From NCBI RefSeq assembly GCF_013839515.1, contig NZ_JACDNQ010000012.1:15310-79309 (forward strand): 64,000 nucleotides of DNA, in the 5' to 3' direction. This document shows positions 1-64,000 of this stretch, one piece after another. Numbering within the stretch: the first letter of the stretch is position 1; every line of letters starts with the position of its first letter. Origin of the DNA: Natronomonas salinimetallica (GTDB lineage: Archaea; Halobacteriota; Halobacteria; Halobacteriales; Haloarculaceae). A model generated the notes under the pieces. That model worked only from the letters and a program-made list of their open reading frames with translations. It had not been told where the DNA came from and made no database searches. The position numbers and the translations under genes are program-made.

Positions 1-1711
1 TGTCGCTCGACATGTAGCCGTTGCCCATCTCGTAGAGCAGCCACCGGCTCACGTCCTTGACCGTCCGCATCGACTCGAAGCCCGCGCCGCCCGTCCGTCG
101 GCCTGCGCCGCCCGTGTTGGGCTTGACGTTCCGGCCGAGGAACGGCAGCGGCTCGGTCATCTCCCACACTTCGGCGTCGCCCATATCGCCCTCGGGGTTC
201 CAGATCGCCGCCGCGTGCGGCTCACCGTCGTCGACGTATCGAGCACCGGTGCCTTCACACGCCGCCTCGAAGGAGTTGACGGCGTGGAGTTTGTCGAACT
301 GGTCGATCCCGCCGCCCTGCAGCCAGTTCGAGGTGTTCGCGTTGCCCGCGTTGATCTCCTCGCGGAATCCGCGGGAGAAGTAGCCCCGTGAAAGGTGTTG
401 CCACAGCGGTGCCCACGCGGAGACGAGAAAGTGCCACGCGTAGGCGTGTGCTGTCTCCGTGTTCTGGGTGTTCGCCCACGAGCCCTCCGGTAGGTGGAAA
501 TCACAGCTGTAGTAGGCGCCGTCGTTGACCAGTTTGTTCGGAATCACTGTTTGGGTGAGCATCACCCAGATTCCGCCCTGAATGGCGGCTGGCGTACAGT
601 TGTACGGATGCCAGCCCCACTTGTTCGCGCCCTCGAAGGACACCTGAAAGGAGCCGTCCTCACGGACGTGCAGTTCCGAGGGGGCGTGCATGAGGTGATT
701 CTCGCTCGCATACGCCCGCGAGAGGTTCTCCTGTCCCTCGTAGAGGGCGTCGACGAACGAGGCACCGCGGTACGTCCCCGGCAACATCGTCTTTTGGATC
801 CGGCTTCTGAAGCCACGGCGGCCGTCTTCGATCGCCTCACGCGAGAGCTGTTTGAATTTCTCGATGCCGTAATCGTCGATGAGGTCGTTTACCGCGTTGC
901 GAATCATCAGACAGCCGGTCATCCGCGTCCGCTCGTCGAGCTTCAGGAAGTCCGGCGTTCTGGTCTTGTCCGGGAAATCGTTTTTCCAGGAGTTGTAGAT
1001 ATCGAGTTCCTCTCCGATCTTTCGGGCGGTGTAGTAGGCTCCGTCGCCGAAACGGGAGGCCTGTGAGACGTTCATACTACCGGGACCGACCGCGCCCGTA
1101 TCGATGACGTGGTTGACGCCGCCGGCCCAGGCGATCAGTTCCCCCTCGTGGAAGATGGGTATGAGGGTCGCGATGTCACAGGGGTGGACGTTACCCACGT
1201 GTGTATCGTTGTTCACGAAGATGTCGCCCGGCTCGATCCCTGGGCTCTCCTCGTAATCGTGGTTGATCATGTACTTGATCGCCTCGCTCATCGTGTGGAT
1301 GTGCACGATAATGCCGGTCGAGATGGCGATCGAGTCCCCTTCGGGGGTGAACAGTCCATAACACAACTCGCCTTCCTGTTCGACGATCGGGGTCGCGGCG
1401 ACCTCCTTTGAGGTCTCTCTCGCGTTGACCAGTTCGCCGCGCAACTGTGCGAACATCTGCTCGTATTCGATCGGGCTCTCGTCTTTCAACGAGAGCTTCT
1501 CGAACCCGGCATAGTGGCCCGTCTCCTCGGTTCGCTCTTCGAGGTCTTCGAACTGCCCGCGAAGGCTCTGTCCGTCCCAGCCGATGCCTTCGCCGTTTTC
1601 TAGCTTCTTTTGGACCTTCTCTTTTTCCTCGTGCATTCGAGGGAAGTTCTCCTCGGTCCGTCCGTGCTCCTCGTCCTCTGACGCATCCGGTGGATGTTTT
1701 TCTGAACTCAT
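1..1711 (-). CDS. acxB: Acetone carboxylase alpha-like subunit (HyuB family), C-terminus beyond the window
   Basis: The frame opens at the ATG at 1711 and stays open to base 2, giving 570 residues with no stop; the C-terminus lies beyond the left edge (acetone carboxylase alpha subunits are near 770 residues). HyuB-family signatures are the GDIFVNNDTHVGNVHPCD stretch around residue 160 and NPEGDMGDAEVWEM near the visible end. In the family this subunit carries the metal site where activated acetone meets carboxyphosphate. It lies 141 bp downstream of the HyuA-like partner, same strand, so a two-gene operon is likely. The close resemblance of the partner to AcxA argues for ketone carboxylation rather than hydantoin hydrolysis; an acetophenone-type substrate remains possible. 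Confidence 0.82.
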   Translation of the reverse strand, partial: MSSEKHPPDASEDEEHGRTEENFPRMHEEKEKVQKKLENGEGIGWDGQSLRGQFEDLEERTEETGHYAGFEKLSLKDESPIEYEQMFAQLRGELVNARETSKEVAATPIVEQEGELCYGLFTPEGDSIAISTGIIVHIHTMSEAIKYMINHDYEESPGIEPGDIFVNNDTHVGNVHPCDIATLIPIFHEGELIAWAGGVNHVIDTGAVGPGSMNVSQASRFGDGAYYTARKIGEELDIYNSWKNDFPDKTRTPDFLKLDERTRMTGCLMIRNAVNDLIDDYGIEKFKQLSREAIEDGRRGFRSRIQKTMLPGTYRGASFVDALYEGQENLSRAYASENHLMHAPSELHVREDGSFQVSFEGANKWGWHPYNCTPAAIQGGIWVMLTQTVIPNKLVNDGAYYSCDFHLPEGSWANTQNTETAHAYAWHFLVSAWAPLWQHLSRGYFSRGFREEINAGNANTSNWLQGGGIDQFDKLHAVNSFEAACEGTGARYVDDGEPHAAAIWNPEGDMGDAEVWEMTEPLPFLGRNVKPNTGGAGRRTGGAGFESMRTVKDVSRWLLYEMGNGYMSSD

Positions 1712-1852
1712 ATTTGCTCGTATGACGTCGTCATCTGTCTACAGCCAGATGTGGGCTGGTGCAGTGCACCCACCTCACTCCCGGGGCCACAAGCGCCTGC
1801 GACGCCCGCGGTGTGGTAGATGCATGGCTACACGAAAGCGGTGGGACGCTCG

Positions 1853-4030
1853 CTACTCCTCCCGAGTGAGGTGGTGGACGCGGTGCTCATCGAGCGACGT
1901 CTCGTAGTCCGGCGGCACGATGTACGTTGTCGCTTCACCCTCGAGAACGGCGGGGCCGCTAAGCTCGTTCCCGGGGTTGAGTGCGTGGAGATCGTAGACG
2001 TCCGTCTCTATCCACACGCCGTCCCAGTAGGCCTCACGGGACTCCTTGTACGCGTCCTCGGGGGGCTCACTACCCTGGAGCCCCTCCGTCGGTATTTCGG
2101 GCTTGACCACGTCGCGGACGCCGCGGACGGACGCCTGCGTGATCGTGTGTCCGAGCTCCGGGGAACGCGCTTCTTCGGAGTACTGCCGCCGGTAGCCCTC
2201 CTCGAACGTGTCGATCAGCTCCTCCAGCTTTTCGGGCGTGTCGACCCGGTCCACGGGGGACCGGATGTCGATACTGTTGAGTTGTCCTTGGTACTGCCCG
2301 AGGATGTTGTACTGGAACTCGACTTCGTCCAGTCCGATGTCGCTTTTGGCGAACTCGTCTTCGACCTTCCCCTCGAGGTTCTTCCAGACCTGCGTGAGCT
2401 CCTCGCCGGCTGTCTTGGCCGCCTCCTCCATCGACAGACCGGCATCGATATCGATGCTGGTGGTCTGATCGTACCGATATTCGTAGTCGGCTGCGCCGCA
2501 GCCGAACGCGGAGAATCCGGCCGCCCACTCCGGGATGAGGACCTCGTCGAACCCGAGATTTTCGGTGTATCCGGCCGTGTGGACCGGTCCGCCCCCGCCG
2601 TAGGAGAGACACTTGAAGTTCGACGGCGCGTATCCTTCCCCGGTCACGACGGCCTCGAGGTCGTTTTGCAGCTTGTTCTCGAGGATCTTGATAACCCCCT
2701 CCGCAGCCTCGTAAACGCCCATGTCCAGCTTATCCGCGACCTGCTCTTTGATCGCCTCTTCGGCGACCTCGCGGCTGATTGGCATGTCACCGCCAAGGAA
2801 GTTCTCCGGATCGATCCACCCCAACGCGACGTGGCAGTCGGTTACTGTCACCGTCTCGACGTCGGTTTCGGTTGCACAGACGCCGACTTGGTCCCCCGCG
2901 CTCTCCGGGCCGAGTTCGATCTTGTCGAACGTCGGGTTCACCCGAACGTAGCTCCCCGTCCCCGAGCCGACACTGTCCATATTGACCATGGGCAACGACA
3001 GGAGGAGTCGGGCCATCTCCGGACTGTAATCGATCTTCCAGTCGTTGTCGATGATGATCCCCATGTCGAAGCTCGTTCCCCCGATATCGGTACAGACGAG
3101 GTTCTCGTAGCCGAGTTCCTTCCCGAAGTAGTTCGCTCCGATCATCCCGCCGATGGGACCGGAGATCAACGTCCGTGCCAACTCGTTTGCGTAGATATCG
3201 ATCGTCCCACCGTGGCTCGCCATCACCCGGACGCCGACTTCGCCACCGTGGTCGTCGACGGACTCTTGAACCCTCGTCAACTGCTGCCGTGACGGCTCCG
3301 CGGCGAACGCTTCGGCGACGAGCGTGTTCAGCCGTGGGAGCTCCTTCAGAGTGGGATAGTACTCGCTGGACAACATCACCGTCGTGTCCGCGTCCCGCTC
3401 CTCGATGACCTCCTCGGCGACCTCCTTCGTCCGTTGTTCGTGTCTGTCCTCCTGATAGGAGTGAAGGAACATCACCGCGATCTCGTCGACGCCTTGATCG
3501 AGGAGGTCGTTGACACCCTCCCGGATGTCGTCCTCGTACTCTTCGAGGGGGATCAGCTCGTTCCCCTTGACGTCGATCCGTTCTCGGACGCCCCGGATGC
3601 GGTTCCGAGGAATCAACGGTTCGGGGTGTTTGTGCGTGTTAACGTGCAGACGGTCGGAGTACGAAAATCCGGTGTAGGACTGCCGGCCACGTCCCATCCG
3701 GAGCGTGTCCTCCATTCCGCCAGTAGTCAGAACGCCGACGTCGACCTCGCTTTCCCGCTCGACCAGCCGATTGAGCATCGCCGTCCCCGAATAGACCGTC
3801 GAAACGAGGTTCGGGAACGCATCGTCGACGTCCAGATCCCAGGAATCGAGGGCGTCACGGGACGATTTAATGAATCCCCGCGATTCGTCATCCGGCGTGG
3901 TTTTTGCTTTCCCGACGGTGAACTCCCCGTTCGAGTCCATCAGGAACGTGTCGGTCAACGTTCCGCCAGCGTCGATCGACAACGTCTCGGCGTTGTGGTG
4001 CTCTGAAGGATTGTCTTCTGAACTTGCCAT
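1853..4030 (-). CDS. acxA: Acetone carboxylase beta-like subunit (HyuA family)
   Basis: 725 residues, close to the roughly 717 of AcxA. The actin-like ATPase fold shows as SIDAGGTLTDT near residue 20 and CTDIGGTSFDM near residue 314. Stretches such as GMEDTLRMGRGRQSY, SGPIGGMIG and AGFSAFGCGAADYEYRYD are shared with bacterial acetone carboxylase beta rather than with plain hydantoinases. In the family it uses ATP to activate bicarbonate and ketone, giving acetoacetate. A TTG codon directly precedes the chosen ATG; ATG is preferred. The small gamma subunit (AcxC) of bacterial complexes was not found beside it. The thiolase at 33.7-34.9 kb could in principle process acetoacetyl-CoA, but no link is shown by position. 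Confidence 0.85.
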   Translation of the reverse strand: MASSEDNPSEHHNAETLSIDAGGTLTDTFLMDSNGEFTVGKAKTTPDDESRGFIKSSRDALDSWDLDVDDAFPNLVSTVYSGTAMLNRLVERESEVDVGVLTTGGMEDTLRMGRGRQSYTGFSYSDRLHVNTHKHPEPLIPRNRIRGVRERIDVKGNELIPLEEYEDDIREGVNDLLDQGVDEIAVMFLHSYQEDRHEQRTKEVAEEVIEERDADTTVMLSSEYYPTLKELPRLNTLVAEAFAAEPSRQQLTRVQESVDDHGGEVGVRVMASHGGTIDIYANELARTLISGPIGGMIGANYFGKELGYENLVCTDIGGTSFDMGIIIDNDWKIDYSPEMARLLLSLPMVNMDSVGSGTGSYVRVNPTFDKIELGPESAGDQVGVCATETDVETVTVTDCHVALGWIDPENFLGGDMPISREVAEEAIKEQVADKLDMGVYEAAEGVIKILENKLQNDLEAVVTGEGYAPSNFKCLSYGGGGPVHTAGYTENLGFDEVLIPEWAAGFSAFGCGAADYEYRYDQTTSIDIDAGLSMEEAAKTAGEELTQVWKNLEGKVEDEFAKSDIGLDEVEFQYNILGQYQGQLNSIDIRSPVDRVDTPEKLEELIDTFEEGYRRQYSEEARSPELGHTITQASVRGVRDVVKPEIPTEGLQGSEPPEDAYKESREAYWDGVWIETDVYDLHALNPGNELSGPAVLEGEATTYIVPPDYETSLDEHRVHHLTREE

Positions 4031-4237
4031 CAACAGACGCTATAGGACATTGTAAGTTAGTCGTTACCACGAAAGTGAAAAAACGGGTCTGAAATGGTAG
4101 AACGGCGGTCGATATATGTCGGCCGTTAAGTACTGCCGGCACGTTCCGGCTGATATCGAATCCGGCGACCGGCGAGTGACTCCCGACCTGTGGCCGGACT
4201 CACCGATGGCTCGTCGGTAGCGGACGGCGCGCGTCGC

Positions 4238-4471
4238 TCAACTCTCTTGGACCTTGACGTACCAGAGTTCCGACTCCGGATTGGTCGTCTCGTACGCGAA
4301 TCCGCGCTCTTCGAGGACCTGATACAGCGGCTGTGGTTCGAAGCTGTTTATTAACAACAACGAATCGCCGGCCGGTAGGTCCTCGAGGGCGGACATTATG
4401 TGTCCGAACGGTTCGCCGTCGACTGTTCGGACGTCCAGTTCTCTCGTCGCGTCGGGTCGGTCACTGCTCAT
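4238..4471 (-). CDS. DUF2249 small protein
   Basis: 77 residues. The pattern LDVRTVDGEPFGHIMSALEDLPAGDSLLLINSFEPQPLYQVLEERG matches the DUF2249 (SirA/TusA-like fold) family: acidic N-terminus, helix, a short strand ending in N-x-x-x-P-x-P-L-Y. Biochemical function is unknown; such genes often sit beside anaerobic respiration genes in haloarchaea. It is one of three DUF2249 genes here (others at 5291 and 15840), all sharing the same upstream palindrome. An AT-rich element (AATATATACT on the coding strand) sits about 30 bp before the ATG, immediately downstream of that palindrome. The family call is firm, the role is inferred from context. Confidence 0.85.
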   Translation of the reverse strand: MSSDRPDATRELDVRTVDGEPFGHIMSALEDLPAGDSLLLINSFEPQPLYQVLEERGFAYETTNPESELWYVKVQES

Positions 4472-4508
4472 GGTATGCCCTCGGGCCGCAGTCGAGTATA
4501 TATTGTCC

Positions 4509-4520
4509 CGAAAACGTTCG
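4509..4520 (-). promoter_or_regulatory. Operator-like palindrome CGAAAACGTTCG upstream of DUF2249 gene
   Basis: Nearest base is 38 bp from the ATG at 4471, just upstream of a TATA-like AATATATACT. Same motif family and spacing as seven other sites in the window. Confidence 0.55.
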
Positions 4521-4597
4521 CCGCCGCGCTCGTGGTCGGGTGGCCTTCGGCGTACACGAGATCGGCGGCCGGCCGGCTTCCGTCCCGTATCCCGGCA

Positions 4598-5182
4598 TCA
4601 GAACGGCGCTTCCTCCGACCCGTCCTCCGGGTCGTCGTCTCGTAGCGCACGCTCTATCCGGGCCGAATCGGGCTCTTCGGACGGGTCGGCCGCCAGGTCG
4701 CCGGTTTCGAGATACGACGCTTCGATCGTTTCGAGCCGTTCGTTGACCGACTCGCTTTGGTGATGCATCGGTGCGACCCGGACGCGGACGAGATCGTACT
4801 CGTGGCGCTCCGAGAGCCCGTTCCAGGCGCGAAACGACCCGATCGTCAGCGTGTGCGTCTGTGGACAAAACGGGGTCGTCGGCGTGAACTCGGCGCGCAA
4901 CACCGCGGGATCGTCGCGCTGTCTGGCGTATCGATAGCCCGCATCCGAGTGCCGCGTATCCAGGTTGAGCCGCGCCAGATTGTAGTCGAACGTCATATCG
5001 TAGACCGTTCGTTCCTCGAAGAGGTCCCGCGTCATCCGGTGGAAGCCGACGTGTTCTCGGTCGGTCAGTACGTCGTGGCCTCCGAGGAACCGATCCGGGG
5101 CGGGGAGACGCTCCGGGAGGAACTCGTCGTAGTTGTCGAACAGCGAATCGTCAGTTCCGAACGGGGACGGAAAGCCTCGCAT
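4598..5182 (-). CDS. MIP18/DUF59-like protein, possible Fe-S assembly factor
   Basis: 194 residues from the ATG at 5182; a longer frame exists but would run through the divergent promoter. Residues 98-107 (EFTPTTPFCP) and 139-147 (MHHQSESVN) follow the hallmark of MIP18-type DUF59 proteins, in which an EFTPT-x-P-x-C motif precedes a conserved H-x-S-E-x-x-V-N segment. MIP18 and related SufT/PaaD proteins help insert or mature Fe-S clusters; that role here is inference. The N-terminal 90 and C-terminal 40 residues are lineage-specific and acidic. It diverges from a DUF2249/membrane protein/radical SAM operon, whose radical SAM enzyme would be a plausible Fe-S client. Confidence 0.6.
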   Translation of the reverse strand: MRGFPSPFGTDDSLFDNYDEFLPERLPAPDRFLGGHDVLTDREHVGFHRMTRDLFEERTVYDMTFDYNLARLNLDTRHSDAGYRYARQRDDPAVLRAEFTPTTPFCPQTHTLTIGSFRAWNGLSERHEYDLVRVRVAPMHHQSESVNERLETIEASYLETGDLAADPSEEPDSARIERALRDDDPEDGSEEAPF

Positions 5183-5220
5183 ATAAACGGTTCGGGACGG
5201 ACACCACCTACGTTTGGCCC

Positions 5221-5232
5221 CGGAGATGTTCG
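5221..5232 (-). promoter_or_regulatory. Degenerate operator-like site CGGAGATGTTCG
   Basis: Right half ATGTTCG is perfect. Lies 39-50 bp upstream of the ATG at 5182, the spacing seen for the stronger copies. Confidence 0.4.
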
Positions 5233-5240
5233 CATCGGGG

Positions 5241-5252
5241 GGAACATCTTCG
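5241..5252 (+). promoter_or_regulatory. Degenerate operator-like site GGAACATCTTCG
   Basis: Lies 39-50 bp upstream of the ATG at 5291 and is followed by GACTATC at the TATA position. With the site at 5221 it forms a back-to-back pair in the divergent promoter. Confidence 0.4.
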
Positions 5253-5290
5253 GCAGAAGCGACTATCTTCCCCGTTTCGAATCCACGTGT

Positions 5291-5554
5291 ATGAACGACG
5301 TCGCCGCATATCTCTCGCAGACTGACGCGCCGGCCGACTCCCCCCACGAAACGCTCGATGCGCGGGAACTGCCGCCACCGCAGCCGCTGAAAAACACCCT
5401 CGAAAAGCTGGCCGACATCGACGACCCGGTCGTGCTCGTACAGCTGAACGACCGGCGTCCCCAACACCTGTATCCGCGCCTGGACGAGCGGGGGTACCGA
5501 TACGAGACGATCGACGACGACGACGTCTCGGTCACGGTCATCTGGAGCGAATGA
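5291..5554 (+). CDS. DUF2249 small protein
   Basis: 87 residues. LDARELPPPQPLKNTLEKLADIDDPVVLVQLNDRRPQHLYPRLDERGYRYETID matches DUF2249, with the conserved LDAR near residue 22 and the N-D-R-R-P-x-H-L-Y signature. The stop overlaps the next start as ATGA (5551-5554), so it is translationally coupled to the heme-copper-like membrane protein and probably works with it. It heads a four-gene operon (DUF2249, membrane protein, small membrane protein, radical SAM). The ATG was chosen because it agrees with the conserved distance to the upstream palindrome. Confidence 0.85.
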   Translation: MNDVAAYLSQTDAPADSPHETLDARELPPPQPLKNTLEKLADIDDPVVLVQLNDRRPQHLYPRLDERGYRYETIDDDDVSVTVIWSE

Positions 5555-6921
5555 GCGCCGTTCCGGGCGGCGTCGATACGGCCCGACAGCCGCCGATGAC
5601 GGTCCCGCTCCGACACTTCGTGGTCGGCCTCGGCTTTCTCCTCGTGGGAACGACGCTCGGCATCGGGGCGGTCGCCGACGTGGTTCCGGGACGGGGGGGA
5701 CTCGTCCACGTCCATTTCCTGTTGGCCGGGTGGATCTGCATCACGATCATGGGCGCGATGACGCAGTTCGTCCCGGTGTGGTCGAACGCCACGCTCCACT
5801 CCCGCCGACTCGCCAACGCTCAACTCGGGTTGGTCGCCACCGGGCTGCTCGGATTCGGTATCACGCTTTCGTTTCTCCCGATCGAGTGGCTCGTCCCCTT
5901 CGGGTTCCTCATGCTCGTCGGCTTTTGGACGTTCGCGTACAACATCGCGCGGACGTTGGCGACCGTCGACAGCCTCGACGTGACGGAGCGTCACTTCGCG
6001 TTCGCCCTCGCGTGCTTTCTCGTCTTGACGGTCCTCGGATTCCTCCTCGCGATCAACCTCAGCACGCCCGTCCTGTCGCGGCTTTCGGTGACGCACACGG
6101 GTCTGTTGGGTGCCCACGTAACGGTCGCCGTCTTCGGTGCCGTCATGACGACCGTCTACGGGGCGCTCTATCAGCTCGGGACGATGTTCACCCAGACCGA
6201 ACTCCACGGGATCGACCACCACCTCCGGCACGTAGAGGAGGTGAGCCATCCGCTCGGCGTCGTCGTGTTGGCCGCCGGCCGGCTGTTCGAGTCCTCGCCC
6301 GTCGCGACCCTCGGTGGGCTCTCGATTCTGCTCGCCGCACTCGCGTTGGGCGCTGTGCTCCTCCACAAACTCTACGAGATGCGAGTCGAGCGGACGCCGA
6401 TGCACACGCGGTATATCGTCGTCGTGTCGTCGCTTACGCTTTGGGCGATCATCTCCGTGCCGGCGTGGATCTCGGATCCGATCGCCCCCGGGCACCGCTT
6501 CGGAGCCGCCGGTTCCGTCCATCTGTTGGTCGTCGGGGTTATCGGGTTCGTCGTCTTGGGGACGCTGTATCACATCATCCCGTTCATCCTCTGGGTTCAC
6601 ACCTACAGCGACCGGCTCGGGTTCGAGGACGTCCCGATGATCGACGACCTCTACGACGACAGACTCGCGGCCGTCGATGGGACGCTTCTGTTCGCCGGTA
6701 CGGTGTTGCTCGTTGTCTCGGAGTGGGTCGCGTTCGGCCCGGTGGCCGTCGGGATCGGCGGTGCCCTGTTCACGTTGGGGGTCGTGGTGTTCACCGCCAA
6801 CATGTTGTTGGTGTTGCGCCGACACAGCCCGGACACCCTGGACGAAGTGGTCTTCGGGTCGCTTTCGCCCCGTCGGGAGCGCGGGCGCTCCGAGGAGACG
6901 GTCGAGGAATCGCCGCGTTGA
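5551..6921 (+). CDS. Polytopic heme-copper-oxidase-like (NnrS-like) membrane protein
   Basis: 456 residues, about twelve hydrophobic segments. Histidines sit at positions that recall heme-copper subunit I: HVHFLLAGW near residue 50, GAHVTVAVFGAVMTT near residue 190 and YHIIPFILWVHTY near residue 345, but the paired-His CuB motif of true oxidases is not visible. The best description is a member of the NnrS/heme-copper-oxidase-like group linked to NO or heme metabolism. The soluble Arg-rich tail is short. Coupled by ATGA to the DUF2249 gene and followed by a small membrane protein 52 bp downstream. Function is inferred from context with the denitrification genes; a heme transporter or NO-response protein are alternatives. 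Confidence 0.6.
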   Translation: MSAVPGGVDTARQPPMTVPLRHFVVGLGFLLVGTTLGIGAVADVVPGRGGLVHVHFLLAGWICITIMGAMTQFVPVWSNATLHSRRLANAQLGLVATGLLGFGITLSFLPIEWLVPFGFLMLVGFWTFAYNIARTLATVDSLDVTERHFAFALACFLVLTVLGFLLAINLSTPVLSRLSVTHTGLLGAHVTVAVFGAVMTTVYGALYQLGTMFTQTELHGIDHHLRHVEEVSHPLGVVVLAAGRLFESSPVATLGGLSILLAALALGAVLLHKLYEMRVERTPMHTRYIVVVSSLTLWAIISVPAWISDPIAPGHRFGAAGSVHLLVVGVIGFVVLGTLYHIIPFILWVHTYSDRLGFEDVPMIDDLYDDRLAAVDGTLLFAGTVLLVVSEWVAFGPVAVGIGGALFTLGVVVFTANMLLVLRRHSPDTLDEVVFGSLSPRRERGRSEETVEESPR

Positions 6922-6973
6922 GGGGCGGAGAACCCCCCCGGTGATCCGCCCTCGTGGGCCGGCCTCGCGAAAC

Positions 6974-7321
6974 ATGTTCGGCACAACCGATAGCGACGGG
7001 GAGACCGATCGGTCCGATATGCCGGCACACGACGATTCATCCGAACACGGAATGCTCTTCGACGTCCTGGTCAACGTCGTCCCGATCGGGATACTCCTAT
7101 TTTTTGTCGTACTGTTTCTCGCCTACGGATCCTTTCCGAGCGATCCCGCGGTGACCCTTATTCAGGTTTCTCTCATCCTCATCCCCGCGATCGTAGTGAC
7201 CGTCGTCACCTACTACGCGGTGACGGCGGTCACGAGGGACGAACGCGAGGGCGGCGCAGAGATACCGCCAGGCTATTCACGGGCCGACGCGGAGACGCTC
7301 TCGAACGGCAGCGACGAGTGA
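6974..7321 (+). CDS. Small two-helix membrane protein (possibly DUF6684-like)
   Basis: 115 residues from the ATG at 6974. Two hydrophobic segments, about residues 32-54 (LFDVLVNVVPIGILLFFVVL) and 62-87, follow an acidic N-terminus; the tail EIPPGYSRADAETLSNGSDE is soluble. Similar short proteins accompany oxidase-like genes in haloarchaea (DUF6684 from memory, not verified). Two bases separate its stop from the radical SAM start, so it is in the same operon. The start ATG lies inside an AACATGTTCG string; that overlap is treated as chance. No enzymatic motif is visible. Confidence 0.7.
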   Translation: MFGTTDSDGETDRSDMPAHDDSSEHGMLFDVLVNVVPIGILLFFVVLFLAYGSFPSDPAVTLIQVSLILIPAIVVTVVTYYAVTAVTRDEREGGAEIPPGYSRADAETLSNGSDE

Positions 7322-7324
7322 ACG

Positions 7325-8440
7325 ATGACCGCGAAACGTACCCCACCGGATCCGCGCTCGGTCGATACCGACGAACGCCCCTTCGTCCTCATCTGGGAGG
7401 TGACACAGGCGTGTGAACTCGCCTGCGATCACTGTCGGGCGAACGCGGATCCGAGCCGCCACCCCGACGAGCTAACGACAGCGGAGGGCAAACGGCTGCT
7501 CGAGGCGGCGACCCGCTTCGGTGAGAACCAACTCGTGGTCCTCTCGGGCGGCGATCCGATGAAACGCGACGACCTCGTCGATCTCGTCCGCTACGGCACC
7601 GAACGGGGCCTCCGAATGACACTGACTCCGAGCGGGACGGAGGCGCTCACGTCCGAGAACATCGCCGCGCTCGCCGACGCCGGCCTCAGGCGAATGGCGC
7701 TCAGTGTCGACGCGCCGGAGCATGCTCACGACGAGTTCCGCGGTGAGTCGGGGAGTTTCCGCCGGACCCGTGAGGCCGCCGCGGCGGCCCGTGAGGCCGG
7801 GATCCCTATCCAGATCAACACGACCGTCTGTGAATCGACGGTCGAGACGCTGCCGGCGGTCCGGGATCTCGTTTCCGACCTCGGGGCTGTCCTGTGGTCG
7901 GTGTTCTTTTTGGTCCCCGTCGGCCGCGGACGGCTGCTCGAGGGGCTCTCCCCCGAGCGCGCCGAGTCCGTCCTCGAATGGCTTCACGAGACGTCCGAAT
8001 CGGCACCGTTCGGCGTCAAGACGACCGAGGCACCGAGCTACCGTCGGGTCGCGCTCCAACGACAGGGGTCGGCGACGGACGCGCCCAAATCCGATCGGAT
8101 CGGCCGCCGTGGCGGCATCCTCGCCGGCGACGGCTTCGCGTTCGTCTCACACACCGGCGAACTGTATCCCTCGGGGTTCCTCCCGAAGTCCGCCGGCAAC
8201 GTCACCGACGGGGATCTCGTCTCGATGTACCGCGATTCCGAGCTGTTCGAGGCGCTCCGGGACCGCGAGCGCCTGCGGGGAAAATGCGGTGCCTGCGAGT
8301 ACCGCCACGTCTGTGGCGGCAGCCGATCGCGGGCCTACGCGGCGACCGGCGACCCGCTCGCGAGCGACCCGCTCTGTGCGTACGTTCCGGACGGATACGA
8401 GGGACCGCTACCGTGGGACGACGCCGGGAGCCGAGCGTGA
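7325..8440 (+). CDS. Radical SAM/SPASM protein
   Basis: 371 residues. The radical SAM cluster motif is C30-x3-C34-x2-C37 (TQACELACDHC), followed by VLSGGDP, the usual SAM-binding GGE-like turn. The C-terminal SPASM-type region has CGACEYRHVCGGSRSRAY and a last Cys in SDPLC, able to hold an auxiliary Fe-S cluster. The layout resembles the family that includes NirJ/AhbD (heme side-chain processing) and the TIGR04053-type proteins. Operon neighbours are a heme-copper-like membrane protein and DUF2249, so modification of a heme or a peptide cofactor is a reasonable inference, not shown. The gene converges on the FmdE-like gene across an IS605-like relic. Confidence 0.85.
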   Translation: MTAKRTPPDPRSVDTDERPFVLIWEVTQACELACDHCRANADPSRHPDELTTAEGKRLLEAATRFGENQLVVLSGGDPMKRDDLVDLVRYGTERGLRMTLTPSGTEALTSENIAALADAGLRRMALSVDAPEHAHDEFRGESGSFRRTREAAAAAREAGIPIQINTTVCESTVETLPAVRDLVSDLGAVLWSVFFLVPVGRGRLLEGLSPERAESVLEWLHETSESAPFGVKTTEAPSYRRVALQRQGSATDAPKSDRIGRRGGILAGDGFAFVSHTGELYPSGFLPKSAGNVTDGDLVSMYRDSELFEALRDRERLRGKCGACEYRHVCGGSRSRAYAATGDPLASDPLCAYVPDGYEGPLPWDDAGSRA

Positions 8441-8509
8441 CCCCGGCCTCCGCCGACTGTGCTTTTGGTCGTTATCACTTGCTTCCCCTTGCTCAGGGCT
8501 TCGCCCGTC

Positions 8510-8650
8510 TCCTCATACTGCCGGACGTACGTTCGTCCGTGTCCGCACGTCGCGTCGTGGAAACGGGAAGCCTCGGAGTCATACGGAAGACGGAGTCCTC
8601 CGTGGTGACGAGAGACGAAGTCTCTCGAACCACTTGCCCCCGAGGCGATT
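8510..8650 (+). mobile_element. Relic of IS200/IS605-type right end with TnpB C-terminal tail and omega-RNA-like fold
   Basis: The plus strand here can be read as DVRSSVSARRVVETGS, which closely resembles the C-terminal tail of haloarchaeal TnpB proteins (from memory: a conserved S-A-x-R-V-V-E-x-G-S). It is followed by strongly paired DNA: GCCTCGG (about 8572) pairs with CCGAGGC (about 8640). Inside, GTGGT (8603) pairs with ACCAC and CGAGAGAC-GAA-GTCTCTCG (8609-8627) is a perfect 8-bp stem. This is the position and style of the right end and guide RNA scaffold in such elements. No TnpA or TnpB body remains. Confidence 0.5.
8609..8627. repeat. Perfect hairpin CGAGAGAC-GAA-GTCTCTCG
   Basis: Eight-bp stem with 3-nt loop, flanked by a further GTGGT/ACCAC pairing, between two convergent genes. 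It may serve as a terminator for both even if it came from an IS element. Confidence 0.6.
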
Positions 8651-9291
8651 CACACGTCCCGACGTGACACGGTGAAGAACTCCTCATCGGCGAGTATCGT
8701 CCGGACACGGCCGTGCCAGGCCTCGGCGAACGCGGAGCGCTCCTCGGCCGTCGCGGTCCCCTCGATCAGCTTTTGTAGGTGCTGGGTCGCGGGACCGGCT
8801 CCCGGAACGTCACCGACGTGGTAGGTGACCGTGACGGCCTCGCCCGTGTCCGTTCGCTCGAACGCGACGGCGGGTTCGTCCGCCCCGAAGTCGCCGAACT
8901 CCAGGAGGTCGTTTCGTCCGCCGTAGCCGCCGGCGAGTCCGCCGAAGCCGTCCTCCTCCGCGGCACCCGTGATGTAGGAGATGATCCGTGAGGACACGCC
9001 GTACGTCGGATCGGATTTGTCCCCGCCCATCGTGACCGCGATCTCGCTCCGAACGGGGAGCTCGGTCGGATAGAGCTCCGCGAGCCCCAGTTGGGTCATC
9101 CGGAAGGCACCCGATGCCGTCGGACAGGAGTGGCCGGCCTGTTTGAGTACGTCCGCGTAGTCTATCGCGATCGGCTCGCCCGGATCGAGGACCGTCAGGG
9201 CCTCCGCGACGGGGTCACGGATCCGGATCGGTTCGACCGAGTCGTATTCGACGTTCCAGTTCGTCCGTTCGGGGTCGATAGTATCAGTCAT
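8650..9291 (-). CDS. FmdE-like protein (tentative)
   Basis: 213 residues from the ATG at 9291. The segment DVLKQAGHSCPTASGAFRMTQLGLAELYP recalls the G-H-x-C-P-x-x-x-x-G-x-R core of the FmdE family, whose best-known member is a formylmethanofuran dehydrogenase subunit; haloarchaea use such domains outside methanogenesis. A Gly-rich FGGLAGGYGGRNDLLEFGDFG follows. The frame continues upstream through five copies of an 18-bp repeat (PITDTP per unit), but the ATG in the first, diverged unit is the likely start. Its stop abuts the IS605-like relic. The precise function is unknown. Confidence 0.65.
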   Translation of the reverse strand: MTDTIDPERTNWNVEYDSVEPIRIRDPVAEALTVLDPGEPIAIDYADVLKQAGHSCPTASGAFRMTQLGLAELYPTELPVRSEIAVTMGGDKSDPTYGVSSRIISYITGAAEEDGFGGLAGGYGGRNDLLEFGDFGADEPAVAFERTDTGEAVTVTYHVGDVPGAGPATQHLQKLIEGTATAEERSAFAEAWHGRVRTILADEEFFTVSRRDV

Positions 9292-9392
9292 GAGTGGTGT
9301 GTCAGTGATGGGTGGTGTGTCAGTGATGGGTGGTGTGTCAGTGATGGGTGGTGTGTCAGTGATGGGTGGTGTGTCAGTGATGGGTGGTGTGT
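9287..9392. repeat. 18-bp tandem repeat at a start codon
   Basis: Unit GTGTGTCAGTGATGGGTG in five near-identical copies after one diverged copy that contains the start codon of the 9291 gene (CATGAG instead of GATGGG on this strand). The repeats extend the frame in phase (six residues per unit). Confidence 0.9.
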
Positions 9393-9409
9393 GTATACCC
9401 ACCCGGCGT

Positions 9410-11317
9410 TCAATACCGGAGCAGCCGCATTCCGTTGAGAATCACCACCAGGACGCTGCCGATGTGGCCGAGCATCCCGGTCGCCATCTGGACGTAGCCG
9501 GTGAACACGCCGGCAAGCAACAGCCCGACGGTGAGTACGGCGATCCCGATGTTCTCGAACAGGTTCAACCGCGTCGCCTTGCTGAGCGACACCGCGTACG
9601 GGATGCGTTCCAGGTCGTCGGCCATCAGCGCCATGTCCGCGGTCTCGATGGCGGTATCGGTGCCGGCCGCGCCCATTGCGATACCCACGTCGGCCGTCGC
9701 CAGCGACGGCGCGTCGTTGATCCCGTCGCCAACCATCGCCACGACGTTCCCCTCGTCCATGAACGAGCGGATCGCCTCCTGTTTTTCTTCCGGGAGGAGT
9801 GCGGCGCGGTAGTCGTCGATACCGACTTCCTCGGCGACCGCCTGCGCCGTCCGTTCGTTGTCGCCGGTGAGCATCGCCGTTCGGACGCCCGCGTCCTTCA
9901 GCGCCTGGACGACGCCGGGAGCGCTCTCGCGGAGCTCATCGCGGAGCGCGATAGCGCCGATGACCGTCCCGTCGCGGACGACGTGAACCGCCGTCTCTCC
10001 GGCGTGCTCGCGCTCGCGGACGTACTGGGTGACGGCGTCCGGGACGTCGACATCGTGCTCGTCGAGCAACGCGCGGTTCCCGACGACGATCTCGTGGCCC
10101 CCGTAGTGTGCGACGACGCCCTTACCGGCGGCGACGTCGAAGTCATCGGGATCGGGCACGGCCGGTCGTTCGACGACGGCACCGCCGTCCGTCGCGGTAT
10201 CCTCCGGCGGGGTGAGATCGGCCGCGGCGTCGAGGATCGCGTCGGCGAGGTGGTGTTCGCTCTTCTTTTCGGCGATCGCCGCCAGCCGAATCACCTCCTC
10301 GGCGTCGTATCCGAACCCCTCGCTGCCGGCGACGGCCGTCTCGCCTTTGGTGAGCGTGCCCGTCTTGTCGAATGCGACGAGGTCGATCTTTCCGGCGCGT
10401 TCGAGGTGTTCGCCGCCTTTCATGAGGACGCCCGTGCGGGCCGCGTTGCCGATCGCCGAGACGATGCTGACGGGCGGCCCGATGACGAGTGCGCCGGGAC
10501 AGCCGATGACCAGAAGCGTCAGCGACATGACGACGTTCCTGGTAAGCAGATACGTGAGTGCCGCCAGGAGGATGATCCCGGGGGTATAATACTTCGCGAA
10601 CCGCTCGATGGTCGTCTCCGTCGGCGCTTTCGCCTCCTGGGCCTCCTCGACGCGGCGGATGATCCGCTGGAGCGTCGTGTCCGACCCGGTTCCCGTGGCG
10701 ACGACTTCGAGGGCACCCTCCTGATTGACGGTGCCCGCATAGACCTCGTCGCCGGGCGTTTTGCGTACGGGCGCGCTCTCACCGGTGACCGGCGCTTGAT
10801 TGACCGCGCTTTCGCCCTCGCCGATATCGCCGTCGACCGGAATCTTCCCGCCCGGCTTGACGATGACCGTCTCCCCGGCTTCGACGTCGCGGGCGGGGAC
10901 CTCGACGGTCGTTCCCTCGCGGCGGACCGTCGCCGTATCCGGCGTCAACTCGAGGAGCTCTTTGAGCGCCGTTCGCGTCTTCCCCATCGTGCGGGCTTCG
11001 AGGTAATTCCCCAGCGAGAACAAAAAGACGACCCCTGCGGCCTCCCAGTACTCGCCGATGAGGATCGCGCCGACCGCGGCCAGCGTCACCAGCGTGTTGA
11101 TCCCGACGGTTCCGGTGCGGAGAGTGTAGTACGCTTTCTTCGCGATGTCGTACCCACCGACGAGTGCGCCCACGAGGAGCGCGGCCGAACTCGCCGCTCC
11201 GAGCGCCCACACGACGTCGAGGAGCCACCCGATCACGAAGAGCGCCCCGCTCGTCGCCGCGACGACGGCGGTACGATGTCGTCTGAACGCTCGCTTCAAA
11301 TCACGTATGTCCTTCAT
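9410..11317 (-). CDS. P1B-type heavy-metal ATPase with CPG motif
   Basis: 635 residues. Contains the actuator TGES (179-182), phosphorylation DKTGT (317-321), GDGINDAP in the hinge and about eight membrane helices. The metal-site motif in the sixth helix is C273-P-G (GCPGALVIGPPVSIV), not the usual CPC; flanking residues resemble CadA/ZntA-type (P1B-2) pumps. There is no N-terminal HMA domain; a separate HMA protein is encoded 9 bp upstream and probably delivers the metal. The loop beginning KKSEHHLADAI contains the family HP-like region. Substrate is likely a soft or divalent metal (Cu, Zn or Cd), not decidable from sequence. Transcribed divergently from an ArsR-like regulator. Confidence 0.88.
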   Translation of the reverse strand: MKDIRDLKRAFRRHRTAVVAATSGALFVIGWLLDVVWALGAASSAALLVGALVGGYDIAKKAYYTLRTGTVGINTLVTLAAVGAILIGEYWEAAGVVFLFSLGNYLEARTMGKTRTALKELLELTPDTATVRREGTTVEVPARDVEAGETVIVKPGGKIPVDGDIGEGESAVNQAPVTGESAPVRKTPGDEVYAGTVNQEGALEVVATGTGSDTTLQRIIRRVEEAQEAKAPTETTIERFAKYYTPGIILLAALTYLLTRNVVMSLTLLVIGCPGALVIGPPVSIVSAIGNAARTGVLMKGGEHLERAGKIDLVAFDKTGTLTKGETAVAGSEGFGYDAEEVIRLAAIAEKKSEHHLADAILDAAADLTPPEDTATDGGAVVERPAVPDPDDFDVAAGKGVVAHYGGHEIVVGNRALLDEHDVDVPDAVTQYVREREHAGETAVHVVRDGTVIGAIALRDELRESAPGVVQALKDAGVRTAMLTGDNERTAQAVAEEVGIDDYRAALLPEEKQEAIRSFMDEGNVVAMVGDGINDAPSLATADVGIAMGAAGTDTAIETADMALMADDLERIPYAVSLSKATRLNLFENIGIAVLTVGLLLAGVFTGYVQMATGMLGHIGSVLVVILNGMRLLRY

Positions 11318-11326
11318 TAGCCGTCG

Positions 11327-11542
11327 TTACGCCGGTTGGGGGGTGTATCCCTGATTCTCGATCGTTCGCTCGATGTCGTCGGTCGCGACCCGGCCCTCGT
11401 CGTATTCGACTTCGACGCGGCCGGTGCTAAAGTGTACCTCGACCTCGCCGACCCCGTCGATCGAACCGAGCGCGCGTTCGACGTTGCCGGCACAACTCGG
11501 GCAGCTGAAATCCATGACTCTGAACTGGACTGTCTCGCTCAT
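11327..11542 (-). CDS. HMA-domain metallochaperone
   Basis: 71 residues forming a single heavy-metal-associated ferredoxin-like domain. The metal motif is F-S-C-P-S-C (residues 13-17), followed by the G-V-G-E-V-E-V strand and the Y-T-P-Q-P C-terminus. It is the CopZ/Atx1 type, binding Cu(I) or another soft metal through two Cys and handing it to the ATPase encoded 9 bp downstream, which lacks its own HMA domain. A TTATAGG element lies about 30 bp before the start. The 28-bp palindrome at 11611-11638 in the shared upstream region is a likely operator. Confidence 0.92.
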   Translation of the reverse strand: MSETVQFRVMDFSCPSCAGNVERALGSIDGVGEVEVHFSTGRVEVEYDEGRVATDDIERTIENQGYTPQPA

Positions 11543-11610
11543 GTGTACATACGTCCGTAGACGCTCGCCTCCTATAAGTATTATTTAAATGATATGTTTG
11601 TTCGGGCTCA

Positions 11611-11638
11611 CGAGCTGTTGGACCGGTCCAACGGCTCG
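11611..11638. promoter_or_regulatory. 28-bp palindromic operator between metal ATPase genes and ArsR-like regulator
   Basis: Core GTTGGACCGGTCCAAC (11617-11632) is a perfect 16-bp palindrome; the outer arms CGAGC/GCTCG (11611-11615 and 11634-11638) also match, with one mismatched pair between. It lies between the divergent genes starting at 11542 and 11699, near the TATA-like TTTAAAT at 11585. Confidence 0.7.
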
Positions 11639-11698
11639 TTTCGGGCTTCGGAGTGGAACCGAACGGTTCTCCACGACGGCTCACGTAGCCGCAAGCCA

Positions 11699-12241
11699 AT
11701 GACGGAATTCACGACCGACGTCGAACTCGAGGACATCGCCGTTCGCGATCCCACCATCTCGGGTGCCGTCGACGAGCCGTCCCGGGCGATGATTCTCGAT
11801 ATGCTCGCCGAGGAAACGATGACGATCCGTGAAATCGACGACGAGCTGGCCGACAGGGGGTTCGAGCGGACCGAAAACACGGTTCGACATCACGTGAACG
11901 AACTCCGCGATGCGGGACTCGTCGAGATCGCGCGGCTGGAGGAGCGTCGCGGTGGGACGGTAAAGTACTACCGGGCGAACACGATCGTACTCTCGTATCA
12001 ACTCCCGGAACGTGCGGCCGAGGCGATCGAGCCGCTCGTCGACGCCGCCGAACCGCAGGTCACGGAGATGGTCTCGGAACTCCGCGCGGAGCACGGCGAC
12101 GTACTCGACCGTATCACGGACGAGATGGCCCCCTGTCAGCACTGCCGGACTCAAAAGTACGAGACGTACCTGCTGTTGACGGTGCTCCGACGGGCGTTCG
12201 TCCGGGGGGAGACGGCCGACGCGACCGGATCGCTCGATTGA
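11699..12241 (+). CDS. ArsR-like winged-helix metal-responsive regulator
   Basis: 180 residues from the ATG at 11699. Residues 20-80 form a winged helix (EPSRAMILDMLAEETMTIREI ... TENTVRHHVNELRDAGLVEIARLEE), typical ArsR-type. The C-terminal region carries C-Q-H-C (APCQHCRTQKYE) and may bind metal. It diverges from the HMA chaperone/P1B ATPase pair with a strong palindrome between them, so control of that pair is the simplest reading. An upstream in-frame ATG at 11594 would add 35 residues but would sit on the TATA-like region, so the shorter start is preferred. Confidence 0.8.
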   Translation: MTEFTTDVELEDIAVRDPTISGAVDEPSRAMILDMLAEETMTIREIDDELADRGFERTENTVRHHVNELRDAGLVEIARLEERRGGTVKYYRANTIVLSYQLPERAAEAIEPLVDAAEPQVTEMVSELRAEHGDVLDRITDEMAPCQHCRTQKYETYLLLTVLRRAFVRGETADATGSLD

Positions 12242-12292
12242 ACGTTCCGTTTCCGTTCCGTTCGCCGCCCCCCGGCTCTCACCTTCTACAGG

Positions 12293-12352
12293 GATCATCG
12301 GTCGGCTACGCGCGTCACCTCTACCGGGATCATCGGTCGGCTACGCGTGGGA
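12293..12352. repeat. Tandem duplication spanning a stop codon (MMPL gene)
   Basis: Two copies of GGGATCATCGGTCGGCTACG, spaced about 35 bp, cover the last codons and stop of the 12330 gene. The downstream copy still encodes the RVADR ending and stop, so it is a leftover of the C-terminus. Confidence 0.85.
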
Positions 12353-14822
12353 CGTCGAGCACGGCCGCACGGACGCCCCCACGCTTTGCCCACAGAAGCA
12401 ACACGACGGGGAGAACGACCGTCGATGTCAGGAACGAGTACGAGACGCTGAACGCGATCAGCGCCCCGAACTGGGTGAGAATCGGCGTGATCGAGAGATA
12501 ATGTAGCGCGATACCCGCACTCGCCGTCGTGAGCGTCGTTCCGAACAGCGCGCCGCCGGTTCCCTGAAGGGTGACGCGCGCGGCGGCGAGTCCGTCGTCT
12601 CTCGCGTCGAACTCCTCGACGAACCGGTGGACCACGTGGATCGAGTAGTCGATCCCGATCCCGACCGTGACCGAGAGGATCGTCGCCGTCAACATGTTGA
12701 ACGGGATCGCCAGATACCGCATCGTCGCGACCAAAAACACGACGGTCGCGACGATCGGGACCAGCGTCACGGCACCCAACACGGGCCGCCGTTCGATGCC
12801 GTAGTACATCGCCGTCAAGAACGCCAACGAGAGCACGAGCGCGAGCACGAGCGCGTCGATGGCCGAACTGTAGACCTCGTCCGAGACCCGTTGGAAGACG
12901 ACGACGTTCCCCGTCTCGACGGCCTCGTATCGGAAGGACCCCTCCGCCATCGACTCCGCGTCGGCGGTGATCGCCGCGTCGGTCGCGTCCGTCTCCACGG
13001 AGTAGACGATACGCGTCTCGCGGTAGTCGTCGGTGAGATACCGGCGCGCTTCCGACTCGAACGGTGACGACAGGAGCCGCTCGTAGATCATCCCGAGGTT
13101 GGCGTCCGGCACCCCGTTTCCGTTCTTGTCGTTCCGTTCGAGCAGCGCGGCGAACGATGGGGACCTCTCGGCGTACCGGTTCATGACCGTTATGATGCTT
13201 CGCCTCTCGGCCTGTCGCCCCTCCGAGGTGACGATCGACGACGGCGGGTCCTCGCTCGCGCGCTGGAGGGACTCCAGGGCGTGAGACTCCGAGAACGATC
13301 CCTGTGCGTATATCGTGACCGTGTCCTCCTCCGTCGTCTCGAACTCGTCTTCGAGGAGGTGGAGGTTCTCGGTGACCGTGTAGGTCCCCGGCTCCATCGG
13401 CCCGGGGAGATATTCCAGATACTCCGGCAGTTCCTCCGGGGGGAGCATGTCCTCGTCCTCGAACGACGAGCCCACGTCCTGACCGTAGTAGCCCGCCATT
13501 CCCGTCATCAACGCCACCACGAGGAGGAAGGCGATCGGTGCCCGACTCGTCACCGAGAGGTGCAACGGGAGGAGCCGGCCGAGAAGGGAGTCCTCGGTCC
13601 CGAGCGGCGTCGAGACGAACGACGGAAGCCGACTCCGGCGTCGGAGCCGTTCGATCAAAAGCTTCCCGGCGGGGAGAAAGATCCCGAAGATCAGCGTCAC
13701 GGCGGTGATCCCGACCGAGGCGACGAGCCCGAAGTCGGCAATGGGCGAGAGCCCGCTCGCCATGTTCGCCGAGAACCCGATCACGGACGTCGTCATGACC
13801 ATGAAGAACGCAACCATTAGCGGTGCGATCGCCGCCTCGATCGCCTCCTCGAGAGCCGCAGCCTCGTCTACGGCCGCATTCGAACTGTTCGTGATCTCCT
13901 CGCGATACCGGTTCGTTATGTGGATCCCGAAGTCCACGCCGATCGCCATCAACAGCGGCGGTAAGACGATCTGTAACTGCGTGAACGGGACGCCCGAGAC
14001 ACCGATGAAGCCGAACGTCCACACGAGCGACATCGCCAGTCCGACGACGCCCAACGCGATGTCGAACGGGTCCCGGTAGGCGATCGTCAAGAACACGAGC
14101 AGGAGAACGACGACGGCCGGGATCGCCGCGGACAGCGAATCCTGTATGACCTCGTTGTTTTCGGTGTCCGTGATCCCCGACCCGAAGACGCGGATGTCGC
14201 CGTCGGTGGCGTCTGTGATCCGCCGGGTTTCGGACTGTATCTCCTGGAAGAACACGTCGTCGCCCTTCGCGTCGTGTGTAACGGCCCCGATCGCCGCCGA
14301 GGCGGATGCCGAACGGGGGTTGAAGTCCTCGCCGACGAACCGGAGGAACGTCGGGTCCTCGCTTTTGGCCCGCACGGCCCGTCGTATCTCCGTGTCGCTG
14401 GCCATCCGGACCGTCCGGAGTTGGTCCTCGGCGGTCCTCGCGGAGGGATCGATCTCCAGGGCGATCAACTGAGCCGGACTCGTCATATCGGTCACGCGCT
14501 GGGAGGGACGCTCCACTAACTCCTCTTGAACGCGGAGCATCCGTAGGAGGCCCGTCCTGGAGAGGACGTTCCCCCCCTTCTGTAACAGGAGCGTCGTGTC
14601 CGAATCGTCCGCGAAGGCCGGACGGAACGTCTCGTCGACGTACTCGTCGACCTGATAGGCATCGACGTCCTCGGAGAACTGCTCGGCACCACCTACCACT
14701 TCGATGTCGCTGATCCCGCTTCCAAACCCGGCCGTGAGCAACAAAAACACGACCACGATACGCGCCGGGTGCTCTATGATCCAGCCGCTCAGCACCGAGA
14801 CCAACACGTGTTCGTCACTCAT
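12330..14822 (-). CDS. RND/MMPL-family membrane transporter
   Basis: 830 residues from the ATG at 14822. Two repeated halves, each with one N-terminal helix, a large extracytoplasmic domain and five grouped helices (around residues 210-400 and 640-825). Motifs such as MAIGVDFGIHITNRY in the first half and VTVGIGIDYSIHVVHRF in the second are the conserved D-Y/F-x-I-H signatures of archaeal MMPL/SSD transporters. The family exports lipids, hopanoids or drugs using ion gradients; the substrate here is unknown. The 5' end is preceded by an array of 19-bp repeats and the 3' end is duplicated. It is divergent from an HTH_10 regulator. Confidence 0.9.
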   Translation of the reverse strand: MSDEHVLVSVLSGWIIEHPARIVVVFLLLTAGFGSGISDIEVVGGAEQFSEDVDAYQVDEYVDETFRPAFADDSDTTLLLQKGGNVLSRTGLLRMLRVQEELVERPSQRVTDMTSPAQLIALEIDPSARTAEDQLRTVRMASDTEIRRAVRAKSEDPTFLRFVGEDFNPRSASASAAIGAVTHDAKGDDVFFQEIQSETRRITDATDGDIRVFGSGITDTENNEVIQDSLSAAIPAVVVLLLVFLTIAYRDPFDIALGVVGLAMSLVWTFGFIGVSGVPFTQLQIVLPPLLMAIGVDFGIHITNRYREEITNSSNAAVDEAAALEEAIEAAIAPLMVAFFMVMTTSVIGFSANMASGLSPIADFGLVASVGITAVTLIFGIFLPAGKLLIERLRRRSRLPSFVSTPLGTEDSLLGRLLPLHLSVTSRAPIAFLLVVALMTGMAGYYGQDVGSSFEDEDMLPPEELPEYLEYLPGPMEPGTYTVTENLHLLEDEFETTEEDTVTIYAQGSFSESHALESLQRASEDPPSSIVTSEGRQAERRSIITVMNRYAERSPSFAALLERNDKNGNGVPDANLGMIYERLLSSPFESEARRYLTDDYRETRIVYSVETDATDAAITADAESMAEGSFRYEAVETGNVVVFQRVSDEVYSSAIDALVLALVLSLAFLTAMYYGIERRPVLGAVTLVPIVATVVFLVATMRYLAIPFNMLTATILSVTVGIGIDYSIHVVHRFVEEFDARDDGLAAARVTLQGTGGALFGTTLTTASAGIALHYLSITPILTQFGALIAFSVSYSFLTSTVVLPVVLLLWAKRGGVRAAVLDVPRVADR

Positions 14823-14975
14823 TGAGGTATTCGCCACTCATTGAGATATTCGTCACTCATTGAGATATTCGCCACTCATTGAGATATTCGCCACTCATTG
14901 AGATATTCGCCACTCATTGAGATATTCGCCACTCATTGAGATATTCGCCACTCATTGAGATATTCGCCACTCATT
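14823..14975. repeat. 19-bp tandem repeat array at the MMPL start codon
   Basis: About eight copies of ATTGAGATATTCGCCACTC. Read on the minus strand each unit starts ATGAGTGGCGAATATCTCA, matching the real start (ATGAGTGACGAACACGTG), so the array multiplies a start-codon-like sequence. The unit is not a multiple of three. Confidence 0.93.
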
Positions 14976-15065
14976 GGTTCGGACCGAAGGCACTCATTCG
15001 TTTACCGACTACGCGTTCGCCCACGTTGTGAGAACGGACGCGTTCGGATACCCTAATCCTTTTCA

Positions 15066-15096
15066 CGAACATGTCGGTAGTAGTCTAACATGTTCG
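15066..15096 (+). promoter_or_regulatory. Two operator-like sites upstream of HTH_10 regulator
   Basis: CTAACATGTTCG at 15085-15096 is 40-51 bp upstream of the GTG at 15136; CGAACATGTCGG at 15066-15077 is a second site. Spacing of the proximal one equals that of the copper ATPase and heme O synthase sites. Confidence 0.5.
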
Positions 15097-15135
15097 TACA
15101 CGTCGGGGCCGAGCGACCGAACAGGGGGTAAACCA

Positions 15136-15771
15136 GTGCCGCTCGCAACGATCACGATCACCGTCCCGGAGGAGATGTGGATCGCGGAGGCATCCACGGC
15201 GTGTCCCGATGCCACGTTCCGGGTCGTTTCGACCCAGTACGACGACGGCACCGCGACGGGACTTTTCGAGATCGAAGGGGACGACATCGTCGCGGTGCTC
15301 GCCGGGGCCAACGACGCCAGCGAGATCACCGGTATCGACCTGTTGTGGAACGATGACGTCAAAACGGTCGTACAGATCGAGACGGACAATCCGCTGTTGC
15401 TCCGGCCCGCCTCCCACGTCGGCGTTCCGGTACGGACGCCGTTCGTCATCTCCGACGGCGTCGCCTCCTGGGAGGTGTTTACCTCAGAGGAGAAGCTCTC
15501 GGACCTGACCGACGAACTCGACGCGCTCGGAATCTCCTACGACGTCGAATCGGTCCGGGCGTTCTCCGACTCCCGGGACGACGCCGTCCTGACCCCCCGA
15601 CAGCAGGAGGTCCTATCGGTCGCGTCCGAGGCCGGATATTACGACACGCCCAGAGAGGCTAGCCTGACCGAGGTCGCGGAGTCGCTGGGGATCACGAAGG
15701 CGACGTGCAGCGACCTGCTCCACCGGGCCGAGGGCAAGATCATCGGACGGTACATCGACCGAGACGCCTGA
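15136..15771 (+). CDS. HTH_10 (bacterio-opsin activator-like) transcription regulator
   Basis: 211 residues from the GTG at 15136, chosen because the protein family begins with an M/V-P-x-A-x-I-T-V-type strand and because the upstream palindrome then has its standard spacing. The last 60 residues, LTPRQQEVLSVASEAGYYDT and TEVAESLGITKATCSDLLHRAEGK, are the HTH_10 domain; the N-terminal 140 residues are the usual Bat-type sensor region without a recognisable cofactor motif. It may autoregulate through the sites upstream. Possible targets are the MMPL transporter on the other side and other palindrome-bearing genes. The stop lies inside a 34-bp tandem duplication. Confidence 0.85.
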   Translation: MPLATITITVPEEMWIAEASTACPDATFRVVSTQYDDGTATGLFEIEGDDIVAVLAGANDASEITGIDLLWNDDVKTVVQIETDNPLLLRPASHVGVPVRTPFVISDGVASWEVFTSEEKLSDLTDELDALGISYDVESVRAFSDSRDDAVLTPRQQEVLSVASEAGYYDTPREASLTEVAESLGITKATCSDLLHRAEGKIIGRYIDRDA

Positions 15772-15838
15772 TACAGGACGGACTGGGGGCGACCGAGACG
15801 CCTGATACAGGACGGACTGGGGGCGACCGAGACCGCCT
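15757..15838. repeat. 34-bp tandem duplication spanning the stop codon
   Basis: Two exact 34-bp units (15757-15790, 15791-15824) and a 14-bp partial third. The unit contains the TGA of the HTH_10 gene, so the stop region is duplicated into the intergenic space. Confidence 0.92.
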
Positions 15839-15839
15839 G

Positions 15840-16076
15840 TTATATCCGTTTCGGCAGGTCGGCGACGTACTTTCCTTCCTCGACTTGCTCACAGTCGTAG
15901 CGGTCCGCGTCGAACGCCGATACCTCCGCTTGGAACTCATAGAACAGCGGCTTCGGCTCGTGGTCGTTGACGATTCGGAGCGTCTCGCCGTCCTCCAGCT
16001 CCTCGAAGGCCGCGTGAATCTTCGGGTGGCGTTCCGCCGGCGGCGTCTCTCTGAGATCTAACGTCGTTTCTGGCAT
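15840..16076 (-). CDS. DUF2249 small protein
   Basis: 78 residues from the ATG at 16076. [43 protein letters not shown] matches DUF2249, with LDLR at the start and the N-D-H-x-P-x-P-L motif. A second ATG at 16094 would add six residues; the inner one is preferred because it places the palindrome at 16115-16126 exactly 39-50 bp upstream, as for related genes. It is divergent from the copper ATPase and shares a promoter region holding two palindromes. Third DUF2249 gene of the window. Confidence 0.85.
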
Positions 16077-16114
16077 CGGTACGTCTTCGGTCACGAACCG
16101 GGTGTGGGTTCCGC

Positions 16115-16126
16115 CGAATATGTTCG
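16115..16126 (-). promoter_or_regulatory. Operator-like palindrome CGAATATGTTCG
   Basis: 39-50 bp upstream of the DUF2249 ATG at 16076. One of two sites in the divergent promoter with the copper ATPase gene. Confidence 0.6.
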
Positions 16127-16196
16127 AGCCGGTCTCCGATCACCGCGGACGCCCGGTGGCCTGACCTGCCCGGCCGACCCACCGGCCTCCCGTGAC

Positions 16197-16208
16197 CGAA
16201 CGTGTTCG
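16197..16208 (+). promoter_or_regulatory. Operator-like palindrome CGAACGTGTTCG
   Basis: 40-51 bp upstream of the copper ATPase ATG at 16248, followed by AACTATTCGG at the TATA position. Identical 12-mer to the heme O synthase site at 24674. Confidence 0.65.
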
Positions 16209-16247
16209 ACGACAACTATTCGGTCACGGAGATTAGTCACCAACACG

Positions 16248-18695
16248 ATGGGTGTCTGTTCTCTCTGTGATTTAGAAACCCCGACGCCCCCGATAACCGG
16301 CGACGACGTCGACGGGGACTTCTGTTGTCGTGGGTGTCTGGAAGTGGCTCGGGCGCTCGGGGACGTCGACGACGTCGACGGCGTCGACGACGTGAGGTCG
16401 GACGCCGAGACGTCGGAGCGTGAGATCCCCGACGACGCCTCCGAGGCGTACCTCGCGGTCGACGGCATGCACTGTACCACCTGTGAGGCGTTCCTCGGCC
16501 TGCGCGGCGACGACGTCGAGGGCGTCTATGCGCTGGACGCCAACTACGCGATGGAGACCGCGCGGGTGGTCTACGACCCCGAAACGATCCCGACGGAGGA
16601 ACTCCCCGACGTACTGTCGAGCCACGGCTACTCCGTTCGCTTCCGCGAGGAGGACGACCAGGGGGTCGACCGCGACGCCAGAGCACGCCAGCTGAACACC
16701 GTCCAGCGGCTCGTCGTCGGGGGCTTCTTTACGATGCTCGTAATGCCGTGGTACGTCTTCTATCTCTATCCGAGCTACGTCGGCATCGATACGGGCCTCC
16801 TCGCGGTCGATACGACGACGCCGCTCACGTTGTATCTCCCCTTGGTCTTCATGGGGCTTTTCACGTCAGTCGTCCTGTTTTATACGGGGTATCCGGTCCT
16901 CAGGGGGGCGTGGGTGAGTATCCGGGCACGACAGCCGAACATGGACCTGTTGGTCTCCGTCGCCGCCCTCTCCGCCTACGGATACAGCACCGTCGCGCTC
17001 GCGACCGGAAGTACCCACCTGTACTACGACGTGAGCGTCGCGGTGATCATGGTCGTCACGCTCGGCCGGTACTACGAGGGGCGGGTCCGATCACGCGCGA
17101 GCGACGCGCTTTCGACGGTTACGGCCGCACGGACGAAGGAGGCGACCAAGCTCACGGACGACGGCAGGACGGTCGTCCCCGTCGAGGAACTCTCCCCCGG
17201 CGACCGGCTCGTCGTCGCTCCCGGTGAGCGCGTCCCGGTCGACGGAGCCGTCCTCGAGGGGGTCGCCGACGTCGACGAATCGGTGCTGACAGGGGAGTCG
17301 CTCCCGGTCACGAAAGAGCCGGGCGATACGGTCGTTGGTGGTTCGGTCGTCGAGGACGACGCGCTCGTCGTCGCCGTCGACGACACGGAGAGTACGGCCG
17401 ACCGCATCGCGACCGCGCTGTGGGAGATACAGAGTCACGCGCCCGCCGCCCAGCGGCTTGCGGACGCGATCGCGACGGTATTCGTTCCGCTCGTCCTCGT
17501 CATCGGGACGGCCGTCACGCTCTGGCAGCTGTTGACGGGGGCGTCCGTCGCCGCGGCCATGCTGGCCGGGCTCACCGTCCTCGTCGTGTCGTGTCCGTGT
17601 GCCATGGGGCTTGCGACGCCGCTGGCGGTTTCGGGGGGGCTTCGGGACGCGCTCGCCCGAGGGATCGTCGTCACGAACGAGTCGGTCTTCGAGGTCGCCC
17701 CCGAGGCCGACACCCTCGTCTTCGACAAAACGGGCACGTTGACGGCCGGCGAGATGCGTGTTGTCGACGTCGCCGGCCACGAGGAAACGCTCCGGTCCGC
17801 GGCCGCGATCGAGCGGTTCGCGAGCCACCCCGTCTCCGATGCGATCCTCGAGGCCGCCACAGTGGACGGGTCCGACACCGACCCCGAGGCCATCGCGGAC
17901 GGCGGTGCCGTGGGACGTTCGCCGGATACGGCGGCCGACGAGACCAGGGGTCCGGACCTCCCCGACGCGAGCGAGTTCATCCGCCACCCCGGAGAGGGGG
18001 TCTCGGCGACCATCGACGCCGGTCGCGTCGTCGCCGGGACTCCCGAACTGGTCGAGGAACGGGCCGGTCCGATCCCGGACCGTCTCGCCGCACGTATCGA
18101 TGCGATCGAACAACGGGGAGGACTCCCGATCGTCGTCGGGTGGGACGGGCAGGCACAGGGCGTGATCGCCGTGGCCGACGAGGAGCGCGCCGGCTGGGAG
18201 CCCGCGATCGAGACGTTTTCGGACCGCGAGATCGTGATACTGACCGGAGATGCGGGGGAAAGCGTCCAGCGTTTCCGTGAACACCCCGCCGTCGACACCG
18301 TGTTCACCGGCGTTCCACCCGACGGCAAAGTCGAGACGGTCCGGCGGCTGGCGGCGAACGGAACGACGGTCATGGTCGGCGACGGAACCAACGACGCGCC
18401 GGCGCTCGCGGCCGCCGATCTCGGCATCGCGATGGGGGACGGAACCGCCCGCGCCATCGACGCCGCCGACGTCGTCGTCGACGACAGCGACCTCGCCGCA
18501 GTCGAGAACGTGTTCGGCCTCGCCAGCGGGACCCGCCGACGGATCCGTGAGAACATCCTCTGGGCGTTCTTATACAACGCGATCGCGGTCCCGCTCGCGG
18601 TCCTCGGGCTCATTAACCCCTTGTTCGCCGCCGTCGCGATGACTACGAGTAGCATCATCGTCGTCACCAACTCACGCCGGTCCGTCCTCGATTGA
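16248..18695 (+). CDS. copA: Copper-translocating P1B-type ATPase (FixI/CcoI-like N-terminus)
   Basis: 815 residues. The N-terminus has a Cys-rich C-x2-C ... F-C-C-x2-C motif (residues 4-30), then an HMA domain with C76-x2-C79 (GMHCTTC). About eight helices carry [11 protein letters not shown] (the CPC copper site), DKTGT, TGES and GDGTNDAP. The N-terminal Cys motif plus HMA order is typical of FixI/CcoI-type pumps that load copper into heme-copper enzymes rather than only detoxify. That agrees with the ba3-like enzyme, NirK and Sco genes in this window. Its promoter holds the shared palindrome, so co-regulation with respiration genes is likely. Direction of transport is outward by family analogy. 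Confidence 0.92.
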
Positions 18696-19022
18696 GGCCC
18701 TCGCTGTTCGCCGTCGTCGTCCGATCCCCCGACGATTCCCCGGATCCGGATCACGAGAACTCCCGTCCCTGGCTCGGTGCCTTCCGGCCCGGTGACGGCC
18801 GTCGAGAGCCGACACACGGAGCACCCTCCGAGCCGCTTCGCGCTTCGGTCGCACCGTGTGCCACATATCGGGCACCGTCAACGCCGACTGTGTATTCGGA
18901 ATCTCCCAGCGCAGTCGTGGTGCCCTCGAACGCCGATCTGTCTCTCGTAGAACCCACGTGGGGAACGGGGGCGGCGTTCGGATACGAATGAGGAGTGTGG
19001 CGGTACGTTTTCTGAGTGATTC
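18696..19022. other. Intergenic region without recognised gene
   Basis: 327 bp between the copper ATPase and the IS6-type relic. No frame looks coding and no strong hairpin or promoter was found; part may be debris of the insertion event. Confidence 0.5.
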
Positions 19023-19398
19023 ATGCCCGAAAACGACCGCCTCAACGGCTGTCTGGACGAGATCGAGTTAGGGTTTGTGGAACGAGGAGCGACACTACGA
19101 TTGCTGACGAAGCCCGATATTCACCTTCATCCTGAATTATCACTTTCAAATACAGTCTTGATTCTCGAAATATTTGGTGTCAAACGGAAACGCTTTCGCT
19201 CACGCATTCTCTGCTGAACTCCGCGAGAAAGACGACGCTGACGACGCAGTGCTTCTCATTGATGGAACCGCACCGCCCAAAGAGGCCTGTCAACGCCACG
19301 ACCTCGATTGCAGATACGAACGACACGGAAATCTGAACAGTATCGAACGTATCTTTCGTGAAGCAAAACGCAGAACTACCAGTTTCTCAAACTGTTTC
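19023..19398 (+). pseudogene. Truncated IS6-family (ISH14/ISH15-like) transposase
   Basis: The first part (from 19023) reads MPENDRLNGCLDEIELGFVE and continues to SLSNTVLILEIFGV, the N-terminus of haloarchaeal IS6-type transposases. The second part, in a different frame from about 19190, reads FAHAFSAELREKDDADDAVL and then RIFREAKRRTTSFSNCF, the C-terminal part holding the last catalytic Glu region. The middle, including the DDE aspartates, is missing and the junction shifts frame, so it cannot be active. Several substitutions against the intact family (from memory) also suggest age. No clear terminal inverted repeats were identified. Confidence 0.75.
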
Positions 19399-19402
19399 AC
19401 CC

Positions 19403-19490
19403 GTCCACGTTGAGACGGATCCCATCCACGTCGAGAATCACTCGTCCACGTCGAGAATCACTCGTCCACGTCGAGACAGATCCTATCCGT
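19403..19490. repeat. 20-bp tandem repeat (TCCACGTCGAGAATCACTCG)
   Basis: Two exact and two diverged units, lying between the IS6 relic and the 3' end of the 19554 gene. Confidence 0.85.
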
Positions 19491-19553
19491 ACCGGACCTC
19501 GAGCCGCGCTCACTCACTCCAAAATACAAAAACGCATCAGACGGGGCGTCCTC

Positions 19554-20252
19554 TCACCCGGAGGGTTCCGGAACCGTCCGGATGAACCGCCTGAGTATTT
19601 TGTCGTTTTCGTCCCGGAACTGGACTTGGAACTCCGGACCGGTCCGCGTTTCGGCGACGTCGTCCCTGTCGAACTCGACTTCGAAGGGCGGTTCGTCGGC
19701 GGTCGCGATCACCTCCCCGCCGGACACGACGACGACGTGATCGATACCCTGGGCGTCCTCGACGTGACACGAAATCGCGTCGTTGAACTCACAGACGACG
19801 TCCCCGCCGACGTTGGGCTCCCCCCCGTCGCCCCCGTCGCTCGGGGAGAAACCGAGCATTATCGTCCCCGGCGCGAACGTTCCGACGAGTACGACCAACA
19901 GGAGAAACACCGTGATGTTGAGCCGTCCGGAATTGATCGCCGTCTTCCGGACCAGTGGGTGCTTGGCCGTCCGCCGCAACCGGATCGTCAGCGGGACGAT
20001 AACGAGGTGTGTCAGCGGCCCCCAGAGGATCAATACGAACCCGTAGGCCATCGAGTAGTGCAGGAACGTCCACCCCGGCTTGACCGACAGCAGAACCGAA
20101 CTACCCGTCCAGAGGAAGAACGCCATAAAGAAGAGCGCGCCGCTTTTCATCCACCGCCAGGCGGGCGTGTTCGTATAGTAGATGCTCAACAGATCGCGCC
20201 AGGCCTGTTTGATATACCCTGCTATCGTCTTCGATTGTTTCGTATCTGTCAT
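19554..20252 (-). CDS. Membrane protein of the ba3-like oxidase cluster
   Basis: 232 residues. Three to four hydrophobic segments (about residues 37-58, 62-85 and 112-135) precede a roughly 100-residue acidic extracytoplasmic domain with two Cys (VVCEFNDAISC), probably folded as a beta-sandwich; the segment DAQGIDHVVVVSGGEVIATADEPPFEVEF fits such a fold. It lies 229 bp downstream of the catalytic subunit on the same strand. In Natronomonas-type ba3 clusters extra membrane subunits (cbaD, cbaE) accompany cbaA/cbaB; this could be such an accessory, but no family was recognised with confidence. A role in electron entry or assembly is speculative. Confidence 0.65.
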   Translation of the reverse strand: MTDTKQSKTIAGYIKQAWRDLLSIYYTNTPAWRWMKSGALFFMAFFLWTGSSVLLSVKPGWTFLHYSMAYGFVLILWGPLTHLVIVPLTIRLRRTAKHPLVRKTAINSGRLNITVFLLLVVLVGTFAPGTIMLGFSPSDGGDGGEPNVGGDVVCEFNDAISCHVEDAQGIDHVVVVSGGEVIATADEPPFEVEFDRDDVAETRTGPEFQVQFRDENDKILRRFIRTVPEPSG

Positions 20253-20481
20253 CGTGTGACTCTCTCAGTACCGCTCGATCGTGTTTGTTTCATTGGACGT
20301 GGAATCAAGACTCGTTGTATGGTTTCTCGAAGTGCGTTAGCGTGCGATGTCAAAACGTATCGCCGGTGGTTGTCGGAACGTGTCTGTGTGGACTACCGAG
20401 ACGGACGTCGTAGCTTCGAACGCGTCGGCCGCGGAACGTCCGAACACGTCGAAGACAGCCAGCCGACCGGGGCCGATCAGA

Positions 20482-22218
20482 TCAGGCCCCGATAGACCAA
20501 AGCTGTGTGAGCAAGAACCAATTCAGCGCATAGAGGGACACGAACGTCGCCATGAAGATGAGACTGATCGCGAAGGTCCCCCGGAGATCGACGGCGTGCA
20601 CGGAGGCACCACCGTCGGTCTGGAGCCCTCCGTCGGGGAGCATCCCGCCGCGATCATCTCCTTCGAGGCGGTCACCGAACAGTAGTGACCCGACCGAAAC
20701 GAGAACGAACAGGGTGCCCGCGAGGATCGCCAACACGGCGAAAACGCCGAAGACGTTCATCAACGGCGCTGCGGCCGAGAGGCTGAAATCGGTTCCCGGA
20801 ATGTTCCGGACGACACCCGAACTCCGGCGCGGGACGCCGTAGAGGATGCCGATGTACATCATCATCAACGCGACGATACCCATCGCCCCGGCGTAGAAGT
20901 AGGGGACGATCGTCGCAAGCTTGCTCGAGATGAAGTCCCGTCGGAACATCGTCTTGATGATGAAAAAGACGAGCCCGATGAACGAGAGCGTCGTTCCGAT
21001 CGCGACGGTCCCGTGGAAGTGGCCGACAGTCGCGAAGGTGTTGTGCCAGGTCATGTTGAGCTGCATCTGACCCATCAACACGCCCGTGATGCCGCCGACG
21101 AAGCCGAACAGGATAATGCTGAATATCGTCGCCGAGAAGACCGGATTCTTCCAGGGAGCGGACGTGAGCCAGCCGAACAGCCCGCCGCCGAGTCCGCGCT
21201 GGCGGCGACCGGCCTCGAGTCCCCCTGGGATGGCGAAGGCGTGGATCATGCTCGCGAAGGCCGCCCCGTAGAACGCATAGGAGGTGTTGAAGATCCGCCA
21301 GCCGGCCGAGAGCCCCGGATCGACCATCAGGTGGTGGGCCGCGCCGAGGTTGATGAAGAAGAGATACAGGATGAACGCCGACCGCGAGACCTTCTCGGAG
21401 ATGACGACCGCGCCGCCGACAACGTGCGTGAGGAAATACCACACCGTGATCATTGCGACCAGGTTGATCTGTTGGGTACCGTGGCCGACGATCCAGTATA
21501 GCTGTCGGTAGATGCCCGCGTTCACCGACTCGATGATGCCGAGCCGCCAAACGAGCGCGTACGCGAACGCCGCGATCCCGCCGAGGATCGCCTCGACGGC
21601 GATGATCCCCGTAATGAACGCACCGAAGACGACGAGCGGGAGCGTCTTCTTCGCCGCGCCGCGTTTTTCCTGCCAGATCGCAACGAAGAACGGCAGCGCC
21701 GCGACCGTCGCTCCCAGAAGGAATACGATCGCGCTCGCGTAGAACTCGGCGGACACCTCGAGCGGGACGTATGCCGTCAAAAGCGGCGCTTCTCCGCCAC
21801 CGGCCGACGTCGCGGTCCAGGCCGTGTAGTTGACGCCGAGCGCGCCGACGACCATGGTGACCCAACCGGCCTTTACCACCTTCGTCAGCGGGAGCCGTCG
21901 ACCGAGTACGATCGGCCCACCCACGTAGAGGATGGCGATCTCCATGAACACCATCCAGAAGATGAGGATGTTCCAGGCGTGCATGCTGAGGTGGGTATAG
22001 TAGCCGTCCTCCGGGATGAGCCCGATCAGCTCCCAGCGCGTCATCGCTACGGTAAAAGCGAAGCTCCCACCGATGATGAGCGCAATGACCGCCGTCAAGC
22101 CGAACAGTTTGACGTGGTTCTCCGCCGATCGGTGGATCGAGAGTCCCGTGACGGAACACTCCCGAAAGCCGTCCTCGTCGTAGTCGTTGCCGAACAGCTG
22201 TTTGAGTGCGTTCAACAT
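20482..22218 (-). CDS. ba3-like heme-copper enzyme subunit I with Gln in place of the active-site Tyr (candidate NO reductase)
   Basis: 578 residues, about 13 helices. Ligands visible: low-spin heme His80 (HLSMHAWN), CuB His246 and His295-His296 (GAAHH), heme His400 and His402 (GHFHG). After His246 the sequence is G-T-Q-Q, so the residue four positions on (250) is Gln. In B-type oxygen reductases that place holds the cross-linked Tyr, and in classical NO reductases Glu. Loss of the Tyr marks the NO-reducing families described within this superfamily (eNOR and relatives, from memory). With NirK, Sco and copper genes nearby, NO reduction is proposed. A ba3 oxidase that uses another Tyr remains the alternative. 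The stop of subunit II lies 2 bp upstream. Confidence 0.85.
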   Translation of the reverse strand: MLNALKQLFGNDYDEDGFRECSVTGLSIHRSAENHVKLFGLTAVIALIIGGSFAFTVAMTRWELIGLIPEDGYYTHLSMHAWNILIFWMVFMEIAILYVGGPIVLGRRLPLTKVVKAGWVTMVVGALGVNYTAWTATSAGGGEAPLLTAYVPLEVSAEFYASAIVFLLGATVAALPFFVAIWQEKRGAAKKTLPLVVFGAFITGIIAVEAILGGIAAFAYALVWRLGIIESVNAGIYRQLYWIVGHGTQQINLVAMITVWYFLTHVVGGAVVISEKVSRSAFILYLFFINLGAAHHLMVDPGLSAGWRIFNTSYAFYGAAFASMIHAFAIPGGLEAGRRQRGLGGGLFGWLTSAPWKNPVFSATIFSIILFGFVGGITGVLMGQMQLNMTWHNTFATVGHFHGTVAIGTTLSFIGLVFFIIKTMFRRDFISSKLATIVPYFYAGAMGIVALMMMYIGILYGVPRRSSGVVRNIPGTDFSLSAAAPLMNVFGVFAVLAILAGTLFVLVSVGSLLFGDRLEGDDRGGMLPDGGLQTDGGASVHAVDLRGTFAISLIFMATFVSLYALNWFLLTQLWSIGA

Positions 22219-22219
22219 A

Positions 22220-22765
22220 TTATGGCTCCTCGACGATGAACTCGCCGTGCATACTGTTGTGTCCTCGTCCACAGAACTCGTTGCAGATGACGTGGTACGT
22301 CCCCGGCTCGTCGAACGTCATGGGAACGACCCACTCGGTGTCCGGAAACACTTGCAGATTGATCTGTTTGCTCAGGTTCTCTTCGGGTCGGACCGAAAAT
22401 CCGTGCTGGACGTCGTAGGACCCGAGGTGGATATCGTACTCGTGGCCCGCTTCGAGGACGACCGGAAGGCCGTCCCAGTCGAAACGCCGCCCGGCGATGT
22501 ACACCGAATCCCCCGGCGGGATCAGGTGGCCTTCTTCGGTCTCGTCGGCGGCTTCTTTGTACTCGCTAACCATCGCTTGATACTCGTCGGGATCGACGTC
22601 GAAGGTCTGGCCGATGGGGTTTTGATCGCCAAAGCGCGTGAACCCGCTCATCCAGCCGAAGATAGCCAGAGACCACACCCCGGCGATCCCAAGCCAGATG
22701 CTTTCGCGTCGGTTGACCGGTTCGTCCCACCAGTTGCCCTCGGGTTCGTCAAATGGTCCTGCCAT
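22220..22765 (-). CDS. Heme-copper enzyme subunit II with CuA site
   Basis: 181 residues. One N-terminal helix (about 22-40) anchors a cupredoxin domain outside the membrane. The CuA ligands are complete: His121, then C161-x3-C165-x3-H169-x2-M172 (CNEFCGRGHNSM). It accepts electrons from a soluble donor, probably one of the cupredoxins encoded at 27.0-28.4 kb, and passes them to subunit I. This rules out a quinol-fed enzyme of the qNOR type. It sits between the 48-residue protein (3 bp upstream) and subunit I (1 bp downstream), a tight operon. Confidence 0.93.
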   Translation of the reverse strand: MAGPFDEPEGNWWDEPVNRRESIWLGIAGVWSLAIFGWMSGFTRFGDQNPIGQTFDVDPDEYQAMVSEYKEAADETEEGHLIPPGDSVYIAGRRFDWDGLPVVLEAGHEYDIHLGSYDVQHGFSVRPEENLSKQINLQVFPDTEWVVPMTFDEPGTYHVICNEFCGRGHNSMHGEFIVEEP

Positions 22766-22768
22766 CGT

Positions 22769-22915
22769 TCACCTCGCAGGGACCGATAGGATGTCCATCA
22801 GCCCCCATCCAACATAAATGACGGCGAAGAAGACGATGGCGGCGGCTGCTAGGAGCCAAATTCGGTTGTACAATCGCTGCATTACGGGTATTTCTTCCGA
22901 TGGAGACGTGCTCAT
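22769..22915 (-). CDS. 48-residue single-helix subunit of the ba3-like enzyme
   Basis: Short gene reading MSTSPSEEIPVMQRLYNRIW and then a hydrophobic helix (LLAAAAIVFFAVIYVGWGLMDI) before a short tail ending SVPAR. One helix with a soluble N-terminus is the layout of the small subunits (CbaD or subunit IIa type) that pack against ba3 oxidases. Its stop is 3 bp before the subunit II start, so it leads the operon. An A/T-rich AAAATAAG lies about 28 bp upstream and a palindrome (22966-22977) just beyond. Confidence 0.8.
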   Translation of the reverse strand: MSTSPSEEIPVMQRLYNRIWLLAAAAIVFFAVIYVGWGLMDILSVPAR

Positions 22916-23218
22916 TGATCTAGTACAATTGGCTTATTTTGCCGACCCAGTGGTAATGGTTGTGCCGCACATGTTCGATCGCCGTGATAAGAGAGAGGTG
23001 GCTGTATTATAGCCCCGGTCACGATTCGTTCGAGATTCGGTCGGCAGGAACGGAGTCGATACGCCCGCAAACGCCCAGTCTGTCCACGATAGCGTTGAGT
23101 GGACCGTGACCGGGTGTCTATATCGGTCCGGACGGAAGTCACATCGCCCTCGAGACGTCGTATTTCTCGAAACGTCCCCGTCGGTTCGATACTCGCCCTG
23201 AACCCACCGCCGGCAGTA
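22916..23218. other. Upstream region of the ba3-like operon and 3' flank of heme O synthase
   Basis: 303 bp. The first 65 bp hold the promoter and palindrome for the ba3-like operon; the rest contains no convincing gene. Confidence 0.5.
22966..22977 (-). promoter_or_regulatory. Operator-like palindrome CGCACATGTTCG
   Basis: 51-62 bp upstream of the ATG at 22915, one mismatch to CGAACATGTTCG. Spacing is about 12 bp longer than for the main group. Confidence 0.45.
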
Positions 23219-24634
23219 TCAGGCGACGGCGGTCTCGAAGATGATCGCGAGCAGGACCGCACCGAGGTAGGCGTTGGACGCGTAGAAACTCCGATATGCG
23301 GCCCGTTCCGTATCCCGGTAGTACTGCTCTGCGACCGCCCAGAGGAATCCGAGGCCGGCGAAGGCGGAGACGAACGCGTACACCGGCGTGAACTCGGCGA
23401 CCATGCCGAGCCCGCCCGCGACCAGGAGCGTCGCGCCGAGCCAATAGAGGATCCGGCGGCGGGCGAGCGCGACCCCCCGTTCGACCGGGAGCATCGGATA
23501 GCCGGCTTCGTCGTAGCCGTCCCGGCAGGCGATGGCGAGGTTATAGAAGTGGGCAGGTGTCCAACAGAAGACGACCGCCGCGAGCAGGAGGGCGGGAAGC
23601 CCGACGGTCCCGGTTATCGCGGTCCAGCCGATCACGGCCGGAAGCGCGCCCGAACCGCCGCCGATAACCGTATTCCAGGTCGTCGACGGCTTGAGCACGA
23701 CGGTGTAGATGACGGCGTAATAAAACGCCGCGAACGCGGTCAGCGCAGCCGTGAGCTGGTTCGTGAACGTCAACAACACTGCCATCGAGGCGACGAACAG
23801 GGCGGCACCGAAGACCGTCGCCCGGAGCGGATCGACAGTCTCGGAGACGAGAGGGCGGTTCGACGTCCGATCCATCCGCTGATCGCGCTCGCGCTCGTAG
23901 ACGTGATTGAACGTTCCCGCCGCCCCGATTGCTAGCGTTCCGCCGGCGAGCGTCGCGACGACGGTCACGCCGTCGAGGACGGCACCGGTGACGCTCGTGA
24001 GCGCCATGCCGGCCAACGCGAGCAGACACAACAGCCACATCAGGCGAGGCTTCGTCAACGTGAGGTAGGCACTCGCTCGCTCCTTGATCGAGACGGTCCC
24101 CGGGGAACGGGCCGACCGGTCGTCCGAGGAACGCGTTTCGTCCGCCGACCGATCGTCGCTGGGGGCCGTGGCAGCCGACCCGGTTTCCCCGGTCGTTCGG
24201 TCCGTCCCCGACGCCGGCACGGCCCCCTCCACCGCCGCCGACCCGACCCCGGACGGCCGGGCCACGCCGACGTCAACCTCCCCGTCGAGGTGCCACACGA
24301 GCGTGAGAAGCAGCGATCCGAAGACGAGCATACCGCCGAGGAGATGCGCTTGCTCCCCCAACACGGCGAGGTCGCGCAGGGTTGCGGCTCCGAGCAGTGC
24401 CTGTCCCGGAAACACGACGAACGCGAGCGACGATCCCAGGCGTACGCGGCGGTCGTGGTCGTCGACCCACGAACGAACGGCGACGACGAGCACGAGGGCC
24501 CAGACGAGGCCCGCCGCACCGTAATGGCCGAGCGCGACCGTCGATAAATCGGTCGCTGCCGTCATCGCCCCGAGCACGACGAGTAAATATGCCGATAGCG
24601 TCGCTACGATCAACGTCGCGGTGAACCTTCGCAT
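23219..24634 (-). CDS. ctaB: Heme O synthase fused to an N-terminal CtaA-like membrane domain
   Basis: 471 residues. From about 184 on it is a UbiA-type prenyltransferase with the Asp-rich motif N-x3-E-x2-R-D (NHVYERERDQRMDRTSNRP) and TPAHFYNLAI, as in protoheme IX farnesyltransferase, which makes heme O for a-type hemes. The first 125 residues form four helices resembling half of CtaA (heme A synthase), joined by a roughly 55-residue Ser/Asp/Thr-rich linker; such a fusion is known in haloarchaea. It supplies heme to the ba3-like enzyme upstream. The promoter carries three operator-like sites in a repeat array. Confidence 0.9.
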   Translation of the reverse strand: MRRFTATLIVATLSAYLLVVLGAMTAATDLSTVALGHYGAAGLVWALVLVVAVRSWVDDHDRRVRLGSSLAFVVFPGQALLGAATLRDLAVLGEQAHLLGGMLVFGSLLLTLVWHLDGEVDVGVARPSGVGSAAVEGAVPASGTDRTTGETGSAATAPSDDRSADETRSSDDRSARSPGTVSIKERASAYLTLTKPRLMWLLCLLALAGMALTSVTGAVLDGVTVVATLAGGTLAIGAAGTFNHVYERERDQRMDRTSNRPLVSETVDPLRATVFGAALFVASMAVLLTFTNQLTAALTAFAAFYYAVIYTVVLKPSTTWNTVIGGGSGALPAVIGWTAITGTVGLPALLLAAVVFCWTPAHFYNLAIACRDGYDEAGYPMLPVERGVALARRRILYWLGATLLVAGGLGMVAEFTPVYAFVSAFAGLGFLWAVAEQYYRDTERAAYRSFYASNAYLGAVLLAIIFETAVA

Positions 24635-24673
24635 TATACGTTAGATCCAACGCCACTCACCGATATCTTGCCC

Positions 24674-24759
24674 CGAACGTGTTCGGATTCGGTGGCGGGG
24701 GTCCGTCTTGCCCCGAATACGTGTTCGGATTCGGTAGTCTGACCCCGAATACGTGTTCG
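24674..24759 (-). promoter_or_regulatory. Three tandem operator-like sites before heme O synthase
   Basis: CGAACGTGTTCG at 24674-24685 (40-51 bp upstream of the ATG), then CGAATACGTGTTCG at 24714-24727 and 24746-24759. The outer two lie in a duplicated unit (CGTGTTCGGATTCGGTAGTC), so repeat growth has multiplied the site. Confidence 0.65.
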
Positions 24760-24870
24760 GATTCGGTAGTCTGAGTCAGATTTCGTACGCGTGCGGCCGT
24801 ACGTCGCGCGGACACGAGACAAAAAAACTGTACGCTACACGGGCACGGGACAAAATACTCCGGTGTACGC

Positions 24871-24954
24871 TATAGTAGAGATCGGAAGACAATACACACT
24901 TGACCGCACTGCCGCCGTACGGTCGATGTGTAACTAGTTGCGATGTCTACTATA
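24871..24954 (+). mobile_element. 84-bp MITE-like repeat, copy A
   Basis: Ends TATAGTAGAGATCGGAAG and (reverse strand) TATAGTAGACATCGCAAC, so terminal inverted repeats of about 14 bp. Central inverted repeat GACCG...CGGTC. Starting and ending with TATA suggests a TA target duplication. Compared with copies B-D the central loop is inverted relative to the ends. Confidence 0.8.
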
Positions 24955-24959
24955 AGGAT

Positions 24960-25034
24960 GAGACAAAACCTACCCCCGGACGGGACAAAAACCTACCCCG
25001 GACGGGACAAAACCTACCCCGGACGGGTTCCATC
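24960..25034. repeat. Tandem repeat (CCCCGGACGGGACAAAACCT type), 3' flank of HTH_10 gene
   Basis: Three imperfect copies of a 21-22 bp unit directly after the stop of the 25035 gene. Confidence 0.85.
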
Positions 25035-25697
25035 TCAGGGAACGGGCTCGAAATGGAGGTTCTCCTGCGGCAACCACTCCCGGACGAACTTCTTCGTGAC
25101 GACCTCCTCGGCGCGGTGGAGCGTCTCGCTGCAGGTCGATTTTGCCAGCCCGATCTCCTCGGAGAGTTCGGTGAGCGTACAGCGACGGGGGGTGTCGTAA
25201 TACCCCATCGAGACGGCGAGCCGAAGCAGTTCGCGCTGTCGGTCGGTCAACAGCTGATCGGGCTGGAGCCGCTGTTGGATGTACTCGATCTCGAAATCGA
25301 TACCCATCGCCGAGAACTGCTCGCCCAGCTCCGAGAGACGGTCGTGCCCGGCGGAGACGTCGACGATCGCGGTCCCGTCCTTGATTTCGACCGGCATCTC
25401 GATCGGCGTCCCGGAGCGCTTCGCCGCCAAGAGCAGCATCGGCTTGGACGTCACGATCTGGACCGTCGCCGCTCCGTCCGTCTGTTGGATCACCGAGGCC
25501 TCCTCGATCGTTTCGTGGGTACGTATTCGCTCCAACACCGATTCGACCGAATCGGACCGGAACCGAAACAGACCGAATCCCTTCCCCTCCTCCGGAAGCG
25601 CCGTCAGTACCTCGAAAAGCGCCTCCGGATGGTCTCTGGAAACGTCTGCGATCCATGGGCCGTCCGGCAGTTCGACGCGGAGTCTCGCCTGGGGCAT
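25035..25697 (-). CDS. HTH_10 (bacterio-opsin activator-like) transcription regulator
   Basis: 220 residues from the ATG at 25697; an upstream start at 25718 would add seven residues. LTDRQRELLRLAVSMGYYDT and TELSEEIGLAKSTCSETLHRAEE form the C-terminal HTH_10 domain. The N-terminal 150 residues are Bat-type and carry no Cys cluster like that of NarO. It is divergent from nirK with 196 bp between the starts, making it the first candidate for local control of the nitrite reductase operon. A palindrome at 25742-25753 lies in its promoter. Confidence 0.87.
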   Translation of the reverse strand: MPQARLRVELPDGPWIADVSRDHPEALFEVLTALPEEGKGFGLFRFRSDSVESVLERIRTHETIEEASVIQQTDGAATVQIVTSKPMLLLAAKRSGTPIEMPVEIKDGTAIVDVSAGHDRLSELGEQFSAMGIDFEIEYIQQRLQPDQLLTDRQRELLRLAVSMGYYDTPRRCTLTELSEEIGLAKSTCSETLHRAEEVVTKKFVREWLPQENLHFEPVP

Positions 25698-25741
25698 ACA
25701 GTGTTCCTGTCCTTCCACACACTACTGGATGTCGGTTCGAA

Positions 25742-25753
25742 CGAATATGTTCG
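25742..25753 (-). promoter_or_regulatory. Operator-like palindrome CGAATATGTTCG
   Basis: 45-56 bp upstream of the HTH_10 ATG at 25697 and 141 bp from the nirK ATG. Identical 12-mer to the site at 16115. Confidence 0.5.
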
Positions 25754-25824
25754 CCCGATCAGTTTTGTCAAACGCCGCACCGGGTATATAAACCGCCTCT
25801 ATATTATGGGCTAAACCGTCCCCA

Positions 25825-25839
25825 TCTCAGCCGCTGAGA
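25825..25839 (+). promoter_or_regulatory. Palindrome TCTCAGCCGCTGAGA upstream of nirK
   Basis: Perfect 6-bp arms around CCG, centred 62 bp before the nirK ATG and upstream of the TATA-like GTATATAG (25858-25865). A plausible operator distinct from the CGAAYRTGTTCG family. Confidence 0.45.
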
Positions 25840-25893
25840 CGCTGCTACCCGTCTTTTGTATATAGTGGTGCATTAGTAGAATGTAGAAGACTT

Positions 25894-27030
25894 ATGACCC
25901 GGAACAACGAGACCAAGGCCGGTGCCAACCGTCGAACGCTTCTGAAGACAGCAGGGGCAGCCAGCGCTCTCACCCTCGCTGGGTGCGTCAGCAGCGGTGA
26001 GCAGGACGACCCCGCGGCGGAGAATCCGGAGCCGCAGCCCCAAGAGGAGGGACTGGACCCCGCGAAATCACTCGATACCGACCGGATCGCGGCCGACCCG
26101 ACCGAACTGCCGGATCCGGTCGACTGGAACGAACCCCGACACCACGAGATCGAGATGGTCACGACGGAGGAGACCGCCGAGATCGAACCCGGCGTCACCT
26201 TCGATTACATGACCTTCGACGGGCGGATTCCGGGTCCGATGGTCCGCGTCCGTCGCGGGGACACGGTCAACCTCACGCTCACCAACGAGGAGGGCAACGC
26301 GATGCCGCACAACATCGACTTCCACGCGGTCTACGGCCCCGGCGGCGGTGCAGACGACACGACCGTCAGCCCCGGCGAGTCAGCCACGATCGAGTTCAAA
26401 GCGATGTACCCCGGCGTCCACGTATACCACTGTGCGGTCCCGAACATGGACCACCACATCAGTGCCGGGATGTTCGGCGCGATTCTCGTCGAACCCGAGG
26501 GCGGGCTCCCGGAAGTCGACCGCGAGCTGTACTTCGGCCAGCACGAACTGTACACCAACGGCCAGTCGGGCGAGGAGGGCCACCACGCGTTCGACTTCGA
26601 CTCGATGCGAAAGGAGGACCCGACGTACGTCTGTCTCAACGGCGAGGCGTACGCCTTCACCGGCAACGGATACGGCCCGATCACCGTCCAGAAGGGCGAG
26701 CGGGTTCGTATCTTCCACTCGCAGGGCGGACCGAACCTGATGAGCTCGTGGCACGGCATCGGGAACGTCTGGGAGACGTTCTACCGTGACGGCGACGTCG
26801 TCTCGGACCCCGACCGCTACGTCGAGACGGCCCCGGTCGCCCCCGGATCGGTCGCCATCGCGGAGATCGACACCCCGGTCCCCGGCCCGATCAAACTCGT
26901 CGACCACGCCCTCTCGCGGGTCGTCCGCAAGGGCATGCTCGGCGTCGTCCAAGTCGAAGGCGAGGAGGAACCGGAGATCTTCAACCCGAACCCGGGACAG
27001 CCGAGCGGCGGCGCGGAATCTGACGACTGA
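25894..27030 (+). CDS. nirK: Copper-containing nitrite reductase
   Basis: 378 residues with a Tat lipoprotein signal (RRTLLKTAGAASALTLAGC, lipid Cys31). Type 1 copper ligands: His139, Cys180, His188, Met193. Type 2 ligands: His144, His179, His338. Catalytic Asp142 and His287 are also present, so the enzyme should reduce nitrite to NO. It sits outside the cell membrane as a lipid-anchored trimer by family analogy. It heads an operon with two cupredoxins, two Sco proteins, a thioredoxin and CcdA. The promoter has TATA-like GTATATAG about 30 bp before the ATG. Confidence 0.96.
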   Translation: MTRNNETKAGANRRTLLKTAGAASALTLAGCVSSGEQDDPAAENPEPQPQEEGLDPAKSLDTDRIAADPTELPDPVDWNEPRHHEIEMVTTEETAEIEPGVTFDYMTFDGRIPGPMVRVRRGDTVNLTLTNEEGNAMPHNIDFHAVYGPGGGADDTTVSPGESATIEFKAMYPGVHVYHCAVPNMDHHISAGMFGAILVEPEGGLPEVDRELYFGQHELYTNGQSGEEGHHAFDFDSMRKEDPTYVCLNGEAYAFTGNGYGPITVQKGERVRIFHSQGGPNLMSSWHGIGNVWETFYRDGDVVSDPDRYVETAPVAPGSVAIAEIDTPVPGPIKLVDHALSRVVRKGMLGVVQVEGEEEPEIFNPNPGQPSGGAESDD

Positions 27031-27064
27031 ACTCCCCGCTCTCTCCCGTACGGAGTGAATACTT

Positions 27065-27691
27065 ATGACACGACATCTCACACGGCGTGGTACGCTCGCG
27101 GCGACCGCAGGCACGGCCGTAGCCGCGCTCTCGGGCTGTCTCGGCGCCGGTAGCGGTTCCGGCAGCGGTGACGGCGACAGCGGCGGGGATCCGCCGGAAA
27201 ACGCGGGGGAACTGGGTACACCAGCCGAGGCGATCACCGTTTCGATCAGCTCCCAGCCGTGGCCGGAGTTCGCCCCACAGATCGTCCACGTCGTGCCCGG
27301 TGCGACCGTCGAGTGGCTCGTCGAGACGGGCCGCCACGACGTGACTGGCTACCACGAGGACAACCATCCGCCCCACCGGACGCCCGACGGCGTCGACGCG
27401 TGGGAGAGTGAGTACCTCACCGGACCGGGATCGACCTACGAGCGGACCTTCGACGTCGAGGGCGTGTACGACTACGTCGACAGACAGACCGTCTGTATCT
27501 CCCACGAGGTCGCGGGCAACGTCGGCCGCGTCGTGGTCGGATGGCCCGACCCGGACACCGAACCGGCGATGCAACCGCTCGAGGACGCGGAGGCGACGGA
27601 GACGCCCTCGCAGGTCCACAACGCCTTCGAGATGTTCGACGAGGAGACGCGGCCCGTCTTGGAAGCGGGACCGGAAGCGGCCGACCGATAA
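27065..27691 (+). CDS. Halocyanin-like cupredoxin with axial Met replaced by Asn
   Basis: 208 residues, Tat lipoprotein (lipobox Cys25) followed by a Ser/Gly-rich linker and a plastocyanin-like domain (about 55-160). Copper ligands: His91 (GRHDVTGYH), Cys144 and His147 (CISHEVAGNVG). At the axial position, eight residues after the Cys, halocyanins have Met; here it is Asn152. The about 45-residue C-terminal extension (VHNAFEMFDEETRPVLEA) is shared with the next gene. Likely electron carrier to or from NirK or the CuA subunit; an altered axial ligand would shift the redox potential. It lies 34 bp downstream of nirK. Confidence 0.85.
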   Translation: MTRHLTRRGTLAATAGTAVAALSGCLGAGSGSGSGDGDSGGDPPENAGELGTPAEAITVSISSQPWPEFAPQIVHVVPGATVEWLVETGRHDVTGYHEDNHPPHRTPDGVDAWESEYLTGPGSTYERTFDVEGVYDYVDRQTVCISHEVAGNVGRVVVGWPDPDTEPAMQPLEDAEATETPSQVHNAFEMFDEETRPVLEAGPEAADR

Positions 27692-27727
27692 CCCGGCGGA
27701 CGAATTCTCCGGGAAAAAATACTACTC

Positions 27728-28405
27728 ATGCACCCGACACAACCTATATACGGTCGGCGGGCAGTACTAGCCGCTGTCGGTACGACAGCCGCTGTATCCA
27801 CCGCCGGGTGTCTCGGTAGCGTCACCGGCGGGGCCGACGCCGAGGAGCCCCAGACCGCAGCACTCGGCGATCCCGCGGACGGGACGACTGTGATGATCCG
27901 CTCCGAGCCGGCCCCGGAGTTCGATCCGCAGATCGTCCACATCGACCCCGGAGCGACCGTCGAGTGGCTCGTCGAGACCGGGCGTCACGACGTGACCGCG
28001 TACCACGAGGACATCCGATCGTTCATGCACCAGCCCCCGGACCGGACGCCCGACGGCGTCGGACCGTGGCGAAGTGATCTCCTCGATGGCCCCGGCGCGA
28101 GCTACGCCCGGACGTTCGACGTCGAGGGCGTGTACGACTACGTCGACAAACAGGAGGTCTGTGTCTCCCACGAGGTCGCGGGCAACGTCGGCCGCGTCGT
28201 GGTCGGATGGCCAGATCCGGACGGCGAACCGGCGATGGACCCCCCGCCGGAGGAGCTTCCCGTCCGGGTCGTTCGCGCACTCGAGATGTTCAACGAGAAG
28301 ACGCGACCTGTCCTCGAGGCCGACACCGGTCCGGAGGGGACAGACACCGAGCGGCGCGAGGCGCATCGGACGGGAGAACACACGACGACCGAGAGAAACA
28401 CATGA
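27728..28405 (+). CDS. Halocyanin-like cupredoxin, paralogue, axial Met replaced by Asn
   Basis: 225 residues, Tat lipoprotein with lipobox Cys28. Copper ligands: His87, Cys145 and His148, again with Asn (153) at the axial place (CVSHEVAGNVG). About 60 percent of the domain is identical by eye to the preceding protein, so the pair arose by duplication. It has an added loop (DIRSFMHQPPDR) after the first His and a charged C-terminus. Its stop overlaps the start of the first Sco gene (ATGA, 28402-28405), implying coupled translation and a shared copper-delivery route. Confidence 0.85.
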   Translation: MHPTQPIYGRRAVLAAVGTTAAVSTAGCLGSVTGGADAEEPQTAALGDPADGTTVMIRSEPAPEFDPQIVHIDPGATVEWLVETGRHDVTAYHEDIRSFMHQPPDRTPDGVGPWRSDLLDGPGASYARTFDVEGVYDYVDKQEVCVSHEVAGNVGRVVVGWPDPDGEPAMDPPPEELPVRVVRALEMFNEKTRPVLEADTGPEGTDTERREAHRTGEHTTTERNT

Positions 28406-29094
28406 CCGCATCCCAACACATCTACGATAGACGAACCGTGCTGAAAGCGGCGGGAACGGCAGCTCTCGGCGCGTCGATGGCTGGCTGTCTCGGTGGATCG
28501 AGCGGTGCCGCCGGCGAGCGGACAGTACTCGACCCGCCGGAGAACTACGAACGACGAAAGGACATCGACCTCCCGTTCCCGGACTACGGCGAGATGCTCC
28601 CGGAGGCGACGGTGCCCGCCCCGCTTCACGATCGCGAGGTGACGACGACGGAGTTCGTCGGCGACCGCCACGCCATGTTGACGTTCGTTTACACGTCGTG
28701 TACGACGGTCTGTGGGACGCTGGTCGAGTCGCTCCGCCGGGTACAGGCCGACTCGATCGCCGAGGGATACGCCGACGAGTTCGCGTTCATGCCGACGACG
28801 TTCGACCCCGAGACGGACACGGAGGCGATCATCGACGAGTACTGCGACCGGATGGGCGTCGACCGCGAGGTGGAGAACTGGTATTTCCTCCGCCCCGAGA
28901 CCCCCGAACGGGCCCGCGAGATCGTCGATGAGACCTTCGGCGTCGCGTACGAAGGCGGCGGCGGACATTACGAACACGCGGCCGTCATCCTGCTCGTCAA
29001 CAAGGACGGGGTCGTCGAACGAGCCTACAACGGCGGCCCGCCGAAGACGGGCGCCGGTGTCGATGACGCCCGGACGCTCGTCGAGGGGTGGTAA
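28402..29094 (+). CDS. Sco1/SenC-type copper chaperone
   Basis: 230 residues, Tat lipoprotein (lipobox Cys29). Thioredoxin-like fold with C100-x3-C104 (TSCTTVC) and His192 (YEHAAVILLVNKDG), the three copper ligands of Sco. Delivers copper to CuA or to NirK/cupredoxins outside the membrane. Overlaps the cupredoxin gene by 4 bp; a close paralogue follows 125 bp downstream. The final D-D-A-R-T-L-V-E-x-W is common to both copies. Confidence 0.92.
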   Translation: MTASQHIYDRRTVLKAAGTAALGASMAGCLGGSSGAAGERTVLDPPENYERRKDIDLPFPDYGEMLPEATVPAPLHDREVTTTEFVGDRHAMLTFVYTSCTTVCGTLVESLRRVQADSIAEGYADEFAFMPTTFDPETDTEAIIDEYCDRMGVDREVENWYFLRPETPERAREIVDETFGVAYEGGGGHYEHAAVILLVNKDGVVERAYNGGPPKTGAGVDDARTLVEGW

Positions 29095-29219
29095 CCGATG
29101 TGTCGATCCGTCGTTTCGGCCCAGCGGACACCTCCGGGGCATCCGGCTGGATCCAATGTCTGTCTCACTCACTGGGAAGAGTCCTCGTTCATGAGTAAAT
29201 CGAGCACGAACCTTTAGCT

Positions 29220-29903
29220 ATGACACGGACACCACGAACGTACGACAGGCGGACCGTTCTCCGGGCGACCGGCGCGACGGCGATCGGTGTCTCGGTAGCC
29301 GGTTGTCTCGGCGAGGGCAGCCCCGAGGGAAACGTCCTCTCGACGCCGGAGGACTACGAGCGCCGAAAGGACGTCGACCTGCCGTACCCGACATACGGCG
29401 AGAACGTCCCGGAGGTAACGGTGCCGGCTCCGCTTCACGACCGCGAGGTGACGACGACGGAGTTCGTCGGCGATCGCCACACTATGCTGACGTTCATTTA
29501 TACGACGTGTACGGACGTCTGTCCGTTCCTCGTGACCGCCCTCAGGCGCGTCCAGGACGACTCGGTCAAAGAAGGGTACGCCGACGAGTTCGCGTTCATG
29601 CCGATAACGTTCGATCCGGAGGCGGACACGGAGGAGGTCCTCCGTGAGTACTCCGACCGGATGAGCGTCGACCGCGAGCCGGGGAACTGGTATTTCCTCC
29701 GTCCCGAGACCCCCGAACGGGCCAAGGACGTCGTCCAAGAGACCTTCGGCGTCGCGTTTCAGGGCGGTGCCGGCAGCTACGACCACTACGGGTTGGTCTT
29801 GCTCATCAACAAGGACGGGATCGTCGAACGGGCCTACCGGGGCAACGGACCGGAGGCCGAAACCGTGATCGACGACGCCCGGACGCTCGTCGAGGAGTGG
29901 TGA
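29220..29903 (+). CDS. Sco1/SenC-type copper chaperone, paralogue
   Basis: 227 residues, Tat lipoprotein (lipobox Cys29). C97-x3-C101 (TTCTDVCPF) and His189 (SYDHYGLVLLINKDG) complete the copper site. Very similar to the preceding Sco along its length, including EDYERRKDVDLPYP and FVGDRH. Two copies may serve two targets, for example CuA and NirK or the altered cupredoxins. A redox-cysteine partner (thioredoxin, next gene, 3 bp away) probably keeps its cysteines reduced. Confidence 0.92.
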   Translation: MTRTPRTYDRRTVLRATGATAIGVSVAGCLGEGSPEGNVLSTPEDYERRKDVDLPYPTYGENVPEVTVPAPLHDREVTTTEFVGDRHTMLTFIYTTCTDVCPFLVTALRRVQDDSVKEGYADEFAFMPITFDPEADTEEVLREYSDRMSVDREPGNWYFLRPETPERAKDVVQETFGVAFQGGAGSYDHYGLVLLINKDGIVERAYRGNGPEAETVIDDARTLVEEW

Positions 29904-29906
29904 CCG

Positions 29907-30434
29907 ATGCGCCGCCGTGACCTCCTGGTCGGTGCCGGCAGCCTCGCCGCGCTCGGCGGTGGCGCGGCGGTCGCCTTCGACGTCGTCGGTTCGACCGACG
30001 AATCGACGATCGGGGCCGTCGACCTCGACGTCATCTCGGCCCCCGAAAGTGAGGCCGACACGGTGACGGTACCCGAACCGGGGCGCGTGACCTTCCTCGA
30101 ACTGTTCGCGACGTGGTGTAACGTCTGCGAATCGATGATGCCGGAACTCGCCGCCGCCCACGACTCGACCGACGGGGACGTTCAGTTCCTCTCGGTGACG
30201 AACGAACCCCTCGGCAACACGGTCACCCGGGAAGACGTCGCCGCGTGGTGGCACGAAAACGGCGGAACCTGGACGGTCGCGGCCGATCGGGACCTCGAAG
30301 TGACGCAGGCTCTCGACGCGTCCGGCGTGCCGTACTCGTTCGTCCTCGACGCCCGAAACCGGGTCGTCTGGCGACACCGCGGCCGAACGGACGCCGACGA
30401 GATCGCCGCGGAAATACGGGCCGCCGGAGGCTGA
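29907..30434 (+). CDS. TlpA/ResA-like membrane-anchored thioredoxin
   Basis: 175 residues. A twin-Arg-like start (MRRRDLLVGAGSLAALGGG) gives an N-terminal anchor or signal. The thioredoxin domain has W-C-N-V-C (FATWCNVCE, about residues 67-71) and the cis-Pro GVPYSFVLD. TlpA-type proteins reduce Sco and CuA cysteines outside the membrane, taking electrons from CcdA, which is encoded 4 bp downstream. It lies 3 bp after the second Sco gene, so the three form a copper-site assembly set. Confidence 0.9.
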   Translation: MRRRDLLVGAGSLAALGGGAAVAFDVVGSTDESTIGAVDLDVISAPESEADTVTVPEPGRVTFLELFATWCNVCESMMPELAAAHDSTDGDVQFLSVTNEPLGNTVTREDVAAWWHENGGTWTVAADRDLEVTQALDASGVPYSFVLDARNRVVWRHRGRTDADEIAAEIRAAGG

Positions 30435-30438
30435 TTCG

Positions 30439-31098
30439 ATGGCGGTCGAACTGTATGGAACCACGGTGTTCGCGCTGGGGGCCGGCATCGCGACGTTCTT
30501 TTCGCCCTGCTCGTACGCGCTGTTGCCGGGGTACGTCGGCTACTACGCCGCGAGCATCGAAGACGAGACGCCCCCGATGTCCGGCGTACTCGCCCGTGGC
30601 GGTGCCGCCGCCCTCGGCGTCTTCGCGACCTTCCTCGCGCTTTCGGTGCTCGCCGTTATCGCCAGCGATCTCGTCGAGCGCGTCCTGCCGGCAGTGGAAG
30701 CCCTCGTCGGCGTGTCGCTTGTCGCTCTCGGCGTTGCGGTGCTCGTCGGCTACACCGGGTCGCTCCACGTCCCGCTCCCGCAGCGCCGGGCGAGCGTTCT
30801 CGGGTTCGGGCTGTTCGGGGCGCTGTACGCCCTCGCCGCGATGGCCTGTGTCCTGCCGCTGTTTCTGGCGGTGACGCTCCAGTCTATCACGTTCTCTCCG
30901 TCCGGCACAGCCGTCGTGTTGGGTTCGTACGCGGGCGGATTCGGCGCTTTGATGCTCGTCACGACTGTCGCAACCGCCATCGGTCACGATGCACTCGTCG
31001 GGCGGATGAGCGAACATATAGATTCCCTGACACGGATCGCCGGTATCGTCCTTATCGTGGCCGGGATCGGACAGTTGGTACTCACGTTCGCCCTGTGA
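30439..31098 (+). CDS. ccdA: CcdA/DsbD-family thiol-disulfide transporter
   Basis: 219 residues with six helices. Conserved Cys lie in F-F-S-P-C-S-Y-A-L-L-P (helix 1) and A-M-A-C-V-L-P (helix 4), the two redox cysteines of CcdA, each next to Pro. It carries reducing equivalents from cytoplasmic thioredoxin to the TlpA-like protein upstream and so to the Sco proteins. Last gene of the nirK operon, followed by a long intergenic region. Confidence 0.92.
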   Translation: MAVELYGTTVFALGAGIATFFSPCSYALLPGYVGYYAASIEDETPPMSGVLARGGAAALGVFATFLALSVLAVIASDLVERVLPAVEALVGVSLVALGVAVLVGYTGSLHVPLPQRRASVLGFGLFGALYALAAMACVLPLFLAVTLQSITFSPSGTAVVLGSYAGGFGALMLVTTVATAIGHDALVGRMSEHIDSLTRIAGIVLIVAGIGQLVLTFAL

Positions 31099-31538
31099 GT
31101 CACCTCGCCCGACGCCGAACGGTGTCAAGCCCCCCGGCTCTCGGGATGGAGACAGCGGACGTCCCTCCTACCGATGTCCTCCGTGTCCTCCGAGACGGAC
31201 CGTCGTCGTCTCCGAGCGATTTCTCGCCGTATTCACCCGATTCACTACACTCAATTATATATACTACATATATTACATGTTGGCCGGATCCCCCCGATAT
31301 TCGCTCCGCGGCCGCGGGGCGGCTCCGCCGCCGGGGGACGGTCTCCCGGCCGCAGGGTAGCGGCGCGCGGTTCGAGGGAAGCGCGGCCCGAGACGCGAGC
31401 AAACACGCCCCGTGGCACCTTTCGATCCGTTGTGCCCCCCGACACGGTATAGCACGTCCCCAGGGTACTTATAAAATGGGGCGGTGGCCATATCTGTATA
31501 CGACGCGGTTACCGACGCCCCGCCATCCCGCTCCCGGC
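31099..31538. other. Intergenic region with GC-rich structured block
   Basis: No convincing gene. An AT-rich stretch (TTATATATACTACATATATT, 31255-31274) is followed by about 130 bp of very GC-rich DNA with self-complementary GGCGGCTCCGCC (about 31320), then another TATA-like ACTTATAAAAT near 31468. It might encode a structured RNA; nothing in it matches an RNA family I know. Confidence 0.35.
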
Positions 31539-31622
31539 TATAGTAGACATCGCAACTACGTACACATCGATCGCACTGCCGCCGTACGGTCGAGTGTGTA
31601 TTGTCTTCCGATCCCTACTATA
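31539..31622 (-). mobile_element. 84-bp MITE-like repeat, copy B
   Basis: Ends TATAGTAGACATCGCAAC and, reversed, TATAGTAGGGATCGGAAG. Same family as copy A, opposite orientation. Confidence 0.8.
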
Positions 31623-32041
31623 ATACCGATTCAATCGGTATCGGAACGTTCCGGGACGTTTTCGGCCGGTGCGGACTGTCGATGTATCGCGGTGAACGTC
31701 GACGTTGGCCGGACGCCTACGGGAACGACGGGACGCCGATCCCTACGGATACTGCCGGCCCCACTTGTCGGGAAATCCACGGAGGAATGAGATACTTCCT
31801 CACGGAAATATATTTCAGATTATATTTAGTTTGAATGTCTAATATGTTGAGTGTTTCAACGATCCACAGGTAGTTACTGCTGCTAGATAGGGCTGTCCCT
31901 TCATCGGTCGGTATCGGGACCCCATTCGGGCCGATATACGGCCCGAAGGGCGGCCCCACAATCTATCGCCCCGACAGCCGACGGCACACACCGGAGACAG
32001 TATATTTATGTTGGCGAGATCCGAGGTAAAATCCACCGTTC
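31623..32041. other. Intergenic region upstream of the MFS gene
   Basis: No gene recognised. AT-rich around 31805-31850. The last part contains a TATA-like TATATTTATG about 30 bp before the MFS start. Confidence 0.4.
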
Positions 32042-33256
32042 ATGCGCAGCCTCAGACACGTCGCAACGTCCTATGAGGTGTTGTTTCTCACGGCGCTCAT
32101 CTGGTTTCTCGCGAAGTTCCTCCGATACGCCTTTCCGCCGCTTTTCGAGGTGTTACAGGGGACGTATGGCGTCTCGAACACGGTCCTCGGGACCGCGTTC
32201 ACCGGGTTCATGCTCGCATACGCCGCGATGCAGTTCCCGTCGGGGCTTTTCGCTGACCGACTCGGGTCCGTCGTCGTGATCACGGCGGGCGCCTCGCTCA
32301 CAGCCGTGGCCGCACTCGTACTCGTCGTCGATTCGCCGTTCGTCGTCGTCGTCGTGGCGATGTTGTTGATGGGGGTCGGAACGGGAATGCACAAGACGGT
32401 CGCGGTTCGACTGTTGTCGCGTGCGTACCCCGATCACACCGGCCGAACGCTCGGCATACAGGACACGGTCGGCGTGTTCGGCGGGATCGCGGCTCCCGCC
32501 GCGGTCGTGTTCGTCCTCGGCGTCTCGGGGGGACCCGTCACCGAATGGCGTCTGCTCTTTCTCGCGGCCGCGCTCGTCGGGTTCGCCCTTGCGGGTGCCT
32601 TCGTCATTCGGGTCCCGTCCCGGGTGCCCTCGGACGCCCGTAAGCGAGCGACGGATCCGGACGAGCACGGCGGTATCGGACGATACGTCGCGTTGTTCCG
32701 CGAGTGGCAGTTCTCGACGTTCGTCCTCATGACCCTGTTGTTTTCGTTCGCCTACAACGGGGTCGTGGCTTTCTTACCGGTGTATCTGATCGACGAGGCG
32801 GGCGTACCGACCGCGACGGCCAGCCTTCTATACGCGTTGCTCTTCGCCGCCGGCCCCGTTCAGATCGTGACCGGCGAGGCCAGCGACCGGATCGGGATCG
32901 CCTCGATCCTCGTCGGGACGCTCACCGTCGCCGCCGTCTCGCTGGCTGCGCTCGTTTCGTTCTCCCCCACGGGAAACACCTGGCTGCTCGGGATCGCCGT
33001 GGTCTGTATCGGCATCGGAGCACACGGCCATCGGCCGATCCGCGGCGCGTACCTGTTGTCCGTGGTCCCCGTCTCGATAGCCGGTGGGAGCCTCGGGGTC
33101 GTCAGGACGTTGCTCATGGGTGCCGGAGCCCTCGCACCCGCGGCCGTCGGTATCCTCTCGGATATGGCCGGGTTCCGTCCCGCGTTCTGGCTGTTGACCG
33201 CCTCGATGGGTGGGGCCGCCGGACTCGCGGTGTTGCTGTGGTTCGCGGGCGAGTAA
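32042..33256 (+). CDS. MFS transporter
   Basis: 404 residues with 12 predicted helices. The loop 2-3 signature G-L-F-A-D-R-L-G is present near residue 70, and a charged central loop (RVPSDARKRATDPDEHGG) splits two six-helix halves. The second half begins FSTFVLMTLLFSFAYNGVVAFLP. Substrate not predictable; the family includes nitrate/nitrite, drug and organic-acid carriers. It stands alone, with its own TATA-like element. Confidence 0.88.
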   Translation: MRSLRHVATSYEVLFLTALIWFLAKFLRYAFPPLFEVLQGTYGVSNTVLGTAFTGFMLAYAAMQFPSGLFADRLGSVVVITAGASLTAVAALVLVVDSPFVVVVVAMLLMGVGTGMHKTVAVRLLSRAYPDHTGRTLGIQDTVGVFGGIAAPAAVVFVLGVSGGPVTEWRLLFLAAALVGFALAGAFVIRVPSRVPSDARKRATDPDEHGGIGRYVALFREWQFSTFVLMTLLFSFAYNGVVAFLPVYLIDEAGVPTATASLLYALLFAAGPVQIVTGEASDRIGIASILVGTLTVAAVSLAALVSFSPTGNTWLLGIAVVCIGIGAHGHRPIRGAYLLSVVPVSIAGGSLGVVRTLLMGAGALAPAAVGILSDMAGFRPAFWLLTASMGGAAGLAVLLWFAGE

Positions 33257-33337
33257 CGGCGAGAGCCCCCGTCGACGACGTTCCGACCGGATCGATACCC
33301 GCCGCGACCCCCCCCATACGGTGAACGGCCGACAGCC

Positions 33338-33664
33338 TCACTCGACGGGGACGAGTCGGCATCCACGGAGAGCGCCGTCGTCGGTCGTGCGCAGGTCTCG
33401 CTCGCCGGTCAGACGGACGGTATCGCCGACCGCGGCGGCGTCCGCCAACTGCGCGACGACGTTCGCTCCGCCGGGGAACGCCGCGAGTCCCAACGCGTTC
33501 GGCTCTCTGACGCCCTCGGGCGTGATGTGGACCGTCGTCGTCGCGAGGAGTTCGCCGTCCCCGGCGGGAGCGTCGACGAGGTCGTCGCTCCCGCAGTCGA
33601 GACAGCGGCGCTTCGAATAGAAGCTCCGTCGGCCGCAGTCGGCACACTCCAACACGTCCGTCAT
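33338..33664 (-). CDS. Zn-ribbon/OB-fold protein (DUF35)
   Basis: 108 residues. An N-terminal zinc ribbon C-x2-C...C-x2-C (CADCGRRSFYSKRRCLDCGS) precedes an OB-fold, the DUF35 arrangement. DUF35 proteins bind acyl-CoA thiolases and link them to partners; in archaea one bridges acetoacetyl-CoA thiolase and HMG-CoA synthase. The start overlaps the stop of the thiolase gene (TCAT, 33661-33664), so the two are made together and probably form a complex. Confidence 0.93.
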   Translation of the reverse strand: MTDVLECADCGRRSFYSKRRCLDCGSDDLVDAPAGDGELLATTTVHITPEGVREPNALGLAAFPGGANVVAQLADAAAVGDTVRLTGERDLRTTDDGALRGCRLVPVE

Positions 33665-34875
33665 GCGGGCACCTCCAAGAGCGTACAGACGCTGTTGTTT
33701 CCGAACCCGGCTACGTTGACCGCGAGCCCCCGCTCCGGACCGGGTACCGCCCGTTCGTCGGGGACGTCACCCCGGAGCTGCCAGACGAGTTCGACGATCT
33801 GTGAGAGGCCGGTCGCACCGAGTGGGTGTCCGCGGGCTTTCAGCCCACCGCCGGGGTTGATCGGCATCCCGCCGTCGATCGCCGTTTCACCGTCTCTCGT
33901 CCGCTTCCACGCCTCACCGTCCGGTGCGAGCCCGAGCTCCTCCATCTCCAGCCACTCGAGGACGGTAAACGCGTCGTGGAGACACGCAACGTCGAGCGCC
34001 CCCGGGCCGACCCCGGCCGTCTCGTATGCGCGGGTACCGGCGACGCGAACGCTCTCGATCGCCAGCGGATCCGCTCGGTCCGCGACCGCGTGCGTCCCGG
34101 TTGCGCTCTCGCAGGCGGCGACCTCGACCACGTCGTCGATATCGCTCGCAGAGGCGTCCTTGGAGGTGATCACGACGGCCGCCGCCCCGTCGCCCGTGGG
34201 ACAACAGTCGTACAACCGCAGCGGCGTCGCAACGGGCGGGGACTCGACGACGTCGCTGACGGTGATTCGCTTGTTGAACTGGGCGTACTCGTTCGAGAGG
34301 GCGTTCGAGTGGTTCTTGACCGCGACGCGGGCCAGGTCCGCTCTGGTTGCGCCATACACCCCGAGATATCGATCGGCCGCGAGGCCGGCAAACGACGGGA
34401 GCGTGATCCCCTGTGCGTACTCCCCCTCGTGGGTAATTCGGCTGATGATCTCCGTTGACGTCGAGGTATCGACCGTCGACATCTGTTCGCCGCCGACGGC
34501 CAACGCGGCGTCGTGTGGCCCGTCTCGGACGGCCATAACCGCGTCTTGAAACGCGCTGGCACCGCTGGCACTGGTGTTTTCGATCCGGTGGGCGCGTGCG
34601 CCGACCATCCCCAACTCGCCGACGAGGGCGTTCGCGAGCCCCGACCGTTCGTTGAACGCCTCCGCGGCCATGTTTCCGACGTGGACCGAGTCGACGGTTT
34701 CCGGACTGACATCGGCGTCGCGCAGCGCCCGCCCGGCCGCGATCCGCAGGAGTTCCCCCAAGGGCCGGCCGTCAGCGCCGGTGAACGCCGTCATGCCGAC
34801 GCCCCGGATCACCGGTCGCCGGCCGCCGGCCCGTGACCCGCCCGGTTCGTCCCTCGCGTGATCGTGTTCGCTCAT
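33661..34875 (-). CDS. Archaeal SCP2-type thiolase, catalytic Cys replaced by Ser
   Basis: 404 residues from the ATG at 34875. Thiolase fold with INPGGGLKARGHPLGATG near residue 345, holding the catalytic His, and CLHDAFTVLE. The nucleophile position, normally Cys in N-x-C-x-S-G, reads N100-T-S-A-S-G, so Ser102 replaces Cys. It may therefore act as a non-condensing acyl-binding homologue, an acyltransferase or a structural partner. Acetoacetyl-CoA metabolism is the family role. Coupled to the DUF35 gene. Confidence 0.85.
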   Translation of the reverse strand: MSEHDHARDEPGGSRAGGRRPVIRGVGMTAFTGADGRPLGELLRIAAGRALRDADVSPETVDSVHVGNMAAEAFNERSGLANALVGELGMVGARAHRIENTSASGASAFQDAVMAVRDGPHDAALAVGGEQMSTVDTSTSTEIISRITHEGEYAQGITLPSFAGLAADRYLGVYGATRADLARVAVKNHSNALSNEYAQFNKRITVSDVVESPPVATPLRLYDCCPTGDGAAAVVITSKDASASDIDDVVEVAACESATGTHAVADRADPLAIESVRVAGTRAYETAGVGPGALDVACLHDAFTVLEWLEMEELGLAPDGEAWKRTRDGETAIDGGMPINPGGGLKARGHPLGATGLSQIVELVWQLRGDVPDERAVPGPERGLAVNVAGFGNNSVCTLLEVPA

Positions 34876-35220
34876 GCTACCCGGGACTATCGAACGCTCC
34901 CGCTTATAGGTACTGTTCGTACCGTGTGGCCGCGATCCCGCCACTTCAGCGCACTTCCGGGGGACCCTCCCGCGGAGCGCGGTCGAAAGCGAATTACATA
35001 ACGAAATTAATGCTATTATTTGAACGCGTCCATCCGGGACGACGGTCCTATCGACTGGCGCTTTTTATCATTCATATACACATAACTAGAGACTACTATT
35101 TCATCCCGGAAAAAAAAACATTCAAACGTATCGACACGTCGAGACGGACAGTGGTCTCGAACGAGGCCTCCGGCCGGCTGTAGCAAGTCCCCCCGGCGTA
35201 CGACGACTTCTCCGTCGAAG
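34876..35220. other. Intergenic region between thiolase and 22-bp repeats
   Basis: 345 bp without a gene. AT-rich between 34995 and 35130. Half-site GTTCG near 34915 is too weak to call. Confidence 0.4.
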
Positions 35221-35318
35221 GCCGTCCATCGCCTCTGTCGGGGCCGTCCATCGCCTCTGTCGGGGCCGTCCGTCGCCTCTGTCGGGGCCGTCCATCGCCT
35301 CTGTCGGGGCCGTCCGTC
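35221..35318. repeat. 22-bp tandem repeat (GCCGTCCATCGCCTCTGTCG...)
   Basis: Four full units starting at 35221, 35243, 35265 and 35287 plus a partial one, ending 70 bp before the next start. Units are contiguous with no spacers, so it is not CRISPR. Confidence 0.93.
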
Positions 35319-35388
35319 TTCGATCCGGTATCAGGGCCTACGCCGGAGAGGTGAGAACACTTTTTTGCACGATCCGCATACCGCCACC

Positions 35389-36690
35389 ATGGATCGCAGG
35401 ACACGCGGTATCGGGCTCTTCGCGGCGGGGATCATCCTATTCGTGGGGACACTGGTGGTGGGCGCGGCGACCGCCCCGGCGATTGGCGGCGTCGATCCGT
35501 CGTCGGCCGAGCAGACGCTCGTCGGATCCCAGGGCGGCGACAGCGGCTACCACGCCGATGGCAACGTGTTTTTGATCGAGGGGAGCGACCGGGTCTGGAA
35601 CGAAGCGAGCGCCGATAGCTACTTCGACGTGAGCGCACGCGACGACGGGACCGTTCTCGCGGCGTTCATGGACACCGGCTACGAGGACGGCTGTGGTCCC
35701 TATTCCGCGCCGTGTACCAAAACCGGCTTTCGGGTCATCGATCCGACCGCTGACGGCGGGTCTGCCGTCATCGATGAGTACGCGTTTCCGGTTCGATCGA
35801 AGACGAACAGCGAGGTCCACGACGTCGAGGAGCTCTCCCCCGGCGAGTTCCTGATCGCCGATATGGACCGAGAACGGCTCGTCGTCGTCGAGGATGGGGA
35901 GGAAACCTGGACGTGGAACGCCAGTTCGTTCTATGATCCCCCCGAGGATCCGACACGGCGGGACTGGCTGCACATCAACGACGTCGACGTCGTCGACGAC
36001 GACCGGTATCTAGTCTCGGTTCGCAACGCGAACCAACTGCTCGTCGTCGAACGGGGTCGCGGCGTCACCGAGGTCATCAACGAGGACGACGACGGGGGCG
36101 ACGGGAGCTGTCTCGTGATCGATAGACAGCTGATCGACTCGGACGGGGACGGCGACGTCAGCTGTGGTGACCCCGCGATACTGGACCACCAGCACAACCC
36201 GCAGTGGCTCGACGAGGGGGCGGTCCTCGTCGCCGATAGCGGAAACGACCGCATCGTCGAACTCCACCGCAACGAGACGACCGGCGAGTGGGAACCGGCC
36301 TGGGTGCTCGAGAGCGCCGAACGGCTCGACCTCCAGTGGCCCCGGGATGCCGACCGTCTGGCGAACGGGAACACCCTCGTCACGGATACCCGCAACTCCC
36401 GTCTCCTCGAGGTCGCGCCGAACCGGACCGTCGTCTGGAGCCACCGGACGCCGGGCATCCCTTACGAGGCCGAACGGCTGCCGGACGGCGAACGGGTCGG
36501 GGGCCAGCGGTATGCGGCCGACGGTACCATCGACCGCGGCGGGGACGTCCCTCTCCTCTCGGTCGGCACAGTCCTGGTCCACTCGGTCTACCCCGCCGTC
36601 CCCTATTGGTTCGGCGAGACACACCTGGGTGGCGTCCTCGTCTCCCTCCTGCTCGCCGCTGCCGGCGTCGTCGAGCGGTACCGGGCTTGA
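35389..36690 (+). CDS. Arylsulfotransferase-like beta-propeller membrane protein
   Basis: 433 residues from the ATG at 35389. One N-terminal helix (about 6-27), a beta-propeller with repeated blades (for example HDVEELSPGEFLIADMDRERLVVVE and HNPQWLDEGAVLVADSGNDRIVEL) and a C-terminal helix (LGGVLVSLLLAAAGVVERYRA). The LVTDTRNSRLLEV and similar blades match the ASST/PQQ-like family found widely in haloarchaea. The pair of Cys (CGPYSAPC) may form a disulfide outside the cell. No catalytic His was assigned, so sulfotransfer is only a family guess. Confidence 0.78.
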   Translation: MDRRTRGIGLFAAGIILFVGTLVVGAATAPAIGGVDPSSAEQTLVGSQGGDSGYHADGNVFLIEGSDRVWNEASADSYFDVSARDDGTVLAAFMDTGYEDGCGPYSAPCTKTGFRVIDPTADGGSAVIDEYAFPVRSKTNSEVHDVEELSPGEFLIADMDRERLVVVEDGEETWTWNASSFYDPPEDPTRRDWLHINDVDVVDDDRYLVSVRNANQLLVVERGRGVTEVINEDDDGGDGSCLVIDRQLIDSDGDGDVSCGDPAILDHQHNPQWLDEGAVLVADSGNDRIVELHRNETTGEWEPAWVLESAERLDLQWPRDADRLANGNTLVTDTRNSRLLEVAPNRTVVWSHRTPGIPYEAERLPDGERVGGQRYAADGTIDRGGDVPLLSVGTVLVHSVYPAVPYWFGETHLGGVLVSLLLAAAGVVERYRA

Positions 36691-36976
36691 TCGAGGACCG
36701 ATCCGGGACGGACGTTCGCGCGGGCGCTCATTTCATCTCAGTTCCGTGCCGTTTTCGAATACCACCCCCATCGCATATATGTCTGTTCTCGTATATGACT
36801 GGAATGCGTTGACGGACCGACGGCTTCCGAAAGCGGTTTGACGTCGGTGCGCGGACGCACCGTGAGCCGACAACAACGGGACGCCCGAATCGCTCCCGAC
36901 CCGATACAGTACCCACGAACGTGGATACCGTATACAACCCATAATCGTTTTCACCCACGAACACGCCCCGTTAGAT

Positions 36977-37228
36977 ATGACCGCCTACACCGCGACCGTC
37001 ACCGTCCGGCTGAAGGGGGGCGTCCTCGATCCCGAAGCCGAGACTACCCAACAGGCGCTCGAACGACTCGGCTTCGACCTCGATGACCTCCGGTCGGCCG
37101 ACCGATTCGAGGTCGATATGGACGCCGAGGACGCCGAAGACGCCGAATCACGGGCCACGGAGATGGCCGAGCGGCTGTTGGCGAACCCAACCATCCACGA
37201 CTACGACGTCGAGGTCGCCGAGGCATAG
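36977..37228 (+). CDS. purS: Phosphoribosylformylglycinamidine synthase subunit PurS
   Basis: 83 residues. TATVTVRLKGGVLDPEAETTQQALERLGF is the PurS N-terminal signature; the small protein bridges PurL and PurQ in the FGAM synthase complex of purine synthesis. It is separated from purQ only by a 112-bp duplicated stretch. An acidic repeat (DAEDAEDAES) sits in the middle. Confidence 0.96.
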   Translation: MTAYTATVTVRLKGGVLDPEAETTQQALERLGFDLDDLRSADRFEVDMDAEDAEDAESRATEMAERLLANPTIHDYDVEVAEA

Positions 37229-37340
37229 ATGACCGTCGCTTTCAATATGACCGCGACGCTCGGCGCGTCCACGGAGGGACTGCTGTGACCGTCGCTTTCA
37301 ATATGACCGCGACGCTCGGCGCGTCCACGGAGGGACTGCT
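37229..37340 (+). repeat. Two 56-bp tandem copies forming micro-ORFs before purQ
   Basis: The unit (37229-37284, 37285-37340) starts ATG/GTG ACCGTCGC, as purQ does at 37341. Each copy encodes a 19-residue peptide (MTVAFNMTATLGASTEGLL) whose TGA overlaps the GTG of the next start (GTGA), so three starts are chained: 37229, 37285 and purQ at 37341. Confidence 0.9.
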
Positions 37341-38015
37341 GTGACCGTCGCGGTCATCCGCTTCGGCGGCTCGAACTGCGACCGCGACGCCCGCCGCGCG
37401 CTCGATCACCTGGGCATCGACGCCGAGATCGTCTGGCACGCCGACGGCCTCCCCGAGGACACCGACGGGATCGTCATTCCCGGCGGATTCTCCTACGGCG
37501 ACTATCTCCGGGCGGGCGCGATGGCCGCGCGCACGCCGATCCTCGACTCGGTCCGGGCGGCCGCCGAATCGGGAACCCCCGTCCTCGGTGTCTGCAACGG
37601 CGCACAGATCGGATCCGAGAGCGACCTCACCCCCGGCGCGTTCACCACGAACCGCAGCGCCCGGTTCCAGTGTGAGCCCGTTTATCTGCGGGTCGAAAAC
37701 GCCGACACGCCCTGGACTGACGCCTACGAAGCGGGTGCGGTGATCGAGATCCCGATCGCCCACGGCGAGGGTCGTTTCGAGATCGACAACGACCGACTGG
37801 CCGCGCTGGAGGACGACGATCGCGTGCTCTTTCGGTACTGCGACGCCGACGGCGAGGTCACCGACGCGGCCAACCCAAACGGTTCGAAGCACAACGTCGC
37901 CGGCATCCTCGGCGGGGACGACCACGTCGCGGTGTTGATGCCCCACCCCGAACGCGCCAGCCTCCCCGACATCGGGCCGACCGACGGACAGGGGATCCTC
38001 CGGGCGTTCGAGTGA
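37341..38015 (+). CDS. purQ: Phosphoribosylformylglycinamidine synthase subunit PurQ
   Basis: 224 residues from the GTG at 37341. Class I glutamine amidotransferase: Cys nucleophile in G-V-C-N-G-A-Q, His in M-P-H-P-E-R, with FGGSNCDRD at the N-terminus. Produces ammonia for FGAM synthase together with PurS and PurL (PurL not in the window). Translation probably depends on the chained micro-ORFs upstream. Confidence 0.96.
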   Translation: MTVAVIRFGGSNCDRDARRALDHLGIDAEIVWHADGLPEDTDGIVIPGGFSYGDYLRAGAMAARTPILDSVRAAAESGTPVLGVCNGAQIGSESDLTPGAFTTNRSARFQCEPVYLRVENADTPWTDAYEAGAVIEIPIAHGEGRFEIDNDRLAALEDDDRVLFRYCDADGEVTDAANPNGSKHNVAGILGGDDHVAVLMPHPERASLPDIGPTDGQGILRAFE

Positions 38016-38176
38016 TCGAAAGTGCGAGGGGATGACCCCGCCGTTCGAGCGGTTGCCGAACCGGATTTCCCTCGAAGCGGTTCTGACGGGATTTCTTTCC
38101 GAAGCGTAGCGAGTGCCGACCTCCTTCCGACAACGGATACGTCGGGGGCGTGAGAAAACGCCGTCGAAGCGAGAGC

Positions 38177-38258
38177 TATAGTACACATCGCATATGTACA
38201 CATCGATCGCACTGCCGCCGTGCGATCGAGTGTGTACTGTCTTCCGATCTCTACTATA
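38177..38258 (-). mobile_element. 82-bp MITE-like repeat, copy C
   Basis: Left end TATAGTACACATCGCATA, right end reversed TATAGTAGAGATCGGAAG. Central stem GATCGCAC...GTGCGATC is perfect. Same orientation as copy B. Confidence 0.8.
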
Positions 38259-38298
38259 GCGTTGGTTCGACAACTACCGTTCCGGGTGGAGGGGGGCG

Positions 38299-39375
38299 TC
38301 AACGAGTGAGCGGCTGGTTGTACGCCGTCTCCTCGCGCATGACGTACTCCCAGGTCTCCGTACACGGACAGGAGACCTCCTCGAACACCGAGGGATCCTG
38401 ACGGAGGTCGAAGTCCTTGATCGCCCGCTGGACGAGGGAATCACACTCACCGCAGTTGTGCGGACCGCGATCCGATCCGTGGCCAACCGGGTCGGAGACG
38501 ACGATGACGTCCGTGTCGGCGGTCGCGGAGAGCACATCGACGACCGACCACAGCCACGGCGGCCGGTAGCCGCCGTCGTGGTACAGTTCCTCGACCATCG
38601 TATGCCGCTGGACGTTACAGGGGTTCATCGAGACGGTGTGACAGCCATCGACGCCGGCACACCGACGGACCGACCGCTTCATGTCCGCGACCGCATCGGG
38701 CTCGGCGAGAAACGGCGGCTTCATCAAAAGATACGCCTTCACGCCCGCGCCGGCGGCGCGGGCCTCCCCACAGGCCGCCTCGAAGTCCGCGAAGTCGAAG
38801 TACTTGTTGACGGCGTCGTGGCGAACCCGATCGGTCGCGGTTTCGAGGCCGACGGCGACGTCGACCGCGAGGTCGCGGTCGGTGAAATCAGCCAGCTTTC
38901 CGCGTTCGACGAAGTCCGGCAGTGATTCGACGACCATCCGCTCGCGGTCGGCGAACGTCTCGGCGATCGCCTCGCGGGTTTCGCCGGGGACTTCGCGCTC
39001 GTCGAGGAACGACCCGGAGGTGTAGATCTTGACGAGATCCGCCCGCTCCTCGGCGTTGTCGGCTTCGTGGTCGAGACAGTACTCGACTTGCGTCATCAGG
39101 TTCCCGTGGGCGACGGTGCCGCCCTCGACGCTCTCGGCGACGTAGCCACACATCGTACATCCACCCGCTCGCGCCCACCGACAGCCGCCGGTATTTAGAA
39201 TGATGGTGAGCGAGTTCCGCACCCCATCCGGGGTGTTGTCCTCGTCCAGCCACACCCGGGTCGGCTCGGTCGGATCGTAGCTTTCGTCGTTGCGCGCCCG
39301 GATCTCGCGCATCACCTCGTTGTGGGCGTCCATCCCCCGCCCCTTCTCGTAGCCGTCCGGCGTCGATTGACTCAT
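38299..39375 (-). CDS. Archaeosine biosynthesis radical SAM protein RaSEA
   Basis: 358 residues from the ATG at 39375; a GTG two codons earlier is possible. The radical SAM motif is the long-spaced C-x7-C-x2-C (GCRWARAGGCTMCGY), characteristic of RaSEA. RaSEA works with ArcS to convert the lysine adduct on tRNA G15 to archaeosine. TgtA, which inserts preQ0, is at 46.2 kb. C-terminal Cys pairs (HNCGECDSL and SCPC) may bind another cluster. Convergent with purQ across MITE copy C. Confidence 0.92.
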   Translation of the reverse strand: MSQSTPDGYEKGRGMDAHNEVMREIRARNDESYDPTEPTRVWLDEDNTPDGVRNSLTIILNTGGCRWARAGGCTMCGYVAESVEGGTVAHGNLMTQVEYCLDHEADNAEERADLVKIYTSGSFLDEREVPGETREAIAETFADRERMVVESLPDFVERGKLADFTDRDLAVDVAVGLETATDRVRHDAVNKYFDFADFEAACGEARAAGAGVKAYLLMKPPFLAEPDAVADMKRSVRRCAGVDGCHTVSMNPCNVQRHTMVEELYHDGGYRPPWLWSVVDVLSATADTDVIVVSDPVGHGSDRGPHNCGECDSLVQRAIKDFDLRQDPSVFEEVSCPCTETWEYVMREETAYNQPLTR

Positions 39376-39438
39376 TGACACACGTAGCCCGCACAGGCGT
39401 AAATCCGTATCGGAACCGAAGACGCGGGCACGTCGAAC

Positions 39439-39855
39439 TCACTCAGGGGGGCGAAAAAAGGGCCGAGGCCCGCGATCAACGCCGAACCGTGGGGCGATGA
39501 GCCACCAACACACTGTGCCGCCGGCCGCGGCGATGGCGTTCAACAGCGCGTCCGTGGCCGCCATCGTCCGGTACGAAACCAGCCCCTGCAACACCTCGAT
39601 TCCCGCGCCGTATACGGTCGCGATGGCCGCGGCGGCGAGCAGCGTCCGCCGGTCCGCCGAGAGGGCGGCGTAGCCGATGGCCCCGGCGAGGCCCGCATAG
39701 GCAACGGCGTGAAAATAAACGGAGACGTCGATCCCGAGGAGTCTCCTCGGGACGCCATCGCCCGGTTCGAGGAGGGAGCCAGAGAGGATCGCGACCGCAC
39801 AACAGACCGCCACCGCACGGCGGAGCGGCGTCGGGACGTCCGGGAGACGTTGCAC
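39439..39855 (-). CDS. VanZ-like small membrane protein
   Basis: 138 residues from the GTG at 39855; longer upstream starts would overlap the DUF4242 gene. Four hydrophobic segments with HAVAYAGLAGAIGYA and E-V-L-Q-G-L-V-S-Y-R-T-M-A-A-T-D-A-L-L-N, the VanZ-type signature (acidic-Q-x-x-x-x-R...D-x-x-x-N). Function in haloarchaea unknown. It lies 31 bp downstream of DUF4242. Confidence 0.8.
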   Translation of the reverse strand: MQRLPDVPTPLRRAVAVCCAVAILSGSLLEPGDGVPRRLLGIDVSVYFHAVAYAGLAGAIGYAALSADRRTLLAAAAIATVYGAGIEVLQGLVSYRTMAATDALLNAIAAAGGTVCWWLIAPRFGVDRGPRPFFRPPE

Positions 39856-39886
39856 GGTTGTGACTACGTCCCCGGCGTCTTCGGCC

Positions 39887-40180
39887 CTACTCGCCGGAGA
39901 GTGGGTCGCCGCGTCGGGTGACCTTCGTCGCCGGGAGTCCGGCACGGTCGGCGTGCTCGTGGACGGCCCCCTCGCTTTCGGCTCGATAGTGACAGAAGGT
40001 GCCGACGATCCCGTCTCGGTCGTCGGTGAGGACCTCCGAATCTACCCACTCGATGTCGGTGCCCTCCTCGCGGAGTTCCTCGAGCGTCTCGCCGGACGCT
40101 TTCGCCGCGGCGTCGAGTTCGTCGCTCGTGATCGGTTCCGGCAGCTCCCGTAGGATCAGAAAATCCTCCATCTGTGTCAT
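39887..40180 (-). CDS. DUF4242 protein
   Basis: 97 residues. Begins MEDFLILRELPEPITSDELDAAA and continues with a His-containing strand (GTFCHYRAESEGAVHEHADRAGLPA), the DUF4242 pattern of small ferredoxin-like proteins that have been described as nickel-binding. Upstream it has AT-rich TATAAATAAG about 50 bp before the ATG. Possibly co-transcribed with VanZ. Confidence 0.85.
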   Translation of the reverse strand: MTQMEDFLILRELPEPITSDELDAAAKASGETLEELREEGTDIEWVDSEVLTDDRDGIVGTFCHYRAESEGAVHEHADRAGLPATKVTRRGDPLSGE

Positions 40181-40254
40181 GGTTCATCATGCTTCTCACC
40201 CCACGGGGTTGTAAATTTTTTGTCGTGCTTATAAATAAGACGTAAATCCGACGG

Positions 40255-40863
40255 CTATTGGACGCCGTCACCGCCGTCAGCGGTGATGACGCCGTTCTCG
40301 TGAGGATCCTCCTTGGCGTTCTGGAGGTACTCACGACCCTCCTCGGACTGCCAGAGGAGTTCATCGAAGATAGACGCCTGGCTGTGGAATTTGTGGACCG
40401 TCGGGAGCTTCGTGTTGTCGAACTGTGCGATGAGCCCGCCGTGTTTCTTGAAGAAGTGGTGGATCCAGCGTTCGGCTTCCTGGTCGCTGATGAACTGCAT
40501 GAGGAGCTGCCAGTGGTAGTAGCCGTCAGCATTACAGAACATGATGACGTGGGCGTCCTCCATCAGCTCCCAGTAGCACTCCTCCCACTGTTGTTCGAAG
40601 TTGGGGTAATGAAACGCGACCCGAAAGAGGTGGGTGTTGAATATCTGCTCGTTCGGGAGGATGACCTCGCGGAACGCACCCTGGTCGGCCATCTCGTGCA
40701 GCAACTCGTTCACGCGGTTGTGTGACAGGTCGATGCCGTACTCTTCTTCGAGGATGTCCCGGATCTCGCGAACGGGCGCGGTCGGATTGTCGATGCGGAC
40801 TTTCAACAGAACGACGTCCCTGGGGGAGAGGTCCACGTCGAAATCGTCGTCTATACGGTTCAT
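40255..40863 (-). CDS. Winged-helix transcription regulator
   Basis: 202 residues. Residues 10-65 (LSPRDVVLLKVRIDNPTAPV to HNRVNELLHEMADQGAFREV) form a winged helix of Lrp type. The C-terminal 130 residues are aromatic and His-rich (FHYPNFEQQWEECYWELMED, WIHHFFKKHGGL) and may bind a metabolite or metal. Located immediately downstream of aldehyde dehydrogenase on the same strand (98 bp), it may control that gene or the aldehyde oxidoreductase. Confidence 0.78.
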   Translation of the reverse strand: MNRIDDDFDVDLSPRDVVLLKVRIDNPTAPVREIRDILEEEYGIDLSHNRVNELLHEMADQGAFREVILPNEQIFNTHLFRVAFHYPNFEQQWEECYWELMEDAHVIMFCNADGYYHWQLLMQFISDQEAERWIHHFFKKHGGLIAQFDNTKLPTVHKFHSQASIFDELLWQSEEGREYLQNAKEDPHENGVITADGGDGVQ

Positions 40864-40961
40864 CTCGCGTCTTATTTTATAATTATACGGTCTTTATATA
40901 AGTCTTCGCCACGCCGGCCGCCCGACTCCCCCTGAACCCGAACGCCCCGAGCGCTCCGTCG

Positions 40962-42566
40962 TTATTGGGACCAACTCTCCCCACTCGTCTCCAGATTGAA
41001 GTTAATCGTCTTGGTCTGCGTGTAGGCTTCGAGCGTCTCTCGGGCGGTTTCACGCCCGATTCCGGACTGTTTGTATCCACCGAAGGGCTGTCCGGCCGGG
41101 AACGCGTTGTGATGGTTCACCCAGATGTTACCGGCTTCGATGTCCCGTGCCGCGCGGTGTGCGGCGTTGAGGTCGTTGGTCACGACGCCGGCCGCGAGCC
41201 CGAAGTCGACGTCGTTGGCCTGTCGGACCATCTCCTCGTAGTCGGACCACTCGAAGAGCACCTCGACCGGGCCGAAAACCTCCTCTTGGACGACCCGCGT
41301 CTCGTGAGGGATGTCGCTGATGACGGTCGGTTCGACGAAGTATCCCTCTCCGTCGTCCGGTCGGCTGTCCCGTTTTCCGTCGTCCGGTCGGCTGTCGTTT
41401 CGCCGGCCTCCGTTCGGGCTGCGCTCGGTTCCCGTACCGCCGGTGAGAATCTCCGCACCGGCCTCCTCGGCCAACGTGATGTAGTGTTCGGTCCGGGCTC
41501 GCTGCGTATTGGTCACCTCGGGGCCGAGGTCCGTCGATTCGAGGAGGGGATCGCCTATAGTGAGTGATTCCGCCGATGCCACGAACGCGGAGACGAACCG
41601 GTCGTAGACGTCCTCGTGGACGAAGAGGCGGGTCCCGGCACAGCAACACTCCCCGCAATTATAAAACATCGCGTCCGTCGCGACCTCGACTGCGGTCTCG
41701 ATGTCCGCATCGGGAAACACCACGATCGGATTTTTGCCCCCGAGTTCCAGCGTGACGTCGGTGATCGTGTCGGCCGCGTCCTTCATCACGCCCTTGGCGG
41801 TCTCGACGGCACCGGTGAACGCAATCTTCCGGACGCGATCGTGTTGAACGAGGGCCTGCCCGGCCTCCGGCCCGTAGCCGGTGACCATATTTAGGCTCCC
41901 GTCGGGCAGTAGATCGCCGACGGTATGGATGAACTCCACGATCGAAAGCGGCGTCTCCTCTGCGGGCTTGAGGACGACCGCGTTGCCCGCCGCGAGTGCC
42001 GGGGCGAGCTTCCAGGCCGCCATGAGGAGGGGGAAGTTCCAGGGGATGATCCCGCCGACGACTCCGTAGGGCTCCCGGATCGTCTCGACGTGTTGATCGT
42101 CACCGGTCGGAACCGTCCGCCCCTCGAGCGTGCGGAGCACCCCCGAAAAGTACCGGAAGTGATCCACGACGAGTTCGACGTCCTCTCTGGCCTCGGTGAT
42201 CGGCTTGCCGTTGTCCAGCACGTCGAGACGCGCGAACCGCTCGAGGTTCGATTCGACCCTGTCCGCGATCCGTTGGAGGGTCCGCTGTCGCTCGCCCGGT
42301 CCGACGTCACCCCACGTCTCGAATCCACGCCACGCGGCGGTGACCGCCCGCTCGATATCCGCGGCGTTGGCCGCCGATGCCGACGCCAGACGCCCACCTG
42401 TCGTTGGATCGACGACCTCGATTCGCTTGCCCGAGTCGCTGTCGACCCACTGACCGTCGATGTACAGCCGGAGCTCCTCGTCGCGGATCAACTCGCGTGC
42501 GTGTCGGCGGTGTCGGTCCCGAACTTCCGCTGTCGTCTCGTCCGACGTTCGGGTGGGTGTGTCCAT
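40962..42566 (-). CDS. NAD(P)-dependent aldehyde dehydrogenase
   Basis: 534 residues from the ATG at 42566. Shows PWNFPLLMAAWKLAPALAAGN, the catalytic Glu in LELGGKNP, the Cys region YNCGECCCAGTRLFV and the C-terminal PFGGYKQSGIGRE. Oxidises an aldehyde to acid. Near residue 410 an insertion contains two copies of D-S-R-P-D-D-G-x caused by a 27-bp in-frame tandem duplication. Divergent from tungsten aldehyde oxidoreductase, so both may handle aldehydes. Confidence 0.94.
   Translation of the reverse strand: MDTPTRTSDETTAEVRDRHRRHARELIRDEELRLYIDGQWVDSDSGKRIEVVDPTTGGRLASASAANAADIERAVTAAWRGFETWGDVGPGERQRTLQRIADRVESNLERFARLDVLDNGKPITEAREDVELVVDHFRYFSGVLRTLEGRTVPTGDDQHVETIREPYGVVGGIIPWNFPLLMAAWKLAPALAAGNAVVLKPAEETPLSIVEFIHTVGDLLPDGSLNMVTGYGPEAGQALVQHDRVRKIAFTGAVETAKGVMKDAADTITDVTLELGGKNPIVVFPDADIETAVEVATDAMFYNCGECCCAGTRLFVHEDVYDRFVSAFVASAESLTIGDPLLESTDLGPEVTNTQRARTEHYITLAEEAGAEILTGGTGTERSPNGGRRNDSRPDDGKRDSRPDDGEGYFVEPTVISDIPHETRVVQEEVFGPVEVLFEWSDYEEMVRQANDVDFGLAAGVVTNDLNAAHRAARDIEAGNIWVNHHNAFPAGQPFGGYKQSGIGRETARETLEAYTQTKTINFNLETSGESWSQ
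41347..41396. repeat. 27-bp in-frame tandem duplication inside aldehyde dehydrogenase
   Basis: CCGTCGTCCGGTCGGCTGTC occurs twice, 27 bp apart. It adds nine residues in a surface loop and keeps the frame. Confidence 0.85.
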
Positions 42567-43108
42567 CTGGTCGATTGATCGTGACGTTCGTACACACAAA
42601 TGTCTTTCCACGAGCGGGGCAGACAGGTTCGGTTACACGGCCCTCCGTGCCCGATAGAGTATGCGTTGAGATACCGTGGGCCTTCGATCGGACGGATAAC
42701 AGTATTACTGACTGGTATTTATTGATATATCTCAACCCGAGTGGGCAAAATCCAGCCGTTAAACCCTCTCAAACGGACGCTACAGCACATTACGTCGTTC
42801 AGTAGGATATATCGAATCTAATATATATTTGGGATGGTACTGGATGGTAGATCCCGGCGGTTCGGCCGAGCCCCTCCCTCGTTCCGGACGCCCCCGCGCC
42901 CCGGCCGCTGTACCCCTGGATCGAAAATGTACATTTTTTCTCGACTCTCGTCGGAATAGTTGTACTCAGACGACGAGAGAAATGAGTCAGAACTGTAGAT
43001 CTCGGCATACGATTACAATCTACTACCGCGCGGACGTAACTGATAGTGGTTTCCCCACGGGAGTAACTACTAACATATAGCGGATCATAAATAACTACAG
43101 AAGAAACC
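42567..43108. other. Divergent promoter region of aldehyde dehydrogenase and aldehyde oxidoreductase
   Basis: 542 bp without a gene. Contains AT-rich ATATATCGAATCTAATATAT (about 42808-42827) and a perfect 14-bp palindrome AAAATGTACATTTT at 42924-42937. A TATA-like CATATAG lies about 35 bp before the ATG at 43109. Confidence 0.5.
42924..42937. promoter_or_regulatory. 14-bp palindrome AAAATGTACATTTT
   Basis: Perfect palindrome between divergent aldehyde-oxidising genes, 172 bp before the aldehyde oxidoreductase ATG. A possible operator; distance argues for caution. Confidence 0.3.
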
Positions 43109-45052
43109 ATGACAGATTTGGGCGGATTCCACGACCACGTCGCTCGCGTCGACCTCTCCGAGGAGCGCGTCGATTACGAAAGCATCGATCAGGAGGACGC
43201 CGAGAAGTACATCGGCGCACGCGGCCTCGGCGTCAAGTACGTCTTCGATCAGGGCCCCGACGTCGACCCCCTCGAACCGGAGAACCTGCTGGCCTTCATG
43301 AACGGCCCGCTAACGGGGACGCAGGTGACGATGAGCGGTCGGATCGCCGTCTGTACCAAATCACCGCTCACCGGCACGGTCACCGACTCCCACCACGGCG
43401 GCTGGTCCGGTGCTCGACTCAAGTGGGCCGGCTTCGACGGCCTGCTGTTCGAGGGGAAGGCCGACGAACCGGTGTACGCCCTCGTCGAGGACGGCGAGGT
43501 CGAACTCCGGGACGCCTCGCATCTGTGGGGCGAGGGCTTCCATGCGACCCGTGACGCCCTCGAAGAGGAAGTCGACGGCGCCTACGGGAAGAACCTCTCG
43601 GTGATGGGCATCGGCGAGGGGGGCGAAAACGAGGTGAAGTACGCCTGCATCATGAACGAGGACGACCGTGCCTCCGGCCGGGGTGGCACCGGCTGTGTAA
43701 TGGGCTCGAAGAACCTCAAGGCCGTCGTCGTCAGATCCACGACGGAGATGCAGAAGCCGGCCGACCCCGAGACGTTCAAGAAGGGCCACAAACAGGCTAT
43801 GGAGGTCATCCAGGAGTCCGACGTGACCGCCCCCAACGAGGGGGGGCTCTCGTTGTACGGCACGAACGTTCTGATGAATGCGACCGAAGAGATGTCGGGG
43901 CTGCCGACCAACAACGGCAAGTACACTTCGACCGGCGACGCCCGCAACGACGGATTCAGGGACAGAGAGAGCTTCGACGCCGAGATGACGTCCGGCGAGA
44001 ACGTCCGCGAGAACATCCTCGTCAACGAGCCGACCTGTCACTCCTGTCCGGTCGCCTGCAAGAAGGAAGTCGAGGTCGACGTGATGCACAAAGGCGAGGA
44101 AATGAACGTCCGAACCGAGTCCTACGAGTACGAGAACGCGTGGGCGCTCGGCCCCAATTCCGGGCACACCGACCGCGACGAGGTCGCGGTCATGATCAAG
44201 CGGTGTAACGACCACGGCGTCGACGCCATCGAGGTCGGGAACATGATGGCGATGGCCATGGAGATGACCGAGGAAGGCAAACTCGACGACCTCGGCGACG
44301 GCATCGACTGGGGTGACTCCGAGGAGATGATCGAGATGATCCCGAAGATCGCCACCCGCGAGACGGAACTCGCGGACCTGCTGGCGGAGGGTGCTCGCCG
44401 CATCGCGGACCGACGGAACGCCCACGACAACACGCTCTCGGTGAAGGGTCAGACGATCGCCGCCTACGACCCCCGCTGTATGAAGGGGATGGGTATCGCC
44501 TTTGCGACCTCGAACCGCGGGGCGTGTCACCTGCGTGGCTACACGCCGGCCGCCGAGATTCTCGGCATCCCGGAGAAGGTCGATCCCGCTCAGTGGGAGG
44601 GCAAAGGCGAACTGACGGCGACCTTCCAGAACCTCCACGCCATTTCGGACAGCTTCGATATCTGTAAGTTCAACGCCTTCGCGGAGGGAATCGAGGAGTA
44701 CGTCCTCCAGTACAACGGCATGACGGGCCGCGACGTCACCGAGGAGGACCTGATAACCGCGGGAGAGCGTATCTACGCGCTGGAACGGTACTACAACAAC
44801 CTCTGTGGCTTCGACGGCGACGACGACGACCTACCCAACCGGTTCGTCGAGGGTGCCGACGGCGCGATCCCCGGTCAGGGTGGCGTCGAGGGGAGCCTCG
44901 TCGAACTCGAGGAGATGAAAGACGAGTACTACGAGGTCCGTGGCTGGGTCGACGGCGTCGTCACCGACGAGAAACTGGACGAACTCGATATCGACGTCGG
45001 GCCGGGGACGGGCGTCTCGGCCGGCGATTCGGCCGCCCCCGCCGACGACTGA
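43109..45052 (+). CDS. aor: Tungsten-dependent aldehyde ferredoxin oxidoreductase
   Basis: 647 residues. AOR-family N-domain (YIGARGLGVKYVFD, GPLTGT, MSGRIAVCTKSPLTGT), the [4Fe-4S] Cys C310-x2-C313-x3-C317 (CHSCPVACKK) and the distal Cys in SFDICKFN. It oxidises aldehydes to acids using a tungstopterin cofactor and ferredoxin. The following MoaD-like gene could contribute to pterin cofactor synthesis. The Ala/Asp-rich tail is halophilic. Aldehyde dehydrogenase lies upstream on the opposite strand. Confidence 0.96.
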   Translation: MTDLGGFHDHVARVDLSEERVDYESIDQEDAEKYIGARGLGVKYVFDQGPDVDPLEPENLLAFMNGPLTGTQVTMSGRIAVCTKSPLTGTVTDSHHGGWSGARLKWAGFDGLLFEGKADEPVYALVEDGEVELRDASHLWGEGFHATRDALEEEVDGAYGKNLSVMGIGEGGENEVKYACIMNEDDRASGRGGTGCVMGSKNLKAVVVRSTTEMQKPADPETFKKGHKQAMEVIQESDVTAPNEGGLSLYGTNVLMNATEEMSGLPTNNGKYTSTGDARNDGFRDRESFDAEMTSGENVRENILVNEPTCHSCPVACKKEVEVDVMHKGEEMNVRTESYEYENAWALGPNSGHTDRDEVAVMIKRCNDHGVDAIEVGNMMAMAMEMTEEGKLDDLGDGIDWGDSEEMIEMIPKIATRETELADLLAEGARRIADRRNAHDNTLSVKGQTIAAYDPRCMKGMGIAFATSNRGACHLRGYTPAAEILGIPEKVDPAQWEGKGELTATFQNLHAISDSFDICKFNAFAEGIEEYVLQYNGMTGRDVTEEDLITAGERIYALERYYNNLCGFDGDDDDLPNRFVEGADGAIPGQGGVEGSLVELEEMKDEYYEVRGWVDGVVTDEKLDELDIDVGPGTGVSAGDSAAPADD

Positions 45053-45165
45053 TCGGACACCGCCGCGTTATTCTCTCTTCTCTTTTTGACGGGAGAGCCG
45101 TCGTCCCGTTCGGCGCACGGACCCATCGGGGGGTACTGGGGTGATCACCGGGACGGGCGGGGACG

Positions 45166-45450
45166 CTACCGGCGGCCGCCACTCACCGGCGGGAACAACG
45201 CGAGCTCGTCGCCGGTTCCGAGGACGGTATCGAATCCCTCGCCGGCCGTGAACGGGTCGCGTTCGTCGTGGAGAAGCCGAATGTGGTCCTCGAGGTCGCC
45301 CTCGTCGTCGAGGACGATCGCTTCGAGGTCCGGATGTTCGCAAAGCAACTGTTCGAAGGCGTCGCCGAGCGTATCGCCCGCTCCCGCTTCGACGTCGACC
45401 CGCTTCGAGCCGGTGGCCTCGGCGAGGTTAGCGAAGAGTCGCCATTCCAT
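45166..45450 (-). CDS. MoaD/ThiS-like ubiquitin-fold protein (SAMP type)
   Basis: 94 residues. MEWRLFANLAEATGSKRVDVEAGAGDTLGDAFEQLL and ELALFPPVSGG are typical of MoaD and haloarchaeal SAMP. These act as sulfur carriers for tungsto/molybdopterin and as protein modifiers through a C-terminal Gly-Gly. Here two residues (RR) follow the GG, so processing would be needed before activation. It is convergent with aor, whose cofactor it may help make. Confidence 0.9.
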   Translation of the reverse strand: MEWRLFANLAEATGSKRVDVEAGAGDTLGDAFEQLLCEHPDLEAIVLDDEGDLEDHIRLLHDERDPFTAGEGFDTVLGTGDELALFPPVSGGRR

Positions 45451-45558
45451 ACCCGATGTGGGCGAGCGGTCGTCTTAGGGGTTTGGACGTACCGGTACTC
45501 GTCAACGGACAGTCGGCTCGTACGGACGGTCGTCGTCGGGTGCCGGTACGTCCCGAGC

Positions 45559-45633
45559 CGATTCGATGCTCGTCGGGATGTCGTCACACCGATTCGACGC
45601 TCGTCGGGATGTCGTCACACCGATCCGTCTCAC
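45559..45633. repeat. 31-bp tandem duplication
   Basis: Two copies of CGATTCGAYGCTCGTCGGGA followed by TGTCGTCACAC, then a partial third running into the stop of the 45630 gene. Confidence 0.85.
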
Positions 45634-45941
45634 TTCGAGCCCTTACAGCCGCCGCGAAGCCGGCTACACTCGGAACTTCGCGTCTGGATGCAGACGTCCA
45701 TATCCGCGTACTCCTCTTCGACGATCTCCTCGAGGAGATCGAGTTCGCGCTGGCCGTAGTGGTCGTTTCCGAGAAAGTAGGGCCCGAGCCGCTGTTCTGC
45801 GACCCGGCGGCCACAGAGTCCTTCGGATTTCAGCTCCCGGACGACCTCGCGGATCTCCGCTTCCGTTGGGTTCTGGCTGAATTCGTACTCCGAACCGCGG
45901 TCGGCCGACAGGCGTCCGATAAACTCCTCGGTGTCGATCAT
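45630..45941 (-). CDS. Conserved-looking small protein of unknown function
   Basis: 103 residues from the ATG at 45941. Acidic and helical, with V-R-E-L-K-S-E-G-L-C-G-R-R-V-A-E, a GPYFLGNDHYGQRELDLLEEI segment and four Cys (around residues 43, 83, 90, 97), three of them near the C-terminus. I do not recognise the family. TATA-like CTTATATG lies about 30 bp upstream and a perfect CGAACATGTTCG lies just beyond, so it belongs to the proposed regulon. Confidence 0.7.
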   Translation of the reverse strand: MIDTEEFIGRLSADRGSEYEFSQNPTEAEIREVVRELKSEGLCGRRVAEQRLGPYFLGNDHYGQRELDLLEEIVEEEYADMDVCIQTRSSECSRLRGGCKGSK

Positions 45942-45979
45942 TATCGGTACAAGTAGCGAGTGACATATAAGGGCAATCC

Positions 45980-45991
45980 CGAACATGTTCG
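45980..45991 (-). promoter_or_regulatory. Operator-like palindrome CGAACATGTTCG
   Basis: Perfect 12-bp palindrome, 39-50 bp upstream of the ATG at 45941, directly adjoining the TATA-like element. Confidence 0.65.
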
Positions 45992-46195
45992 ATCGAGAGG
46001 GGCGCACACGCCGCACGGTTCGAAGCGGTCCGCCCCCGTGGGCGGATACGTGGCACGGACGCGTCGCCGGCAGTATCATGCGGATCGGTCTCCTGATGTG
46101 CCGGTCACCGCCCGCACCGTTCCGGCGGTGACCGCGCCCGGACGACAACGGTCCGTATCAATCGTCTTATGGCTCCCGGCACCGTCCGTCTGCCA

Positions 46196-47689
46196 ATGCG
46201 TGAGTGCTTCGAGATACGGGATGCCGACGGAGCCGGACGGATCGGCGAGTTGACCGTCCCCCGTGCGGACGTGACCGTCGAGACACCGGCGCTGTTGCCG
46301 GTTATCAACCCACATCTCCGGACCGTCGAACCGGCGACACTCGAATCCGACTTCGGCGCGGAGATACTCATCACGAACGGCTACATCCTCTATGGGAGCG
46401 AGGAGTTCCGCGAGCGTGCCCTGGACGTCGGGCTTGCGGATCTGTACGAGTTCTCCGGTGCGATCATGACCGACTCGGGGTCGTTTCAGCTCTCGGAGTA
46501 CGGCGAGATCTCGGTGTCGAACGCCGAGATCATCGAGTTCCAGCGGGACATCGGCGCGGACATCGGAACGCCGATCGACGTCCCGACGCCGCCGGACGCC
46601 GGCCGAGAACGTGCCGAGTCCGACCTCGAAACGACGCAGACGCGACTCGAAGCCGCCGAGTCCGTCGACGTCGGCGAGATGCTCCTCAACGCACCGATCC
46701 AGGGGTCGACGTACCCCGATCTCCGGGAGTCGGCCGCCGCCCACGCCTACGGGACCGGACTCGACGTCTTTCCCGTCGGTGCCGTCGTGCCGCTGATGAA
46801 CGGCTACCGGTACGCCGAGATGATCGAGGTCGTCCGGGCGGCGAAAGGCGGTCTCGGGGCCGACGCGCCCGTCCATCTGTTCGGGGCGGGCCACCCCATG
46901 ATGTTCGCGCTGGCCGCCGCGGCCGGCTGTGACCTGTTCGACTCCGCGGCCTACGCGCTGTACGCCCGCGACGGCCGGTATCTGACCGTCTCGGGCACCG
47001 ACCACCTCGATGACCTCGACTACTTTCCCTGCTCGTGTCCGGTCTGTGCCGAACACACGCCCGAAACGCTTCGGTCGACACCCGCGGACAGACGCGAGGA
47101 GCTGCTCGCGCGCCACAACCTCCACGTCAGCTATCGGGAGCTCCGGACGGTCAAACAGGCGATCCGAGCCGGAAACCTCTTCGAGTTGCTCGAACGCCGT
47201 GCCCGGAGCCATCCGGCGATGGTCGACGGCTACCGCGAGCTACTCGACGATGCGGCGGCGCTCGAACGCGGCGATCCCGTCTCGAAGGGAACCTTCTTTC
47301 ACCTCTCGGCCGACTCCGCACGACGGCCGGAGGTCCGCCGCTACCACGACCGCCTCGCACGACTCCCCGTTGAGGGCGATCGGGTGTTGCTCTCGGCGGG
47401 CGGCGACAACAGCCGCTTCGAGGAGACCTGGCGGCTCCGTGCGCCGTTCGGCCCCGTCCCGCCCGCGCTCTCGGAGAGCTACCCGCTGACGGTCGAGCGG
47501 CCCGAACGGCTCGGGCGGGCGGGGTACGAGACGGCAGCCGATGGCGTCGCCCGGCTCGTCGAGGCGAACCCCGACACGGCGTTCGCCGTCGCCCACTGGA
47601 GGTGGCCCGAGTCCGCGCTCGATCGGCTCCCCGACGGCGTCGAGACGCTCACACTCGGCCCCGAAAGCGAGCACCCGGACGGGCGCTGA
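46196..47689 (+). CDS. tgtA: tRNA-guanine(15) transglycosylase (archaeosine)
   Basis: 497 residues from the ATG at 46196; an ATG nine codons earlier is possible. Nucleophile Asp93 in M-T-D-S-G-S-F-Q, zinc ligands in [12 protein letters not shown], and [14 protein letters not shown]. It replaces G15 of tRNA by preQ0, the first step toward archaeosine; RaSEA at 38.3 kb acts later. The catalytic domain is followed by about 150 residues, with no clear PUA domain. Confidence 0.95.
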
Positions 47690-47710
47690 GGCCCGCTCCG
47701 ACGCCACGCG

Positions 47711-49048
47711 TCACTCGGGCTCCGAGGGGACGTCCGGTGCGTGTCTGAGACACGCAGAGCGGTGGCCGCCACCGTGTCCGGTGAACTCGGGGGCGGTCCC
47801 CTCACACGGGGTCCGAAACGTCGAGGCGAGGCGTTCCGCGGCGGCGTCGGCGTCGCCCCCGAGCAACGCCTCGATCGACCCGGCGAGTTCGCGTTCGGCC
47901 ACCGGGTCCGACAGCGTCTCCGGGAGTCCGAACTCCGCACGGAGCTGTGTTCCGAGTGTCGAACGGTCGAGATCACCCGTCGCGTCCGTTCGCGCCCGGA
48001 TGCTTTCGCGCACCGTCTCCAGGTCGACCTCGCCGGCCTCCAGGCGGTGTCGGAGGTCGAGCACCCGACGCCAGGCCGACTGGTCGAGATCGATTCCCTC
48101 CGGCTGGACGACCGCGTGACACCGCGTGTGGAACCGACAGCCGGAAGGCGGGTTCGAGGGGTCGGGAACGGTCCCCGTCAGCTCGATCTCCTGGCGTTTC
48201 CCCCCGGGGCCGACCGTCGGGATGGCCGACACCAACGCCTCGGTATAGGGGTGTTCGGGTGCTGTCAAGACCGCCTCCGTCGGCCCGATCTCGACGATCT
48301 CGCCGAGATACATCACGGCGACCCGGTCTGCGATCTCCCTGACGACCGAGAGGTCGTGGCTGATGAACAACACCGAGAGCCCGAACGTCGATTGGATTTC
48401 CTCCAGTAGCCCCAACACGTCGGCCTGAACCGAGACGTCGAGTGCGGATACCGGCTCGTCAGCGATGACGAGATCCGGGTTGAGGACGAGCGCGCGCGCG
48501 ATCGCGAGCCGTTGTTTCTGCCCACCGGAAAACTCGTGTGGATACCGACCGTAATCGCCCGGAGAGAGTCCGACGCGTTCCAGCAGATCCTCGGCGATCG
48601 CCCGGCGGCGTCCCCGGTCCGAGAGCCCGTGTACGGAGAGCGGTTCGGCGATCGACGCCCCGACGCTCATGCGGGGATCGAAACTCGATGTCGGGTCCTG
48701 AAATACCATCTGGACGTCCCGGCGGAACGCCTTCAGTTCGGCGCGGCCGAACCGGGTGACGTCGTTCGGGTGCGTGCCATCGTCGTTCCGGGACGCGCCC
48801 GCCCGCCCGCCGCCGTTGAAAATCACCTCTCCCGCCGTCGGCTCCTCCAACCGAACGACCGACCTCGCGGCGGTCGACTTCCCGCAACCGGATTCGCCGA
48901 CCAGACCCAGCGTCTCGCCGCGGCCGACGTCGAAGCTGACCCCGTCGACGGCTCTGACCGCACCGCTCGACCGCGAGAGGAGCCCGCCGCCCGTGGGGTA
49001 ATGTTTCTTCAGCCCCCGGACCGACAACAGCGGCTCCTCACCCGTCAT
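47711..49048 (-). CDS. ABC importer ATP-binding protein, DppF/OppF type
   Basis: 445 residues from the ATG at 49048. Walker [10 protein letters not shown], signature [15 protein letters not shown], Walker B LVIADEP and the oligopeptide-type Cys motif [12 protein letters not shown]. The roughly 120-residue C-terminal extension, rich in Glu and Arg, is longer than usual and ends in a second short Cys pair region. Fifth gene of the operon, overlapping the previous one by 11 bp. Confidence 0.93.
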
Positions 49049-50108
49049 CCGCGTCACCCCCCGTTCGCGTGTCCTCCTCCGCTTTCGGATCGGCGAGCCC
49101 GAGCCGGGTCGGCGGCTCGCCGAGGACCGACTCGTCGTAGCCGTCGTGGTAGTGAATACAGGACACCCGATGCCCCGGCGATCGCTCGACCGCTTCGGGC
49201 TGGCCCCCCTCGAAGCACGCCTCGACCGCGTGTTCACACCGGGGGGCGAACCGACAGCCCTCGGGCGGGTCGGTCGGGTCCGGCAACGTCCCCGGAATGC
49301 CGCCGGCACTCGGCGGACCGATCCCCGGCAGACAGCCGAGGAGCTGTCGGGTGTAGGGGTGAGACGGCCGCTCGAAGACGTCGGCCGCGCTTCCGCGCTC
49401 CATCACCTTCCCGGCGTACAACACCACGATCCGGTCGGCGATCTCGCTGACGACGCCGAGGTCGTGAGTGATGAACAACACGCCCATCCCGTACTCCGTC
49501 TTGAGTTCGTCGAGCAGCCGCAGGATCTGGGCTTGGACGGTCACGTCGAGGGCGGTCGTGGGTTCGTCGGCGACGAGCAGGTCCGGGTTCGTCGACAGCG
49601 CCATCGCGATCATCACCCGCTGTTTCTCGCCGCCAGAGAACTGGTGGGGGTAGTCGTCGATCCGGGCACCGGGGGTCGCGATGCCGACCCGACCGAGCAG
49701 CTCGATCGCGCGCGCTCGCGCCTCGGATCTCCCGACGTCCTCGTGGATCCGGATCGCCTCGGCGATCTGCCAGCCGACGGTATAACAGTGGTTCAACGCG
49801 TCCTGTGGGTTCTGAAAGACGTGTGCCACGTCGGCACCGCGGATCTCGCGAAGCTCCGGCTCGGCGCAGTCGGCGAGATCCCGTCCCTCGAACCGGACCG
49901 TCCCCTCGATGTGTCCCGGCGGCTCCTTTATCAGCCGGGTGATGGACTCGGTCGCGACGGTCTTGCCGGATCCGGACTCGCCGACGAGACAGACCGTCTC
50001 GCCGGCCTCGACGGAGAAGTCGATCCCGTCGACGGCGACCAGCCGTCCGGCGTCCGTCTCGAACGTCGTCGTGAGGTCCTCGACGCGAAGGAGCGGTTCG
50101 TCGGTCAT
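49038..50108 (-). CDS. ABC importer ATP-binding protein, DppD/OppD type
   Basis: 356 residues from the ATG at 50108. Walker A GESGSGKT, signature FSGGEKQRVMIAMAL, Walker B LLVADEPTTALDV and the CRFAPRC motif. Coupled to the permease gene by ATGA overlap (50105-50108). Pairs with the DppF-type subunit to drive peptide or metal-chelate import. Confidence 0.94.
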   Translation of the reverse strand: MTDEPLLRVEDLTTTFETDAGRLVAVDGIDFSVEAGETVCLVGESGSGKTVATESITRLIKEPPGHIEGTVRFEGRDLADCAEPELREIRGADVAHVFQNPQDALNHCYTVGWQIAEAIRIHEDVGRSEARARAIELLGRVGIATPGARIDDYPHQFSGGEKQRVMIAMALSTNPDLLVADEPTTALDVTVQAQILRLLDELKTEYGMGVLFITHDLGVVSEIADRIVVLYAGKVMERGSAADVFERPSHPYTRQLLGCLPGIGPPSAGGIPGTLPDPTDPPEGCRFAPRCEHAVEACFEGGQPEAVERSPGHRVSCIHYHDGYDESVLGEPPTRLGLADPKAEEDTRTGGDADDG

Positions 50109-51322
50109 CGCCCGCGCTCCGCCTCCGTTTTGGGGTTCAATGCGTCGAGCAACGCGTCGCCGAGGAAGTTGAACGCGAGGATCGTCAAAAACAGTACGAT
50201 CCCCGGAGCCAGCACGATCCAGGGTGCAAACGCGAGGTCGCTGCGACCGGCGGAGATCAACTGCCCCCAGGAGTTGATCCCCGAGTCGCCGAGGCCGAGA
50301 AACGCCAGTTGTGCCTCCGCGAGCAAAAATCCGGGAACGAGAAGCGTCAACTGCGTGATGATGCTGCTTGCGGTGTTCGGGACGACGTGTCGGCGGACGA
50401 CCCGGTAGGTGCTCGCGCCGCTGATGCGGGCGGCGTCGACGTACTCCTCCTCGGCGATCGAGAGCGCCTTGCTGCGGACGTAGCGGGCGGTCCCGCCCCA
50501 CGCGAACAGCGAGAAGACGAGGATGAACATCCCGAGCCCGGCACCGTAGATATAGAGGATCAAGAGGAAAAACAAAAGCGTCGGAAACGAGAGTACGATA
50601 TCGACGAACCGCATCAGGGCTTCGTCGACCCAGCCGCCGGCATAGGCGCTTACGGTTCCGAACGTGATGCCGATGGCCGCGACGATGGTCGTCGTGATGA
50701 ACGCGATCTGCATGCTGATCGTCATTCCGTAGACGACGTTCCGGAACACCCCCTCGCCGGCCTGGGTCGTCCCCAACGGATACCGCCAGGTCCCGTGACA
50801 GCGACCCCCGACGGTCTCGCCGAGACACCGTGCGACGTTCGAGGCGTCGATGGAGAGGTATACCGGCGGCTGGTGGCCCGCAAGCACGTCCTGTTGGGGA
50901 GCACTGAGGAGAAGCGGGCCGAGCAGACCGCCGGCGAAGACGACGAACAGCCATCCGAGGCTCACGACGGCCGGACGGTTGCGCGTGAACCGATCCCAGT
51001 AGTACCGCGTCATACGGGGGTTCTGATACAGCGGCGCGAGCAGATACCAGACGAACAACAACAGCGTGATGACGAACAGATACTCGAGCGCGCCGGGATC
51101 GGCACCGATCCCGAGCGATTCGAACCGCGGTCCCACGCCGACGTCACGAGCGAGGGCTCCGAAGACGGTCTCGCGCTCGGCGGCGAACAGCCGGTCGTAG
51201 CCCGCCAACGCGAGGACCGACAGCGCCGTCAGGACGAACGCGACCGTGTTGATCGAGGCGGAGAACCCGCTCGACCCGGCGTGTTCCTCCCAGTCGATCC
51301 GATCGAAGCGTTCCGGTGGCAT
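50105..51322 (-). CDS. ABC importer permease, DppC/OppC type
   Basis: 405 residues, longer than typical DppC because of two extra N-terminal helices (about 25-45 and 80-98). The membrane domain shows the EAA loop (EEEYVDAARISGASTYRVVRRHVVPN) that contacts the ATPases. Two bp separate it from the DppB-type gene. Substrate not predictable alone. Confidence 0.93.
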   Translation of the reverse strand: MPPERFDRIDWEEHAGSSGFSASINTVAFVLTALSVLALAGYDRLFAAERETVFGALARDVGVGPRFESLGIGADPGALEYLFVITLLLFVWYLLAPLYQNPRMTRYYWDRFTRNRPAVVSLGWLFVVFAGGLLGPLLLSAPQQDVLAGHQPPVYLSIDASNVARCLGETVGGRCHGTWRYPLGTTQAGEGVFRNVVYGMTISMQIAFITTTIVAAIGITFGTVSAYAGGWVDEALMRFVDIVLSFPTLLFFLLILYIYGAGLGMFILVFSLFAWGGTARYVRSKALSIAEEEYVDAARISGASTYRVVRRHVVPNTASSIITQLTLLVPGFLLAEAQLAFLGLGDSGINSWGQLISAGRSDLAFAPWIVLAPGIVLFLTILAFNFLGDALLDALNPKTEAERGR

Positions 51323-51324
51323 GG

Positions 51325-52299
51325 TTATCTATCGTCGTAACTAATCCGCGGGTCGAGGACGCTGAAGGCGATGTCTTCGAGGAGGTTGCCGATCACCGCG
51401 ACGAACGTGAACACGAACGTCGCGCCCAACACGAGGTTCGTGTCCTGTGCGACGAGCGCCTCGAAGGTGAGCCGACCCAGTCCGGGGATGCCGAATACCA
51501 CCTCCACGAGCAACGACGAGCCCAGAAAGATCGCGAGCAGTTGGCTGACGAGCGTCGTCGACAGCGGGACGAGCGTCGGCCGCATCACGTGGTATGCGTA
51601 GGCCCGAAACGGCGAGACGCCCTTGGCTTTCGCCGTCTTCATGAAGGTCGCATCGCGGAACTCGGCGGACTCGTTCCGGGAGACGCGCATCACCGCGCCG
51701 ATCGATCCCGTGACGAGGACGAACACCGGCAACGCGAGCTGTCGGGCGTTCTCGAGGCTGAAGACCGCCACGTCGGTCCGATAGACGACGGGAATCCAAT
51801 CGAGCCAGACCCCGAACAGCAACAACAGGACGATCCCGAAGAAGAAGTTCGGGATCGCATAGCCGAAGAAGGCGAACGCCGTCGCGGCGTGATCGCGCCA
51901 CGAATACATATTCGCCGCGGAGTACACCCCGACGAGCGGCCCGATCAGGACCGTCAGGACCGTCCACGGGATCGAATACTGGGCAGTGTAGTAGAGTCCC
52001 TCGACGAGCGCCTCGGTGACCGGCTGGCTCCGGTGGTCGGACCACCCCCATTCGAGGGTGTATATGCTGGTGAGGAAATCGAGGTATCTGACGTGTAACG
52101 GCTCGTCGAGGCCGCGCAGTTCGCGCTCCCGTTCGACCGCCTGCTGGGGATCGCCGCCCTCCAGGGCCGCCTGGGTCGCCGCCTCCTGGATCGCCGGGTT
52201 GGGTGCGGCGGCCATCAGAACGAACGTGGCGGTGACGATGACGAGCGAGACGACCGCCGCCCAGACGACACGCAACACGACGTATCTGGCTAGTCCCAT
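51325..52299 (-). CDS. ABC importer permease, DppB/OppB type
   Basis: 324 residues from the ATG at 52299. Begins with the DppB-type helix (LARYVVLRVVWAAVVSLVIV); six helices; EAA loop near FMKTAKAKGVSPFRAYAYHVMRPTLVPLS. Partner of the DppC-type permease; lies 88 bp downstream of the binding protein. Confidence 0.93.
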   Translation of the reverse strand: MGLARYVVLRVVWAAVVSLVIVTATFVLMAAAPNPAIQEAATQAALEGGDPQQAVERERELRGLDEPLHVRYLDFLTSIYTLEWGWSDHRSQPVTEALVEGLYYTAQYSIPWTVLTVLIGPLVGVYSAANMYSWRDHAATAFAFFGYAIPNFFFGIVLLLLFGVWLDWIPVVYRTDVAVFSLENARQLALPVFVLVTGSIGAVMRVSRNESAEFRDATFMKTAKAKGVSPFRAYAYHVMRPTLVPLSTTLVSQLLAIFLGSSLLVEVVFGIPGLGRLTFEALVAQDTNLVLGATFVFTFVAVIGNLLEDIAFSVLDPRISYDDR

Positions 52300-52387
52300 C
52301 GTCGGAGGATCGCTGCGAGACGTGTACACCGGGGGGCGGTTCGGCAAACGGCTGTGGACCGTCTCCGGGGGGCGAATGCGGTCGCCG

Positions 52388-54280
52388 TCATTCCGCGAAG
52401 TGCCACCCCGGAGCGTTCCAGCCGTTGGCGAAGTCCTCGATCGGCCCGCGGAGATCGGGGTTGTATCCCGTCAGACTGTCCCCGAACGCGAGCATGACGT
52501 AGGGCTGTTCGCGAGCGAGTTCGACGAAGACGTCGGCGAAGGCGGCGGCCAGTTCCTCCTCGGTGGCGGCCGTCCGCGCCCGCTCGAAGAGCCCCCCGGC
52601 GTCGAACTCCGGATAGTAGCCGACCGGGTTGTACCTCGCGTTCGCGCCGTCGAAGAAGGCCGCGTTGGTGAGGGGGTTGCGCGGATACGTGTTCAGCCCG
52701 AACACGAGCGACATATCCCACTCCTCGTTCGACGTCACCGATCGGGGGCCGGGGTTGTTCGGCGTCGGCGCGTCCCAGCGTACGCTCTCGCCGGCGACGG
52801 TGTCCGTCCCGCCCTCGGGTGTCGCCGTCCAGAACTCGTTGTTGAACCGGACGCCGTCGATCGCCTGGACGTCGAGTTCGATGCCGAGGTTGTCATCCAG
52901 TTCCTGGGCGGCGTACTCGGCGATGAGCTGTGCTGTCTCCTGGCCGGCGCTGTGGTAGACGTCGAGGGTGACCTGGTCGCCCTCGGGTGTCACCATGCGG
53001 TCGCCATCGAAGCCGTAGTCGAACGCCGACCGGTCGAAGGCCGTCGTCGCGAGCTCCCGGGCCGGGCCGGCACCGTAGCGGTCTCCGGTCCCGAAGAAGG
53101 GGACCTCGTCGTCACCGGGGTACCACCGGGACCACGCCGGCTGCCAGGTGTGGTGTGGCTCGGCGAGCCCGCGGTAGACCCCCTCGATGAGGTCGTCCGT
53201 GCCGATCGCGGTCGCGATCGCCTGGCGGAACGCGACGTACCGAAAGAGGTTGCCGGGACCGGCGTTCCAGCCGTTGTCCCGCATGTTGACGGAGAGGATA
53301 CGGTTGAACGGCTGTGGGATCTGCAGCATGCTGACGTCCGGGTCGTTGTCGAACTCCTCGAAGCGCTCGGGCGGGACGCTGGCCGAGTCCGCCTCGCCGG
53401 TCTCGAGCGCGCCAAGCCGGGAGGCCTGTTCTTCGACGACGCTGATCGAGGCCCCCTCGAAGTACGGCGCGTTCGAAAAGAGGTCCGACCAGTTGTCGGC
53501 GTCCTGGATGTAGTACTCGTCGTTTCGGGTGTAGGTGGTGCCGGCACCGCGGTCCCACTCATCGAGGACGAACGCCCCGAGATTACCGCTAAACCGCAGT
53601 TCGAGCAGCTCCTCGTCCTGTCGGAGTCCCTCGACGTTCTCGTCGTCGACGTACGGTTCGAGCACCCCCTTCGGGATCGGGTACTCGAGCGGGTCGAACG
53701 ACTCCGGCCAGAGCAGTTGCGGTTCGGGTAACTCGGCCTGGAACTGGCGTTTGCCGGTCCGTTCGACGTTGACGCCGGTCCAGTCGGTCGCGTTCGCCGT
53801 CAGCGCCCAGTCGCTTTGGTGGAGCTCTTCGATCTGATAGACGAACGATTCGGCGTCGACCGCGCCGTAGGGGTCGCTGAACGTCAGCCCCTCACGGACG
53901 TCGAATACCCATACTTCGCCGTCGTCCGTCGACATGTCGTATAAAAGCGGGACGTATTCGTCGTCGGCGTCGAAGGTGTACCCCTGATCGAGCGCTCGTC
54001 CGATAGCGGTTCCGGCCCCCGACTCCGTGTTGTACAGCGGGTTCAACGTGGTAAACGACGCCGACGTGACCGTATCGTAGGTCCCAGAAACCGTCGGTCG
54101 TTCCTCGATGCCATCGAGGCCACGAACACCACCACCGTTATCCGGAGTCTCGGGCGAACCGCCGTCGTCACCCGAACAGCCGGCGAGTCCGGCCGCGCCG
54201 ACGGCACCGAGCATCGACAGCCACTGTCGACGGTCGACCCGCGTGCCCGCGCCGTATCCGATTTTGCTCCGTCGTCGCAT
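52388..54280 (-). CDS. ABC importer substrate-binding lipoprotein (SBP_bac_5)
   Basis: 630 residues from the ATG at 54280, Tat lipoprotein (RRQWLSMLGAVGAAGLAGC). The mature protein is of the cluster C (family 5) type that binds peptides, nickel or nickel chelates (for example LNPLYNTESGAGTAIGRALDQGYTF near the start). It leads the five-gene operon. Divergent NikR makes a nickel-related substrate plausible, but peptides cannot be excluded. Confidence 0.93.
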   Translation of the reverse strand: MRRRSKIGYGAGTRVDRRQWLSMLGAVGAAGLAGCSGDDGGSPETPDNGGGVRGLDGIEERPTVSGTYDTVTSASFTTLNPLYNTESGAGTAIGRALDQGYTFDADDEYVPLLYDMSTDDGEVWVFDVREGLTFSDPYGAVDAESFVYQIEELHQSDWALTANATDWTGVNVERTGKRQFQAELPEPQLLWPESFDPLEYPIPKGVLEPYVDDENVEGLRQDEELLELRFSGNLGAFVLDEWDRGAGTTYTRNDEYYIQDADNWSDLFSNAPYFEGASISVVEEQASRLGALETGEADSASVPPERFEEFDNDPDVSMLQIPQPFNRILSVNMRDNGWNAGPGNLFRYVAFRQAIATAIGTDDLIEGVYRGLAEPHHTWQPAWSRWYPGDDEVPFFGTGDRYGAGPARELATTAFDRSAFDYGFDGDRMVTPEGDQVTLDVYHSAGQETAQLIAEYAAQELDDNLGIELDVQAIDGVRFNNEFWTATPEGGTDTVAGESVRWDAPTPNNPGPRSVTSNEEWDMSLVFGLNTYPRNPLTNAAFFDGANARYNPVGYYPEFDAGGLFERARTAATEEELAAAFADVFVELAREQPYVMLAFGDSLTGYNPDLRGPIEDFANGWNAPGWHFAE

Positions 54281-54394
54281 CTGCCACGGTATAACACACT
54301 GCCGAAGTAAACCGTTGTGGTACGACACGCCCGGGCGGGAACTCCGTCGATCGAGACGTGGCGACGAGGGACAATCCGGTCGGGGCGTGGGCGG

Positions 54395-54482
54395 TCGGGC
54401 GATCGGATCGGGATGTGGGCAGTCGGATCGGGATGTGGAGGACCGGGTCGGGATGTAGGCGATCGGATCGGGATGTGGACGG
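54395..54482. repeat. About 20-22 bp tandem repeat (GATCGGATCGGGATGTGG)
   Basis: Four imperfect copies between the binding protein and nikR, inside their divergent promoter region. Confidence 0.88.
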
Positions 54483-54558
54483 CCAGGGCGACGACGGCGT
54501 CCCCGGACGGCCGAAACGATGCACAATCCTTAATATAATATCGGCGTTCAGTTAACAT

Positions 54559-54984
54559 ATGACCGTCGTCAGCGTGTCAATGCCCGACTCGCTTTTGGAT
54601 CGTCTCGACGAGTTCGCCGACGAGCACGGCTACACGGGCCGCAGTGAGGTCGTTCGGGAGGCCTCCCGGAACCTGCTCGGTGAGTTCGAGGACAAGAAAC
54701 TCGAGGGACGTGACCTGATGAGCGTCGTCACTGTCGTCTTCGATCACGAGACGTCGAGCGCCGAAGAGCGGATGATGGGGATCCGCCACGACCACGAGCA
54801 CCTCGTCGTCTCGAACGTCCACAACCACGTCGGCGACCACTACTGCATGGAACTGTTTATCCTCGAGGGGACACTCGAAGAGATCTCGACGTTCGTCGGC
54901 AAGGTACGTGCGACGAGCGATATTCTCTCGGTCGATTACTCGGTCGTTCCCCTCGACGATTTCGGCGCGTCGCTCGCGGAGTGA
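54559..54984 (+). CDS. nikR: Nickel-responsive regulator NikR
   Basis: 141 residues. An N-terminal ribbon-helix-helix ([20 protein letters not shown]) and a C-terminal ACT domain with Ni ligands His77, His88, His90 and Cys96 (matching His76, His87, His89 and Cys95 of E. coli NikR). With nickel it represses uptake genes; the divergent five-gene importer is its natural target. TATA-like TAATATAATA lies about 25 bp before the ATG. Confidence 0.95.
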
Positions 54985-55031
54985 TACTGCCGGCGAGCCG
55001 TTCGTGACGCGCGTCACCGGCGCGTGCACCG

Positions 55032-55172
55032 TTAGCGGAGGTCGGGGACGAACGGCGCGTCTACCGCGTCGGCGCTAAAGCGGGTCGTCCGCCCCCCGTC
55101 GGGGCGGGGCGAAGGGGTGGGATCGGCCGATCGGGGCATCGTCGGAACCATCGGTTCGATTTCGTCGCGCAT
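55032..55172 (-). CDS. Possible 46-residue small protein
   Basis: Short frame starting MRDEIEPMVPTMPRSADPTP and ending FVPDLR, Pro-rich. Upstream is a TATA-like TTTAAGAC at about 35 bp. Nothing else in the 54985-55357 gap looks coding. No family recognised; could be chance. Confidence 0.25.
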   Translation of the reverse strand: MRDEIEPMVPTMPRSADPTPSPRPDGGRTTRFSADAVDAPFVPDLR

Positions 55173-55357
55173 CGTCTACTCCATACCACTGGCCGTGGGG
55201 TCTTAAACATAATGATCTTTCATCATGTTTCGACGGTCCCTACCGAGGGCGGTGGATCCGGATCGCCCTCCTCGAACCGTTCGGCCGCCGTGACCCCTCG
55301 CCGTCGCCGGCTCCGCCCTCCGACAGGGCCTTACTGACGGCACTCGAACCGACACGC

Positions 55358-56023
55358 ATGACAGACCGCGAGACGCCGGGGCGGGGACGGATCCCCGAGG
55401 CACGCGAGATCGAGCCGGCCGCACCGGAGGCGTTCGGACTCACGCAGGTGTGGTGGGGCGACGGTAAGGGCAAGACGACCGCGACACTGGGGATGGCCTT
55501 CCGGGCGGCGGGCCACGGCTACCGCGTCCACGTCCTGCAGTTCATGAAAGGCGGCGCGGACAGCGTCGAGGACGTCCGCGGCGAGTACAACGCCATCGCG
55601 GCGATGCCAGGGGTTAGCTACGAGAACCTGGGACACTACGGCTGGCACGCGATGAACGACGGGACCGACGAACGCGACCACGAGGCCGAGGCACGGGCGG
55701 GCTTCGAGCGGGCGAACGAACTCGTCGAGGCGGCCGGCACAGCCGACCTGTCCACGCCGTTCGATCCCGACGGCGACCCCGAGGCCGGCGTTCACATGCT
55801 CGTACTCGATGAGGTCCTCTATGCGGCCGACAGGGGGCTCATCGCCCCCGACACTGTCCTCGGGATGATCGAAAACAAGCCCGACGACCTCGAACTCGTT
55901 CTCTCGGGGAGCCACGCCCGCCCAGAGTACATCACCGAGGCCGCAGACCTCGTCACGAACGTCCGCAAGGAGAAACACCCGATCGACGCCGGCCAGCGTG
56001 CACGGAAGGGCACGGAGTACTGA
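55358..56023 (+). CDS. cobO: Cob(I)yrinic acid a,c-diamide adenosyltransferase
   Basis: 221 residues. P-loop GDGKGKTT (residues 34-41) and FMKGGADS, EVLYAADRGLI identify the CobA/CobO/BtuR family, which adenosylates corrinoid in cobalamin synthesis or salvage. Its stop codon is duplicated in a 22-bp repeat. Other cobalamin genes are not in the window. Confidence 0.95.
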   Translation: MTDRETPGRGRIPEAREIEPAAPEAFGLTQVWWGDGKGKTTATLGMAFRAAGHGYRVHVLQFMKGGADSVEDVRGEYNAIAAMPGVSYENLGHYGWHAMNDGTDERDHEAEARAGFERANELVEAAGTADLSTPFDPDGDPEAGVHMLVLDEVLYAADRGLIAPDTVLGMIENKPDDLELVLSGSHARPEYITEAADLVTNVRKEKHPIDAGQRARKGTEY

Positions 56024-56078
56024 TACCGATACGGGGAGTACTGATACCGATACCCATACATGGAGTACCGATACTCAC
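56013..56078. repeat. Tandem duplication spanning the cobO stop codon
   Basis: GGAGTACTGATACCGATAC occurs twice (22 bp apart) and a diverged third time (GGAGTACCGATAC). The first contains the TGA of cobO. Confidence 0.88.
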
Positions 56079-56126
56079 GCGGTCTCCACAGCAACCCCTA
56101 TACCGCCGACGCCCTCACGCGTGGAC

Positions 56127-56357
56127 ATGGGAAACGACGAGATTGATCTCGGCGGTGCCTTCCCCGACGGATTCGTCGTGCCGATCACCGGCCTCCTGGC
56201 GTTTCTGTTCGCCGTTTTGGCCGGTGCGAGCGCGTATCCCGCCATCTCGGGCTCGTGGGGTGTCGATGCGGTCGCCCTGCCGATCGTGTTCATCGCGGCG
56301 AGTCTGGTGTGTCTGCGCCTGCGCTCGAAGTACCGCGGTGGGCGGGACGGCGAGTGA
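56127..56357 (+). CDS. Small two-helix membrane protein
   Basis: 76 residues from the ATG at 56127. Two hydrophobic segments (about 17-37 and 50-66), acidic N-terminus and R-S-K-Y-R-G-G-R tail. No family recognised. Downstream of cobO by about 100 bp. Confidence 0.6.
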   Translation: MGNDEIDLGGAFPDGFVVPITGLLAFLFAVLAGASAYPAISGSWGVDAVALPIVFIAASLVCLRLRSKYRGGRDGE

Positions 56358-56478
56358 TACCGACGGCTACACGTACGTGAGGGGAGCCGACCCACGGGCG
56401 GCGACCGTGTCCGCGGGCCGAGCGCCGCCAGTACGAGGCGGAACCGAACGGGACGGAGAGAACGCGTCGGGTACGCCC

Positions 56479-56700
56479 CTACTGGGTCTGTTTGGCCAAC
56501 TCGAGCGACCAAAAGAACCCGAAGTACGCCGGGACGCCCGCGAGCATGAACATATAAAACGCCCACGTGGGCGCGCTCGTGAAGACGAAATCGAAGAGTA
56601 GCGATACGAACCCGACCCAGACGACGGCGAAGACCAGGTCGTACACCATCCCGGATCGGTGCTCCGCGAGGTGTTCTTCGAGTCGGTCGGCGAGGCTCAC
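56479..56700 (-). CDS. Small two-helix membrane protein
   Basis: 73 residues. MSLADRLEEHLAEHRSGMVYDLVFAVVWVGFVSLLFDFVF shows an amphipathic start and two helices (18-40 and 44-66). Widespread in haloarchaea as hypothetical proteins; no function known. Convergent with the 56127 gene. Confidence 0.7.
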   Translation of the reverse strand: MSLADRLEEHLAEHRSGMVYDLVFAVVWVGFVSLLFDFVFTSAPTWAFYMFMLAGVPAYFGFFWSLELAKQTQ

Positions 56701-56877
56701 GGACGGATCACACCGGGTCGGGGCTGTGTTGAATCGATCATGTCGAACGGACGTGTCGCCGCCGGGTTAGCTGCTGTGGTCGAGGGTGTCTCGTTCTCGT
56801 ACTGCCGGCCGTCCGTCGCGACCGCCTGTCGCACTCCGAGGTCGCGACTCGCTCGCACCGGGGACAGCCAGCAGTAT

Positions 56878-57342
56878 CTACTCCTCGTCGCTTTGGTAGT
56901 CGACGACCAACACCGGCGTGTGTGTCGAGCGGAGCGTCCGCTCCGTGACGCTGCCCAGAAGCGCCCGACGGACGCCCGACCGGCCGTGGCTTCCCATCAC
57001 GATGAGATCGATGTCGTTGTCCTCGGCGTAGTTCGCGATCATCTTGTGCGGCTGGCCGCCGGCGTGGTGTTCGATTACCTCCACGCCGTGCTCCTCCGCT
57101 AGCTCGTGGACGACGTCGGTCGCGGCGTTCGCCTCGTCTTTGAGTTCGGTCATCTCGTCGAAGTGGCCCTGCTGGAGCCGGTCGACCTGTTCGGTACCGA
57201 GCCCGTAGGCGACCGCATCGGTGTCGACCACGTACAGCGCGTGGAGTTCGGCGTCGTACTTCGCGGCGAGGTCGATCGCCTGTTCGATCGCCACTTCGGC
57301 GACGTCGCTTCCGTCAGTCGGGATGAGTATTCGTTCGTACAT
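56878..57342 (-). CDS. Universal stress protein (UspA family)
   Basis: 154 residues from the ATG at 57342. Begins MYERILIPTDGSDVAEVAIEQA and has the ATP-binding G-x2-G-x9-G-S/T (MGSHGRSGVRRALLGSVTE). Follows the SSS symporter within 1 bp on the same strand; Usp genes often accompany transporters in haloarchaea. Likely a regulatory partner of the symporter. Confidence 0.94.
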   Translation of the reverse strand: MYERILIPTDGSDVAEVAIEQAIDLAAKYDAELHALYVVDTDAVAYGLGTEQVDRLQQGHFDEMTELKDEANAATDVVHELAEEHGVEVIEHHAGGQPHKMIANYAEDNDIDLIVMGSHGRSGVRRALLGSVTERTLRSTHTPVLVVDYQSDEE

Positions 57343-57343
57343 A

Positions 57344-59056
57344 TCAGTCGTCGTCCGAGGTAACGCGGTCTTCTCTCTTTTGTGCAACGATCTCTGCGGC
57401 CGTCACGTCGCGATCCATCGGATCGGGGCTGTGACACTGCCGGACCAGCATCTTCGTCTCCTCTGGCGGCTCGTCGGTGAGAAGCGAAACGACGATGGTG
57501 ACCGCGAAGACGATGGGCACGCCGATGAGCCCGGAACCGATCGCGGGCATCCACGTCGCGATTGCGTCGATTCCCCAGCCGGCCCCGTCGTTGATCAGTC
57601 CGAAGTTGCCCTCGTTGAACATCGGGATGAACCACACGATCAGGCCGACGACCATGCCCGAGAGCGCGCCCTGACGGTTCGTGTTCTCCCACCACAGCCC
57701 GAGGAAGAACATCGGGAACAGCACGATCGCCGCCAGCGAGAACGCAAAGGAGACGAGCGCCGCGACCGGCTGTTGGGGGTCGAGCGCGAAGACGATCGAC
57801 AGCGCGCCGATCGCGATGATGCTCAGGCGACCGACGAGGACCTGCTGGCGCTGGGTCGCGTCCTCGTTGATGATGGTCGCGTAGATGTCGTGAGAGATCG
57901 CCGACGAGGCGGCGATGAACAGCCCGGCCGTCGTCGCGACCGCGGCGGCGATGCCGCCGGCGGCGACGATGCCGACGAGCCACGACGGCAGCCCCGCGAG
58001 CTGTGCGGCGAGGACGACGATGACGTCGCCCGCGGCGCTACTCATTCCGGGGTCGCCGTACACCGCACCGATCTCGCTGCCGTACAGCGCCGTCCCGAAG
58101 GCGGCGAAGGCCGGGGCCGAGAGGTACAGAAGGCAGATGAAAAACAGCCCCCAGACGGTCGACCAGCGGGCGACCCGCTCGTTCTCGACGGTGTAGAACC
58201 GAACGAGGACGTGCGGGAGCCCGCAGGTCCCGAAGATGAGGCTGAAACACGTCGCGATCCACAGATAGTAGCTCCCGCCGGCGAAGGGGGCGGAGAACTC
58301 GGCGCTGAGTTCGCTTATCAACATGCCGTACTCCAACTGCGGCAGCACCGTCGAGAAGCCGGCGGTCCAGCCGGTCACGAGCAGCCCGACGAGGAACGCG
58401 CCGATGAGGATCACGTACTGCAACACCATGTTCTTGGTCGCGCCGAGCATCCCCGACAAGGAGAGATACGCGATAGTGATCACCATGAAGACGATCATCA
58501 TCGCTTGATAGCCGGTGAGGCCGGGAATACCGGGATCGCCGAGGATGTAGAGCCCGACGAGACCCATCCCACGGGCCTGCCCGAGCGCGTAGACGAAGCC
58601 GATGAGGAACGTCGTGACCGCCGCGATCGCGCGGGCGGTGTCGGAGTTGAACCGGTCGCCGACGAAGTCGGGTGCGGTGTACTTCCCGAAGCGCCGCATC
58701 TGTGCGGCGAGGAAGATGAGCAAAATGAAGTAGCCCGTCGTCCAGCCGACGACGAAGGCTAGCCCGTAGACGCCCGACAGCGCGATCAACGCGGCCATCC
58801 CGAGATACGACGCCGCCGACATCCAGTTGGCACCGATCGCCATCCCGTTTTCGACGTTCCCGATCGAGCGACCCGCGACCCACATGTCGTCGGAGTCGGC
58901 CACCTTGTACAGGAACCCGGCCGCGAGGAACGTCACCATCATCCCGATGACGAGTATCGCGGGCAGGAGCTTGAACGAGACGTTGAGCCCCTCCGGCAGG
59001 AGCTCCGATTGTAGCGGCAACGCCATCGCGTCCGCTGTGAGCGTGGCCCCGTTCAT
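57344..59056 (-). CDS. Sodium:solute symporter (SSS family)
   Basis: 570 residues, about 13 helices. Typical SSS stretches are MAIGANWMSAASYLGMAALI, GCLPHVLVRFYT-like FGTCGLPHVLVRFYT and ATTAGLFIAASSAISHDIY. The DUF4212 small subunit directly upstream shows it belongs to the two-part symporters that take up acetate, lactate or similar acids with sodium. The acyl-CoA synthetase nearby could activate the imported acid. Confidence 0.92.
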   Translation of the reverse strand: MNGATLTADAMALPLQSELLPEGLNVSFKLLPAILVIGMMVTFLAAGFLYKVADSDDMWVAGRSIGNVENGMAIGANWMSAASYLGMAALIALSGVYGLAFVVGWTTGYFILLIFLAAQMRRFGKYTAPDFVGDRFNSDTARAIAAVTTFLIGFVYALGQARGMGLVGLYILGDPGIPGLTGYQAMMIVFMVITIAYLSLSGMLGATKNMVLQYVILIGAFLVGLLVTGWTAGFSTVLPQLEYGMLISELSAEFSAPFAGGSYYLWIATCFSLIFGTCGLPHVLVRFYTVENERVARWSTVWGLFFICLLYLSAPAFAAFGTALYGSEIGAVYGDPGMSSAAGDVIVVLAAQLAGLPSWLVGIVAAGGIAAAVATTAGLFIAASSAISHDIYATIINEDATQRQQVLVGRLSIIAIGALSIVFALDPQQPVAALVSFAFSLAAIVLFPMFFLGLWWENTNRQGALSGMVVGLIVWFIPMFNEGNFGLINDGAGWGIDAIATWMPAIGSGLIGVPIVFAVTIVVSLLTDEPPEETKMLVRQCHSPDPMDRDVTAAEIVAQKREDRVTSDDD

Positions 59057-59571
59057 TCGGAAACACCACCGTCAGCGGCGGTCACGTCCTCGGAGACGGT
59101 CTCCGCCGTCTCGGTTTCGGGGGCGCCCTGCTCGATGCCGTACTTCTCGTCGATCTGGTCGCGCTTTTTGCAGTACCAAAACGAGAGCAAAAGCGCCGAG
59201 GAGGGGGCGACGACGGCGAGCAAAAAGTAGTGCAGCGGGAACCCGATCATCGGCAGCTGCTGTGTCATCACGTCGGGAGCGAGCCGAGTCGCGGTGATCG
59301 GCCCGAACGTCGTGACGACCCAGATGGCGAACCCGGTCAGGATCACCCGCTGGTGGTCGCGCATGAAGGGGGTCGCTGGTTTCAGCAGGTTGATTTCGAC
59401 GTCCAAGTAATCGACCTGTCGTTCGCGCTCGATGTCGGACGTCCCGCCGTCCGTTCTGAGCGCGGTTCCATCTGGCGTGTCGGCGTCCGGGTCGGATCGA
59501 GCGGGTCCCGTCCCGTTGCGGTTCGTGTCACCGGAGTTGGCCTCCGATCGTGGTCTATCGGCACCTGTCAT
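59053..59571 (-). CDS. DUF4212 small symporter subunit
   Basis: 172 residues. Two helices (about 76-100 and 112-135) in the DUF4212 region, with YLDVEINLLKPATPFMRDHQ before the first and FPLHYFLLAVVAPSSALLLSFWYCKKRD over the second. An Asp/Thr-rich N-terminal 45 residues precede them. The stop overlaps the symporter start (ATGA), so both are translated together. Confidence 0.92.
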   Translation of the reverse strand: MTGADRPRSEANSGDTNRNGTGPARSDPDADTPDGTALRTDGGTSDIERERQVDYLDVEINLLKPATPFMRDHQRVILTGFAIWVVTTFGPITATRLAPDVMTQQLPMIGFPLHYFLLAVVAPSSALLLSFWYCKKRDQIDEKYGIEQGAPETETAETVSEDVTAADGGVSE

Positions 59572-59942
59572 CGTACCCTACTCGATAAGACGGTGGGTTA
59601 TAAATAGACATTTTAAATACTTAGGGATACGGCAGAACGCCCCCGAAACCGAGATTATTTCACGTAAAATAGGGTGGAACGATCAGACTCCGACGTCGAA
59701 AATCGCCGGCCGAGAGCCGTGTGAACGATAAGCATGTTCTACGGTAGCAGGCCTCCATTATCGTGCTACCTGTAACAGCGAGAGAGTCCCGCCCTCCCCG
59801 CGAGAAACGAGTGTTCCGACCACAAGTCCGAACCGAGGACCGAACAGGGGCATGGCAATACCGGACGTCTTGTTGCACCCGAAGATCCCCGACTTTCGAG
59901 GACGGGCGTGAATCGCGTACGCCCCGATGAGAAACCGCCGCG
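59572..59942. other. Intergenic region upstream of the symporter operon
   Basis: 371 bp. Holds TATA-like TTATAAATAG and TTTTAAATACTT for the DUF4212 gene near 59600-59620. A 7-bp stem GGTAGCA...TGCTACC (59742-59771) is present. No gene recognised. Confidence 0.5.
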
Positions 59943-61538
59943 TTACTGTTGGCCGACCATTCGAGTCTCGTCGTCCCAGTACTCCGAACGGAGTTCGTAT
60001 TTTTGTACCTTACCCGTCGCCGTCTCCGGGAAGTCCTCGACGAACTCGACGCTCGTCGGGGCTTTGTATCCCGCCAGGCGGTCCTTGACGAAGGAGATGA
60101 CCCCCTCTTCCGTGAGGTCCGCGTCCGGCTGTTCGACGACGAACGCCTTCGGTGTCTCGCCCCACTTCTCGCTCGGGACGGGGATGACGGCGGCCTTCAG
60201 GATGGCCTCGTGGTCGTAGAGGGCGTCCTCGACCTCGATCGAGGAGATGTTTTCGCCGCCGGAGATGATGATGTCCTTCTTGCGGTCTTGAATCGACACC
60301 ATGCCGTCCTCGTCGATGGTCGCGAGGTCGCCCGTGTGGAAATACCCCTCGATACGCTCGGAGAACGCCTCGCGGGTGATCTCGGGCTTGTTGAGGTAGC
60401 GGTCCATGACCTGGTTGCCCTGGACGACGATTTCACCGACGCTCATCCCGTCGGCGGGGACGTCGTCGCCGTTCTCGTCGACGACGCGGACGTCGGTACA
60501 GAGGGTTTCGCTGCCCTGCGTGATCTTCAGCTCCCGGCCGCGCTCGGCCAGCCGTCGGGGGGAGTTGCTCGTCGTGATGATCGGTGCCGTCTCCGTGAGG
60601 CCGTAAATGTGGATGATACGCCAGCCGAACTCGTCTTCGACCGTCTCTATCGTCGCCGTCGCCGGGGCGCTGCCGGCGGTCGCGATGCGGACGTCGCGGT
60701 CGCCGGTCGTCACCACGTCGTTGGTCTCGTAGTACTGGATGAGGGCGTTCAACACCGTCGGCGCGCCACACAGGAAGCTGACGTCGTACTCGCGGACGCG
60801 CTCGAAGGTGTCCTCGGCATCGAAAGTCCGCTGGCAGACGTGGGTCGCGCCGGTGCCGGTGATGGCGTACGTGTGGCCCCAGCCGTTGCAGTGGAACATC
60901 GGCAGCGTCCACAGGTAGGTGTCATCGTCGCGGATCTCCATGTGCTGGTTGAGCACGAGGGCGTGCCAGTGTTCGGTGCGGTGGGTACGGACGACGCCTT
61001 TCGGATCCCCGGTCGTCCCCGAGGTGTAGTTGATGCTCGCATCGTCGTCCTCCGAGATGTCGGGGCGCTCGGGGGCTTCACTCGGGGCCTCAGCCAAGAG
61101 CGTCTCGTAGTCCGCCCAGTCGCCGTCGATCCGGTCGCTCTCGTAGCCGATGAAGTGCTCCGCGGGAACCGACTCACGGATCGGGTCGACGTTTTCGGCG
61201 TACTCGTAGTCCGAAACGACGACGTCGGCGTCACAGTCGTCGAGGATGTACTCGAGTTCGCCCGACGTGAGCCGGTAGTTCATCGGGACGAACACGGCAC
61301 CGAGTGAGTTGGCCGCATAGAGCGTCTCGATGAAATAATGCGTGTTCGGCGCGAGGAGCGCGACCTTGTCGCCCTGTTCGATCCCGCGTTCGGCGAGGAC
61401 GTTCGCCAGTCGGTTTACGCGCTCGCCGAGCTCTGCGTACGTGTACTCGGTTCCGTCGTGAGCGACGACGCCGGTCACGTCTTCGTAGAGGTCGAGCGCC
61501 CGGTCGAGGAAATCGAGCGTTAACATTTCGCGCTTCAT
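59943..61538 (-). CDS. Acyl-CoA synthetase (AMP-forming)
   Basis: 531 residues from the ATG at 61538. P-loop-like INYTSGTTGDPKGVVRTH, HIYGLTETAP, YFHTGDLATID and the C-terminal lysine in ETATGKVQKYELR identify the AMP-dependent ligase family. Substrate is probably a medium or long fatty acid. Next to enoyl-CoA hydratase on the other strand across MITE copy D. Confidence 0.93.
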   Translation of the reverse strand: MKREMLTLDFLDRALDLYEDVTGVVAHDGTEYTYAELGERVNRLANVLAERGIEQGDKVALLAPNTHYFIETLYAANSLGAVFVPMNYRLTSGELEYILDDCDADVVVSDYEYAENVDPIRESVPAEHFIGYESDRIDGDWADYETLLAEAPSEAPERPDISEDDDASINYTSGTTGDPKGVVRTHRTEHWHALVLNQHMEIRDDDTYLWTLPMFHCNGWGHTYAITGTGATHVCQRTFDAEDTFERVREYDVSFLCGAPTVLNALIQYYETNDVVTTGDRDVRIATAGSAPATATIETVEDEFGWRIIHIYGLTETAPIITTSNSPRRLAERGRELKITQGSETLCTDVRVVDENGDDVPADGMSVGEIVVQGNQVMDRYLNKPEITREAFSERIEGYFHTGDLATIDEDGMVSIQDRKKDIIISGGENISSIEVEDALYDHEAILKAAVIPVPSEKWGETPKAFVVEQPDADLTEEGVISFVKDRLAGYKAPTSVEFVEDFPETATGKVQKYELRSEYWDDETRMVGQQ

Positions 61539-61603
61539 ATACGTTCCGACGATGCGTATCCATCGTACTTGAACGTTCACCATATTCTCAATAAATGGCC
61601 GAC

Positions 61604-61798
61604 TATAGTAGAGATCGGAAGACAAGACACACTTGATACTGACGGACAAAAGAATGTACACACGACGCACGAGGATCACGCCGTTCGACGGAGCGAACGG
61701 CGGATCACTCGTGAGTCGGTTTCATTTGATTTCGTCCACCAGTATGACCGCACGGCGGCAGTGCGATCGATGTGTACATAGTTCCGATGTTCACTATA
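61604..61798 (+). mobile_element. MITE-like repeat, copy D, split by a nested element
   Basis: Ends TATAGTAGAGATCGGAAG and, reversed, TATAGTGAACATCGGAAC. It is 195 bp long; without the nested 108-bp element and one TGA repeat it would be 84 bp, equal to copies A and B. Confidence 0.8.
61637..61744. mobile_element. 108-bp second MITE-like element nested in copy D
   Basis: Inverted ends TACTGACGGAC and, reversed, TACTGGTGGAC. Flanked by a direct TGA (61634-61636 and 61745-61747), a 3-bp target duplication. Centre holds a CCGTTCG...CGAACGG hairpin. Confidence 0.75.
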
Positions 61799-61863
61799 GA
61801 GCGACGGGAGAGCCGGCGCTGACGCCGAGCACATTTTTATACTGCCCGGCCATCAGCCGGGAT

Positions 61864-62676
61864 ATGACGGACGCCGACAGCACACACGGAGACGACGTCG
61901 TCGCGGTCGGAACGGAGGGATACGTCGGACGGATCACCCTCGACCGGCCGGCCGCGATGAACACGTTCAGTACGGATCTCGCCGCGGATCTCGATGCCGC
62001 ACTCCACGCTCACGAAGCCGACTCGAGCGTACGCGCGGTCGTGATCGACGGCGCTGGAAGCGCCTTCTCGGCCGGCATCGACCTCACGGAACACGCCGAG
62101 TACGAGGACGCCGACGGCTACGAGGAGTGGGTCGCGGGCATGGAGGAGCCGTTCGTGACGATCTCGGAGATGGGGACGCCCGTGATCGCCGCCGCCCACG
62201 GCCACGCCGCCGCCAACGGTCTGGGGCTGGTCGCCGCCTGCGATCTGGCCGTCGCCGCCACCGGGACGATGTTCGGTGCGACCGCGCCGAAGGTCGGCCT
62301 CTTCTGTATGGGGCCGGCAGTCCCGCTCATGGACGCCGTCGTCCGGAAGCGCTGTCTGGAGTTGCTGTTGACCGGGGAGTTGATCGACGCCGGGACCGCC
62401 CACGAGTGGGGGCTGATAAACGAGGTCACGCCGGCCGGCGAACACGTCGAGGCGGCGGTGGAGTACGCCGAGACGATCGCCTCGAAGAGCCCGACCGCGA
62501 TCCGACGCGGCAAGGAGGCCTACTACGAGATGGAGGGGATGGGGTATACCGAAGCGCTCGGGTACTCGAACGAACGGTTCGCCGGGCTGTGTACGACCGC
62601 CGACGCCGACGCCGGCATCGAGGCGTTCCTCGAGGGCGACCCGCTGGATGCGGACGAGTGGCCGGACACATCGTGA
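61864..62676 (+). CDS. Enoyl-CoA hydratase/isomerase family protein
   Basis: 270 residues from the ATG at 61864. Crotonase fold: AGSAFSAGIDL for the first oxyanion region and GHAAANGLGLVAACDLAVAAT for the second. One of the two catalytic Glu of classical hydratases is not evident at GLFCMGPAVPL, so an isomerase or other crotonase activity is possible. Beta-oxidation role inferred from the neighbouring acyl-CoA synthetase. Confidence 0.9.
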   Translation: MTDADSTHGDDVVAVGTEGYVGRITLDRPAAMNTFSTDLAADLDAALHAHEADSSVRAVVIDGAGSAFSAGIDLTEHAEYEDADGYEEWVAGMEEPFVTISEMGTPVIAAAHGHAAANGLGLVAACDLAVAATGTMFGATAPKVGLFCMGPAVPLMDAVVRKRCLELLLTGELIDAGTAHEWGLINEVTPAGEHVEAAVEYAETIASKSPTAIRRGKEAYYEMEGMGYTEALGYSNERFAGLCTTADADAGIEAFLEGDPLDADEWPDTS

Positions 62677-62712
62677 AAAAGCCCCGTCGGACGCGTCGGT
62701 GGAAACGAGGCG

Positions 62713-63429
62713 CTAGGCCCCGGGACCGTCCGAGTATGCGTCCGAACAGGCGGCCCCGATGGCCTCGGGTGATTGGTATCCGCGGAGCGATTCGAGGAGT
62801 TCGCCGTCCTCGAAGAGCAGTACCGAGGGGGCGGCCTCGACGCCGAACTCCCGTCGGAACTCCGTGGTCGCCTCGCCGTCGATTCCCGCGACGGCGACGT
62901 CTTCGGGGAACGCCGACTCCGTCTCGCCGAGGTCGTCTTTCATCCGCCGGCAGGGCGAACAAAAGCGCTTCCAGACCATCACCGCGACGCGGTCGTGTTC
63001 TTCGAGGAACGCCTCGTAGGTGTCGTCGTCGATCTCGGTGACGTCCTCCGGAACCGGCGACGGCGGGGCGATGTCGGTGATCATCATCGCCATGCGGGCC
63101 CGCTCGGCGAGCGGGTACTCGCCGTCGACGTGGGAGTTCAACGCGAGCAACGCGATGAACTGCGCTCGGGTGACGCCGAGGCTGTCGATCCGGTCGGCCG
63201 CCTCGTCGGGGTCGATCCCGAAGACGTCGGCGACCGACCGGTGGTATTCTTCCGCATCGAGGTCGGCATAGGTGTCGTGATAGATCCCCCGTGTCGACTC
63301 GAACTCCAGGGTGAGCGTCACCGTTCCGTCCTCGTCGACCGAGACGACGCCCTCGGCTTCGAGCACGTCGAGGCGCTCCTCGGGCGACAGCTCCCCGCGA
63401 CCGCCGGGGACGTCAGATTCGCTGCTCAT
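62713..63429 (-). CDS. Thioredoxin-domain protein with acidic N-terminal domain
   Basis: 238 residues. The C-terminal half is a thioredoxin fold with C-S-P-C (KRFCSPCRRMKDD) and cis-Pro in EAAPSVLLFEDGEL. The first 130 residues are acidic and helical (GVTRAQFIALLALNSHVDGE) without known domain. The start overlaps the end of livF on the same strand. Confidence 0.88.
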   Translation of the reverse strand: MSSESDVPGGRGELSPEERLDVLEAEGVVSVDEDGTVTLTLEFESTRGIYHDTYADLDAEEYHRSVADVFGIDPDEAADRIDSLGVTRAQFIALLALNSHVDGEYPLAERARMAMMITDIAPPSPVPEDVTEIDDDTYEAFLEEHDRVAVMVWKRFCSPCRRMKDDLGETESAFPEDVAVAGIDGEATTEFRREFGVEAAPSVLLFEDGELLESLRGYQSPEAIGAACSDAYSDGPGA

Positions 63430-64000
63430 ACGCCGAGGTACTCCTGTCTGACCTCGTCGTTCGCTTCGAGTTCCTCGGAGGTCCCCTCGTAGACGATGCG
63501 TCCCTGATCGAGCACGTAGCAGTAGTCGGCGAGCCGGATCGCCGCGGCGGCGTTCTGCTCGACGAGCAGGATAGTCTTTCCCTGCTCTGCGATCTCCTCG
63601 ATGATGTCGAGAACGTCCTGGACGATCTGTGGGGCGAGCCCCTCGGATGGTTCGTCTAACATGAGTAGATCGGTGTCCTGCTTGAGCGTCCGGGCGATGG
63701 CGAGCATCTGCTGTTCGCCGCCGCTGAGGGTACCGGCCTTCTGTTCGCGGCGCTCGTCGAGTCGGGGAAACTGCTCGTAGACCTCCTCGTCGGAGAGTCC
63801 TGTCTTGCCGGTCTCCTCGGACCGGCCGATCCGGTTCAGGAGGTTCCGCGAGATATCCGGGACGTGAAGGTTCTCCGCGACCGTCAGATTGGAGAACATC
63901 CGCCGTTCCTCGGGGACCAACGAGAGCCCGAGCGCCGAGATGTCCTCGGGGCGTCGGCCCGTGATATCGTTCCCTTCGAATCGCACCGTTCCGCTCCGGA
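63426..64000 (-). CDS. livF: Branched-chain amino acid-type ABC ATPase LivF (5' part beyond window)
   Basis: About 190 residues visible; the N-terminal part with Walker A lies beyond the right edge. LSGGEQQMLAIARTL signature, LLMLDEPSEGLAPQIV Walker B and the switch region VEQNAAAAIRLADYCYVL are LivF-type, as is the C-terminus EVRQEYLGV. Drives import of branched-chain amino acids or similar ligands. Confidence 0.94.
   Translation of the reverse strand, partial: RSGTVRFEGNDITGRRPEDISALGLSLVPEERRMFSNLTVAENLHVPDISRNLLNRIGRSEETGKTGLSDEEVYEQFPRLDERREQKAGTLSGGEQQMLAIARTLKQDTDLLMLDEPSEGLAPQIVQDVLDIIEEIAEQGKTILLVEQNAAAAIRLADYCYVLDQGRIVYEGTSEELEANDEVRQEYLGV

Follow-up and report, generated by a model that had tools for sequence, protein, structure and literature searches.

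A probable eNOR-type nitric oxide reductase near nirK in Natronomonas salinimetallica and a membrane protein that accompanies it

The genes from position 19,554 to 22,915 of the window, a 64,000-nucleotide stretch of the Natronomonas salinimetallica genome, very probably encode a nitric oxide reductase (NOR) of the eNOR type, judging from their sequences. The predicted enzyme is composed of a heme-copper catalytic subunit I, a CuA-bearing subunit II, a one-helix small subunit, and an accessory membrane protein (Table 1). It appears to be an ordinary eNOR because it carries the Gln that marks the class, falls in the eNOR clade, and shares 59% identity with two Rhodothermus sp. proteins, which represent R. 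marinus here in place of a type-strain sequence. The one new finding is a membrane protein, so far without annotation, that always travels with this version of eNOR; the eNOR type itself is already described. The first description, by Hemp and Gennis in 2008, was reportedly from Natronomonas, and the characterized enzyme is said, from Murali et al. (2024), to be that of Rhodothermus marinus. eNOR has been described in Natronomonas and is present throughout Halobacteria (PMC8756737), and it is one of four biochemically characterized NOR families (PMC11388526).

Table 1. Features of the putative eNOR region and its neighbors, by position in the window
Feature	Position	Strand	Basis or remark
DUF2249 protein	15840..16094	minus	PF10006
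Copper-type P1B ATPase with HMA domain	16104..18695	plus	TIGR01511, 421 bits
Membrane protein, 232 aa, no named family	19554..20252	minus	Immediately downstream of subunit I
Putative catalytic subunit I of eNOR, heme-copper type, 578 aa	20482..22218	minus	Start is ATG 22218
Gln250 codon, CAG	21469..21471	minus	Position of the cross-linked Tyr237 of T. thermophilus ba3
Putative subunit II of eNOR, CuA-bearing cupredoxin domain behind a single N-terminal helix	22220..22765	minus	CuA motif, CoxB-like
Candidate small subunit, 48 aa, single helix, subunit IIa-like	22769..22915	minus	Similar ORFs in related loci
Heme O synthase, CtaB/CyoE	23219..24634	minus	TIGR01473, 278 bits
HTH_10 regulator, bacterio-opsin activator-like	25035..25718	minus	PF04967; between eNOR and nirK
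NirK, copper nitrite reductase	25894..27030	plus	TIGR02376, 389 bits (cut-off 296)
Cupredoxin 1, lipoprotein-like, plastocyanin/halocyanin-like	27065..27691	plus	PF00127
Cupredoxin 2, plastocyanin/halocyanin-like	27728..28405	plus	PF00127
Sco protein 1	28207..29094	plus	PF02630; true start probably downstream of 28207
Sco protein 2	29220..29903	plus	PF02630
TlpA/ResA-like thioredoxin	29907..30434	plus	PF08534, ResA/StoA-like
CcdA-like membrane protein	30439..31098	plus	Sequence only; no family match

Subunit I matches PF00115 with 157 bits. An alternative, longer reading begins at a GTG at 22,272 (minus strand); counted from the ATG, His80, His246, His295, His296, His400, and His402 stand at the numbers given in the initial annotation and align with the Thermus thermophilus ba3 ligands H72, H233, H282, H283, H384, and H386. 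Both heme sites and CuB thus have a complete set of His ligands. Four residues after His246 lies Gln250 instead of Tyr. This substitution, already noted in the initial annotation, is real. In an alignment of 115 sequences, Gln occupies the position in 72 of 72 distinct relatives and Tyr in 28 of 28 B-type oxidases, the ba3 of the same genome among them. Because it is kept in all 72 relatives, Gln250 is neither chance nor a sequencing error. Gln here is the mark of eNOR (PMC8756737, Table A4).

The relatives were drawn from GTDB species genomes, genomes related to the window's own, and plasmids. Those that bear Gln come from haloarchaea, Rhodothermota, Bacteroidota, Thermus, Thermomicrobium, and one alphaproteobacterium, and the motif GHxxQQ(I/V)N is found in every one (72/72). 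They have in common Gln249, Asn252, Ile/Val257, and His326, at positions occupied in ba3 by Val, Trp, Tyr, and Thr. Of the K-channel, Tyr261, Ser274, and Ser323 are kept throughout the group and in subunit I itself, in which the residues corresponding to ba3 Tyr244 and Thr312 are replaced. An AF2 model of subunit I, made from an alignment without three plasmid sequences, is closest to ba3 oxidase (3s8f, E 9.6e-16; TM 0.73-0.76).

In a maximum-likelihood tree of 47 sequences, built without curated bNOR, sNOR, gNOR, or nNOR, the sequences with Gln form a single clade (100/100), which is sister to ba3 and stands apart from the A- and C-types. The clade contains a probable N. pharaonis protein and the two Rhodothermus proteins; with these as references, Rhodothermus sp. 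serving for R. marinus, the window protein clusters with accepted eNORs at 100/100. Within the clade, the window protein groups with the Natronomonas aquatica and probable N. pharaonis proteins. The same Rhodothermus genomes encode both ba3 proteins with Tyr and eNOR proteins with Gln. A separate observation concerns the eNORs of a Thermus thermophilus plasmid and of bacterium HR23, which form a supported subclade. Both read HFK for HFH, with Lys replacing the second low-spin heme ligand (His402 in the window), and their CuA motif reads CND(F/Y)C rather than CNEFC.

Subunit II is encoded directly upstream of subunit I, an adjacency common to related loci. The complete CuA site claimed in the initial annotation is intact, with the full motif CNEFCGRGHNSM at the end of the protein. 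Just upstream of subunit II is the 48-aa ORF, which was absent from the initial annotation. The encoded protein has no Pfam match and is similar in size and kind to ba3 subunit IIa. Most related loci have a comparable short ORF ahead of subunit II; such ORFs are recognizable as far as Thermus, Thermomicrobium, and Defluviimonas and follow a pattern like QxLYxxxWLLAxAAxxFFxxxYxxWGxxD.

The 232-aa membrane protein was likewise missing from the initial annotation. No family in Pfam or NCBIfam scores above cut-off against it, and weak Big_7 matches are seen in 16 of 51 relatives. A protein of this type follows subunit I in 51 of 59 loci, from haloarchaea, Rhodothermota, and Bacteroidota, sometimes with heme O synthase intervening; none was seen beside the eNORs of Thermus, Thermomicrobium, and Defluviimonas. 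In an alignment of the 51 sequences, the invariant residues include His82, Cys154, and Cys162. A profile search of 145 genomes of the order found the protein in 28 of 29 genomes with eNOR and in 1 of the 116 others. In the one eNOR genome that lacks it, subunit I runs off the contig end, and the lone occurrence without eNOR is a broken remnant. That remnant lies in a genome of the same genus (G005; locus L153, about 8405-8873) and suggests loss of the eNOR operon there. A plus-strand ORF at 19,410-20,495, which matches 37 loci, was rejected as a gene; it is an antisense reading of the membrane protein.

The AF2 model of the 232-aa protein (pLDDT 89.8) has three transmembrane helices and an eight-stranded Ig/FnIII-like domain, to which the two invariant Cys belong. 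This domain probably lies on the outer face. A profile search of the PDB returned no relative (best E 0.36), and the model gave no confident fold match, the best being Ig-like domains of glycosidases (E 1.2e-3). The chances are about even that, in haloarchaea and Rhodothermota/Bacteroidota, the eNOR complex includes this protein and the 48-aa helix as a dedicated component that has gone unrecognized. The two proteins may help in docking of the cupredoxin donor or in metal-site assembly. The membrane protein offers a simple marker of eNOR and a target for co-purification.

The neighbors named in the initial annotation, from NirK, two cupredoxins, two Sco proteins, and TlpA to a CcdA-like protein, a copper ATPase, and heme O synthase, are all present, the CcdA-like protein by sequence only. 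Besides the DUF2249 protein in Table 1, the window encodes a second at 4,238-4,471 (minus). An association of DUF2249 proteins with denitrification clusters is known from Haloferax mediterranei (PMC11218638). Also near the eNOR cluster is a divergent heme-copper-like singleton, a 456-aa membrane protein at 5,551-6,921 (plus) whose partial match to COX1 is weak, its 24 bits falling short of the cut-off. A radical SAM/SPASM protein at 7,325-8,440 (plus; TIGR04053, 484 bits), with AhbD and NirJ as relatives, has a counterpart of 49% identity beside the Thermus plasmid eNOR.

The genome is 99.96% complete and encodes three PF00115 proteins, an aa3-type oxidase (Tyr), a ba3 oxidase (Tyr), and subunit I of eNOR (Gln). 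It has one NirK and one NosZ (739 bits, above the curated cut-off). The initial annotation had suggested a look for norB elsewhere in the genome; no canonical norB was found there, nor was qNOR (PF22085), for which Haloferax volcanii served as the positive control. Since the genome lacks qNOR and the other two PF00115 proteins bear Tyr, the NO step between NirK and NosZ has no heme-copper candidate other than eNOR. Within the set of 145 genomes from the order, 29 carry eNOR, 76 nirK, and 75 qNOR. nirK occurs in 28 of 29 genomes with eNOR vs 48 of 116 without it (Fisher p 2.5e-8, uncorrected for shared ancestry). The association holds in qNOR-negative genomes, with nirK in 10 of 11 that have eNOR vs 11 of 59 that do not (p 8e-6, likewise uncorrected for shared ancestry). 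In 18 haloarchaeal loci, a nirK of at least 55% identity lies no more than 10 kb from eNOR. eNOR is not always the sole NOR, because 18 of the 29 eNOR genomes also carry qNOR. The initial annotation had read these genes as a Tyr-lacking NO reductase on the B side that works with NirK, and had listed eNOR as one possible class. Residue diagnostics, tree, neighborhood, and genome content support that reading and point to eNOR; NO reduction by the window enzyme would follow by analogy with the characterized relative.

The enzyme could instead serve mainly in NO detoxification, or act on both NO and O2 at low oxygen, rather than in denitrification. This role is possible, if distinctly the less likely one. 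Among the 76 nirK genomes, 37 have only qNOR, 10 only eNOR, 18 both, and 11 neither, and the last two groups may indicate that eNOR has a niche of its own. NarG was not found in the genome, and the Thermus plasmid eNOR operon adjoins an Rrf2 regulator and a DUF542 protein, members of families associated with NO stress. However, the adjacent NirK and cupredoxins, the presence of NosZ, and the conserved K-channel residues argue for respiration, and one role would not preclude the other.

It is very improbable that the enzyme is an oxygen reductase whose proton- and electron-donating Tyr is supplied by another helix, in the manner of the C-family (cbb3) enzymes. All metal ligands of subunit I are intact, and three Tyr residues (Tyr285, Tyr314, and Tyr317) are invariant in eNOR but not in ba3. 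The C-family Tyr, however, sits six residues before the His-His pair in the cbb3 structures. At that helix VII position, no Tyr was found in the alignment of subunit I; Ile289 is there, as in 71 of 72 eNORs, which speaks against the Tyr from another helix that the initial annotation had raised. Moreover, the genome encodes two other oxidases that do have Tyr, and eNOR is strongly associated with nirK. A B-family oxygen reductase with Tyr cross-linked to the CuB His is ruled out by Gln250. Membership in another Tyr-lacking family, bNOR/CuANOR, sNOR, or gNOR, is scarcely credible, for though these are also CuA-bearing B-family relatives, they have Asn (sNOR and bNOR/CuANOR) or Asp (gNOR) at the Tyr position (PMC8756737, Table A4), and the window protein has Gln250 in a supported clade.

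As an eNOR, the enzyme would work as follows. NirK would produce NO outside the membrane, and the cupredoxin encoded beside it would plausibly, as gene order suggests, pass electrons to the CuA of subunit II. From CuA, electrons would move to the low-spin heme (His80/His402) and then to the site formed by the high-spin heme (His400) and CuB (His246, His295, and His296). The most likely reaction at this site is 2 NO + 2 e- + 2 H+ -> N2O + H2O. N-N coupling could dispense with the Tyr that is needed for O-O cleavage, and Gln250 would stand in its place. eNOR has one proton channel (PMC8756737). Protons would probably be taken up from the inside via an altered K-channel, in which His326 replaces ba3 Thr312; retention of Tyr261, Ser274, and Ser323 suggests this route. 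Uptake from the inside would make NO reduction energy-conserving. The N2O would then be reduced by the NosZ of the genome.

A survey of haloarchaeal denitrification has qNOR as the only NOR class in haloarchaea (PMC8400030) and so overlooks eNOR. Of the 21 genomes here with nirK and without qNOR, 10 have eNOR, including the window's own with its NirK, eNOR, and NosZ. To a gene survey that relies on norB or norZ, such genomes would seem unable to turn NO into N2O.

The usual haloarchaeal NO reductase, the qNOR (NorZ) of Haloferax, has a fused cytochrome c-like PF22085 domain and no CuA. The genome has no PF22085, the cytochrome c part of qNOR/cNOR, and the window enzyme has a CuA subunit instead. 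With the ba3 oxygen reductases (T. thermophilus 1ehk; haloarchaeal CbaAB), it shares the fold (TM about 0.74), the metal ligands, CuA, and the K-channel Tyr and Ser residues, but compared with T. thermophilus ba3, Tyr237 is replaced by Gln250, Val236 by Gln249, Trp239 by Asn252, Tyr244 by Ile257, and Thr312 by His326. Ardenticatena maritima has an eNOR-NirK operon (PMC4653789) and likewise pairs the two enzymes, but it is bacterial; in the window, nirK is divergently oriented, with heme O synthase and a regulator in between. The closest known systems are the eNORs of Natronomonas and Rhodothermus, which have in common with the window enzyme the Gln at the Tyr position, the six His, and a CuA subunit II directly upstream. 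The probable N. pharaonis eNOR is 80% identical to the window protein; nirK lies far from eNOR in that genome, whereas in the window it is 3 kb away.
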